From Zavarzinia sp. (lineage in GTDB: Bacteria > Pseudomonadota > Alphaproteobacteria > Zavarziniales > Zavarziniaceae): a DNA stretch of 47,140 bases. The notes below the pieces were generated by a model. That model was not told the DNA's origin and made no database searches. It saw only the letters and a list, made by a program, of their open reading frames with translations. The position numbers and the translations under genes were made by a program. Position 1 is the first letter of the stretch. Each line of letters opens with the position of its first letter. Shown here in pieces: positions 1 through 47,140 of the stretch. The stretch lies in contig JAOZVS010000128.1 of NCBI GenBank assembly GCA_025869435.1, forward strand, positions 1 through 47,140. The letters run 5' to 3'.

Positions 1-2
1 AG

Positions 3-3000
3 AAGGGCAATGATCTGTGGAACGCGGCGTTCTTCTGCGGCTCCTGCGCCGTCCTTCGCCGCGCCGCGCTTGAATCGGTGAACGGCTTCGCCGTCGAGAC
101 CGTGACCGAGGATGCCCATACCGCGCTGCGGATGCAGAAGCTGGGCTGGAACACCGCCTATCTCGACATTCCCCTGGCCGCCGGCCGGGCGACCGAGCGT
201 TTCGTGCTGCATGTCGGCCAGCGGGTGCGCTGGGCGCGCGGCATGACCCAGATCCTGCGCCGCGAGAACCCTCTGTTCGGCGGCAAGCTGACCCTGGCGC
301 AGCGGCTCTGCTATCTCAACGCCATGCTGCATTTCCAGTTCGCCCTGCCGCGGATCGTGTTCCTGACCGCGCCGGTGGCCTTCCTGCTGATGGACCAGAA
401 CATCATCGCCTCGACCGCGCCGCTCGTGCTCGCCTACGCGCTGCCGCATCTGCTGCATTCCAACATGACCAACATGCGGGTTCACGGCCGCTACCGGCTG
501 ACCTTCTGGGGCGAGCTTTACGAGACCGCCCTGTCTTTCCATCTGGTCTGGCCGGTGCTCGCGGCGATGGTCAATCCGAAGCTGGGCAAATTCAACGTGA
601 CGGAAAAGGGTGGCCTGCTGGAGCGCGACTACTTCGATTTCCGCATCGCCCGCTTTCACCTGCTGACGCTGGCGCTGGTCACCATCGCGTTGATCGTCGG
701 CTGCTATCGGCTGGTTTACGACTGGCCCGACGCTGACATGAGGGGCGTGTTGCTGATGAATGTCGCATGGTCGCTTTTCAATGGCCTGATCCTGACCGCG
801 GCCATCGCCGCCGCGCGTGAAACACGCCAGATCCGCAAGACGATCCGGCTGCCGATCAGACTGCCGGCGACGGTCTTCACCGACAATGGCCATGCGTTCT
901 GCGCCCAGACCCTCAACCTCTCGACCGGCGGGGCGATGATCCGCCTGCCCGAGGGCATGGTGGTCGATGCCGATGCCATCGACGCGCTGGAGCTTCCGGT
1001 CGGGGACCGGGCCGAAGTCTTTCCGGTCAAGGGTATCGCCCTCGAAGGGGGCATGTTGCGCACGAGTTTCGAGGAGATGCCGGTGAATCTGTACCGGATG
1101 CTGGTGGGGGTTGTTTTCGGCCGCGCGGACGCCTGGGTTGTGCGCCGCCCGCCGCCCTCGGACAAGCCGAGCACGGCATTGTTCAGCCTGATGAAGGCGA
1201 CCTGGGGGCTGTTCATTCCGCGCCATTCGAAACCGCCGGCGGGTGCCGCCGGCCGGGCCCATGTCGCGGCCGCCGCCTCGGCGCCGGCCCTGCCGGATCG
1301 CGCCACGGTGCCGGGCGCGCGCACGACCGTCCTCGCCCTTGCCCTCGCCCTGGTCGCCGCTTTCGCGCTCGTCGTGCCGGGCGGTCATGCCCTGGCGCAG
1401 GCCGCCGCGGGCGCGCCCCAGGCCCTGCCCTTGCCGCCAGCTTCGGCCGTCGCCCCGACGCCGCCGCCCGTGGCGCCGGCCGCAACTGCGGCCCCCGCGC
1501 AATTGCCGGGGCCGCCGCCGGTTCACCTGGCCGGTGATACCCCGGCCCCCGCGCCCGCCGTGACCCTGCCGGTCCCGACGGCACCCGCCCCGGCCTCGAT
1601 GCCCGCCGTGGGGGCGCCGCCGGTGCAGGGCAGCCGTACCGTGCGGATCTCGCTGAAGGATCTCGGCGCGCTCGAGCCGCTGCGGCTTCTCGGGGTCGAG
1701 GCGGAGGTCGGCTTTCCGCTGGACATTCGCCGCGACGAAGTGGTCACGGCCGCGAAATTCGTCGTCACCATCGCCTATTCGCCGTCGCTCCTGCCGGATC
1801 TCAGCCACATGACCGCGCTGGTGAATGGCGAGGTCGTCGCCTCGATGCGGCTGGAGAAGCAGAACGCGGGCGGCCTGACGGTGGAAATACCGGTCAACCC
1901 TGCGCTCTTCGTGCGCCAGAACCGGGTCGGCGTTCGCGTCATCGCCCATTACACCACCGAATGCGAAGACCCGGTGCACAGCAGCCTGTGGTCGATCATC
2001 AGCAACGACAGCAATCTCGAACTCACGCTGCAGCCGCTGCCCCAGCGTGCCGATCTCGCCGCCCTGCCGGCGCCCTTCTTCGATTCCGCCGAGCGCAAGT
2101 CGCTGTCGCTGCCCTTCGCCCTGCCGGCCAATCCGTCGACCGGCACGCTTCACGCCGCCGCCATCGTCGCCTCCTATTTCGCGGCCGAGGCGGGCTTTCG
2201 CGGCTCCGATTTCCCGGTCAATCTCGGCGGCCTGCCGGCCGGCAACGCCGTCGTGCTGGCGACGCCCGACGCCCTGCCGGCGGGTCTTGGCCTGCCGGCG
2301 ATCACGGGGCCGACCCTGGCGGTCATGGGCAATCCCGCCGACGCCTTCGGCCGGCTGCTGGTCATCGCGGGCCGCAACGACGACGAACTGAAGGCCGCGG
2401 CGACCACGCTCGCCCTTGGCTCTGTCGCCTTGACCGGCACGAGCATGGTGGTGGGAGTCCCGAGCGTTCCCGCCCGCGTGGCCTATGACGCGCCGCGCTG
2501 GATCCGCGACGATCGCCCCGTGCGCTTCGGCGAACTGGTGGAGCCCAGCTCGTTGCAGGGCATCGGCCTGATCCCCGGCCCGCTGACCGTGCCTTTCCGC
2601 ACGTCGCCCGACCTCTTCGTGTGGAGCGAGCGAGGCCTGCCGATGACGGTGCGCTATCGCTACCCGCGAGGCGAATGGTTGGATGTCCAGCGTTCGCGCC
2701 TCGACGTCGCGATCAATGGCCAATATCTGAAGTCGTTGCCCTTCGGCGCCCCCAACCTGCTCGACGATGTGCGCGATCTGGTCAGCAACGACTTCGTGCT
2801 GAACGAATCCCGGGTGAAGGTGCCGCCGTTCCAGGTCTTCGGCTCCAACCTGCTCTCGTTCTTCTACGATCTGCGCCCGTACAAGCGGGGCGAATGCGAA
2901 AGCACCCTGCCGACCGGGGTGAAGACGGCGATCGACCCCGATTCGACCATCGATATTTCCGGGGCCGAACATTTCGCCGTGATGCCCAATCTGTCCTTCT

Positions 3001-3761
3001 TCGCCAGCGCGGGCTTTCCCTTCACCCGGGTCGCCGACATGGGCGAGACGGCGGCCATCCTGCCGGACCGGCCCAAGGCGTCGGAGATCCAGGCTTTCCT
3101 CACGCTGATGGGGCGTTTCGGCGAGTTCACCGGCTTTCCGCCCTTGCGGCTGACCCTGCAGCAGGGCACGGCCAATCTGATCGCGACCCGCGGCAAGGAC
3201 CTGCTCGTCATCGGCAGTCTGGACGACCGGCTGGGTCTGGCGCGGCTGGTCGGCGACGGCCCGATCGAGGTTGAAGGCAATCGCCTGAAGATCGCGTCGG
3301 GGCGGGCCATCGAACAGGTCTACAATCTGCTCGACGGCCAGGGCTGGAGCGACGACGCCGACAAGGCGGGCCAGTTGCTGCTGGCGAATGGCGATTTCGC
3401 CGGGATCGTCGGTCGCGAAGTCGAAGGCGGTGAGGGCGGACGGTCGCTGGTCATGGTGCTGGCCAGCCGGCCCGAGCGCCTGCCCAAGGTGGTGGCCGGC
3501 CTGTCCGTGCCCGAAATCAACGCGGCGGTCGCCGGCGACATCGCGGTCTTCGATGCCGCGGGGGCGAAGTCCTTCCGCGTCGGTCCGACCTACACGGTCG
3601 GGCATCTTGGCTTTTACGGTGAAATGCGCTGGTATTTCCGTAACAGCCCGTTCCTGCTGACGGTGCTGTCGATCATCGCGGTGGTCCTGATCGCGATCGT
3701 GATCATTGTCGTGCTGCGCCTCATCGCCAGGGTGCGGCTGCGGCAACCGAAGGAGACGTGA
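3..3761 (+). CDS. bcsAB: Cellulose synthase, fused catalytic BcsA and BcsB subunits (5' end cut by window)
   Basis: One uninterrupted frame joins the C-terminal part of the GT2 cellulose synthase to a full BcsB. It is open from base 3, so the start lies outside the window; 1252 residues are visible. Counting from base 3, FFCGS is at residues 10-14, the TED motif at 35-37 and QRVRW at 73-77, which binds the glucan acceptor. Membrane helices follow, then a PilZ domain with RKTIR near 278 and NLSTGG near 305, the cyclic-di-GMP site. A proline/alanine-rich linker and a hydrophobic, signal-like segment (about 441-467, ending in AHALAQ-type sequence) lead into periplasmic BcsB, which closes with an anchor helix at about 1217-1241. 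The enzyme polymerises UDP-glucose and moves glucan to the periplasm. AcsAB of acetic acid bacteria is also fused, so this is a known but uncommon form. bcsC follows after one base. Confidence 0.95.
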   Translation, partial: KGNDLWNAAFFCGSCAVLRRAALESVNGFAVETVTEDAHTALRMQKLGWNTAYLDIPLAAGRATERFVLHVGQRVRWARGMTQILRRENPLFGGKLTLAQRLCYLNAMLHFQFALPRIVFLTAPVAFLLMDQNIIASTAPLVLAYALPHLLHSNMTNMRVHGRYRLTFWGELYETALSFHLVWPVLAAMVNPKLGKFNVTEKGGLLERDYFDFRIARFHLLTLALVTIALIVGCYRLVYDWPDADMRGVLLMNVAWSLFNGLILTAAIAAARETRQIRKTIRLPIRLPATVFTDNGHAFCAQTLNLSTGGAMIRLPEGMVVDADAIDALELPVGDRAEVFPVKGIALEGGMLRTSFEEMPVNLYRMLVGVVFGRADAWVVRRPPPSDKPSTALFSLMKATWGLFIPRHSKPPAGAAGRAHVAAAASAPALPDRATVPGARTTVLALALALVAAFALVVPGGHALAQAAAGAPQALPLPPASAVAPTPPPVAPAATAAPAQLPGPPPVHLAGDTPAPAPAVTLPVPTAPAPASMPAVGAPPVQGSRTVRISLKDLGALEPLRLLGVEAEVGFPLDIRRDEVVTAAKFVVTIAYSPSLLPDLSHMTALVNGEVVASMRLEKQNAGGLTVEIPVNPALFVRQNRVGVRVIAHYTTECEDPVHSSLWSIISNDSNLELTLQPLPQRADLAALPAPFFDSAERKSLSLPFALPANPSTGTLHAAAIVASYFAAEAGFRGSDFPVNLGGLPAGNAVVLATPDALPAGLGLPAITGPTLAVMGNPADAFGRLLVIAGRNDDELKAAATTLALGSVALTGTSMVVGVPSVPARVAYDAPRWIRDDRPVRFGELVEPSSLQGIGLIPGPLTVPFRTSPDLFVWSERGLPMTVRYRYPRGEWLDVQRSRLDVAINGQYLKSLPFGAPNLLDDVRDLVSNDFVLNESRVKVPPFQVFGSNLLSFFYDLRPYKRGECESTLPTGVKTAIDPDSTIDISGAEHFAVMPNLSFFASAGFPFTRVADMGETAAILPDRPKASEIQAFLTLMGRFGEFTGFPPLRLTLQQGTANLIATRGKDLLVIGSLDDRLGLARLVGDGPIEVEGNRLKIASGRAIEQVYNLLDGQGWSDDADKAGQLLLANGDFAGIVGREVEGGEGGRSLVMVLASRPERLPKVVAGLSVPEINAAVAGDIAVFDAAGAKSFRVGPTYTVGHLGFYGEMRWYFRNSPFLLTVLSIIAVVLIAIVIIVVLRLIARVRLRQPKET

Positions 3762-3762
3762 G

Positions 3763-6700
3763 ATGCCGACGCCCCCACGGGATCGCCATCAGGGCCGGGC
3801 CGGTCTCGCGCTTCTGGCGATCGGCCTGACGATCGGCGGCGGCCTTCCGGCTCATGCCCAGGAGGCCAGCCCGGCCGTTGGCGGTCTGACCGAGGCCACC
3901 CGCGTCCTGTTCGATCAGGCGGCCTTCTGGCGCGACAAGGGCCGGCGTGATCTTTCGGCCGAGGCCCTGCAGCGCGTTTACAGCGCCGCGCCCGATGATG
4001 CGGAGGTGAATTTCCGCCTCGGTCTGTTCGCGGCGCAAGACAAGGATGTGGCCACGGCCGGGGCCTGGCTGGCGCGGCTTCGCCAGCTGGCCCCCGGCGA
4101 CCCGAGAATCGCCCGGCTCGACGATGCGATCCGCCAGGGCGATCTTGCCGATCGGGTCGTCGAGGCGCGCGGCCTGGCCCGGGCCGGCAAGGTGGAAGCC
4201 GCCGTCGCCAGGTACCGCGAGCTGTTCGCCAACGGCCTGCCCGCCGCCTACGCCCTCGAATTCTACCAGACCCTGGCGACCACCGCCGACGGCTTCGATG
4301 AAGCCCGTCAGGGCCTCGGCCGGCTGGCGGCGGCCGATCCGTCCGGCGCGGCGGCGGCGGTTCATGCCCGGGTGCTGACCTATCGCGAGGATAGCCGGCG
4401 CGAGGGTATCGCCCTTCTGTCCCGCAGCGGTCTCGCCGATGCGTCGGCCCGCGAGGACTGGCGCCGGGCCCTGCTGTGGCTCGAGGCGAAGCCCGCCGAC
4501 AAACCCCTTTACGATGCCTATCTGGCCCTGGAGCCGGATGATGGCGCGGTCGCCGGGCATCTGGCGCAGGCGACGGTCGTCGCCGCGACCGCCCCGGCTG
4601 TCGTGCCCGGCGGGCAATCGGCGGTGGAGCGGGCGGAACAGTTGCGCCGGGCGGGCCGATTGGCCGAAGCCTATGATGTGCTGGCCCTCGCGCTCGGCAA
4701 TAATTCGAGTGACGCCGGCCTGCTGTCCGCGCTGGCCCGGCTCTATGGCGACGGCCAGATGCATGGGCAGGCGGTTCAGGTCTATGACACGATTCTGTCG
4801 CGCGATCCCGGCAGTCCCGCCGTCATCGAAGGCGCGGTCGGCGCCGCCCTGAACGCGGGCGATGTCGTCACCGCCGGGCGCTGGCTGAAGGATGCCCTGG
4901 CCCGTGCCCCGGCCGAACCCGGCCTGCATGTGCTGGCGGCCCGCCTCGCCGAGGCGAGGGGCGATACCCCGGGGGCGATCCGGTCGCTCGAAACCGCGCA
5001 GGCCCTGCGGGCGCGCCAGCTGGGCCAAGGGGCCCTCCCCGACGCGACACCGCCCGACGCGACACCACCCGAGGTGGCGGCGGTTCCCGGCAATCCCTTC
5101 CGCCGCGAGGCGGTGGCGGCCCGGCCGTCTCCGGTCGTCGACGCACCGGCTCCGGCGCGGCGCCCTGCGGAGCCACGCGAAACCGCCTTGCCCCAATCCT
5201 TGCCGGCATCGCTCGGCGAGGCCGGCGGGCCGACGGCCACCGCCGGGCAGACGTCGGGCGGACTCTATCTGCCGGACGGGCAGACGCGCTCGACCACCGG
5301 CCGGCCGGCGCCGCTCACGCCGTCCGCGGGGCCGCAGATCGCGACCACCACGGTCACGCCGGCTCCCACCCAAGCGCCGGCCCCGGCCTATCCCGCCCTG
5401 GCCGTGAACACGCCGTCCACCGCCAGCAATCCGATCGGCCTGCCGGCAGCCGCCCTGAACGACCCGATGAGCCGCGACATCGCGCGCGAACTGGCCGATC
5501 TGCGGCAGAACACCATCCCCTTCGTCCGGGGCGATGTCGGTATCCGCAGCCGCGATGGCGAATCCGGCCTGTCCGAGCTGACCGAGCTGGGCGCCACCTT
5601 GTCGGTTGCGGTTTCGCCCTTCGACGAAGGCCGGCTGACCGTGACCGCGCGGCCGGTCAGCCTCGATTCCGGCACGCCCGAAGGTGATGGTGCCCGGCGT
5701 TTCGGCCTGAATGCCCTCGTTCCGACCACGGTGACCGCGAGCAATTATCAGGCGCTCGCGACCATCGTCGACAATAACGCCGGTGTCTGGAACCTGCTGA
5801 CCCCGACGGAAAAGCAGATCCTGGGGGCGGCGATCACGACACCCGAAGCCACCACCCTGACCGATTTCGTCACCAGCAATCCGACCGTCGTCGCCGCCCT
5901 GACGGACGACCTGCGCACGGCGATCACGACCGCGGTCGCGGCCGATGCCGCGACGACCCTCAGCAGTTTCGTCAGCGACAATCCGACCATCTGGAACGAC
6001 CTGACCACGGCGCAGGAAAGCGTGCTCAGCGCGGCCCTGGCCGCCGACAGCTACAGTTTCGACACGGCGCGCATGGCCGCGCTGCGCCGTGCTCCGCCCC
6101 AGGACGACGCGGGTGTTGCCCTCGCGCTGGCCTATGAGATCGGCGACATCAAGGCCGACGCGGGCACCACGCCGCTTGGCTTTGAAGTCCAGAACGTGGT
6201 GGGCGGCGTGACCTATGCGCCCAGGCTTTCGGAGACGACGACCCTGAAGCTGACCGGGGAGCGCCGGGCGGTGACCGACAGTCTGCTGTCCTATGCCGGA
6301 ACGGTCGAGCCCTTCACCGGCAGGCGCTGGGGCGGGGTGACGCGGACCGGCGGACGGGTGATGGTGTCGGACGACGATGGCGATGTCGGCATCTATGGCG
6401 GCGGCGCCTACTACCGGCTGGAAGGCGACAATGTCGATTCCAACCAGCAGCTGGAAGCGACGGTGGGCGCCTATATCCGCCCCTACAAGACCGAACGCGC
6501 CGAGCTTTCGGTCGGCGTCAACCTGTCCTATCTCAATTACGAGAAGAACCTGGGCGAATTCTCCTTCGGCCACGGTGGCTATTTCAGCCCGCAGAGCTTC
6601 TATTCTGTCTCCTTTCCGGTCGAATACACGGGCGAAAGCCGCAGCGGCAAGTGGAACTACACGATCGGCGGCGCCATCGGCTATCAGCGCTACGAGAAAG

Positions 6701-6957
6701 ACGCCGCGCCCTATTTCCCGACCGACGGCAAGCTGCAGGGCATTCTCGAGGATGAAGTATCCGCGGGTCTGATTTCGTCCGCCTATTACGCCGCCGGCAG
6801 CGAGAGCGGGGTCGGCGGCAATATCCATGGCGGCTTCGACTATGCCTTCGATCGCCAGACGACGGTCGGGGCTTCCGCGTCCTTTGACAGCTTCGGCGAT
6901 TACTCGGAAAGCAGTGTCATGGTTTATGTGAAGCGTTTGCTGGAGGTTGCACCGTGA
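3763..6957 (+). CDS. bcsC: Cellulose synthase outer-membrane subunit BcsC (TPR plus beta-barrel)
   Basis: This 1064-residue protein exports cellulose across the outer membrane. I chose the ATG at 3763 because a strong AAGGAGA site lies just upstream and it is followed by a signal peptide ending around AHA (residues 30-32). TPR-like helices run to about residue 430, consistent with a periplasmic scaffold. A Pro/Ala/Thr-rich linker follows to about 590, and then the BCSC_C outer-membrane domain, which has a GTTPLGF motif and aromatic-rich strands to the C-terminus. An unusual insertion of three 34-residue repeats sits inside this last domain at about residues 665-766 (see the repeat feature). 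The gene starts one base after bcsAB stops, and its TGA overlaps the GTG start of bcsD, so translation of the operon is coupled. Confidence 0.93.
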   Translation: MPTPPRDRHQGRAGLALLAIGLTIGGGLPAHAQEASPAVGGLTEATRVLFDQAAFWRDKGRRDLSAEALQRVYSAAPDDAEVNFRLGLFAAQDKDVATAGAWLARLRQLAPGDPRIARLDDAIRQGDLADRVVEARGLARAGKVEAAVARYRELFANGLPAAYALEFYQTLATTADGFDEARQGLGRLAAADPSGAAAAVHARVLTYREDSRREGIALLSRSGLADASAREDWRRALLWLEAKPADKPLYDAYLALEPDDGAVAGHLAQATVVAATAPAVVPGGQSAVERAEQLRRAGRLAEAYDVLALALGNNSSDAGLLSALARLYGDGQMHGQAVQVYDTILSRDPGSPAVIEGAVGAALNAGDVVTAGRWLKDALARAPAEPGLHVLAARLAEARGDTPGAIRSLETAQALRARQLGQGALPDATPPDATPPEVAAVPGNPFRREAVAARPSPVVDAPAPARRPAEPRETALPQSLPASLGEAGGPTATAGQTSGGLYLPDGQTRSTTGRPAPLTPSAGPQIATTTVTPAPTQAPAPAYPALAVNTPSTASNPIGLPAAALNDPMSRDIARELADLRQNTIPFVRGDVGIRSRDGESGLSELTELGATLSVAVSPFDEGRLTVTARPVSLDSGTPEGDGARRFGLNALVPTTVTASNYQALATIVDNNAGVWNLLTPTEKQILGAAITTPEATTLTDFVTSNPTVVAALTDDLRTAITTAVAADAATTLSSFVSDNPTIWNDLTTAQESVLSAALAADSYSFDTARMAALRRAPPQDDAGVALALAYEIGDIKADAGTTPLGFEVQNVVGGVTYAPRLSETTTLKLTGERRAVTDSLLSYAGTVEPFTGRRWGGVTRTGGRVMVSDDDGDVGIYGGGAYYRLEGDNVDSNQQLEATVGAYIRPYKTERAELSVGVNLSYLNYEKNLGEFSFGHGGYFSPQSFYSVSFPVEYTGESRSGKWNYTIGGAIGYQRYEKDAAPYFPTDGKLQGILEDEVSAGLISSAYYAAGSESGVGGNIHGGFDYAFDRQTTVGASASFDSFGDYSESSVMVYVKRLLEVAP
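5755..6060 (+). repeat. Three tandem 34-residue repeats inside BcsC
   Basis: Units start at 5755, 5857 and 5959, each 102 bases. The first two are exactly 34 codons; the third is clear for about 30. Shared positions are Val5, Asn8, Leu15 and Thr16 in all three units. Position 4 is Ile/Phe/Phe, position 12 Trp/Val/Trp and position 23 is always aliphatic. The units look helical and Thr/Ala-rich. They split the BCSC_C domain between its first strands and the conserved GTTPLGF region, so they would form a loop or plug-like insert of the barrel domain. The repeat is visible at the protein level and only weak at the DNA level, which suggests it is not recent. Confidence 0.8.
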
Positions 6958-7439
6958 GCCTGTTCGCCAATCTGGCCGCGCCCGCCGTTCCCGTCGACGA
7001 CGCTGGCGCCATCTATCACGCGGCCCTGCTGGGGTCGGAGCCCCTGCCGGGGTTCTTCGCGGCCGTCGCGGATGAACTGTTCGCCGTGGCCGGGAACGAC
7101 AACGCGGCCGCCTTCCTGAACCAGGTCGGTCGCCGGATGGCGGCGGCCCGGCCGGTGGCCGGCGCCGAGACCCTCGAGGTGCTCGAGGAGGCGATGAACG
7201 GCCTGCTCCTGTCCAACCGCTGGGGCTGGGTCCGGCTGGCGGAGGTCGAGGCCGGCATCCGCATCCGTCACGGCGCCTTGCCGGTCTCACCGGGCGAAGC
7301 CGCGTCGCCGGCCGCCGCGGCATTGCTCGAGGGCCTCTATACCCTGTGGATGCAGCAGGCCGGTGGCGGCGAGCATCTGCAGGCGCGGCGCTCCGGCGCG
7401 GATGAATCGGGCTGCGTCGAACTGCTCTACGGCCGCTAG
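6954..7439 (+). CDS. bcsD: Cellulose synthase subunit BcsD
   Basis: A 161-residue protein of the BcsD/AcsD family, which forms a ring-like oligomer that aligns glucan chains for crystalline cellulose in acetic acid bacteria. The recognisable parts are the central MNGLLLSNRWGWVRL segment and the following charged beta region. There is no signal peptide, as is normal for the family. The start is the GTG at 6954, which overlaps the bcsC stop as GTGA. Its presence, together with the fused BcsAB, places this operon in the acetic-acid-bacteria type rather than the enteric BcsEFG type. The assignment rests on the motif and operon position together. Confidence 0.88.
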   Translation: MSLFANLAAPAVPVDDAGAIYHAALLGSEPLPGFFAAVADELFAVAGNDNAAAFLNQVGRRMAAARPVAGAETLEVLEEAMNGLLLSNRWGWVRLAEVEAGIRIRHGALPVSPGEAASPAAAALLEGLYTLWMQQAGGGEHLQARRSGADESGCVELLYGR

Positions 7440-7452
7440 AGCCGATGTCCGC

Positions 7453-8544
7453 ATGATGGACGCGCTCTCCCTTAATTCGTCATGCCGGCGAAGGCCGGCA
7501 TCCCGATCCGGGCGGGGGCGTTTCTGGCTGTTGGTCGCGCTCGTATCCTGGCTGCTGGCAGGGGCGGCGCTGGCGCAAGCCCCTTTGCCCTGGACCGATT
7601 TCAAGGGCCGCTTCCTGACCGAAGACGGCCGGGTGATCGACAATGGCAATGGCAAGGTCAGCCACAGCGAGGGCCAGGGCTTCGCCATGGTGCTGGCGGT
7701 CGCCGCCGATGACCGGCCGGCCTTCGACCTGATCTGGTCCTGGACCGAGGTGCATCTGCGGCGCAGGGATGACGCGCTGTTTTCCTGGCGCTATGTCCCG
7801 GACGCGGCCAATCCCGTGGACGATCCGAACGACGCGGCCGATGGCGATATCTTCATCGCCTGGGCGCTGGCCCGGGGCGCCATCCGCTGGTCGGACCCGG
7901 CGCTGGAGACGGCGTCCGCCGAGATCCGCCGCGCGATCCTGCGGAAACTGGTGGTCGAAGCTGGAGGGCGGCGATTGCTGTTGCCCGGCGTCGACGGTTT
8001 TCGTGTCGAGACGAACAAGGGCAAGCAGGGCGATGCCCCGCCCGACCTGATCATCAATCCCTCCTATTACGTCTTTCCGGCCTTCGCCGATTTCCACGCC
8101 GTCGCCCCGGACGAGGGCTGGGACAGGCTGTCGGCCGATGGCATGGCCCTGCTGCTCGATGCCCGTTTCGGCCGCTATGGCCTGCCGCCGGACTGGCTGC
8201 TGGTGACGGGGGACGGCCGTCTGGCGCCGGCGCCCGGCTGGCCGCCGCGCTTTGGCTATGACGCCGCGCGCGTGCCGCTCTATCTCGTGTGGGGCCGGGC
8301 CCCCGCCGCGCAATTCACCGCCCTCAGGGCCTGGTTCGGCGGCACCTGGGGCGTCACGCCGGCCTGGGTCGATCTCGCCACCGGCAAGCTCGCGGCTTAT
8401 CAGGCCTCGCGGGGGGTGCGGGCGGTGGCGGGCCTTGTCCTTGGAACAAGGGATGTCGCCGCCGAAGTGCCCCTGGCGGACGACAATTATTATTCGGCGG
8501 TCCTGGCGCTTCTCGCCGCCGCCGCCTGGCACGACCTGCGTTAG
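7453..8544 (+). CDS. bcsZ: GH8 endoglucanase of the cellulose operon (BcsZ/CMCax type)
   Basis: A secreted endo-1,4-beta-glucanase of glycoside hydrolase family 8, which trims or releases nascent cellulose in the periplasm. From the ATG at 7453 the protein has 363 residues. SEGQGFAM around Glu73 carries the expected catalytic acid, and DAADGD at 127-132 holds the conserved acidic residues. A hydrophobic signal segment ends at GAALAQA. The stretch before it is arginine-rich and is encoded by a palindromic intergenic-type repeat (7482-7501), so the true start is uncertain: a longer frame opens at 7363, or a non-ATG start may lie after the repeat. There is no good ribosome site at 7453. In acetic acid bacteria the matching gene lies upstream of acsAB; here it is downstream. 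Its 3' end overlaps the convergent MFS gene by four bases. Confidence 0.9.
   Translation: MMDALSLNSSCRRRPASRSGRGRFWLLVALVSWLLAGAALAQAPLPWTDFKGRFLTEDGRVIDNGNGKVSHSEGQGFAMVLAVAADDRPAFDLIWSWTEVHLRRRDDALFSWRYVPDAANPVDDPNDAADGDIFIAWALARGAIRWSDPALETASAEIRRAILRKLVVEAGGRRLLLPGVDGFRVETNKGKQGDAPPDLIINPSYYVFPAFADFHAVAPDEGWDRLSADGMALLLDARFGRYGLPPDWLLVTGDGRLAPAPGWPPRFGYDAARVPLYLVWGRAPAAQFTALRAWFGGTWGVTPAWVDLATGKLAAYQASRGVRAVAGLVLGTRDVAAEVPLADDNYYSAVLALLAAAAWHDLR
7482..7501. repeat. Palindromic repeat of intergenic type inside the bcsZ leader
   Basis: Arms ATGCCGGC and GCCGGCAT are separated by the four-base loop GAAG. The surrounding sequence (CGTCATGCCGGCGAAGG, then CCGGCATCCCGATC) resembles the dispersed palindromes found between genes in many high-GC proteobacteria. 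Here it lies within the predicted N-terminus of the endoglucanase, or in its leader if translation starts further down. Confidence 0.7.
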
Positions 8545-9746
8545 CCTGTCCGCGTCGCCCGCGCCGCGGCCGCGAGGGCGAGCAGCGAGAGCAGGGCCGC
8601 CAGCAGGAAGGCGGCGCCGGGCAAGGGATAGAGCGCATTCGCTCCAGCGAAATGGCTGAAGATGCCGGCGCCCAGGGCCGGACCGAAGAAGGCGGCAAGG
8701 CCGGTCACGCTGCTGATCGTGCCCTGCAACAGGCCCTGTTCGCCGCCATCCGTTCCCGATGACACCAGCGCCTGCGCCGCCGGCCCCGCCATCATGGCGA
8801 AGGGCACCAGCATGAGCGCGGCATAGACCTGCCAGCCCGCCGTCACCATCGACAGAGCGACGCAGAACAGCGCGGTGAAGCAAAGCGCCGTCAGCAAGGC
8901 CCCGCGCGAGCCCAGCCGCGCGATCAGCCGGGGGGCCAGCAGGACCTGAGCCAGGATCGCCATCACCCCGAGGACGCCAAGGGATTTCCCGACATCGCCC
9001 GGCCCCCAGCCGAGGCGGAGATCCATGTAGAGCACCCAGGTCGCCTGCAGCGCCGACTGCGCCAGCATGTAGAGGAAGATCGCCCCGAGCAGCCCGCCCA
9101 TCAGGCGCGAGCGCCACCAGGTCATGAGGCCGGCCAGCGGGTTAAGGGCGGCAAGGTCGAGGGGCTTTCGCCGGCCCGCAGGCAGGCTCTCGGGCAGGAC
9201 GAAGATCGCATAGAGCAGGTTGAGCGCGGTCAGCCCGGCGGCGGCCAGGAAGGGAACCCGGGGGCCGAGATCGCCCAGCAAGCCGCCGATAGCGGGGCCC
9301 GAGACGAAACCAATGGCGAAGGCGGCCCCGGCGAAGGCGAAGGCCTTGCCCCGGTCTTCCGGCGTCGTCACGTCGGCGACATAGGCCGAGGCGGCGGCGG
9401 CGCTGGCGCCGAAGGCCCCGGCCACGAAACGCGCGACGAGCAGAAGGCCGACGCTGCCCGCGAGCGCCGCCACCACATGATCGACGGCAGCCCCGGTCAG
9501 GGCCAGCAGCAGGACGGGGCGCCGGCCGAAACGGTCGGACAGGCGGCCGACCAGCGGCGCGCAGAGGAACATCGCCCCGGCATAGGCCGCCTGAATGAGG
9601 CCGAAGACCGTGCTCGCCGCCGCCGGTCCCCGTCCGTCCAGCTCGGCGACCAGATGGGGCAGTACCGGCGCGACCAGGCCAAAGCCCATGGCGTCGAGCA
9701 GGATGGTGATCAGGATGACCCGGGGGCCGGGGGTCGACAGGCGCAT
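8541..9746 (-). CDS. MFS efflux transporter, TetA-like
   Basis: A 401-residue major facilitator protein with about 12 predicted hydrophobic segments. Motif A, GRLSDRFGRR, is at residues 67-76, and an ATPEDRG-like sequence (TTPEDRGKAFAF) is typical of the drug:H+ antiporter-1 group containing TetA. I chose the ATG at 9746, ten bases after the preceding RND gene stops; the longer frame from 9815 would add 23 non-conserved residues overlapping that gene. It is the last gene of the minus-strand NRPS/export operon. In Escherichia coli the mdtABC pump operon also continues with an MFS gene, mdtD, though that protein belongs to a different MFS subgroup. A substrate cannot be predicted; export of the NRPS product or its intermediate is an inference from position. 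Confidence 0.88.
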   Translation of the reverse strand: MRLSTPGPRVILITILLDAMGFGLVAPVLPHLVAELDGRGPAAASTVFGLIQAAYAGAMFLCAPLVGRLSDRFGRRPVLLLALTGAAVDHVVAALAGSVGLLLVARFVAGAFGASAAAASAYVADVTTPEDRGKAFAFAGAAFAIGFVSGPAIGGLLGDLGPRVPFLAAAGLTALNLLYAIFVLPESLPAGRRKPLDLAALNPLAGLMTWWRSRLMGGLLGAIFLYMLAQSALQATWVLYMDLRLGWGPGDVGKSLGVLGVMAILAQVLLAPRLIARLGSRGALLTALCFTALFCVALSMVTAGWQVYAALMLVPFAMMAGPAAQALVSSGTDGGEQGLLQGTISSVTGLAAFFGPALGAGIFSHFAGANALYPLPGAAFLLAALLSLLALAAAARATRTG

Positions 9747-9756
9747 GGGAAGGGTC

Positions 9757-12700
9757 TCAGGCCACCGGCAGCAGGCGGGGCCGCCGCCGTCCGCGCAACC
9801 GGTCGACGGCGACATAGACGACGGGGGTCGTGTAGATGGTGACGAATTGCGCGGCGATCAGGCCGCCGACCATGGCGATGCCCAGCGGCTGACGCAGTTC
9901 CGAGCCGATGCCGACCCCGATCGCCAGCGGCAGGGCGCCGAAGACGGCGGCCATGGTGGTCATGGTGATGGGGCGGAAGCGCTGGCGGGCGGCGTGGACG
10001 ATGGCCTCGCGCGGGGCAAGGCCCAGCTCCCGCTCGGCCACGAGGGCGAAGTCCACCATCATGATCGCATTCTTCATCACGATACCGATGAGGAGGATCA
10101 GCGCGATGGCCGCGATGAAGGAAAATTCGGTTCCCGTGATCAGCAGGGCGAGCAGGGCGCCGACGCCGGACGACGGGATGGTCGACAGGATGGTCAGCGG
10201 GTGGGCATAGCTTTCGTAGAGCATGCCGAGGACGAGATAGATCGCGACGATGGCGCCGAGCAGCATCCAGAGCTGGGCGCTGCCGGCATCGGACGCCGCC
10301 TTGGCGTCGCCCGCGAAGAGGCCGGTGATATCGGCCGGCAGGCGCAGGTCTCGCGCCGTCTCGTTGATCCTCGCCATGGCGGTGCCGAGGGCGACATCGG
10401 GGGCGAGGTTGAAGCCGATGGTGATCGCCAGCAATTGCCCCATGTGGTTGATCTGCACCGGCAGCAGGCCGAGGTCGCGGCTGGTGACGACGGACAAGGG
10501 CACCTGGCGCCCATCCTCGGCCGAGACATAGAGCCGGTCGAGGGCATCGATATCGTCGCGGTCGTCGGCGCGAACCTCGATCACCACCTTGGCCTGATCG
10601 AACTCGTTGTAGATATTGGCGACCTGGCGCTGGCCGAAGGCATTGTAGAGCGCGGTGTCGATGGCCGCGACCGAAACCCCCAGCCTTGCCGCGCCGTCGC
10701 GGTCGATCGTGATGCGCGCCGTCAACCCGTTGGCGGCCTGATCGGTCGAGACGTCGGCGATTTCGGGCAGGGCACGCATGGCTTCCCGCATCCGCTCCAC
10801 CTGGCGGGTCAGGCGCGGCAGGTCCGGCCCCAGCATCGTATATTGATAGGCGGCCCGCCCGGCCCGCCCGCCGACGCCGAAATCGTCGACCGGGCTGAGG
10901 TAAGTGTCGATGCCGACCAGCCTCGCCAGCTTCGGCCGCAGCCGGTCGGCGACGGCCTGGGCCGAGACATCGCGCACCCCGAAGGGTTTCAGGTTCACGG
11001 TGATACTGCCATTGTTCAGCGCGTTGAAAATGCCGACCCCGACCGAGGAAGAGACGCTGGCGACGGCGGGATCGGTCATGATCACGCGGACGACATCGCT
11101 TTGGCGGGCGCGCATCGCGTCGAAGGAAATATCGGGCGGGGCATCGGTAATGCCCCGGATCACGCCCGTGTCCTGCTTGGGCAGGAAGCCCTTGGGCACC
11201 ACGCCGTAAAGCCCGAGGCCCAGCAGCATGGCGACGAGGATGATGCCCAGCATGGTCCAGGGCACGGACAGGGCGGCTTCGAGGCTGCGGCCATAGGCAT
11301 CGCCGAGGCGGGTAAGGCCCCGCTCCATCGCCTCGCCCAGACGGCCGCCCTTCGCCGTCTCGCCGCCGGGCGGCAGCAGATGGGCGCACATGGTCGGTGT
11401 CAGGGTCAGGGAAATCACGGCGGAGGCGAGAATGGCGACGGCCAGCGTCACGCCGAATTCCTGAAAGAAACGGCCAAGGATGCCGGGCATGAACAGAATG
11501 GGGATCAGCGCGGCGATCAGCGAGGCCGTCAGGGAGACGACGGTGAAGGCGATCTGGCGGGCGCCGCGCTTCGCGGCATCGAGCGGGCTCGCGCCCTGTT
11601 CCATCAGGCGGAAGACGTTTTCCACCATCACGATCGTATCGTCCACGATGAAGCCGACCGCGATGATCAGCGCCATGATCGACAGATTGTCGAGGCTGTA
11701 ATCCAGCAGATACATGACGGCGAAGGTGGCGCAGACCGCGACCGGAATGGTCGCCGCCGGAATAAGCGTGGCCCAGAAGCGGCGTAAGAAAAGCGCGATC
11801 ACCATGACGACGAGGGCGGTCGACAGCAGCATGGTCAGTTGCAGGTCGAAGATGCCGGCGCGCAGCACCTTGGTGCGGTCGGCGACGACCCGGAGGTCGA
11901 GCGCGGGCGGCAGCAGGGGGCGCAGCTCGGCCAGCGCGACATGCACGCGGTCGACCACTTCGATCGTGTTGGCGCCCGGGCGCTTCCGCACCTCGACGAG
12001 GACGGCGCGCTTGCCGTCCAGCCAGGAGCCGAGTTTGGTGTTGCTGACATCGTCGGTCACGACGGCGATATCGCCGAGGCGGATGGGCGCGCTGCCCTTC
12101 CAGGCGACGATCTGGCCCCGGAAGGCGGCGGCATCGTGCAGCTGATCGTTGGCGGCGATGGAAAAGCTCTTCTCCGGGCCATCGAAACTGCCCTTGGGGC
12201 CGAGGGTGCTGAGCGCCGACAGCGCCGCCCGCACATCCTCGAGATCGAGGCCGAGGGCGCCGATCCGCACCGGATCGATGGCGACCCGCACCGCCGTCTT
12301 GTCGGCGCCGCTGATCGAGACCTGCGACACGCCGGGGATCTGCGACAGTTTCTGCAGGATGATCTGATCGGCGAAATCATAGACCTGGGCCGCCGGCATG
12401 ATGTCGCTGGCGAGGGACAGGGTGATCACCGGGAAGATATTGGGATTGGCCTTGATGTAGAAGGGCGGCGCCGGCAGGTCGGCGGGCAGGGTGGCGGCGG
12501 CCGCGTTGATCGCCGCCTGCACGTCGCGGGCGACACCGTCGACATCCCGCGAGACATCGAACTGCGCGACGATGGTCGAGCCGCCGAGGGCGTTGATCGA
12601 GGTGAGTTCCGTGAGGCCGGCGATGGTGCCGATCTGCCGCTCCAGCGGGGTGGCGACGGCGGCGGCCATGGTCTCGGGACTGGCGCCCGGAAGGCCGGTG

Positions 12701-12840
12701 CGGACGACGATGGTCGGCAGGTCGACGACCGGCATCGAGGCGACGGGCAGGTGGAAATAGGCGACGAGGCCGAGCAGCATCACCCCGATCATCACGAGCG
12801 AGGTCGCGATGGGCCGCCGGATGAAAGGGTCGGACAGCAT
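9757..12840 (-). CDS. RND efflux pump inner-membrane subunit, MdtC/MuxC-like
   Basis: A 1027-residue proton-driven RND transporter. It has the usual N-terminal helix followed by PIATSLVMIGVMLLGLVAY, the periplasmic ASPETMAAAVATPLERQIG motif, and the fourth-helix region GFIVDDTIVMVEN whose paired Asp residues relay protons. The C-terminal half repeats this architecture. Its N-terminal region resembles MdtC more than MdtB. The gene starts one base after the stop of the other RND gene, has no clear ribosome site of its own and so is probably translationally coupled. Two different RND subunits encoded together normally form a mixed trimer (MdtBC). The window has no TolC-type outer-membrane channel, so one from elsewhere would be needed. 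Confidence 0.92.
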   Translation of the reverse strand: MLSDPFIRRPIATSLVMIGVMLLGLVAYFHLPVASMPVVDLPTIVVRTGLPGASPETMAAAVATPLERQIGTIAGLTELTSINALGGSTIVAQFDVSRDVDGVARDVQAAINAAAATLPADLPAPPFYIKANPNIFPVITLSLASDIMPAAQVYDFADQIILQKLSQIPGVSQVSISGADKTAVRVAIDPVRIGALGLDLEDVRAALSALSTLGPKGSFDGPEKSFSIAANDQLHDAAAFRGQIVAWKGSAPIRLGDIAVVTDDVSNTKLGSWLDGKRAVLVEVRKRPGANTIEVVDRVHVALAELRPLLPPALDLRVVADRTKVLRAGIFDLQLTMLLSTALVVMVIALFLRRFWATLIPAATIPVAVCATFAVMYLLDYSLDNLSIMALIIAVGFIVDDTIVMVENVFRLMEQGASPLDAAKRGARQIAFTVVSLTASLIAALIPILFMPGILGRFFQEFGVTLAVAILASAVISLTLTPTMCAHLLPPGGETAKGGRLGEAMERGLTRLGDAYGRSLEAALSVPWTMLGIILVAMLLGLGLYGVVPKGFLPKQDTGVIRGITDAPPDISFDAMRARQSDVVRVIMTDPAVASVSSSVGVGIFNALNNGSITVNLKPFGVRDVSAQAVADRLRPKLARLVGIDTYLSPVDDFGVGGRAGRAAYQYTMLGPDLPRLTRQVERMREAMRALPEIADVSTDQAANGLTARITIDRDGAARLGVSVAAIDTALYNAFGQRQVANIYNEFDQAKVVIEVRADDRDDIDALDRLYVSAEDGRQVPLSVVTSRDLGLLPVQINHMGQLLAITIGFNLAPDVALGTAMARINETARDLRLPADITGLFAGDAKAASDAGSAQLWMLLGAIVAIYLVLGMLYESYAHPLTILSTIPSSGVGALLALLITGTEFSFIAAIALILLIGIVMKNAIMMVDFALVAERELGLAPREAIVHAARQRFRPITMTTMAAVFGALPLAIGVGIGSELRQPLGIAMVGGLIAAQFVTIYTTPVVYVAVDRLRGRRRPRLLPVA

Positions 12841-12841
12841 G

Positions 12842-15800
12842 TCAGGCCACCGCTTGCGGCGCGGCCTTCCGCCCCCGCAGGCGGCGCTGCAGCCGATCGA
12901 AGGCCAGATAGATGACGGGCGTCGTGTAGAGGCTGAGGACCTGCGACAGGATCAGCCCGCCGACGATGGCGATGCCCAGCGGCTGGCGGATCTCCGCCCC
13001 GGTGCCGCCCGCGACGGCGAGCGGCACGGCGCCGAGCAGGGCGGCCATGGTCGTCATCATGATCGGGCGGAAGCGCAGCAGGCAGGCCTGATAGATCGCC
13101 TCGCGCGGGGGCAGGCCTTCCGTCCGTTCGGCGTCGAGGGCGAAGTCGATCATCATGATCGCATTCTTCTTCACGATGCCGATGAGGAGGATGATGCCGA
13201 TCAGCGAAATGACGTCCAGCTCCTTGCCGAACAGCATGAGGCCGAGCAGGGCACCGATGCCGGCGGACGGCAGGGTGGAGAGAATGGTGATCGGGTGGAT
13301 GTAACTCTCGTAGAGAACGCCGAGAACGATATAGACCGTGACCACGGCGGCGAGGATCAGCCAGATCTCGCTGCTGCGCGAGCGGCCGAATTCGGCGGCG
13401 GAGCCGATGTAACTGCGGCCGATCTGCTCGGGCATGTTGATCGCCGCTTCGGCGGCGTGGATCGCGTCGGTCGCCTCGCCCAGCGACCAGCCGGGGGCGA
13501 GGTTGAAGGACAGGGTGACGGCGGGGAAGAGGCCGTGATGCATCAGGGCGAGGGGGGCAGATTCCTGCGTCGCCCGCGTGAAGGCCGAGAGCGGCACCAT
13601 GTCGCCGCCGGCCGATTTCACATAGGCGAAGCGGAAGGCTTCCGCATCCTCGCGGAACGAGGGCGCAACCTCGAGGATCACCTTGTACTGGTTGGTCTGG
13701 GTATAGATCGTGGCGATCTGGCGCTGGCCGAAGGCGTTGTAGAGCGCGTCGTTGATCGAGCCGATGGAAATGCCGAGGCGGGCGGCCGCGTCACGGTCGA
13801 TGGTCAGCGCGGCCCGCAGGCCCCCGGCCTGCGCGTCGGAGGCGACATCGACCAGGGCCGGCTGGCGGCGCAGCTCGTCGAGCAGGCGGCCGGACCAGAG
13901 CGACAGCTCCTCGGCGCTCACGCCCTGCAACATATATTGATACTGGGTGCGGGCGTGGCTGGTGCCGATGGCCAGTTCCTGCGCCGACTGCATGTAGAGG
14001 CTGATGCCCTGCACGCCCGCCGTCTTCGCCTTCAGGCGGCGCATCACGGCATCGGCGGATTCGCCGCGCGCGCCATGGGGTTTCAGGCTGATGTAGAGCC
14101 GCCCGGCGTTACCCGTCGTGTTGATCGTGCCGGTGCCGACGAAGGCCGAGACGGCGGCGACCGCCTCGTCGCCCCGGACGATATCGGCGATTTCCTGCTG
14201 CCTGGTCGCCATGGCGGCGAAGGAAATATCGGGCGCGGCATCGGTCACGCCGATGATGAGGCCGGTGTCTTGCTGGGGCAGGAAGCCCTTGGGCACCACG
14301 AGGTAGAGCCCGATGGTGCCGATGAGCGTGGCGATGGCGACCAGCAGCGTCTCGCGCTGGCGGTCCAGCACCCATTGGAGGGTGCGGTCGTAGAAGGCGA
14401 CGCCCTTGTTCAGGACATCCTCGCTCCAGCGGGCGATGCGGCCGGGCTTTGCATCCGCCCGGTCGCGGCCGAGGAGATGGGCGCACATCATCGGCGTCAG
14501 GGTCAGGGAGACGACGGCGGAAATGGCGACGGCTGCCGACAGGGTGATGGCGAATTCATGGAACAGCCGCCCCACGACGCCATCCATGAGCAACAGCGGG
14601 ATGAACACCGCGATCAAGGAGACGGTGAGCGAGATGATGGTGAAGCCGATCTGCCGCGCGCCCTTGATCGCGGCGGGCAGCGGCTTCTCGCCCGCCTCGA
14701 TGTGGCGGACGATATTCTCGATCATGACGATGGCATCGTCGACGACGAAGCCGGTGGCAACGGTCAGCGCCATCAGCGACAGATTGTCGAGGGTGAAGCC
14801 CGCCAGCGCCATGACGCCGAAGGTCGCGATCAGCGAGACCGGCAGGGTGATGCTGGGAATGATCGTCGCCCAGAGCTTCCGCAGGAACAGGAAGATCACC
14901 ATGACGACGAGGCCGATCGACAGCAGCAGGGTGAACTGCACTTCCGAAATCGCCGCGCGGATCATGTCGGTGCGGTCGGTCAGCACGTCGATCTTCACCG
15001 TGGGCGGGACCGAGGCGCGGAGCGAGGGCAGCAGGCGGTGGATCGCGTCCACCACCTCGATGATATTGGCGCCGGGCTGACGCTGGATGTTCAGGAGCAC
15101 GGCGGGCTTGCCGTCGTACCAGCCGGCCATGCGCTCGTTCTCGACACTGTCGATCACCACGGCGACATCGCCGAGGCGGACCGGCGCGCCGTTTCGCGTC
15201 GCGATGATCTGCCGGCGGTAGCCGTCGGCATCGAGCAACTGGTCGTCGGCGCTGATCTGGAAGCTCTGGCGCGGGCCGTCGATGCCGCCCTTGGGGCTGT
15301 CGACCGTGGCACCCCGGATGGCGAGGCGGACATCCTCCATGGCGAGGCCGAGGCCGGCGAGGGCGACCGGATTGACCTGGATGCGCACCGCCGCCTTCTG
15401 CCCGCCCTCGATGGTGACGAGGCCGACGCCGCCGACCTGCGACAATTTCTGGGCGACAGCGGTGTCGGCGTAATCATTGACGGCGCGCAAGGGTAACTCG
15501 CCCGAGGTCATGGCGAGGATCAGCACCGGCGTGTCGGCCGGGTTCACCTTGCTGTAGGTCGGCCGGCTGGGCATGAGGTCGAGCGGCAAAAGGCCGGAGG
15601 CGCCGTTGATCTGCGCCTGCACGTCCTGCGCGGCGGCATCGATATCGCGGCCGAGATCGAATTGCAGGGTGATCTGGCTCGTTCCGAAGGACGAGACCGA
15701 ATGCATGGTGGCGAGGCCGGAAATCTGCCCGAGCTGCTTTTCCAGCGGTGTCGTCACCAGCGAGGCCATGACATCGGGCGCCGCCCCCGGCAGGCGGGAG

Positions 15801-15943
15801 GTGACCTGGATCGTCGGGAAATCGACGGTCGGCAGGGCGGTGACCGGCAGCAACCGGTAGCCGAGAAAGCCGAGCAGCACGATGCCGAGGGTCAGCAGCG
15901 TGGTGGCGACCGGCCGGAGGATGAAGGCCTGCGCGAAATTCAT
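12842..15943 (-). CDS. RND efflux pump inner-membrane subunit, MdtB/MuxB-like
   Basis: A 1033-residue RND transporter with RPVATTLLTLGIVLLGFLGY at the first helix, LPTVDFPTIQV and YSKVNPADTPVL in the porter domain, and GFVVDDAIVMIEN in the fourth helix. The wording of these motifs follows MdtB-type subunits, whereas the next gene follows MdtC. It starts four bases after the membrane-fusion protein gene stops. Together the three genes reproduce the MdtABC order. Known MdtABC systems pump bile salts, novobiocin and similar amphiphiles; here co-transcription with an NRPS and a glycosyltransferase suggests export of an amphiphilic product, which is inference. Confidence 0.92.
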   Translation of the reverse strand: MNFAQAFILRPVATTLLTLGIVLLGFLGYRLLPVTALPTVDFPTIQVTSRLPGAAPDVMASLVTTPLEKQLGQISGLATMHSVSSFGTSQITLQFDLGRDIDAAAQDVQAQINGASGLLPLDLMPSRPTYSKVNPADTPVLILAMTSGELPLRAVNDYADTAVAQKLSQVGGVGLVTIEGGQKAAVRIQVNPVALAGLGLAMEDVRLAIRGATVDSPKGGIDGPRQSFQISADDQLLDADGYRRQIIATRNGAPVRLGDVAVVIDSVENERMAGWYDGKPAVLLNIQRQPGANIIEVVDAIHRLLPSLRASVPPTVKIDVLTDRTDMIRAAISEVQFTLLLSIGLVVMVIFLFLRKLWATIIPSITLPVSLIATFGVMALAGFTLDNLSLMALTVATGFVVDDAIVMIENIVRHIEAGEKPLPAAIKGARQIGFTIISLTVSLIAVFIPLLLMDGVVGRLFHEFAITLSAAVAISAVVSLTLTPMMCAHLLGRDRADAKPGRIARWSEDVLNKGVAFYDRTLQWVLDRQRETLLVAIATLIGTIGLYLVVPKGFLPQQDTGLIIGVTDAAPDISFAAMATRQQEIADIVRGDEAVAAVSAFVGTGTINTTGNAGRLYISLKPHGARGESADAVMRRLKAKTAGVQGISLYMQSAQELAIGTSHARTQYQYMLQGVSAEELSLWSGRLLDELRRQPALVDVASDAQAGGLRAALTIDRDAAARLGISIGSINDALYNAFGQRQIATIYTQTNQYKVILEVAPSFREDAEAFRFAYVKSAGGDMVPLSAFTRATQESAPLALMHHGLFPAVTLSFNLAPGWSLGEATDAIHAAEAAINMPEQIGRSYIGSAAEFGRSRSSEIWLILAAVVTVYIVLGVLYESYIHPITILSTLPSAGIGALLGLMLFGKELDVISLIGIILLIGIVKKNAIMMIDFALDAERTEGLPPREAIYQACLLRFRPIMMTTMAALLGAVPLAVAGGTGAEIRQPLGIAIVGGLILSQVLSLYTTPVIYLAFDRLQRRLRGRKAAPQAVA

Positions 15944-15947
15944 GGGA

Positions 15948-17183
15948 TCAGGAATTCGGCTGGGACGATCCCGCGACCGGGGCTTCCGGCTGGGGCGCCG
16001 CGGCTTCCGTCAGGGCGCCGGGCTGCAGCTTGTACTGGCCGTCGAGCACGATCTTCTGGCCGGCGGGCAGGCTGCTGGTGATCAGGGCGCGTCCATCCTG
16101 CAGTCGGTTGACGACGACCGAGCGCATGGCGGCGCGGCCCTCGCCATCGACGGTCCAGAGATAGGCGCCGTTCGGCCCTTGCTGGATCGCCGTCGCCGCG
16201 ACCGACAGACCTTCGTAGATCGAGACGCGAAGCCTGGCGTTGACGAACTGCCCGGGCCACAGGCGATTGTCCGCGTTGGGGAAACTGGCCTTCAGCTTCA
16301 CCGTGCCGGTGGTCTGGTCGATCTGGTTGTCGACGAGGTCGAGGCTGCCTTCGGCCAGCAGGGTCTTGTTGTCCTTGGCGAAGGCGGAAACGGGCAGGGC
16401 GCCCGCCGCCATGCCGTCGATGATCTCGGGCAGATGGTCGGCGTTCAGGCTGAAGACGACGGCGACAGGCGAAATCTGGCTGACGGTGACCAGCGGATTG
16501 GCGTCGGCGGCATGGATGATATTGCCGACGTCGACGCTGCGCAGGCCCGTCCGCCCGTCGATGGGCGAGCGGACCACGGTATAGTCGAGCTGGGTGCGGG
16601 CATAATCGACCTGCGCCTCGTCGGCGGCGACCAGGGCTTCGTATTGGGCGACCAGGGCGCGCTGGTTGTCGACGGTCTTGCGCGCGGCGAATTCGCCGAT
16701 CGAGACCAGCCGGTTCAGGTTGTTGCGGGCGTCGGCCAGCTGGGACTTGTCGCGGGCGAGATTGGCCAGCATCTGCTTCAGGTTGGCTTCCAGCGGCCGG
16801 GGATCGATGCGGGCGAGGATATCGCCGGCCTTCACCGTGTCGCCTTCCTTGAAGGCGATCTCTATCACCTCGCCGTCGACCCTCGCGCGCACCTGCACCG
16901 TGTTCGAGGGCTGGACCGTGCCGATACCATCGAGGAAGACCGGGGTTGGTCGCTGCTCGATCGTGGCCATGACGACGGGAACGGCACCGCCCAGCGCATC
17001 GAGGGCGGGGGCACGGGCGCCGCCGGCCCAGGCGATCAGCCCGACCAGCACGCCGGCGCCAATGCCGCCGGTGACGAGGCGGGTGCGAAGGCCGAGGCCA
17101 CGCCAGCGCACGAACAATCCGTCGGCCTGGCGACGGACGCGATCGGTGAAATCAGCTGCCAGCATGATCCGCCGCGAAGGCAA
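15948..17183 (-). CDS. RND membrane-fusion (periplasmic adaptor) protein, MdtA-like
   Basis: A 411-residue adaptor that would link the RND pump to an outer-membrane channel. An N-terminal membrane segment lies at about residues 35-55 and no lipobox is visible. The barrel-sandwich half motif VQVRARVDGEVIEIAFKEGD and its partner YTVVRSPIDGRTGLRSVDVG bracket a helical hairpin, and a beta-barrel follows (VDNQIDQTTGTVKLKASFPN), all typical of MdtA/AcrA proteins. The gene overlaps the 3' end of the glycosyltransferase gene by about 30 bases if it starts at 17183, or 14 bases from the in-frame ATG at 17165; I see no ribosome site that decides between them. Either way it is coupled to the biosynthetic genes. 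Confidence 0.92.
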   Translation of the reverse strand: MPSRRIMLAADFTDRVRRQADGLFVRWRGLGLRTRLVTGGIGAGVLVGLIAWAGGARAPALDALGGAVPVVMATIEQRPTPVFLDGIGTVQPSNTVQVRARVDGEVIEIAFKEGDTVKAGDILARIDPRPLEANLKQMLANLARDKSQLADARNNLNRLVSIGEFAARKTVDNQRALVAQYEALVAADEAQVDYARTQLDYTVVRSPIDGRTGLRSVDVGNIIHAADANPLVTVSQISPVAVVFSLNADHLPEIIDGMAAGALPVSAFAKDNKTLLAEGSLDLVDNQIDQTTGTVKLKASFPNADNRLWPGQFVNARLRVSIYEGLSVAATAIQQGPNGAYLWTVDGEGRAAMRSVVVNRLQDGRALITSSLPAGQKIVLDGQYKLQPGALTEAAAPQPEAPVAGSSQPNS

Positions 17184-18483
17184 GGCCGGCCGTCGATGCG
17201 TCGGCGGTGGCGGGGCGTGTCAGCAGGCCCCAGTCGGCCAGTTGGCGAATGGCCCGCTCGACACCGTTTTCCTGGCGGATCTTCTCGCCGAGGCGCTTCG
17301 CGTTGGCCGCCAGCGCCGGATCGAGCACGGCCTTGATCGCCTTGGCCATTTCGGCGGCGGTCACGGTCTTGCGGTTCAGGTGATGGGGGGCGGCTCCCAG
17401 TTTTTCCAGCTGGTTGGACCAGAAACCCTGTTCGGTGATGAAGGGCATGACCAGCGAGGGGATGCCGGCGCGGGCGGCGGCGGCGGTCGTGCCGGCGCCG
17501 CCATGGTGGAAGGCGGCGGCCATGCGCGGGAACAGCCAGTCGTGCGGCGCCTGCTTCAGGACAAGGACCTTGTCGTTGCGCAGCGATTCGTCCGCCGTGA
17601 TGCCGCCCCAGCCGGTGGCGACGATGGCACGGCAACCAGCGAGGCGGATCGCCTCGAGCACGATGCGGGTGATCCGCTCGGCATCCTTGCTGAGCATGGA
17701 GCCGAAACCGACATAGAGCGGCTTGTCGCCGGCGGCGAGGAAAGCGGCGAGGTCTTCGGGCGGTTGCCAGACCTCGCCTTCGTCGAGGAACCAGAAGCCG
17801 GTCACCTGCTGATCCGCCGTCCAGTCGCGCGACTTGGGCAGGATCTGCTCGCTATAGGCATAGAGCACGCGCTTGCGCTCGACCGGGCCGCCGTAATAGG
17901 GGCCACGCCAGGTATAGGGCTTCAGCCCCAGGTCTTTCCGCAGGATATCGTTGATCGCCGGGGCGAACATCTGCCAGGTCATCATGCGCAGCGCATGATA
18001 GAGGAAGAGGTTGATGGGGCCCGGGATCTTGAAGCGGGTGGGCGGCAGCATCATCGGTGTGATGTCGCGGCAGGGCGTCATCGGCTGGAGCTGGGCCTGC
18101 ACGCAAGAGATGCCGAGGGCATCCGACAGGGAGGCGACGAGGATGGTGGCCGGGCCCTGACCGATCAGCAATTCCGCCCCTTCGGCGGCGGCCTTGCCTT
18201 CCTCGGCCCAATGGGAGGCCATGGCGCCCAGCTTGCCGCGCATGATCCGGCCGACCTTGACGACATTCATGCCGTTTTCGATCATTTCCGGCGCGGCGCG
18301 CATCAATTCTTCGTAATCGGCGGTCAGCGGCGAATAGCCGACGCCGAAGCGGCGGATCAGATCCTCGAAATTATGGCTCGCCGCCAGGGTGACCTGGTGG
18401 CCCTTCTTCCGCAGCCCGTGGCTGAGGGCGAGGAAGGGCCGGATATCGCCCATGGTGCCGACGGCGAAGACGGTGATGCGCAT
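17152..18483 (-). CDS. GT1-family glycosyltransferase (UGT / RhlB-like)
   Basis: A 443-residue GT-B glycosyltransferase. The N-terminus MRITVFAVGTMGDIRPFLAL is the acceptor-side signature of the sterol glucosyltransferase/UGT/RhlB group. The C-terminal donor site reads FHHGGAGTTAAAARAGIPSL followed by PFITEQGFWSNQ, which matches the nucleotide-sugar binding signature of GT1 enzymes. It would transfer a hexose or deoxyhexose from a nucleotide sugar to a hydroxyl or carboxyl group of a lipophilic acceptor. The ATG at 18483 overlaps the NRPS stop as TGATG, so the two proteins are made together, and the natural inference is that this enzyme sugars the NRPS product. RhlB-like activity on a hydroxy-fatty acyl group is one option; a sterol or hopanoid acceptor is another. 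Confidence 0.9.
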   Translation of the reverse strand: MRITVFAVGTMGDIRPFLALSHGLRKKGHQVTLAASHNFEDLIRRFGVGYSPLTADYEELMRAAPEMIENGMNVVKVGRIMRGKLGAMASHWAEEGKAAAEGAELLIGQGPATILVASLSDALGISCVQAQLQPMTPCRDITPMMLPPTRFKIPGPINLFLYHALRMMTWQMFAPAINDILRKDLGLKPYTWRGPYYGGPVERKRVLYAYSEQILPKSRDWTADQQVTGFWFLDEGEVWQPPEDLAAFLAAGDKPLYVGFGSMLSKDAERITRIVLEAIRLAGCRAIVATGWGGITADESLRNDKVLVLKQAPHDWLFPRMAAAFHHGGAGTTAAAARAGIPSLVMPFITEQGFWSNQLEKLGAAPHHLNRKTVTAAEMAKAIKAVLDPALAANAKRLGEKIRQENGVERAIRQLADWGLLTRPATADASTAGLAFAADHAGS

Positions 18484-21400
18484 CAGGCGAAAACCTTGGC
18501 GTCGGCCGGGGCCGAGGCTTCGAGGGCGGCGGCGATCACCGGACCGATGCGGCCGAGGGTGCCGACATCCAGCATTTCCTGGTGGTGGCAATCGATCTCG
18601 GTCACGGCGACGCTGCCGGCGACATGGGCCGTCCAGGCCCGCGGCTGATGGTGCAGGATCTGGTCGAGATCCGCCCCCTTGCCCCTGGTGGCGCGGACGA
18701 AGGTGACATCGGCGGCGACCATGCCGGGGGTGAAGCGGCGAGCGAGGCGCATGTTGTTCTCGATCACCTTGCGGATGTTGTCGAAGAGGTCCGGAGTCTT
18801 GCGCTGCATGTCCTGCACCGCGGGTATCGAGAACACGTCGTAACGCTCGCAGATGAACTCGGCAAGCCTGTCCATGCGCAAGGGGCCGGCGCCGAGGTCG
18901 GCTTTCTCGTAGCCGAGGAAGGACAGAGCGTTGAGCACTTCCGCCGCCTCGTCCGCTGGCGGCTTGTCGGTGACGAAGGGATAGGCGTCGAGAAGGCCGA
19001 GGAAGGCGATCGTCTCGCCCGCCGCTTCCATCTGGCGGGTCATCTCATGGGCGATCAGCCCGCCGAAGGACCAGCCCAGCAGGTGGTAGGGTCCCTTCGG
19101 CTGGATGCGGCGCACCTCGGCCAGATAGTCGGCCGCGATCTGCGGAATGTCGGCGGGCAGGGGCGCCGCGTCGGCGATGCCGCGCGACTGCAGGGCATAG
19201 ACCGGGCGGTCCTGGCCGACATGGCGCAGCAGGCCGCCATAGCCCCAGCCGAGGCCGAGCACGGGGTGCAGGCAGAACAGCGGCGCCCGGGCGCCGCCCG
19301 CCTTCAGGGGCAGGGTGGTGGCGAAGGGATCGTGGGCGGCATGGCGCTCCAGCGCCTCGGCGAGGCCGGCGATGGTCGGCGTGCCGAAGACGGCGCCCAG
19401 CGGAATTTCGACGCCGTGGCGGCTGCGCAGGGTGGCGATCATGCGGGCGGCGGCCAGCGAATCGCCGCCCAGCTCGAACAGGCTGTCGTGAATGCCGACC
19501 TTCTCGACATTGAAGGCTTCGGCCCAGAGCGCGGCGAGGATTTCCTCCATCGGCGTCCGGGGCGCGACATAGCCCTGGCGCGGCTCGTATTGCGGGGCCG
19601 GCAGGGCGCCGCGGTCGAGCTTGCCGTTCGGATTGACCGGCAGCGCGTCGAGAGTGACGAAGGCCGAGGGAATCATGTAGTCCGGCAGGGTCTTCTCGAT
19701 CTGCTGGCGCAGCAGGCCGGTGTCCAGTTCGGCCCCCGGCTCGGCCACGACATAGGCGACGAGGCGTTTGTCGCCATTCGGCTCCTCGCGCAGGATCACC
19801 GTGTTCTGGCGCACCCCCGGGCAGGCGGCGAGGGCGGCCTCGATCTCGCCGGCCTCGACGCGGAAACCGCGGATCTTGATCTGGAAGTCGCTGCGGCCGA
19901 GGAATTCGAGCACGCCGTCGGCCCGCCAGCGGGCGAGGTCGCCGGTCTTGTAGAGCCGCCCGCCCGGCCCGCCGAAGGGATCGGGAATGAAGCGCTCCGC
20001 CGTCAGGTCGGGCCGCCGCAGGTAACCATCGGCGACGCCGAGACCGCCGATATAGAGATCGCCCGGAATGCCGATCGGCACCGGCTTCATGTGGCGGTCG
20101 AGGACATGGATGGTGGTGTTCCAGATCGGCCGCCCGATCGGCGGCGAATCCAGATCGCGGCCGGCGAGTTCCATCACCGTCGACCAGATCGTCGTCTCGG
20201 TCGGGCCATAGAGGTTGATCACCCGGCCCGACAGGCGGTGCAGGGCGCGCGCCAGAGGCGGCGGCAGCGCCTCGCCGCCGACGAGGGGCAGCAACCCGCG
20301 CAGGGCGGGGGCGTGATCATTGACCAGCGCCTGCCACAGCGACGGCGTCGCCTGCATGAGGGTCGCGCCGAAATCGCGGATGACGTCGACGAGGGCGGCG
20401 GGATCCCGCACCACGTCGCGCGGCACGACGGCGATCGCGGCGCCCACGGTCAGCGGCAGATAGAGTTCGAGCGCGGCGATGTCGAAGGCGATGGTGGTCA
20501 CCGCCACCAGGCGGTCCTCGGCGGTGATGCGAAGGGTGTCGCGCATGGCGGCGAGGAAATTGGCGAGGCCGCGGTGCGGCACGACGACGCCCTTGGGCCG
20601 GCCGGTCGAGCCCGAGGTGTAGATGACATAGGCGGCATCGGCGAGGCCGAAGCTGGCCTTGCGATCGGCGTCGCCCGGATTATGGGTCGCCGCGTGCGAG
20701 GTATCGGTGCGGTCGAGGAACAGACAGGGCAGGCCATTCACCGGCAGGCGCCCGGCGATGGCGCTGGTCGTCAGCAGCAGCGCGGGCTGGGCATCCTCGA
20801 TCGTGAGCGCGAGGCGGGCCGGCGGGGCCTCGGGGTCGAGGGGCAGATAGGCGGCCCCCGCCTTGTGGATGGCGATCAGGGCCGCCGGCAGGTGGCGATT
20901 GCGCGGCAGGGCGACGGCGATCAGGCTGCCCGGGCCGATGCCGCGGGCCAGCAGCGTATGGGCGAGGCGGTTCGCCTCCTCGTTCAGCGTGGCGTAGTCG
21001 AAGCTGGCGGTGGCGTCGGTTACCGCCAGGCGCCCGGGCGTCGCCGCCGCCTGCGCCTCGAAATCCTCGATCCAGGGGCGGTCCGAGACGGGATGAGCGG
21101 TATCGTTCCACACCGTCTCGATCAGGCGGCGTTCCTCGGGCGAGAGCACGTCGACGGCGCCGATAGGACCTGTCGGGTTCTCGATCACCGCCTCGATCAT
21201 GCGCACCAGGCGTTCCTGATGTTCCTGCAACTCGTCCCTGGTATAGAGGCCGGGGTTGGCGTCGAAATCGATGCGCAGGCCACGGCCGTCGTCCCGGTCA
21301 TAGACGAAGATGGTCAGGTCCTCGACCGAGCCGTTGGAGAGATTGTGGAAAGTGGACGGCAGGCCGGCGAAGCGCAGGTCGTAGTCGAAAGGTTCGATAT

Positions 21401-22463
21401 TGATGCCGGTCCAGCTGATCTGCTGGTCCTGGCGCAGCAGGCCGAGGTCGCGGCGCAGGTCCTCATAGCGATACTGCTGATGGCGCAAGCCGCCCATGAC
21501 CGCGCTCGACGCCTGCTGGATCAGGTTGTCGAGGGTGACCTCCGGGCTCATGGCGAAGCGCATGGCGATGGCATTGGCCATCATGCCCGGAATACGGCGA
21601 AGGACGCCCGACGTGCGTCCGGTGACCGGCATCCCGAGCACGAGGTCGTCGGCGCCCGAAACCCGGTAGATATAGGCGGCGAGCAGGGCGATCAGGATCT
21701 GCGGCATGGTTCCGCCGGCCTGTTTGGCCATTTCGCGGAGCGCCAGCGACTTGTCTTGCGACAGCCGCGCGGTCGAGCGCAGCAGCCCGCCGGTCGGCGC
21801 CACGCGGCGCTTGGCGAGCGAGATCGGCTCGGGCAGGCCCGCGAGGCGCTCGCGCCAATAGTCGCGGTCGCGCTCGTGGCGGGGCGAATTGCGGTAGGAC
21901 TGCTCGGATTCGACGATGGTGGCGAAACCGCCGAAGGGGCAGGGCTCGGGCGCGCGGCCCTCGACCAGGGCGGTATAAAGTTCGGCGCAGCGCCGGGCCA
22001 GCAGACCGCCGCCGAAGCCGTCGAGGATGATGTGGTGGCAGCGGTGATACCAGATGAAGCGCTCGTCGGCGATTTTCAGCAGGGCGACGAACCACAGCCG
22101 GGTGCCGGCCAGATCGACGGGTTCCGACAATTCGGCCATCATCCAGGCTTCGGCGACCGCCAGCGGATCGGCTTCGTCGGTGAAGTCGATATAGGGAATG
22201 CTGCCGGCGTAGAACGGCTCGATCACCTGGCGCGGGCCGTCGTCGGTATCGACAATGCGGGTTCGCGCCGTTTCCGCCTCGTTGGCGAGGGTGTGGAGCG
22301 CGCGCAGGAACAGCTCGGGATCGAGGGCGCCGGTGATCTCGACATATTCCGATATGTTGAACACCGAATCCGAGGGGGCGATCTTGCTGCTGACCCAGAT
22401 GCCGCGCTGGCCGATGGCGAGGGGCAGGACCTGGGGCGGCGTGGTGCGTTCGACGATGCCCAT
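18483..22463 (-). CDS. Single-module nonribosomal peptide synthetase, C-A-T-TE
   Basis: A 1326-residue stand-alone module. Condensation domain: residues about 10-440, with the active-site HHIILDG intact at 143-149. Adenylation domain: about 460-960, with YTSGSTGRPKG near 617, NLYGPTETTIW, and NGKLDRG carrying the catalytic Lys. Carrier domain: LGGDS with the phosphopantetheine Ser near 1002. Thioesterase: about 1060-1326, with GWSFGG (nucleophile near 1132), LLDAYP and the late His in CHHQEM. Aligned by eye to GrsA, the ten specificity residues read D-I-L-Q-L-G-L-I-W-K, which I recall as a glycine code. A leading C domain in a one-module enzyme normally accepts an acyl-CoA or acyl-ACP, as in serrawettin W1 synthetase, so an N-acyl-glycine or its ester oligomer is the likely product. 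The start is the ATG at 22463, behind AGGAG, one base after the PPTase stop. Confidence 0.93.
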   Translation of the reverse strand: MGIVERTTPPQVLPLAIGQRGIWVSSKIAPSDSVFNISEYVEITGALDPELFLRALHTLANEAETARTRIVDTDDGPRQVIEPFYAGSIPYIDFTDEADPLAVAEAWMMAELSEPVDLAGTRLWFVALLKIADERFIWYHRCHHIILDGFGGGLLARRCAELYTALVEGRAPEPCPFGGFATIVESEQSYRNSPRHERDRDYWRERLAGLPEPISLAKRRVAPTGGLLRSTARLSQDKSLALREMAKQAGGTMPQILIALLAAYIYRVSGADDLVLGMPVTGRTSGVLRRIPGMMANAIAMRFAMSPEVTLDNLIQQASSAVMGGLRHQQYRYEDLRRDLGLLRQDQQISWTGINIEPFDYDLRFAGLPSTFHNLSNGSVEDLTIFVYDRDDGRGLRIDFDANPGLYTRDELQEHQERLVRMIEAVIENPTGPIGAVDVLSPEERRLIETVWNDTAHPVSDRPWIEDFEAQAAATPGRLAVTDATASFDYATLNEEANRLAHTLLARGIGPGSLIAVALPRNRHLPAALIAIHKAGAAYLPLDPEAPPARLALTIEDAQPALLLTTSAIAGRLPVNGLPCLFLDRTDTSHAATHNPGDADRKASFGLADAAYVIYTSGSTGRPKGVVVPHRGLANFLAAMRDTLRITAEDRLVAVTTIAFDIAALELYLPLTVGAAIAVVPRDVVRDPAALVDVIRDFGATLMQATPSLWQALVNDHAPALRGLLPLVGGEALPPPLARALHRLSGRVINLYGPTETTIWSTVMELAGRDLDSPPIGRPIWNTTIHVLDRHMKPVPIGIPGDLYIGGLGVADGYLRRPDLTAERFIPDPFGGPGGRLYKTGDLARWRADGVLEFLGRSDFQIKIRGFRVEAGEIEAALAACPGVRQNTVILREEPNGDKRLVAYVVAEPGAELDTGLLRQQIEKTLPDYMIPSAFVTLDALPVNPNGKLDRGALPAPQYEPRQGYVAPRTPMEEILAALWAEAFNVEKVGIHDSLFELGGDSLAAARMIATLRSRHGVEIPLGAVFGTPTIAGLAEALERHAAHDPFATTLPLKAGGARAPLFCLHPVLGLGWGYGGLLRHVGQDRPVYALQSRGIADAAPLPADIPQIAADYLAEVRRIQPKGPYHLLGWSFGGLIAHEMTRQMEAAGETIAFLGLLDAYPFVTDKPPADEAAEVLNALSFLGYEKADLGAGPLRMDRLAEFICERYDVFSIPAVQDMQRKTPDLFDNIRKVIENNMRLARRFTPGMVAADVTFVRATRGKGADLDQILHHQPRAWTAHVAGSVAVTEIDCHHQEMLDVGTLGRIGPVIAAALEASAPADAKVFA

Positions 22464-22464
22464 G

Positions 22465-23232
22465 TCAGATCTCCTGAACTGTCGGCCGGGCGACATCCGG
22501 CGCCGTCTGGTGCAGCCGGGAATGACGGGTGGTGTGGAGGCGAAGCGAGGCGAGCGGCCGGTCCGCGGCCAGCACGGCGACATAGCCGCCGGGCGCTTCC
22601 AGCCGGTAGAGCCAAAGCGGCGGCCCGTCCGAGCGATCCGCCAGCAGGGCGGCGGGGGCGGCCGGATCGGCGCAGACGTCGAAACTGTCGAGCGGCAGGG
22701 ACAGGCCCATGCCCCAGGCTTTCACGCAGGCTTCCTTGGAGACCCAGGTCTTGAAAAAGCCATCCGCGCGCCGCTGCGCCGGCAGGGCGTCGAGCGAGGT
22801 ATTTTCATTTCGTGAGAAGAAAGTTTCGGACAGGTCCCGGCAGGGAAAATCCGGCTGTACCCGTTCGATATCGATCCCGATCCGGCAGTTTCGCGCCGCG
22901 CCGATCAGGGCGAAATTGCCGGAACGGGATGAATTGAAATCCACCGAGGCGGGGGCGGCGAGACAGGGGCGACCGCGCTCGTCCGTCCTGATGTCGAGGC
23001 TCGCCACGGGGCGCCCGGTGTAATCCGAGAGAATACGGCGCAGGGCACCGCGACTGCGCAGGAAGCGGCGGCGGTCGAGTGGCTTTCGGTATCCTGATGC
23101 GCGTCGCTGTTCGTCCAAACCTGGTTTCAGATCAATGGTTTGGCTTTCAGGTGCCGACAGTTCCAGGTCGACCAGCCATGCTTCCGCCCGGCAGGCCGTG
23201 GAGATCCGTGATGTCTGGTCGTACCTGGGCAT
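22465..23232 (-). CDS. Sfp-type 4'-phosphopantetheinyl transferase
   Basis: A 255-residue enzyme that moves the phosphopantetheine arm of CoA onto the carrier-domain serine. The magnesium-binding motif GIDIERV and the signature WVSKEACVKAWGMGL are clear. An N-terminal region with RRRFLRSRGALRRIL and a following DERGRPCL segment fit Sfp/EntD-type proteins, which serve secondary metabolism rather than AcpS-type fatty acid synthesis. It is the first gene of the minus-strand operon and stops one base before the NRPS starts, so its natural partner is almost certainly the carrier domain of that enzyme. The ATG at 23232 gives the full family length. Confidence 0.92.
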   Translation of the reverse strand: MPRYDQTSRISTACRAEAWLVDLELSAPESQTIDLKPGLDEQRRASGYRKPLDRRRFLRSRGALRRILSDYTGRPVASLDIRTDERGRPCLAAPASVDFNSSRSGNFALIGAARNCRIGIDIERVQPDFPCRDLSETFFSRNENTSLDALPAQRRADGFFKTWVSKEACVKAWGMGLSLPLDSFDVCADPAAPAALLADRSDGPPLWLYRLEAPGGYVAVLAADRPLASLRLHTTRHSRLHQTAPDVARPTVQEI

Positions 23233-23480
23233 GGTGCCGGTCCATGGCTGTTGTACGGTTGTGTAAAAGCGGAAGTCACACCGCTTTTGTGCAACGCGTC
23301 ATGGACAAGAATAGAGATCAAGTGGGGGGATTTGGCAGTACAAGCGCCGTCGATTTGGGCGCAAATGCTTCCATTATCGCCATATCTGGAGGAAGTGATG
23401 GAGCCACCCTGGGATCGGGAACTTTTCCTCCCCGGAAACGGATGTCTTGCCGCCAAAAGCCGACTTGCTTACAGGCCTGT
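23233..23480 (-). promoter_or_regulatory. Leader and promoter region of the PPTase/NRPS operon
   Basis: This gap of about 248 bases is one of the longest in the window and visibly less GC-rich than its surroundings. No convincing gene lies in it; a short plus-strand frame of 77 codons (23251-23484) has no recognisable content. Read on the minus strand, GATAAT at 23378-23373 is a good -10 match, but the matching -35 is weak. A perfect inverted repeat lies closer to the PPTase start (separate entry). I infer that this is the control region of the operon; the exact promoter is uncertain. Confidence 0.45.
23265..23288. promoter_or_regulatory. Perfect inverted repeat upstream of the PPTase gene
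   Basis: Arms AAAAGCGG and CCGCTTTT are separated by eight bases. It lies 33-56 bases upstream of the PPTase start, where an operator or a leader hairpin would act. It lacks the GC-rich stem of a strong terminator. Which regulator would bind is unknown; the adjacent LysR is a candidate only by position. Confidence 0.5.
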
Positions 23481-24401
23481 CTAGACGTCGCGCAGGGGCA
23501 GGGCGGCCATGGTTTCGGTGATCAGGCCGCGCAGCCAGCGATTGGCCGGATCATTCTCGACATTGGCGTGCCAGTAGAGAAAGGCATCGAGGCCGGGGCC
23601 TTCGATGGGAAAGGGCAGCATCTGGTTGGCGAAGGGCCGGTTGGTGATGCGGGCGTAATGCTCGGTCATGGTCAGGATCATGTCGGTCTGGCTGACCACG
23701 CGGCAACCGGCGAAATAATGCTGGCAGCGCAGGCGCACATGCCGGCTGTGGCCAAGGCGGGCCAGTTCGATATCCTCGAGACCGGGGCCGGCGGTGCGGG
23801 CGCTGACCAGGACATGCTGCTGCGCCAGATAGGTGTCGAGATCGATATGGCCGCGCACCCTGGGGTGGCCGCTGCGGGCGACGACGACGAAACGGTCCGC
23901 CATCAGGCGGCGCTGGCGGATGTGTTCGGGCAGCGACAGCCAGATATCGAGCGCGGCGTCGACCCGCCCGGCGGCCAGTTCGCCCTCGACCTCGCGGCGA
24001 TCGACGTGGATGGCCGACAGGTCGACCAGCGGGGCGACCTCGCTGATCCGATGCATCAGCGCGGGCAGGATGCGCGCCTCCAGCACGTCGCGGATGCCGA
24101 GGGTGAAGCGCCGCCGCGTCGTCGCCGGATCGAAGCGCTCGGCCTCGGCAAGGGCGATCTCGATCCCGCGCAAGGATTGGCGCACCGGCTCGATCAGGCC
24201 GCGGGCGAAGGGCGTCGCCACCAGGCGCCGGCCCTGACGCTCGAACAGCGGATCGCCCAGCACGTCGCGCAGCCGGCCGAGGGCATGGCTGACCGCGGGC
24301 TGGGTCAGATTCAGCTTGGCCGCCGCCGCCGTGATGCCGCCTTCGGCGAAGATCGCGTCGAGCACGACGAGGAGATTGAGGTCCAGCCGGCTTATATGCA
24401 T
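23481..24401 (-). CDS. LysR-family transcriptional regulator
   Basis: A 306-residue regulator. The N-terminal winged helix-turn-helix (about residues 5-65) reads AAAAKLNLTQPAVSHALGRL, followed by the LFERQGRRL wing. The effector-binding domain begins around residue 95 and resembles the NodD/PcpR/DNT-type subgroup (KxxLxLN start, HVDRREVEGELAAGRVDAAL). It lies upstream of the PPTase/NRPS operon in the same direction and is divergent from the SDR gene of the lipid operon, 121 bases away. LysR proteins usually control the divergent neighbour, which would favour the lipid operon; control of the NRPS operon is equally possible. The ligand cannot be predicted. Confidence 0.92.
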   Translation of the reverse strand: MHISRLDLNLLVVLDAIFAEGGITAAAAKLNLTQPAVSHALGRLRDVLGDPLFERQGRRLVATPFARGLIEPVRQSLRGIEIALAEAERFDPATTRRRFTLGIRDVLEARILPALMHRISEVAPLVDLSAIHVDRREVEGELAAGRVDAALDIWLSLPEHIRQRRLMADRFVVVARSGHPRVRGHIDLDTYLAQQHVLVSARTAGPGLEDIELARLGHSRHVRLRCQHYFAGCRVVSQTDMILTMTEHYARITNRPFANQMLPFPIEGPGLDAFLYWHANVENDPANRWLRGLITETMAALPLRDV

Positions 24402-24432
24402 GAAATTTATGGTATCCGCTTCCGAACATTCA

Positions 24433-24461
24433 TTGGACGCAGGTTAGTTCATCGTTACTCT
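24433..24461 (+). promoter_or_regulatory. Candidate promoter of the lipid operon in the LysR/SDR divergent region
   Basis: TTGGAC and TACTCT are 17 bases apart, about 60 bases upstream of the SDR start. Matches to the sigma-70 consensus are moderate. An AT-rich element around AAATTT at about 24403-24410, next to the LysR start, could be part of the regulator's binding site. Confidence 0.3.
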
Positions 24462-24522
24462 GGGGGCAATCCGACGGCGAAAACGCTGCGGCAGCAAAAA
24501 AAGCAAGCGGGGGAGAGTCGCG

Positions 24523-25365
24523 GTGCAGGATCTGGCGAACAAGGTTGCCGTCATCACGGGGGCAGCCAGCGGGTTCGGCCGCGAATTGGCGGTACAATGC
24601 GCCGGAGCGGGCATGAAGCTCGTTCTGGCCGACCGGGACCAGGAAGGGCTGGGGGCGACCCTGGCTCTTCTTCCCGGTGCCACCGACGTCATCACGGCCA
24701 TCTGCGACGTCTCGAAACCATGCGACGTCGACAATCTCGCCGAAGCGACCTATGCCCGCTTCGGCGCGGCCCATCTTCTGTTCAACAACGCGGGTGTCGC
24801 CGTCTCCGGGCCGACCTGGACGACGACGCTCGACGAATGGAAATGGGTGCTGGACGTCAACCTGATGGGGGTCGTCCACGGCATCCGCAGCTTCGTGCCG
24901 CGCATGTTGGCGCAGGGCCAGCCGGCCCATATCGTCAACACCGCCTCGGCCGCCGGCCTCGTCTCGCCGCCGGGATCGAGCGTTTATTGCGTCTCGAAGC
25001 ATGGCGTCGTCACCATGTCGGAATGCCTGCACCATGAATTGCAGCTCGAACAGGCGCAAATCGGTGTCTCGGTCCTGTGCCCGGCCTTCGTGCCCACCGG
25101 CATCGGCCATTCCGAGCGCAACCGCCCGGCCGAATTCGCCGATGCCAATCCCCTGGGCGAAGTCTATGCCGAGGCGATGCGCAAGGCGATCGCCGCCGGC
25201 AAGCTGACCGCCGCCGATGTCGCCCGCATCACCCTCGACGGGGTGCGCGAAGGGCGCTTCTACATCATCACCCACCCGACGATCAAAAAGGCGATCGAGA
25301 TCAGGATGCAGGACATCCTCGAGGAACGCCTGCCGACCAACACGCTGCGCGTCAGTCCGCGCTGA
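24523..25365 (+). CDS. SDR-family NAD(P)-dependent oxidoreductase
   Basis: A 280-residue classical short-chain dehydrogenase. TGAASGFG at residues 12-19 binds the cofactor, NNAGV follows around residue 88, and the catalytic YCVSK holds Tyr155 and Lys159. A C-terminal extension after about residue 230 (GRFYIITHPTIKKAIEIR) is typical of SDRs associated with acyl-CoA and alcohol metabolism. The start is a GTG preceded by a GGGGGAGAG ribosome site. It is the first gene of a plus-strand lipid operon, and the acyl-CoA dehydrogenase begins 18 bases after its stop. It probably interconverts a hydroxyl and keto group or a fatty alcohol and aldehyde; the substrate is not evident. Confidence 0.9.
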   Translation: MQDLANKVAVITGAASGFGRELAVQCAGAGMKLVLADRDQEGLGATLALLPGATDVITAICDVSKPCDVDNLAEATYARFGAAHLLFNNAGVAVSGPTWTTTLDEWKWVLDVNLMGVVHGIRSFVPRMLAQGQPAHIVNTASAAGLVSPPGSSVYCVSKHGVVTMSECLHHELQLEQAQIGVSVLCPAFVPTGIGHSERNRPAEFADANPLGEVYAEAMRKAIAAGKLTAADVARITLDGVREGRFYIITHPTIKKAIEIRMQDILEERLPTNTLRVSPR

Positions 25366-25383
25366 AACCCGAAGGATCGCATC

Positions 25384-26589
25384 ATGGATTTCGAATATTC
25401 CCAGAAGACGAAAGACCTGATGGAGCGGGTAAGTGCCTTCATGGACGCCCACGTCTATCCGAACGAGCATCGTTTCGAGGAAGAAGTGGCCGAGGGCGAC
25501 CGCTGGCAGCCGACCCGGATCGTCGAGGAGGTGAAGCAGAAGGCGAAGGACGCCGGCCTGTGGAACCTGTTCCTGCCGGAATCTGAGCTGGGCGCCGGCC
25601 TGACCAACCTCGAATACGCCCCCTTGTGCGAAATCATGGGCCGCGTCGCCTGGGCGCCGGAGGTGTTCAACTGTTCCGCCCCCGACACGGGCAACATGGA
25701 AGTCCTCGCCCGTTACGGCACCGAGGAACAGAAGAAGCAATGGCTGGTGCCCTTGCTCGCGGGCGAGATCCGCTCGTGTTTCGCCATGACCGAGCCGGAG
25801 GTCGCTTCCTCGGACGCGACCAATATCGCGAGCTCCATCCGGCGCGAGGGTGACGAATATGTCATCAACGGCCGCAAGTGGTGGTCGTCGGGCGCGAATG
25901 ATCCGCGCTGCAAGGTCTTCATCTTCATGGGCAAGACCGACCCGAACAATCCGAACCGTCACGCCCAGCAGTCGATGATCATCGTGCCGCGCGATACCAA
26001 GGGTGTCACCATCCTGCGCGCCCTGCCGGTCTTCGGCTATGACGATGCCCCCCATGGTCATGGCGAGGTCCTGTTCGAGAATGTCCGCGTGCCGGTTTCC
26101 AACATGCTGCTCGGCGAAGGCCGCGGCTTCGAGATCGCGCAGGGGCGCCTTGGCCCGGGCCGCATCCATCACTGCATGCGCCTGATCGGCCTCGCCGAGC
26201 GTGCCTTCGAGAAGATGTGTCAGCGGGCCAAGGCGCGCACCGCCTTCGGCAAGCCGATCGCGCTGCATGGCGTCACGGCCGAGCGTATCGCCGAAGCCCG
26301 CATCATGATCGACCAGTGCCGTTTCCTCGTCCTCAACGCGGCCGACAAGATGGACCGCTATGGTAACAAGGTCGCGGCCAAGGAAATCGCCATGATCAAG
26401 GTCGCGGCGCCCAACATGGCCTGCAAGGTGATCGACTGGGCGATCCAGGTTCATGGCGGCGGCGGCGTCTCCAACGACTATGGTCTCGCCTATGCCTATG
26501 CCGGGGCGCGCACCCTGAGGCTCGCCGACGGGCCGGACGAAGTGCATCGCAATTCGATCGCCAAGATGGAACTGAAGCGGATCCAGTAA
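25384..26589 (+). CDS. Acyl-CoA dehydrogenase family protein
   Basis: A 401-residue FAD enzyme with the three-part acyl-CoA dehydrogenase fold. An N-terminal helical domain comes first, then [16 protein letters not shown] in the beta domain (about residues 134-149) that contacts FAD and substrate. The C-terminal helical domain has [17 protein letters not shown] and the flavin-binding [19 protein letters not shown]. The sequence style matches the ACAD10/ACAD11-like group rather than short-chain beta-oxidation enzymes. It would introduce an alpha,beta double bond into an acyl-CoA. The next SDR starts one base after its stop, so the three redox genes are likely made together. Confidence 0.93.
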
Positions 26590-26590
26590 G

Positions 26591-27376
26591 ATGAGCGTGA
26601 AGCAGCTTTTCGATCTCTCGGGCAAGGTCGCCCTGATCACCGGCGGCTCGCGCGGGCTCGGCCTGCAGATGGCCGAGGCGCTGGGCGAAATGGGCGCGAA
26701 GGTCGCGATCGCGGCGCGCAAGCCCGGCGAACTGGCCGAGGCGGAGAAGCGCCTGAGCGCGGCCGGGATCGAGGCGATGTCCGTCGTCGCCGATCTCGGC
26801 GATATCGCGGGCGAGACCATCCCGCGTCTCGTCGGCGCGGTGATGGAGCGTTTCGGCCGGATCGACATCCTGATCAACAACGCGGGCGCGACCTGGGGCG
26901 CCGCGGCCGAGGATTATCCGAAGTCCGCCTGGGACAAGGTGATGACGCTGAACATCGACGCCCCCTTCCTGCTGGCGCAGGAAGTCGGCAAGCAGGCGAT
27001 GATCCCGCAGGGCGGCGGCAAGATCATCAACATCGCCTCTGTCGCGGGGCTTGGCGGCAATCCGCCGAACCTGTCGATGAACACCATCGCCTATAATACC
27101 TCGAAGGGCGCGATGGTGAATTTCACCCGCGCGCTCGCCGCCGAATGGGGCCGTTACAACATCAATGTCAACGCCATCTGCCCCGGCTTCTTCCCCTCGA
27201 AAATGTCGCAAGGGCTGCTCGATCGTTTCAGCACCCAGGTGATCGAGGTGACGCCGCTCGGCCGGCTGGGCGGGGACGAGGACCTGATGGGCGCGGCGGT
27301 GTTTCTCGCCTCGGAAGCGTCGCGGCATGTCACGGGTCAGATGCTGGCGGTGGATGGCGGCGCCTCCGCCACCTGA
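26591..27376 (+). CDS. SDR-family oxidoreductase, FabG-like
   Basis: A 261-residue short-chain dehydrogenase with TGGSRGLG at about residues 17-24, NNAGA near 97, a Ser-containing NIASVAG strand and catalytic Tyr168 and Lys172 in YNTSK. The C-terminal GQMLAVDGGASAT is typical of the FabG/gluconate-dehydrogenase group. The start ATG follows the acyl-CoA dehydrogenase stop after one base. With a dehydrogenase upstream and ligases downstream it could act as a 3-hydroxyacyl-CoA or 3-ketoacyl-CoA enzyme; that role is inferred from context. Confidence 0.9.
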   Translation: MSVKQLFDLSGKVALITGGSRGLGLQMAEALGEMGAKVAIAARKPGELAEAEKRLSAAGIEAMSVVADLGDIAGETIPRLVGAVMERFGRIDILINNAGATWGAAAEDYPKSAWDKVMTLNIDAPFLLAQEVGKQAMIPQGGGKIINIASVAGLGGNPPNLSMNTIAYNTSKGAMVNFTRALAAEWGRYNINVNAICPGFFPSKMSQGLLDRFSTQVIEVTPLGRLGGDEDLMGAAVFLASEASRHVTGQMLAVDGGASAT

Positions 27377-27398
27377 TTGTAAGGAAGGAGCGTAAGGC

Positions 27399-27698
27399 AT
27401 GAAGCAATTGTTCTGGCTGAACGACGAAACCTGGGAAAAGGTGGAGCCCCTGCTGCCGTCCGGCGGCCGTGGCGCCCCCCGCGCCGACGATCGCCGCATC
27501 ATCAGCGGCATCCTGCACATGCTTCACGCGGGCGGACGCTGGCGCGACTGGCCGGCCACCCAATACGGCCCCTATGCCACCGTCTGCAACCGCTATGCCC
27601 GCTGGCGCAAGCAGGGAATCTGGCCGAGAATTCACGATGCCGTGGCCCCGGCGATTCCCGCCCGGGGCGTGAAGGTCGCCGAAGCCGCGCGGCACTGA
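27399..27698 (+). pseudogene. Orphan IS5-type transposase N-terminal domain (DUF4096-like)
   Basis: The 99-residue frame matches the N-terminal domain of IS5-family transposases: FWLNDETWEKVEPLLPSG, then DDRRIISGILHMLHAGGRWRDWP and YATVCNRYARWRKQGIW. The DDE catalytic part that should follow is missing. After about residue 85 the sequence turns into unrelated Ala/Pro/Arg-rich residues, and no second transposase frame or terminal inverted repeat is visible nearby. It has a normal ribosome site (GAAGGAG) and sits in the operon between the second SDR and the hydrolase. It is therefore either a transposon remnant or a small DNA-binding protein kept from one. Codon use is like its neighbours. Confidence 0.7.
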
Positions 27699-27737
27699 AG
27701 ACGGGACCGGGGTGGGGGCGTACTCCCTCACTCCATC

Positions 27738-27761
27738 CCTCTCTCCCAGAGGGGGGAGGGG
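27738..27761. repeat. C/T-rich intergenic hairpin repeat
   Basis: CCTCTCTCCC can pair with GGGGGAGGGG across a four-base loop, with two G-T pairs. With the preceding CTCCCTCACTCCATCC it resembles the dispersed C/T-rich hairpin elements of many proteobacterial genomes. No T-run follows, so it is not an obvious terminator. It separates the transposase remnant from the hydrolase gene and may have arrived with that element. Confidence 0.55.
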
Positions 27762-27846
27762 AAAGCGCCGGATGTTCCGGGTTGCGTTGCGTGCTTCCGG
27801 CCCCGTCGCGGGCCGCCACCGAGGCCAACGAAAGCAGGGCAACCCG

Positions 27847-28614
27847 ATGACGACAGACACCATGATGCGGCCGCCTTCGCCGCTTCTGCTCGCGCTCGAA
27901 TTCCGGGCCTTCGCCGAATTCGGCGGCTATCTCGCCGCCCGCCCCCTCCTCGATCTCGCGCCTTCGGGCGATGGTCATCCGGTGCTGGTGATGCCCGGCC
28001 TCGCGGGGGGCGACGGCTCGACCGCCCCTTTGCGCGCCTTCCTGCGGCGCCGGGGCTATCGCACCCACGGCTGGAAGGCCGGGCGGAACACCGGGCATCC
28101 CGACCTGCTGCCCCTGCTGCAAGATCGGCTGGACGAGATCAGCGCGCGCAGCGGCCGCAAGGTCAGCCTGATCGGCTGGAGCGCCGGCGGCCTCTACGCC
28201 CGGGAAATCGCCAAGCTGGCGCCAGAGAAGGTGCGCCAGGTGATCACCCTCGGCAGTCCCTTCGCCGGGACCTCGGACGTTTCCAACGTGAAGCGCCTGC
28301 ATCAATGGCTGAGCGGAAGGCGCGGCGACGATCCGGCCCTGCGCGAGCGGTTGCGGGCGACGCCGCCCCAGCCGGTGACCTGCATCTATACCCGCTCGGA
28401 CGGCATCGTGCCCTGGCAACGCTGTATCGAGACCCCGCGCGAGACGGTCGAGAATATCGAGGTGCCGGGCAGTCATTCGGGCCTTGGTCATAATCCGGCC
28501 GTGCTCTATGCCATCGCCGACCGGCTGGCCCGGCCGGAAGGCGATGCGACGCCCTTTTCCCGCGGTGGCTGGCGTCGCCTCGTCTATCCTTCCCCCACGC
28601 GGCAGGAGGCCTGA
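27847..28614 (+). CDS. Alpha/beta-fold hydrolase (lipase/esterase-like)
   Basis: A 255-residue hydrolase. GWSAGG places the nucleophile at Ser112, HPVLVMPGLAGGDGS forms the oxyanion-side strand, and the late SHSGLGHNPAVLYAIADRL supplies the His. I chose the ATG at 27847; the longer frame from 27712 is encoded by the hairpin repeat and is not conserved-looking. The protein resembles triacylglycerol lipase or PHA-depolymerase-like proteins often found beside WS/DGAT acyltransferases. The WS/DGAT gene starts four bases after its stop, so the two may act on the same ester pool, one making and one cleaving. Substrate is inferred. Confidence 0.88.
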   Translation: MTTDTMMRPPSPLLLALEFRAFAEFGGYLAARPLLDLAPSGDGHPVLVMPGLAGGDGSTAPLRAFLRRRGYRTHGWKAGRNTGHPDLLPLLQDRLDEISARSGRKVSLIGWSAGGLYAREIAKLAPEKVRQVITLGSPFAGTSDVSNVKRLHQWLSGRRGDDPALRERLRATPPQPVTCIYTRSDGIVPWQRCIETPRETVENIEVPGSHSGLGHNPAVLYAIADRLARPEGDATPFSRGGWRRLVYPSPTRQEA

Positions 28615-28617
28615 GCC

Positions 28618-30042
28618 ATGCAGCAACTCTCGGGGATCGACACCACCTTCCTCAACATCGAGAGCAACACCTGCCCGATGCATGTCGGCGGGCTCGTGCT
28701 GCTGCAGCCGCCGCCGGGTCAGACGCCGGAACAGAGCTTCCGGGCGATCTTCGATCTCGTCGAAAGCCGGCTCGATCATATTCCGCCCATGCGCCGCCGG
28801 CTGTTGATGACGCCGCTCGACATCGATCATCCGTTCTGGATCGAGGACCCGGATTTCGATCTCGTTCATCACATCCGCCGCCGCGCCCTGCCGAGCCCGG
28901 GCGGCCGCGCCGAACTGGATGCCCTGGTGTGCGAGCTGGCGGCCACGCGGCTCGACCGCAATCTGCCGCTTTGGGAATTGCATGTGGTCGAGGGGCTGGA
29001 GGGCGGGCGTATCGCCGTCATCACCAAGATGCATCATGCCGCGATCGACGGAGTCTCCGGCGCGGAAATCCTGACGACCCTGCTCGATCTCACGCCCGAA
29101 ACAGCGACCTTGCCGCCGCCGGACAGGCCCTGGCGGCCGGACGACATGCCCTCGCTCACCCGGCGCCTGTTCGCCACGGCGAAATCCCTGTCGCGCCGGC
29201 CGGGTGATTCCTTCCGCCTGATCAAATCGACCATGCCCGTGCTGGCCAGCCTGGGGCGCGAGGCGATCGAGCGCGGCAAGCTGATCCTGCAGGGCGAATC
29301 CACCCGCAGCGTGATCGGCCTTGCCCCGCGCACCCGTTTCAACCGCCAGATCACCGCCCGCCGGTCCTACGCCCACGGCGGCTTTCCGCTGGCGACCATC
29401 AAGACCATCCGCAAGGCGTTCGGCGTCACGCTGAACGATGTCGTGCTCGCGGTCTGCGCCGATGCCCTGCGCGCCTATCTCGACGAGCGGGGGGAATTGC
29501 CACGCCATTCGCTGATCGCGGGCGTGCCCATGTCGACGAGGCCGGAAGACCAGAAGGGCACGGGCGGCAATCACGTCACCTTCCTGCGCACCGCCCTGCA
29601 CACGGACGAGCCCGACGCGGTGACCCGCCTCGGCAAGATCAGCGGCGACATGGCGGCGGCCAAGGAAAAGATGCGCGCCCTGCCGGCCAGCCTGATGGGC
29701 GACTGGGCCAAGGTGCCGTCGCCGGCCCTGATGGCGCGGGCGGCAAGGCTCTACGAGAATTTCGGCATCCAGAGTTTCCACGCCCCGGCCTTCAACGTGG
29801 TGATCTCCAACGTGCCCGGGCCGCCGGTGCCGCTCTATTTCGCCGGGCTGAAGGTGCTGGCCAATCACCCCGTGAGCATTCCCTTCCACGGCGTCGGCTT
29901 CAACATCACCCTGATGAGCTATTGCGACAGTATCGATTACGGCCTGACCGCCGATCACGACACGGTTCCCGACATCGGTCATTTCGCCGACCTGATGCGG
30001 GCCGCGATGGAGAGGTTGAGCCAGGCCGCCGCGGCGGCATGA
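28618..30042 (+). CDS. Wax ester synthase / diacylglycerol acyltransferase (WS/DGAT)
   Basis: A 474-residue acyltransferase of the bacterial WS/DGAT family, which esterifies a fatty alcohol or diacylglycerol with an acyl-CoA to make storage wax or triacylglycerol at the inner membrane. The catalytic HHAAIDG motif is at about residues 139-145. Family features follow: PLWELHVVEGL, LNDVVLAVCADALRAYL, and NVVISNVPGPPVPLYFAG near the C-terminus. The N-terminus MQQLSGIDTTFLNIES is the usual family start. An acyl-CoA ligase that could supply its substrate comes directly downstream. Such enzymes are common in actinobacteria and marine gammaproteobacteria and less so in alphaproteobacteria. Confidence 0.93.
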   Translation: MQQLSGIDTTFLNIESNTCPMHVGGLVLLQPPPGQTPEQSFRAIFDLVESRLDHIPPMRRRLLMTPLDIDHPFWIEDPDFDLVHHIRRRALPSPGGRAELDALVCELAATRLDRNLPLWELHVVEGLEGGRIAVITKMHHAAIDGVSGAEILTTLLDLTPETATLPPPDRPWRPDDMPSLTRRLFATAKSLSRRPGDSFRLIKSTMPVLASLGREAIERGKLILQGESTRSVIGLAPRTRFNRQITARRSYAHGGFPLATIKTIRKAFGVTLNDVVLAVCADALRAYLDERGELPRHSLIAGVPMSTRPEDQKGTGGNHVTFLRTALHTDEPDAVTRLGKISGDMAAAKEKMRALPASLMGDWAKVPSPALMARAARLYENFGIQSFHAPAFNVVISNVPGPPVPLYFAGLKVLANHPVSIPFHGVGFNITLMSYCDSIDYGLTADHDTVPDIGHFADLMRAAMERLSQAAAAA

Positions 30043-30069
30043 CAGGGCAACCGGCAAGGAGAGGACAGT

Positions 30070-31788
30070 ATGAGTAACCCCAAGGCCAGCGGCGCCGTCG
30101 ACTTCCAGAAATCCTATCCGCCGGGCGTGCGCTGGGATTCGCCGCTGCCGGGCGGCGCGGTGCAGGATATTCTCATTCGGACCGCCGCCGAATTCCCCGG
30201 CCATGTCGCCGTCGATTTCAACGGCGCCGAAATCACCTATGGCGCGCTGCAGGGCCTCGTCATGCGCGCGGCCAAGGGCTTTCGGGCGCTCGGCGTCGGG
30301 CCGGGGGTTCATGTCGGGCTCTATCTGCCGAACTGCCCGCATTACATCATCGCCTTTTTCGGCGTGCTGACGGCGGGCGGCACCGTGGTCAATTATTCGC
30401 CGCTCGATGCCGCGCGGGTGCTGGAACACAAGGTCGAGGACAGCGAGACCGATATTCTCGTCACCCTCGACCTCAAGGTGCTCTATCCCCAGATGGCGGC
30501 CTTGCTCGGCCATTCCCGGCTGAAGAAACTGATCGTCGGCAATATCGGCGATTTCTCGACCGAGCCCGAGACGGTGGCCTCCTTCCTCAAGGCGGCGGGC
30601 CAGACCGCCGACGTGCCGGCGGGCGATGCGTATCACCTGACGTTCCGCGACCTGATCGACAATGACGGCGCGGTGGCGCCCTTCCTGGTCGCCGATCCGG
30701 CGAAGTGCCTCGCCGTCCTGCAGTACACGGGCGGCACCACGGGCCTGCCCAAGGGCGCCATGCTGTCCCACGCCAATCTGACCGCGGCCCAGGCGCAACT
30801 GCTCGAACTCTGCTCGGGCGACGAGCCCCTTCTCGAGATCGGCAAGGAACGCATCCTCGCGGTCCTGCCGCTGTTTCACATCTATGCCCTGTCGGTCAAC
30901 ATGCTGCTGGGCATCACGATCGCGGCGCGTCTCGTGCTGCACGCCAAATTCGAGGCGGAGGCGGCGCTCCGCACCCTGACCGACCAGCGCATCACCTTCT
31001 TCCCGGGCGTTCCCACCATGTATGCCGGGCTGATCAACCATCCCGGCATGGCCAAGGCTGATCTGACCGCGCTGAAATTCTGCGGCTCCGGCGGCGCGCC
31101 CCTGCCGGTCGAGCTGGCGGAGCGTTTTCTCCGCCTGACCGGCTGTCACCTCACCGAAGGCTGGGGCATGACCGAGACCACGGCGACCGGCACCTTCACC
31201 CCGGCGCGCGGCCTGCACAAATCCGGCTCCTGCGGCGTGCCGGTGCCCCATGTCCGGCTGAAGTTCATCGATGTCGCGGACCACACGCGCGAGGTCGGCC
31301 CGGGCGAGCGGGGCGAGCTGTGCATCGCCGGCCCCAATGTCATGACGGGTTACTGGAAGAAGCCGTCGGCCAATGTCGAATCCTTCACGGCCGATGGCTA
31401 TTTCCGCACCGGCGATGTCGCCTGGATGGACGATGATGGTTACGTCTTCATCGTCGACCGCACCAAGGACATGATCCTGTGCGGCGGCTTCAACGTCTAT
31501 CCTCGGGTGATCGAGGAAGCGGTCTACGAGCATCCCTCGGTGTCGGAAGCGACGGCGATCGGCATTCACGATGCTTATCGCGGTCAGGCGCCCAAGGTGT
31601 TCATCACCCTGAAGGCCGGCGCCGCCCCCGTCACCCTCGAGGAGATGCAGGCCTTCCTGAAGTCCCGCCTTGGCAAGCACGAGATGATCGCCGCGCTGGA
31701 AATCCGCGACGAATTGCCGAAGACCCCGGTCGGCAAACTGTCGAAAAAAGAACTGGTCGAAGAAGAAGCAAGGAAACAGCAGCCATGA
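30070..31788 (+). CDS. Long-chain-fatty-acid--CoA ligase (FadD-like)
   Basis: A 572-residue AMP-forming ligase that activates a fatty acid to acyl-CoA through an acyl-adenylate. The phosphate loop YTGGTTGLPKGAM is at about residues 219-231, GWGMTETT is near 364, YFRTGDVAWMDDDGYVFIVD marks the hinge, and TPVGKLSKKEL carries the catalytic Lys. Ribosome site AAGGAGAGG precedes the ATG. Its stop overlaps the start of the MDR oxidoreductase as ATGA. Placed between a WS/DGAT and reductases, it most likely supplies acyl-CoA to esterification or to the dehydrogenase upstream. Confidence 0.93.
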   Translation: MSNPKASGAVDFQKSYPPGVRWDSPLPGGAVQDILIRTAAEFPGHVAVDFNGAEITYGALQGLVMRAAKGFRALGVGPGVHVGLYLPNCPHYIIAFFGVLTAGGTVVNYSPLDAARVLEHKVEDSETDILVTLDLKVLYPQMAALLGHSRLKKLIVGNIGDFSTEPETVASFLKAAGQTADVPAGDAYHLTFRDLIDNDGAVAPFLVADPAKCLAVLQYTGGTTGLPKGAMLSHANLTAAQAQLLELCSGDEPLLEIGKERILAVLPLFHIYALSVNMLLGITIAARLVLHAKFEAEAALRTLTDQRITFFPGVPTMYAGLINHPGMAKADLTALKFCGSGGAPLPVELAERFLRLTGCHLTEGWGMTETTATGTFTPARGLHKSGSCGVPVPHVRLKFIDVADHTREVGPGERGELCIAGPNVMTGYWKKPSANVESFTADGYFRTGDVAWMDDDGYVFIVDRTKDMILCGGFNVYPRVIEEAVYEHPSVSEATAIGIHDAYRGQAPKVFITLKAGAAPVTLEEMQAFLKSRLGKHEMIAALEIRDELPKTPVGKLSKKELVEEEARKQQP

Positions 31789-32795
31789 CCCCGGCGATCA
31801 ATCACCAGTGGCGCCTCGCGGCCCGGCCGAACGGCCTGCCCAAACCGTCCGACTGGCACTTCACCAGCGAGGCCCCGCCCGTGCCCGGCCCGGGCGCGGT
31901 TCTCGTCCAGGTGCTCTATCTCTCGCTCGATCCGGCCATGCGCGGCTGGATGAACGAGGGGAAATCCTATGTTCCGCCGGTCGGCATCGGCGAGGTGATG
32001 CGGGCGCTCGGCCTTGGGCGGGTGGTCGCGTCCAATGATCCGTCGCTCGCCGTCGGCGATCATGTCGTCGGCATCACCGGCGTGCAGGACTATGCCGTCG
32101 CGGCGGCCAAGGACATGACCCGGATCGATCCGGCGCTGGCACCGCTGCCGACCTGGCTCGGTGTTCTGGGAATGCCAGGGATGACGGCCTATTTCGGCCT
32201 GCTCGATGTCGGCCAGCCGAAGCCGGGCGAGACCGTGGTGGTTTCGGGCGCGGCGGGGGCGGTCGGCGGGCTGGTCGGCCAGATCGCCAAGCTGAAGGGT
32301 TGCCGCGTGATCGGCATCGCCGGCGGCGCCGACAAATGCCGCTATGTCGTCGATGAACTCGGCTTCGATGGCGTCATCGATTACAAGGCCGAGGATGTGC
32401 GGAAAGGCCTGCGCGCCCTCGCCCCCAAGGGCGTCGACGTCTATTTCGACAATGTCGGCGGCGATATCCTTGACACGGTCCTCGCCCAGCTGGCCCGGGG
32501 CGCTCGCATCGCCATCTGCGGCGCCATCTCGCAGTATAATTCGACCGAGGGTGTGAAGGGCCCGGCCAATTACATGTCGCTGCTCGTGAACCGGGCGCGG
32601 ATGCAGGGCTTCGTCGTCTTCGACTATGCCGCCCGCTATGGGGAAGCCGCGCGCGACATCGCGGGCTGGATCGCCGAAGGCAAGGTGAAGGCCAGGGAAG
32701 ACGTGGCCGTCGGGTTGGAAAACTTCCCGGCCACCCTGCTGAAACTCTTCAAGGGCGAGAATTTCGGCAAGCTGGTGCTGAAAGTCGCCGACTGA
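31785..32795 (+). CDS. Zinc-free medium-chain NADP-dependent oxidoreductase (CurA / leukotriene B4 dehydrogenase-like)
   Basis: A 336-residue reductase. The cofactor loop SGAAGAVGGLVGQIAKLKGC is at about residues 153-170, and no zinc-ligand Cys pattern is present. The start NHQWRLAARPNGLPKPSDW and the LSLDPAMRGWMNE segment are characteristic of the group that reduces alpha,beta-unsaturated ketones and enals with NADPH. I chose the ATG at 31785 because it forms an ATGA overlap with the ligase stop; the longer frame is a read-through of the ligase in another frame. As the last gene of the lipid operon it could saturate enoyl intermediates or detoxify reactive enals from fatty acids. Confidence 0.9.
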   Translation: MTPAINHQWRLAARPNGLPKPSDWHFTSEAPPVPGPGAVLVQVLYLSLDPAMRGWMNEGKSYVPPVGIGEVMRALGLGRVVASNDPSLAVGDHVVGITGVQDYAVAAAKDMTRIDPALAPLPTWLGVLGMPGMTAYFGLLDVGQPKPGETVVVSGAAGAVGGLVGQIAKLKGCRVIGIAGGADKCRYVVDELGFDGVIDYKAEDVRKGLRALAPKGVDVYFDNVGGDILDTVLAQLARGARIAICGAISQYNSTEGVKGPANYMSLLVNRARMQGFVVFDYAARYGEAARDIAGWIAEGKVKAREDVAVGLENFPATLLKLFKGENFGKLVLKVAD

Positions 32796-32830
32796 AGGTT
32801 TGCGATGTCACGGATCGGGGGGCCGGCCCG

Positions 32831-32859
32831 TCATCTCTTCATCCACCACGGAGAGATGA
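32831..32859 (+). promoter_or_regulatory. Hairpin overlapping the ribosome site of the AhpD-like gene
   Basis: Arms TCATCTCT and AGAGATGA, separated by 13 bases, form a perfect 8-base stem. The right arm overlaps the GGAGAG ribosome site and ends one base before the ATG at 32861. Folded in mRNA it would hide the site, so it could limit translation. It may also be chance. Confidence 0.45.
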
Positions 32860-32860
32860 C

Positions 32861-33301
32861 ATGACCCCCCGATTGATCGCCCACGAAGTCCTGCCCGCCG
32901 CCATGAAACCCATGATGGCGCTCGAGGCCTATATCCGGGGCTGCGGCCTCGACCATGCGCTGGTCGAACTGGTGAAGACCCGGGCCTCGCAGATCAATGG
33001 CTGCGCCTTCTGCCTGCACATGCACACGCGCGATGCCCGCGCCGCCGGCGAGACCGAGGCCCGGCTCCATCTTCTCGGCGCCTGGCGGGAATCGCCGCTC
33101 TATACCCCTCGGGAGCGTGCCGCCCTCGCCTGGACCGAAGCCCTGACCCTGGTCGCGGAAAGCCACGCCCCCGACGCGGATTACGAGGCGGCGCGGGCGC
33201 TGTTCACGCCCGAGGAGATGGTGAATCTCACCCTGCTGATCGGCACGATCAACAGCTGGAACCGGATCGCCATCGGCTTTCGCTACGCCCATCCGGTCTG
33301 A
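32861..33301 (+). CDS. AhpD/carboxymuconolactone decarboxylase family protein
   Basis: A 146-residue alkylhydroperoxidase-like protein. The redox pair is Cys48 and Cys51 in CAFCLHMH, followed by His53, within the usual KTRASQINGC context. LGAWRESPLYTPRERAALAWTE and the EEMVNLTLLIGTINSWNRI helix are family features. The CxxC type reduces peroxides or acts as a thiol-disulfide partner. It follows the lipid operon after 65 bases, with its own hairpin-containing leader, and converges with the next LysR gene, eight bases apart. A role in lipid peroxide defence would fit the context but is inference. Confidence 0.9.
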   Translation: MTPRLIAHEVLPAAMKPMMALEAYIRGCGLDHALVELVKTRASQINGCAFCLHMHTRDARAAGETEARLHLLGAWRESPLYTPRERAALAWTEALTLVAESHAPDADYEAARALFTPEEMVNLTLLIGTINSWNRIAIGFRYAHPV

Positions 33302-33308
33302 GCTGTCC

Positions 33309-34226
33309 TCAGGGGGCGCCCCGCGAGCGACAACGGGCGCCCACCGTCTCGACCAGGAAATCGACGAAGGCCCGCACCTTGGGGCTGAGATGGCGGCCGG
33401 GCGGATAGATCACATAGATCGAATGGCTGGCGAGGCGAAAGCCGCCGAGGTCGATCGGCACCAGCCGTCCGCCCGCGACATCGAGTTCGGCCAGGAAATC
33501 CGGCGTCCGCCAGATGCCGAGGCCACCGACGGCGGAGGCCCGCAGAACGTCGCCATTATTGGCCGTCAGCCGGCCCTTGGGGCGGATCCGCCGTTCTTCG
33601 CCGGCCTCGTTGCGGAAGATCCATTCGTCGCCCGTCGCCGACAGCGAATATTGCAGGCAATCGTGCTCCATCAAGTCTTCCGGGACCTGGGGGGTGCCCC
33701 GCCGCGCGAGGTAATCGGGCGAGGCGCAGACGACGGGCAGCACGCCGCCGATGCGCCGGCCGATCATGCTGGTGTCGCCGAGTTCGCTGCGGATGCGGAC
33801 GCCGACGTCGAAACCTTCCTCGACCAGGTCGACCACCCGGTCGTTCATCACGAGATCGACGGTGATGTCGGGATAGCGCTCGAGGAAACGGGGCAGCAGC
33901 GGCCCGAGGTCCGACAGGCCGAAGGACATGGGGGCATTGATGCGCAGGCGCCCGCGCGGCTGCGCCTCCATCTGGCCGACCGCGGCCTCCAGATCCGTGA
34001 CATCGTCGAGCACGCGGACGCAGCGCTCGTATACCGCCTGGCCGGTTTCGGTCAGGGCGAGGCGCCTCGTCGTCCGGTGCAGCAACTGGGCGCCGAGATG
34101 GGCCTCCAGCGCCGCGACATGCTTGCTGGTCGCGGCATTGGACAGGTTCAGATCGCGCGCCGCCCCCGCGAAGGAGCCGAGTTCCACCACCCGGCGGAAT
34201 ACCGCCATCGCCGCCAACCGATCCAT
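33309..34226 (-). CDS. LysR-family transcriptional regulator (AaeR/DmlR-type)
   Basis: A 305-residue regulator. The start MDRLAAMAVFRRVVELGSFA and the helix-turn-helix region AARDLNLSNAATSKHVAALE are typical of the large proteobacterial LysR subgroup that controls a divergent oxidoreductase. The LHRTTRRLALTETGQAVYER wing follows. The effector domain begins around residue 90 with GRLRINAPMSFG. It faces a WrbA-type quinone reductase gene across 116 bases containing a perfect dyad, so it probably controls both itself and that gene, perhaps in response to quinones or electrophiles. Confidence 0.93.
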   Translation of the reverse strand: MDRLAAMAVFRRVVELGSFAGAARDLNLSNAATSKHVAALEAHLGAQLLHRTTRRLALTETGQAVYERCVRVLDDVTDLEAAVGQMEAQPRGRLRINAPMSFGLSDLGPLLPRFLERYPDITVDLVMNDRVVDLVEEGFDVGVRIRSELGDTSMIGRRIGGVLPVVCASPDYLARRGTPQVPEDLMEHDCLQYSLSATGDEWIFRNEAGEERRIRPKGRLTANNGDVLRASAVGGLGIWRTPDFLAELDVAGGRLVPIDLGGFRLASHSIYVIYPPGRHLSPKVRAFVDFLVETVGARCRSRGAP

Positions 34227-34241
34227 GGTTCTCCCGCCACT

Positions 34242-34258
34242 GTTTCCAAATCGGAAAC
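34242..34258. promoter_or_regulatory. Perfect dyad, candidate LysR operator
   Basis: GTTTCC-AAATC-GGAAAC is a perfect 6-5-6 dyad lying 16 bases upstream of the LysR start and about 85 bases upstream of the wrbA-like start. Its length and spacing are as expected for a LysR recognition site that also allows autoregulation. Confidence 0.65.
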
Positions 34259-34342
34259 GATTATGTGCGAAGTCCCGCGATTATCAAAGGGTGCCTCGAG
34301 GCCTAACTTCCGGTCATCGAATTTCTGGAAGGACGCAACATC

Positions 34343-34945
34343 ATGACCAAGGTTCTCGTGCTCTATCATTCCTCCTACGGCCATATCGAGACGCTGGCCG
34401 GCGCGATCGCCGAAGGCGCGGCCTCGGTCGAGGGGGTCGAGGTCACCGTGAAGCGCGTGCCGGAGCTGATGGATGCCGAGATGATGAAGCAGTTCGGCAT
34501 GAAGCCGGACCAGGCGGCGCCGATCGCCACCCCGGCCGAACTGGTCGATTACGACGCGATCATCTTCGGCACCCCGACCCGCTTCGGCATGATGACCGCG
34601 CAGATGCGCAACTTCCTCGACCAGACCGGTGGCCTCTGGGCCAAGGGCGCGCTGATCGGCAAGGTCGGCAGCGTCTTCACCTCGAGCGCGACCCAGCACG
34701 CGGGCCAGGAATCGACCATCCTGTCGTTCCACACCACCCTGCTGCACCATGGTTTCGTCATCGTCGGCGTGCCCTTCTCGGAGCCGGCCATGTTCCAGAC
34801 TTCGGAAGTCAGCGGCGGCTCGCCCTACGGCGCGTCGACCATCGCGGCCGGTGACGGCAGCCGTCAGCCGAGCGAGAACGAGCTGAAGATCGCCCGGCAC
34901 CAGGGCAAGCACGTGGCCGGCATCGCCGCCAAGCTGAAGGCGTAA
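34343..34945 (+). CDS. wrbA: NAD(P)H:quinone oxidoreductase, WrbA family
   Basis: A 200-residue flavodoxin-like FMN enzyme that reduces quinones by two electrons. [12 protein letters not shown] binds the FMN phosphate, [20 protein letters not shown] and [16 protein letters not shown] are the family signatures, and [20 protein letters not shown] occurs near the end. A GGAAGGA ribosome site precedes the ATG. It is divergent from the LysR gene and followed by two hairpins, the second a strong terminator, so it is probably a single-gene transcript. Confidence 0.95.
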
Positions 34946-34951
34946 CCGGGC

Positions 34952-35054
34952 AGGGACCTTCCCCCGGTCCCTCAGTCCCCTTTCCCGCCCTCCACGAAGG
35001 GGACGCCCGGCCGACGGCCCTCTTCCTCCCCCCGGGAAGAGGGCCGTCTCTTGT
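34952..35054 (+). terminator. Tandem hairpins and terminator after wrbA
   Basis: A first hairpin pairs AGGGACC (34952-34958) with GGTCCCT (34966-34972). A second has perfect 14-base arms at 35013-35026 and 35035-35048 around an eight-base loop, followed by TCTTGTT. The second is a convincing intrinsic terminator. It also shows that the open frame starting at 35051 is too long and that the DUF1491 gene starts later. Confidence 0.8.
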
Positions 35055-35086
35055 TCGGGGCCGGCATCCGGTGTTTCATCGGCGCC

Positions 35087-35419
35087 ATGAGCATCGAGCC
35101 CCGCCTGAAGTCCCGCCTCCTTGTCCAGGCCCTGATCCGTCAGGCCGAGACGGCCGGTTTCGCCGCCGCCGTCCTGCACAAGGGGGACGACGACGCGGGC
35201 GGCATCATGCTGGTGATCGACCGCTATCCGGCGGGCAGCCGGCTGATGGACCGCGCGCGCGACGGCGAGGGCCGTCTGGTCTGGACCGCGGCCGACGGCG
35301 GCGCCTTGCTCGATCCGCCCAGCCTCGCCGAGAGGATCGAGCGGGCGCGGCGGCGCGACCCCGACCTGTGGGTGGTCGGGATCGACGATCCGAAAGGCTT
35401 ATACGAGCCAGCGGCGTAG
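35087..35419 (+). CDS. DUF1491 family protein
   Basis: A 110-residue protein of a small, conserved and largely alphaproteobacterial family of unknown function. The recognisable parts are RLLVQALIRQAETAGFAAAV, LHKGDDDAGGIMLVID and the C-terminal RDPDLWVVGIDD. I chose the ATG at 35087 because the frame upstream of it runs into the terminator of wrbA. No signal peptide or membrane helix is visible. Its last 21 bases overlap the convergent GH17 gene. No function can be assigned from sequence. Confidence 0.85.
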   Translation: MSIEPRLKSRLLVQALIRQAETAGFAAAVLHKGDDDAGGIMLVIDRYPAGSRLMDRARDGEGRLVWTAADGGALLDPPSLAERIERARRRDPDLWVVGIDDPKGLYEPAA

Positions 35420-37111
35420 GGTGGCGGCGCCGAAGGGCAGGCTCATCAGGACAAGGCAGGCGGCCCAGATCCAGGCCTCGGTGTTCAGCGTCCCCTCGAC
35501 CGCGATCAGGCCGCCGGCCAGCGCCAGGAAACCGAGGCAAAGCAGGGCGGTGAACCAGCCCGTGCCCGGCTTCTCCGCCCGGCCGATCGAACCGAAGACC
35601 CGGCCGAAGGCCAGCCGGTCGAGGAAACGGTCGCGCCCGGTGAGGGCGGCGATCAGGGCGACCAGCACGGGCACGAGCGCGGTGATGCCAAGATAGACGG
35701 TCGGAAAATCGCGATAGCGCCCGTCGACCGGCAGCAGCGGCCAGAGCTGGGTGATCGTCGCCGGTGGCAGGTTGGGGATCAGGAAATCATCGGTCACGCT
35801 GACTTCCAGCAGGAAGGACAGCAGGAAGGCGAGGCCAAGGGCAAGGCCGAGGATGATATCCCCCGCCGCCGCGGTCCAGCCGCCGACCGCGATCCGCGCG
35901 TCGCCCGACAACATGCGGAACGAGGCGCTGACGAGGGAGAAGGCGACGCCCGTGCCGATCAGCAGCTTGATGACGGCCCAGGCGCGTGGCCCGGGCATAT
36001 AGGCGAAATACCAGGCCTCGATCGCGGCCCGGCTCACGGCATAGGTGGCAAGGCCGAGGATGGCGCCGGCCAAAAGCGCGCGGCCGAGGTTCATGTGGCT
36101 GGCGCGCGGGCGCTGCCGGGCCCAGGTCAGCAGGACGAGGGCGGCGGCGATGGCAAGGCCGATCGGCCATTGCGGCATCTCGACCACGGGTCCCTTCAGA
36201 TCGAATTTTTGCCGCCAGTCGTCGCCGAACAGGCCCCAATTGGCGCCGACCGTGCCTTCCATCGCGCTTTTCCACGGCTGGTCGAAGGCTTCGATGACAT
36301 TGTAGTGGATGCCCTCGGCGCCGGCCTTGTGCAGGAAATTGGTGATGAAGCGGGCAAGTTCGACCCGTCCTGCCACGGCGGCCTCGCGGTCGCGGCCATA
36401 GGTCGGCCAGCCGATCTCGCCGATCACCACGGGCTTGCCCGGGAAGGCCGCCTTCACCTCGGACAGGATATGGTCGACATGCGCATTGCCGGCCTCGACC
36501 GGCAGGGGGTTGTCCTCCCAGTAGGGCAGGATGTGGATGGTGATGAAATCGACCTCGTCGGCGAGCTGCGGGTTCTGCAGCCAGAATTCCCAGACATCGG
36601 CGTAAGTCACCGGCTGCTTGATCGCGCCGCGCACGGTCCGGATATGCTCGATCAGGGTCTCGACCGGCAGGTCCTTGCGCAGCAGCACCTCGTTGCCGAC
36701 GATCACCCGGTCGATCGTGTCGGGGAAGCGGTTGGCGAGATCGATCAGGCTGGCGATTTCCGCCTTGTTGGTGCGCGGGACCGTGCCCAGCCAGGCCCCG
36801 GCGAAGACCTTCAGGCCCCGCGCCCCGGCCAGTTCCGGCACCTCCTGCATACCTTCCTGCGCGGTATAGAGCCGGACGCCCTTCACCTTGCCGACAAGCG
36901 CATCCAGCGCCTGCGCGATTTCCGCGCTGCTTGGATAATTGCCGGTCAGCGGGCTCTGGTTGCCACGGAAGGGGGCGAAGGACACGCTCTCGATCAGCCC
37001 GTCATAGGGGTTGTCGAGCGCGACCGGCCGGTTGGGCAGCCACCAGCCGAGAAATGTGAGCACGAGGGCGGTGACAAGGACAACGAGAGGCGGAATTCGG
37101 GAAGAGCGCAT
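35399..37111 (-). CDS. Membrane-anchored GH17-type beta-glucan hydrolase/transferase
   Basis: A 570-residue protein with an N-terminal signal-anchor (residues about 8-24), a GH17-like domain to about residue 310, and a C-terminal part with several membrane helices. Glu141 in VIVGNEVLLR is the expected acid and Glu232 in VVIGEIGWPTYG the nucleophile. Proteins of this design in proteobacteria act on beta-1,3- or beta-1,6-linked cyclic or periplasmic glucans, some as transglycosylases. It lies alone on the minus strand, divergent from an acyl-CoA ligase, and overlaps DUF1491 by 21 bases at its end. It is not next to a glucan synthase here, and a link to the cellulose operon 27 kb away is not supported. 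Confidence 0.85.
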   Translation of the reverse strand: MRSSRIPPLVVLVTALVLTFLGWWLPNRPVALDNPYDGLIESVSFAPFRGNQSPLTGNYPSSAEIAQALDALVGKVKGVRLYTAQEGMQEVPELAGARGLKVFAGAWLGTVPRTNKAEIASLIDLANRFPDTIDRVIVGNEVLLRKDLPVETLIEHIRTVRGAIKQPVTYADVWEFWLQNPQLADEVDFITIHILPYWEDNPLPVEAGNAHVDHILSEVKAAFPGKPVVIGEIGWPTYGRDREAAVAGRVELARFITNFLHKAGAEGIHYNVIEAFDQPWKSAMEGTVGANWGLFGDDWRQKFDLKGPVVEMPQWPIGLAIAAALVLLTWARQRPRASHMNLGRALLAGAILGLATYAVSRAAIEAWYFAYMPGPRAWAVIKLLIGTGVAFSLVSASFRMLSGDARIAVGGWTAAAGDIILGLALGLAFLLSFLLEVSVTDDFLIPNLPPATITQLWPLLPVDGRYRDFPTVYLGITALVPVLVALIAALTGRDRFLDRLAFGRVFGSIGRAEKPGTGWFTALLCLGFLALAGGLIAVEGTLNTEAWIWAACLVLMSLPFGAATLRRWLV

Positions 37112-37193
37112 CGGGATCTCGCACGCGGACGGCCGTCATGCTTACACCAAAGCCGGGCCGCGCGGAACGTGGCCAAACCGAGGATTTCGCGAC

Positions 37194-37222
37194 TTGAGGC
37201 CGGAGAGACACGCCCCTAGACT
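37194..37222 (+). promoter_or_regulatory. Candidate sigma-70 promoter of the acyl-CoA ligase gene
   Basis: TTGAGG and TAGACT are separated by 17 bases, about 55 bases upstream of the ATG at 37277. Each hexamer matches four of six consensus positions. It lies in the divergent gap shared with the GH17 gene. Confidence 0.4.
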
Positions 37223-37276
37223 GTCCCCCAACAAAAAAGTGACGCGGCGACAGCCGTGCGCGTTGGGGAGAGAAAG

Positions 37277-38860
37277 ATGGCCTATTATCCCGAAGTGAAA
37301 ACCTTCGCCGATGTCCCGCGCCACCACGCGAGGGAGCGCGGCGATTCGGTCGCTCTCATCGAAGGCGATCGTCAGATCACCTATGGCGAACTCGACCGGG
37401 CGAGCACCGCCTGCGCCACCGCCCTGATCGCCGAAGGGGTGAAGCCGCAGGGCCGCGTCGCCGTCCTCGACAAGAATGCCGCCGATTATTTCGCCCTGCT
37501 GTTCGGCGCCGCCAAGGCGGGCGCTGTGCTCGTGCCGGTGAACTGGCGCCTGGCCGCGCCCGAAATCACCTTCATCCTCGATGACGCCGAGGCGGAAGTG
37601 CTCTTCGTCGGCCCGGATTTCGTGCCGGCCGTCCGCTATTTCGGGGCGGATTTCAAGACCGTGCGCAAGATCGTCGTCATGGGGCCGGGCGATGGCGACT
37701 GGCCCGGTTTCGCCGACTGGATCGCGCCCTTCGCCGATGCCGCCGATCCGGCGCGGGAGGGGGGCGAGAATGATTGCGTCCTGCAGATGTACACGTCGGG
37801 CACCACGGGCCATCCCAAGGGCGTGATGCTCAGCCATTATAATTTCCTCGGCAATGTGCCCTTGCGCGACGCCAATGCCGAGGAATGGGCGACCTGGACG
37901 CCGGACGACGTGGCGCAGGTCGCCATGCCGTTGTTCCACATCGGCGGCACCGGTTCGGCCTTCCTCGGCATCTACGCGGGCTCCAAGCTGGTGATCACCC
38001 GTGATTTCGACCCCGGCGTCGTCCTGAAGCAGATCGAGGAACACCGGATCGCCAAGGTCTTCTATGTGCCGGCGGTGCTTATGTTCCTGCTCCAGCATCC
38101 GTCGTGCCAGACCACCGATTTCTCGTCGCTGAAGTTCATCCTTTACGGCGCCTCGCCCATTCCGCTCGAACTCCTGCGCAAGTCGCTGGCGGTGTTCAAA
38201 TGCGGCTTCGTCCAGCTCTACGGCATGACCGAGACGACGGGCCTCTGCACCTATCTGCCGGCGGAAGATCACGATCCCAATGGCAACGAGAGGATGCGCA
38301 GCGCCGGCAAGCCGCAGGTCGGGGTCGAGGTGAAGGTGATCGACGCGGAGGGCAGGAGCCTGCCGCCGCGCCAGGTGGGCGAGATCTGCACCCGCTCCCG
38401 CGCCGTCATGGCCGGCTACTGGAAGCGGGACGACGCGACGGCGAAGACGATCGATCCGGACGGCTGGCTGCGCACCGGCGACGCCGGCTATCTGGACGAG
38501 GATGGTTACGTCTATATCTACGACCGGGTGAAGGACATGATCGTCTCGGGCGGGGAGAACATCTATCCGGCCGAGATCGAAAGCGCCCTGTTCGGCCATC
38601 CCGACATCGCCGATGTCGCGGTGATCGGCGTGCCCGACGACAAATGGGGCGAGGCGGTGAAGGCGGTCATCGTGACGAAGCCCGATTCCCGCGCGACGGC
38701 GGAGGAGATCATCGCCTTCGCCCGCGGTCGCATCGCCGGCTACAAGGTGCCGCGCACGGTCGATTTCGTCGAGCACCTGCCGCGCAACGCTTCCGGCAAG
38801 CTCCTGAAGCGCGAACTGCGCGATCCCTATTGGGCAGGGCGCGAACGCCGGGTCAACTGA
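37277..38860 (+). CDS. Acyl-CoA synthetase, AMP-forming (fatty or aryl acid)
   Basis: A 527-residue ligase with YTSGTTGHPKGVM at about residues 171-183, LYGMTETTG near 314, the WLRTGDAGYLDEDGYVYIYD hinge and ASGKLLKRELR with the catalytic Lys near the C-terminus. The start ATG at 37277 follows GGGGAGAG; the frame upstream adds only seven residues. Compared with the ligase at 30070 it is shorter and closer to the medium/short-chain fatty acyl or benzoyl-type group (FadK/DitJ-like style). It stands as a single gene between a candidate promoter and a terminator-like hairpin. Substrate is uncertain. Confidence 0.92.
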   Translation: MAYYPEVKTFADVPRHHARERGDSVALIEGDRQITYGELDRASTACATALIAEGVKPQGRVAVLDKNAADYFALLFGAAKAGAVLVPVNWRLAAPEITFILDDAEAEVLFVGPDFVPAVRYFGADFKTVRKIVVMGPGDGDWPGFADWIAPFADAADPAREGGENDCVLQMYTSGTTGHPKGVMLSHYNFLGNVPLRDANAEEWATWTPDDVAQVAMPLFHIGGTGSAFLGIYAGSKLVITRDFDPGVVLKQIEEHRIAKVFYVPAVLMFLLQHPSCQTTDFSSLKFILYGASPIPLELLRKSLAVFKCGFVQLYGMTETTGLCTYLPAEDHDPNGNERMRSAGKPQVGVEVKVIDAEGRSLPPRQVGEICTRSRAVMAGYWKRDDATAKTIDPDGWLRTGDAGYLDEDGYVYIYDRVKDMIVSGGENIYPAEIESALFGHPDIADVAVIGVPDDKWGEAVKAVIVTKPDSRATAEEIIAFARGRIAGYKVPRTVDFVEHLPRNASGKLLKRELRDPYWAGRERRVN

Positions 38861-38881
38861 CGGGGTTAGGGTATACGGGGC

Positions 38882-38904
38882 GGGGGGCGTCGCCGCCCCC
38901 CTTC
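38882..38904. terminator. GC hairpin between convergent genes
   Basis: GGGGGGCG and CGCCCCCC pair across the four-base loop TCGC, followed on the plus strand by TTCCTC. It lies between the convergent acyl-CoA ligase and chemotaxis genes and could end both transcripts, though the T-run is poor. Confidence 0.55.
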
Positions 38905-38905
38905 C

Positions 38906-41074
38906 TCATGCCGCCCGGATCTGGGCGATGAAGCGCCGCACTTCGGCATCGAGCCGGTTCGCCTGACCCGACAGATCGGACGCCGCCGACAGGACGCCGC
39001 CCGCGCTGCGGCCGGTTTCCAGCGTCGCCGTTCGCACTTCGCCGATCGCGCCCGAGACCTGGCGGGTATCGTCGGCGGCATGGGCGACATTGCGGGCGAT
39101 CTCGCTGGTCGCCGCGCCCTGCTGCTCGACGGCGCCCGCGATGTTCGAGGTGATGTCGTTGATCGAGGCGATGGTGCGGCCGATCGAGCTGATCGCCCCC
39201 ACCGCCTGTTCGGTCTGGCTCTGGATGAGGCGGATCTTGGCGCCGATTTCTTCCGTCGCCCTGGCGGTCTGGGTGGCGAGGTTCTTCACTTCCGAGGCGA
39301 CGACGGCGAAACCCTTGCCGGATTCGCCGGCCCGCGCCGCCTCGATCGTCGCATTGAGGGCGAGGAGATTGGTCTGGTTGGCGATCGCCGCGATCAGGTT
39401 CAGCACGTCGCCAATTTCCCCGGCCGAAGCGGACAAATCCCGCATGGTGCGGTTGGTGCCCTCGGCCTCGCGCACGGCGAGGGCGGCGGTCTGGGCCGAC
39501 TGGGCGACACGGTCGGCGATCTCGCGCACCGAAACCGCCAGTTCTTCCGCCGCGCTGGCCACGGTCTGGACATTGCCGGTCGCCCGGTCCGCCGCGGTCG
39601 CGACCACCCCGGCCTGCTGATTGCTGCCGTCCGCGGTCGAGGTCATCACGCTGGCACTGTGCTGCAGTTCCGTGGCCGCCGTGGCCAGGGCGGCGACGAT
39701 GCCGCGCACGGTCGCTTCCAGACTGTCGGCGAGACTTTGCATCTGGTGCCGCTTCTCGGCCTCGGCGGCATGGGCGGCCTCGGACTCGCGCTTGTGGCGG
39801 GCGGCCTCGGCCCGGGCTTCGGCTTCGCGCTGGCGCTCGCGCTCGGCTTCGGCCCCCCGGCGCATGGCCTCGGTTTCGGCCTGGAGCCGCTGGTTGTCGA
39901 GGGCGGATTGCTTGAACACCTCGACCGCCTTGGCCATGGCGCCGATTTCATCGCGCCGGCCGAGCGAGGGGACCTGCGTGTCCATGTTCCCGGCGGCGAG
40001 GCCGGCCATGGCCCGTTCCATCCCGCGCAAGGGCGATGACAGGCCGCGCCCGGTCAGGAAACCGGCGCCGATGGTGATCGCGGCGGCGGCGGCGATGGCC
40101 AGGATCATCAGCAGGCGCAGGTTGTCGACGGCGGCGAAAACCTGACCGGCTTCGACCCGGACGAAGGACGACCAGCCGAGGCCGGGAAAACGGCCCGAGC
40201 CTTCGGAATGGGCATAGCCGACGAGACGCACGTCGCTTCCCGCTGTCCGCAGGATCGCGCCGCTCTCGCCCGCGAGGGCCTTGCGCACCGTCTCGTCCAT
40301 GTCGATGGCGGCCCCCTGGGCAAGGCCCTGGCCCGCCTCGGGGCCCCGCTGGTCCATCACGACCTTGCCGGCTGTGTCGAGCATGACCAGTTCGGCCGAG
40401 GGCAGGCCGTCCTCCGCCAGGTGTTTCTGATACTCGACCAGCGTGTCGGCGACGAAGGACGGATTGGCGAAATTCACCCAATAGGCGATGGTGCGGCTGC
40501 CGGGCGGCATGACCGGGGCCGCGAAGGTCAGGACATAACCGGGCTTGCCCGTCGCCTCGACGACGAAGGGCGAGATCGCCGGCCCCTCGACATAGGTGCC
40601 CGTCAGACCGTCGCGGCCTTCGAGATAGCGGCCGCTCGAGACATTCAGGAACCATGCCTCGCCGGCCATGCTCCGCCCCATCAGGGGCAGGGCATTGATC
40701 TTCTCGCCCGAGGCATTCTTCGTATTGACCGCGATGACGACGCCCTCGGTATCGACCAGCATCATCAGGTCGTAGACCCCGTAGGACCGGACATAGCCGT
40801 TCAGCGCCTCGATCAGCGGATTGCCGAGTTCGGTGTTGCCCCAGTTGTCGGCGTCATAGGCGGCGGTGTTGAGGGCGAAGGCCTGCACGTCGCCATAGCG
40901 TTCGGCCAGGGTGCGGTCGACCGAATCGACCATCTGGTCGGCGAGGTTGTGGAAGCGGCCGTAGAGCGCGTCGCGCGATTGGCCCTCGCTGGCCAGATAG
41001 ATGAAGAACAGCAGCAAGGCCGGCACAAGTCCGAACGCGGCGAGTAAGAACGTAATCCTGCGCTGAATGGACAT
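38906..41074 (-). CDS. Methyl-accepting chemotaxis protein with dCache sensor
   Basis: A 722-residue transmembrane chemoreceptor. The first membrane helix is at about residues 6-27. A large periplasmic double-Cache-like sensor ([20 protein letters not shown] and [17 protein letters not shown] segments) runs to about 315, a second helix is near 318-338 and a HAMP domain follows ([20 protein letters not shown]). The cytoplasmic four-helix signalling domain extends to the C-terminus, with the CheA/CheW-contact hairpin [15 protein letters not shown] near residue 590. I chose the ATG at 41074, preceded by GGGGAGCGGG. There is no CheR/CheB-binding pentapeptide at the end. The ligand is unknown; dCache receptors often bind amino acids or organic acids. 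Confidence 0.93.
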
Positions 41075-41176
41075 GGCTGTCCCGCTCCCCATTTTGTTTG
41101 TATGAGGCATTTTGTGCGCGCAAAGGTAAACGGGACGTAACCATGTTGCCGTTGACCGCCGCTATCGCTAGCGTGC

Positions 41177-41198
41177 CCGCAGGAATAATGACCTGCGG
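41177..41198 (+). promoter_or_regulatory. Leader hairpin upstream of crcB
   Basis: CCGCAGG and CCTGCGG pair across eight bases, ending 15 bases before the GTG start. I looked for the fluoride riboswitch that often precedes crcB and could not fit its conserved core, so I record only a plain hairpin. Confidence 0.35.
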
Positions 41199-41213
41199 CG
41201 AAAGGTTTTCCGG

Positions 41214-41597
41214 GTGATCGGTCCCTATCTGATGGTGGCCCTGGGCGGCGCAATCGGCTCGGCGGCGCGGCTTGGCGTGGTGCGCCTGGGCCAGTCGCTG
41301 TTCGGCGCCGGGTTTCCCGTCGGCACGCTGGCGGTCAATTTCATCGGCAGCGCCGTCATGGGGCTTCTGGCCGCGATTCTGGCCGGGCGGCCGGGCGACG
41401 ACGGCCTGCGCCTTTTCCTGATGACCGGCATTCTCGGCGGTTTCACGACGTTTTCGGCTTTCTCGCTCGACGCCTATGCGCTCTGGTCGCGGGGCGAGGC
41501 GGGAATGGCCGTTCTTTATGTTCTCGGTTCGCTCGTGCTCGGCCTTGCCGGGCTTGGCGCCGGTCTCGCCCTCGGGCGGTCTTGGGGTGCGATATGA
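41214..41597 (+). CDS. crcB: Fluoride channel CrcB/Fluc
   Basis: A 127-residue protein with four hydrophobic helices that forms dual-topology dimers exporting fluoride. GGAIGSAARL near the start, GTLAVNFIGS with the conserved Asn, and GGFTTFSAFSLDAY holding the phenylalanine-box region are all present. The usual TFSTF is TFSAF here, a mild change. The start is GTG at 41214 with AAAGG upstream. Its TGA overlaps the ATG of the pseudouridine synthase gene, so the channel and an RNA-modification enzyme are translated together, an arrangement seen in other alphaproteobacteria. Confidence 0.93.
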   Translation: MIGPYLMVALGGAIGSAARLGVVRLGQSLFGAGFPVGTLAVNFIGSAVMGLLAAILAGRPGDDGLRLFLMTGILGGFTTFSAFSLDAYALWSRGEAGMAVLYVLGSLVLGLAGLGAGLALGRSWGAI

Positions 41598-42610
41598 ATG
41601 CCGTCACCATGCGCAAGGTCGAGTTGGTGGATGCCGATATGCGCATCGACCGCTGGTTCAAGCGCCATTATCCGGACCTCGGTCACGGAAGGCTGGAGAA
41701 ATTGCTGCGCACCGGCCAGGTGCGGGTGAATGGCGGCCGGGTGAAGGCTTCCGACCGGCTGCTCGTCGGTGACGAGATTCGCGTGCCCCCGCTGGGCGAG
41801 GCGCCGACGCCAACGCCAACGGTTTCCGCCGCGCCCCGGGCGATTTCCGCCCGCGCGCTCGAGATCGGCGAGACCCTGAAAAAGGCCATCCTGCATCGCG
41901 ATGCCGATGTCATCGTCCTCAACAAGCCGCCCGGCCTCGCCGTTCAGGGCGGCAGCGGTCTTGACGACGCGCATCTCGATGCCGCCCTCGATTCCCTGAC
42001 CTTCGAGGCGGAGGAGCGGCCGCGCCTCGTTCACCGGCTGGACAAGGATACGTCCGGCGTTCTCGTCCTTGCCCGCAACCGTCAGGCGGCGACGGCCTTG
42101 ACCAAGGCCTTCCGGGCCCGCGATGCCGCCAAGACCTATTGGGCGCTCGTCGTCGGAATGCCGAAACCGATGCGCGGCCGGATCGATCTCGCCCTCGCCA
42201 AGGAAGGGCCGGCGGGGCACGAGAAGATGCGCACTGTCCAGCGCGACGACGAGGACGAGGACTCGAAGCGCGCCGTCACCTTCTATACCGTGGTCGAACA
42301 GGCGGCGGGCAAGGTGTCCTGGCTCGCCATGCGGCCCCTGACCGGCCGCACCCATCAATTGCGCGCCCATGCCGCCTTCCTCGGCACGCCCATCGTCGGT
42401 GACGGCAAATACGGCGGCGCCGAAGCGTTTCTCACCGGCGGCATTTCGCGGAAACTGCATCTGCACGCAAGGGGGATCGATATCGCCCATCCGGCTGGCG
42501 GGCGCCTGAAGATCGAGGCGCCGCTGCCCGCCCATATGGCGGAGAGTTTCAAGCTGCTCGGCTTCGAGGCCTCGCGGGGCCGGGATGTTTTCGCGGATCT
42601 GGATGAATGA
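41594..42610 (+). CDS. rluC: 23S rRNA pseudouridine synthase, RluC-type
   Basis: A 338-residue RluA-family enzyme. An N-terminal S4 RNA-binding domain (DRWFKRHYPDLGHGRLEKLL, residues about 16-80) is followed by the catalytic domain with Asp150 in HRLDKDTSGVLVLARN, AKTYWALVVG, and GRTHQLRAHAAFLG. It probably converts uridines of 23S rRNA to pseudouridine; RluC versus RluD cannot be fully separated by eye. The ATG at 41594 forms ATGA with the crcB stop, and its own stop overlaps the start of the ATP12 gene in the same way. A TTG at 41582 is a possible alternative start. Confidence 0.9.
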   Translation: MNAVTMRKVELVDADMRIDRWFKRHYPDLGHGRLEKLLRTGQVRVNGGRVKASDRLLVGDEIRVPPLGEAPTPTPTVSAAPRAISARALEIGETLKKAILHRDADVIVLNKPPGLAVQGGSGLDDAHLDAALDSLTFEAEERPRLVHRLDKDTSGVLVLARNRQAATALTKAFRARDAAKTYWALVVGMPKPMRGRIDLALAKEGPAGHEKMRTVQRDDEDEDSKRAVTFYTVVEQAAGKVSWLAMRPLTGRTHQLRAHAAFLGTPIVGDGKYGGAEAFLTGGISRKLHLHARGIDIAHPAGGRLKIEAPLPAHMAESFKLLGFEASRGRDVFADLDE

Positions 42611-43305
42611 AGCGATTCTGGAAACAGGCGGCGGCGCGGCCCGCCGCCACGGGCGGCTATACGGTCACGCTCGACGGCAAGCCGATGCGCACGCCGGCCA
42701 AGCGCCCGCTGGTGATGTCCAGCCTGGCGCTGGCCGAGGCGGTGGCGGCCGAGTGGAACGAGCAGCCGGCGGATTTCAATCCCGAGACCATGGCGCTGAC
42801 CCGTTTCGCCAACACGGCGGTCGATCGCGTCGCCGACCTGCGCGACGAGGTAATCGAGGAGATGGCCAATTGGGCCGGCACCGATCTCGTCAGCTACCGC
42901 GCGGCCGAGCCGGTTGAACTGGCCGAACGCCAGCGGGAAGCCTGGGACCCGTGGGTGGAGTGGCTGCGTCGGCGTTTCGATGTCGACCTCAAGGTAACGG
43001 CGGGGCTGATGCCGATCGCCCAGGCGCCGGAGACGGTCGATCGCATGGCGGCGGCACTTTCGTTCCGTGGCGACGAGGAACTGGCGGCGCTTCATACTTT
43101 GGTCGGCATTCTCGGCTCCCTCGTGCTCGCGCTCGCGGTCGCCGAGGGTGAACTGGCGCTGGATGATGCCTGGAGCGCCAGCCGTACCGACGAGGATCAT
43201 CAGGCCGCGCATTGGGGCGAAGACGCCGAAGCGGCCGCGAGAGCGGTGCAATTGCGCGCCGATCTCGGCCATGCCCACCGCTTTCTTCGCCTGCTGAAGG
43301 CCTGA
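42607..43305 (+). CDS. ATP12-family F1-ATPase assembly chaperone
   Basis: A 232-residue protein of the ATP12 family, shared by alphaproteobacteria and mitochondria, where it binds the alpha subunit of F1-ATP synthase before assembly. Family segments are YTVTLDGKPMRTPAKRPL at the start, EWNEQPADFNPETMALTRFA, DLVSYRAAEPVELAERQ, and LGSLVLALAVAEGELALDDA. It begins inside the stop of the RluC-type gene (ATGA). In many alphaproteobacteria a HAD-type hydrolase lies between these two genes; here it is absent. Its presence supports the alphaproteobacterial origin of the window. Confidence 0.93.
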   Translation: MKRFWKQAAARPAATGGYTVTLDGKPMRTPAKRPLVMSSLALAEAVAAEWNEQPADFNPETMALTRFANTAVDRVADLRDEVIEEMANWAGTDLVSYRAAEPVELAERQREAWDPWVEWLRRRFDVDLKVTAGLMPIAQAPETVDRMAAALSFRGDEELAALHTLVGILGSLVLALAVAEGELALDDAWSASRTDEDHQAAHWGEDAEAAARAVQLRADLGHAHRFLRLLKA

Positions 43306-43373
43306 AGCCGCCGCCTTGGGGGGCGTGCCCCGGCCGCTCGCCGGGATTTCATCCACCGGGGGGACACCGACTT

Positions 43374-43395
43374 CCGTCATGCTGGAACATGACGG
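43374..43395. repeat. Perfect inverted repeat upstream of pccB
   Basis: CCGTCATG and CATGACGG pair across CTGGAA. It lies in the 186-base gap between the ATP12 gene and pccB, about 100 bases before the pccB start. It looks like a dispersed intergenic palindrome rather than a terminator, since no T-run follows. No small gene is visible in this gap. Confidence 0.5.
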
Positions 43396-43491
43396 CGAAT
43401 GATGGTACGAGACCCCCCAGTCTTTCGCGTCCGCGGCATCCTGCTGTCGCACCGCGGCCGCCCGAAAGCGGCGCGGCTCTAGGGGGAACTG

Positions 43492-45024
<1,533 letters not shown>

Positions 45025-45042
45025 CCGGCTGGTGGTTTTACA

Positions 45043-47046
<2,004 letters not shown>

Positions 47047-47063
47047 TCGCGGCATCGGGAAAC

Positions 47064-47097
47064 AAGGCCCCGGCGGACCACCGCCGGGGCCTTTTGC
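47064..47097 (+). terminator. Intrinsic terminator of the pccBA operon
   Basis: Perfect 13-base arms at 47064-47076 and 47081-47093 enclose the loop ACCA and are followed by TTTTGCTT overlapping the end of the stem. This is the clearest rho-independent terminator in the window. Confidence 0.85.
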
Positions 47098-47112
47098 TTG
47101 CGAGGGGGCCTG

Positions 47113-47140
47113 ATGAAAACCATTCGTCTCATGATCTCCG
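47113..47140 (+). CDS. Possible start of a further gene, cut by the window end
   Basis: An ATG preceded by GAGGGGGC opens a frame reading MKTIRLMIS up to the edge. The start of a signal peptide would look like this, but nine codons do not allow an assignment. Confidence 0.35.

Follow-up and report, generated by a model that had tools for sequence, protein, structure and literature searches.

Positions 8541-23232 of the window (the whole 47,140-nucleotide stretch of Zavarzinia sp. DNA analysed here) carry seven minus-strand genes, encoding a PPTase, a C-A-T-TE NRPS, a GT1 glycosyltransferase (GT), a membrane-fusion protein (MFP), two RND permeases, and an MFS exporter, which form one operon-like unit. 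ORF and Pfam scans reproduced the order and coordinates of the first-pass annotation exactly, with the PPTase ORF starting at 23232 and the MFS stop codon ending at 8541. The features of the locus are as follows:

23233..23480, no strand: intergenic stretch 5' of the PPTase, presumed operon promoter region
22465..23232, minus strand: Sfp/AcpT-type PPTase (Pfam ACPS 60.4 bits, E 2.1e-16; AASDHPPT_N 29.4 bits)
18483..22463, minus strand: C-A-T-TE NRPS, EntF-type, with glycine-type code (Pfam Condensation 4.4e-74, AMP-binding 5.2e-84, PP-binding 1.9e-14, Thioesterase 3.6e-26; motifs HHIILDG, LGGDS, GWSFG)
17152..18483, minus strand: GT1 glycosyltransferase, sterol-glucosyltransferase/GtfB group (EryCIII-like_C 3.3e-13, Glyco_transf_28 2.2e-11)
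15948..17165, minus strand: RND MFP, MdtA-like (HlyD_D23 2.5e-14; TIGR01730 242.8 bits, cut-off 94.9)
12842..15943, minus strand: RND permease 1, MdtB-like (ACR_tran; NF033617 1262.6 bits, cut-off 1250)
9757..12840, minus strand: RND permease 2, MdtB/MdtC-like partner (ACR_tran; NF033617 1122.7 bits, under the cut-off of 1250)
8541..9746, minus strand: MFS exporter (MFS_1 156.7 bits, E 9.9e-46; closest named models Tet(A/B/C)-like)

The genes are as tightly packed as had been claimed, with gaps of 1-10 bases and overlaps of 1 and 14 bases. A single base lies between the PPTase stop codon and the NRPS ATG (22463), the GT ATG (18483) overlaps the NRPS TGA by 1 base, the MFP ATG (17165) overlaps the GT gene by 14 bases, and the remaining spacers measure 4 bases (MFP to RND permease 1), 1 base (between the permeases), and 10 bases (RND permease 2 to the MFS ATG at 9746). 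The longest ORFs of the NRPS and the MFS begin upstream, at 22583 and 9815, respectively; since homology to relatives begins near 22463 and 9746, these would be the preferred starts. A scan of 23100-24600 found neither a sigma-70-type match on the minus strand nor a terminator-like site, and the operon itself contains no gene for an outer-membrane channel, for acyl loading, or for sugar synthesis.

The NRPS proved to be a one-module enzyme with a leading C domain of the initiating type, as first described. Its A-domain code, DILQLGLIWK, is glycine-type; glycine codes in print include DILQLGMIWK and DILQLGVI (PMC12283262, PMC5466765). The same ten residues occur in five of the seven Zavarziniaceae NRPSs, while G001 reads DILQMGLIWK and G006 has the same nine residues, the tenth falling beyond its contig end. 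As a control on the mapping, all 10 other EntF-branch members of the C-domain tree read DVWHxSLxxK (one with a gap), presumably a Ser-type code, including the NRPS within the annotated DHB cluster of Roseomonas marmotae. The Zavarzinia C domain belongs to the EntF-type supergroup, which comprises 19 of the 34 C domains in the tree (support 1.0), and forms within it a subclade of its own with a stand-alone, glycine-code NRPS of Pseudosulfitobacter (support 0.992). Glycine-type codes also occur beyond this group: G584, a more distant alphaproteobacterium, has one in an NRPS whose C domain falls outside the EntF-type group and which has a PPTase match (E 9e-26) beside it.

The nearest equivalog models, MxcG (787.7 bits, cut-off 2300) and EntF (722.5 bits, cut-off 2400), were both far from reaching their cut-offs. 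EntF shares domain order, size, and C-domain supergroup with the operon NRPS but differs from it in having a Ser-type code. Among matches to the A-T region, PDB 5u89, listed only as an amino acid adenylation domain protein, ranked sixth (641.7 bits in one stretch); we take it to be a DhbF. In DhbF, the bacillibactin synthetase, a glycine-type A domain likewise follows an EntF-type C domain in the first module; however, DhbF consists of two modules and works with an MbtH partner, whereas the operon NRPS has one module. No MbtH match occurred in any of the seven family genomes, while the same search found MbtH in 2 of 14 control genomes, and MbtH dependence of the NRPS was therefore rejected. 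The first-pass annotation had likened the NRPS to the serrawettin W1 synthetase, SwrW, and the one-module C-A-T-TE plan does agree (PMC7767323), a likeness of architecture. However, serrawettin W1 contains serine and 3-hydroxydecanoate (PMC7767323), and the serine that SwrW incorporates contrasts with the glycine predicted for the EntF-type operon enzyme. Most S. marcescens W1 clusters hold an MFS gene, and the words RND and efflux are absent from the main text of that paper (PMC7767323).

The suggestion that the GT is RhlB-type was not supported. Among solved structures, those of yeast sterol 3-beta-glucosyltransferases are closest to it (E about 1e-50; best 9.2e-51), followed by the GtfD/GtfB glycosyltransferases (about 2e-30), whereas the solved rhamnosyltransferase 9ke1 reached only E 7.9e-5. 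The GT carries the motifs GTMGDIRP and HHGGAGTT; the pattern GTxGD..P with HHGGAGTT, which we take to mark the GT1 family, is common to it, RhlB-type, and sterol glycosyltransferases.

The pump comprises an MFP and two different RND permeases (ACR_tran E-values 3e-277 and 0) and is of MdtABC type, as proposed, but it stays under the MdtA, MdtB, and MdtC equivalog cut-offs. The MFP scored 308.9 bits against MdtA/MuxA (cut-off 391) and RND permease 1 scored 1374.2 bits against MdtB/MuxB (cut-off 1584); RND permease 2 was under cut-off for both MdtB (1108.6 bits) and MdtC (1067.2 bits), the best MdtC equivalog score being 1243.6 bits (cut-off 1774). The E. coli mdtABCD genes encode an MFP, two RND permeases, and an MFS in that order, as here; in the Zavarzinia operon, however, the MFS is Tet-like (289.7 bits against the Tet(A/B/C) model NF012174, under the cut-off of 475) and the pump is joined to PPTase, NRPS, and GT genes.

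A search for the NRPS-GT1-MdtABC synteny, as had been recommended, showed that it recurs in three genomes of the family, G004, G005, and G006. All seven genomes have an NRPS orthologue and a GT match (in G003 split into two pieces, each on its own contig), and all except G006 have a PPTase match; absences in the source genome, G000, and in G003 are weak evidence, these assemblies being 75.5% and 74% complete. NRPS and GT are linked in four of the seven. The full seven-gene order is found in G004 (NRPS 92%) and G005 (NRPS 69%, broken in frame twice near the TE; PPTase match only 39% over 165 residues), and G006, from a sister genus, has NRPS-GT-MFP-RND-RND with the NRPS and last RND gene cut by contig ends. 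Since the order recurs in this way, the arrangement is not a product of chance. In G001, G002, and G003, PPTase and GT are adjacent and followed by the MFP-RND pump, and the NRPS sits elsewhere. Its flanks agree between G001 and G002 on both sides, and G003 shares the single flank that extends far enough for comparison; the PPTase-GT gap of these genomes held no convincing NRPS remnant (best E 0.03). The NRPS tree branches in the same order as the RND1, RND2, MFP, and GT trees (seven genomes each) and agrees with those of the MFS (five genomes) and PPTase (six genomes); support for its G005-G006 grouping was 89.2/81. Since these trees match, the NRPS of G001-G003 is not favoured as an unrelated paralogue or foreign gene. 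Upstream of the seven genes, a divergent operon (24523-33301) carries lipid genes, which adjoin the pump locus in G001, G002, G004, and, as far as the contig reaches, G003. Since the sequence read upstream of the operon in G005 (about 6 kb) and in G006 (about 16 kb) gave no lipid-gene match, these genes were not counted as a core part of the pathway.

To compare rates among genes, the stem of G001+G002 was divided by the rest of a five-taxon tree. This ratio was 0.458 (0.384-0.540) for the NRPS and 0.489 (0.372-0.623) for the GT, compared with 0.066 for RND1, 0.052 for RND2, 0.101 for the MFP, 0.187 for the MFS, 0.046 for the PPTase, and 0.047, 0.184, and 0.057 for the control genes PccB, RluC, and bcsZ; i.e., relative change of NRPS and GT on this branch was about 2.5-10 times that of the others. 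Most of it lay in the C and TE domains (0.638 and 0.551, the latter from separate pieces of the broken G005 NRPS) and in the N-terminal half of the GT (0.688; 0.494-1.027), the T domain giving 0.550 with a wide range over 75 columns. The slower parts, the A domain (0.295; 0.237-0.363) and the GT C-terminal half (0.302; 0.185-0.447, close to the range of the N half), were still above the pump, but their ranges overlap those of the MFS (0.145-0.269) and RluC (0.108-0.270). This parallel change points to the NRPS product as the substrate of the GT, and to a change in the cap joined to the glycine rather than in the glycine itself; as the comparison concerns one branch and five taxa per gene, the two accelerations could instead be separate events or relaxed constraint. 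Together with genomic linkage, it agrees with the original view of the GT as part of the NRPS pathway.

We tentatively propose, at somewhat short of an even chance for the mechanism as a whole, that the seven genes serve to synthesise and export a glycosylated, N-capped glycine. By family, the PPTase would convert the NRPS T domain to its holo form, and the A domain, judging from its code, would load glycine. The EntF-type C domain would then take a cap supplied in trans, probably a fatty or hydroxy-fatty acyl group drawn from general lipid metabolism, and join it to the glycine. The fatty-acyl identity is plausible and was proposed because, unlike DHB-capped relatives, the family has no strong aryl-acid-ligase match beside this NRPS; against it, the nearest characterised C-domain clade uses aryl donors. 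The TE would free the product either hydrolytically or, like EntF and the serrawettin synthetase, by linking copies to one another. Because of its operon position and its speed-up in parallel with the NRPS, the GT would add a sugar, probably at a hydroxyl of the cap, and the MFS would export the product together with the MdtABC-type pump and an outer-membrane channel whose gene lies outside the operon. Of the glycosylated, secreted N-acyl amino acid originally predicted, a glycosylated, exported, N-capped glycine is thus retained as likely, and its fatty-acid cap as plausible rather than proven.

If the NRPS product is instead an aryl-capped glycine, made by an EntF/DhbF-like enzyme, glucosylated by the GT much as enterobactin is by IroB, and exported by the MFS and MdtABC in the way of enterobactin in E. 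coli, the pathway would resemble that of a siderophore. The nearest equivalogs and the C-domain supergroup of the NRPS point this way, and MdtABC is, with AcrB and AcrD, involved in the export of enterobactin, the EntF product, in E. coli (PMC4178200). However, the DHB-AMP-ligase model gave a single strong match among the seven genomes (702 bits, cut-off 723.55), in G002, and it adjoins a different, Ser-code NRPS, not the operon-type orthologue. The other six genomes, two of them incomplete, had no strong match (next best 263 bits; 225 bits in the source genome and at most 228 in G004, which is 99% complete), a difference from the EntF system with its DHB ligase. Allowing up to 3 mismatches, searches of the window for Fur and ICE boxes found none, though Zavarzinia's own iron boxes may differ, and a scan of 28 window proteins gave no TonB receptor. 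Since no DHB-type ligase accompanies the NRPS, a catechol siderophore is unlikely, and with neither the A code nor the iron-box search supporting the siderophore reading, we consider it improbable.

Two further readings detach the GT from NRPS biosynthesis. The GT and pump could be a detoxification or self-resistance unit that couples drug glycosylation to efflux, for which the NRPS product is either not the substrate or a toxic compound silenced by the GT. Of the NCBIfam models, the GT matched the rifamycin-inactivating Rgt best (131.7 bits, cut-off 800), which, like the Tet-like MFS, is consistent with this, but none of the five GT models or of the Tet models listed reached its cut-off. Although three of the seven genomes have the PPTase-GT-pump locus with no NRPS in it, the PPTase stays with GT and pump there and the NRPS is kept elsewhere; as the rate change is also common to NRPS and GT but not the pump, such a unit seems unlikely. 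Alternatively, the GT might act on a hopanoid or sterol-like membrane lipid, the operon being an envelope-lipid unit with an unrelated NRPS inserted. The sterol-glucosyltransferase structures and the upstream lipid genes fit such a role, as do the distant GT relatives: at E<=1e-60 the GT matched 16 of 385 genomes of the class, 11 outside the family, and 9 of the 10 of these whose surroundings were read (all but G229) had no NRPS match nearby. In the tenth, G034, however, the GT relative adjoins an NRPS cluster, and with the lipid genes unmatched in G005 and G006 and the GT changing in parallel with the NRPS, we regard this role as quite improbable.

Extending the glycosylated, N-capped glycine to the family, we can sketch a rather doubtful scenario in which Zavarziniaceae make glycosylated N-acyl glycines and one branch exchanged the cap for another. 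The C and TE domains would have changed in step with the acceptor-side half of the GT while glycine code, pump, and PPTase were kept, so that NRPS and GT would be a coevolving pair that survived separation of their genes. If right, a little-studied family would possess a compact pathway to an acyl-glycine surfactant or signal that bears a sugar, and would offer a natural experiment on the way a tailoring glycosyltransferase follows its substrate. G001-G003 and the linked genomes offer a ready comparison, being predicted to differ in cap but to share amino acid and pump.

The combination had not been recognised as a described system, and among the matches listed, literature titles and abstract starts contained no such NRPS-GT-pump combination; those of the 15 listed of 31 papers naming Zavarzinia mentioned no natural product. 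At E<=1e-170, the NRPS matched 6 of 385 genomes of the class (five Zavarziniaceae and G280, 36%) and 40 of 398 of the phylum, 38 outside the family; one-module relatives outside it are 34-41% identical. In the 12 of 39 outside genomes examined (11 from the phylum search plus G280), no GT, MFP, or RND relative (E<=1e-20) lay near the NRPS in stretches of 14 to 20 kb. NRPS and GT matches occurred in 537 and 15 plasmid records, respectively, and no NRPS-GT pair was found on those examined (4 with an NRPS match, 3 with a GT match), the Rhizobium lusitanum record lacking annotation at the locus. A contig scan sensitive to close relatives only returned Z. aquatilis as the sole one. In Roseomonas, a distant RND pump (29-33%) lies some 6 kb from the DHB NRPS.

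The first-pass annotation had described seven close-packed minus-strand genes, and these were found in the order it gave:

8541-23232, minus strand: PPTase, NRPS (C-A-T-TE), GT1 glycosyltransferase (GT), membrane-fusion protein (MFP), two RND permeases (RND1, RND2), MFS transporter

At the junctions, neighbouring genes overlap by up to 14 bases or are separated by up to 10, and the NRPS stop and GT start share one base. Among seven Zavarziniaceae genomes, NRPS and GT were present in all and PPTase in six. The complete order occurred in the genome of the window (G000, a draft, 75.5% complete), Zavarzinia aquatilis (G004), and G005; G000 and G004 belong to one genus and their NRPSs are 92% identical. 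The G005 NRPS (L031:7092-11166) has two breaks in its frame close to the TE domain, from sequencing error or decay. G006, of a sister genus, keeps the order NRPS-GT-MFP-RND-RND; contigs end within its NRPS and its final RND gene. In G001, G002, and G003, PPTase adjoins GT with no NRPS between them (gaps of 159, 67, and 123 bases, respectively), the pump follows (over a contig break in G003), and NRPS stands alone at another site. Flanks of the unlinked NRPS are common to G001 and G002 on both sides and to G003 on the single comparable side. Trees of RND1, RND2, MFP, GT, and NRPS (seven genomes each) had identical branching orders, with which the MFS (five genomes) and PPTase (six genomes) trees agreed. 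The simplest reading is that NRPS moved once and was then retained. Strong NRPS matches were also found in 39 genomes outside the family, and the surroundings were opened in 12; none of these 12 showed a GT-NRPS-pump unit.

The window NRPS retains the catalytic motifs HHIILDG, LGGDS, and GWSFG. Its ten-residue A-domain code, DILQLGLIWK, is shared by five of the seven family NRPSs; G001 has DILQMGLIWK, and G006 has the identical nine residues, the tenth lying past the contig end. As a mapping control, the 10 other EntF-branch members of our C-domain tree, including the NRPS of an annotated DHB cluster in Roseomonas marmotae, all gave DVWHxSLxxK (one gapped), a Ser-type code. Two papers give glycine codes as DILQLGMIWK (PMC12283262) and, with eight residues stated, DILQLGVI (PMC5466765), and the window code is one residue from either over the stretch given. 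Judged by this code, the NRPS very likely loads glycine. A stand-alone one-module NRPS on Pseudosulfitobacter plasmid pDSM107133_h (L089:12070-16044; ~41% identical) carries DILQLGVIWK and adjoins cyoABCD, with no GT within the 28 kb read; it may belong to a broader class of one-module, glycine-type NRPSs whose products are not known. A one-module-sized NRPS with the code DILQLGVIWK (34% identical) also lies in a more distant alphaproteobacterium (G584:C6:472001-492000, L105, at 8568-12005), directly followed by a PPTase relative (7511-8050). A second NRPS is close by, and the C domain of the glycine-code NRPS falls outside the EntF-type group.

In a midpoint-rooted FastTree of 34 C domains, that of the window fell inside an EntF-type supergroup (19 of 34; support 1.0), in a subclade including the Pseudosulfitobacter NRPS (0.992) and apart from DHB-cluster members. 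From this placement, the NRPS probably initiates synthesis with a cap supplied in trans. No MbtH match was found in the seven family genomes. Across them, the DHB-AMP-ligase model gave a single strong match, in G002 beside a different, Ser-code NRPS (runner-up, 263 bits), which makes DHB an unlikely cap. A fatty acyl cap, the simple choice left, has about an even chance. The G002 match (702 bits) belongs to a second, separate cluster (G002:C8:140001-160000, L026) with a Ser-code C-A-T-TE NRPS (9016-12903) and a weak PPTase match, making a catechol siderophore its likely product in that one species.

We compared rates on one branch, that leading to G001+G002, whose length in each gene was divided by that of the remaining tree (five taxa, with G003 and G006 excluded so that taxa were equal; 40 bootstraps for each gene; the frame-broken G005 NRPS entered as separate pieces). 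This branch was long in NRPS (0.458) and GT (0.489), against 0.046 to 0.187 in RND1, RND2, MFP, PPTase, and MFS and, outside the operon, 0.047 in PccB, 0.184 in RluC, and 0.057 in bcsZ (whose G002 copy, at a different locus, may be a paralogue). Within NRPS, C (0.638), TE (0.551), and T (0.550; 75 columns, wide range) exceeded A (0.295), and the N-terminal half of GT (0.688), the acceptor-binding half in GT1 enzymes, exceeded the C-terminal half (0.302). The simplest account is that the cap changed on this branch and GT followed. Against it, the A domain and GT C-terminal half were also faster than the pump, with ranges overlapping those of MFS and RluC, so the effect is partly general to both genes.

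The nearest solved structures to GT were yeast sterol 3-beta-glucosyltransferases (9.2e-51, 1.1e-50), then GtfD and GtfB (~2e-30); five NCBIfam models matched, Rgt top, none reaching its cut-off. GT probably acts on the NRPS product. In a distant alphaproteobacterium (G034, L056:5943-7205), a GT 37% identical to this one follows a multi-module NRPS cluster at a distance of ~0.5 kb. MFP and the two RND permeases are of MdtABC type, with subfamily cut-offs reached by MFP and RND1 and strict equivalog cut-offs by none, and this pump probably exports the product. The whole account, a glycosylated, exported N-capped glycine with a fatty acyl cap, is tentative; its steps are not independent of one another. 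Each part is of a known kind; the new element is an NRPS-GT pair whose members apparently still change in step once the genes are apart. The combination was absent among literature matches listed, a weak absence given light coverage of subscription papers.

A divergent lipid-metabolism operon lies upstream, as does an ORF on the operon's strand that may be LysR-like, judging from place and conservation; a Pfam scan of a shorter version gave no match. An acyl-CoA-ligase-like protein (37256-38860, plus strand; 225 bits to TIGR02275) is likelier the real gene than an antisense ORF (37142-38776) without Pfam match. On the 3' side of the seven genes lies bcsZ of the cellulose operon, convergent with the MFS gene and overlapping it by 4 bases; bcsC and then bcsZ follow a single plus-strand ORF (78-3761) comprising BcsB and part of the cellulose synthase BcsA.
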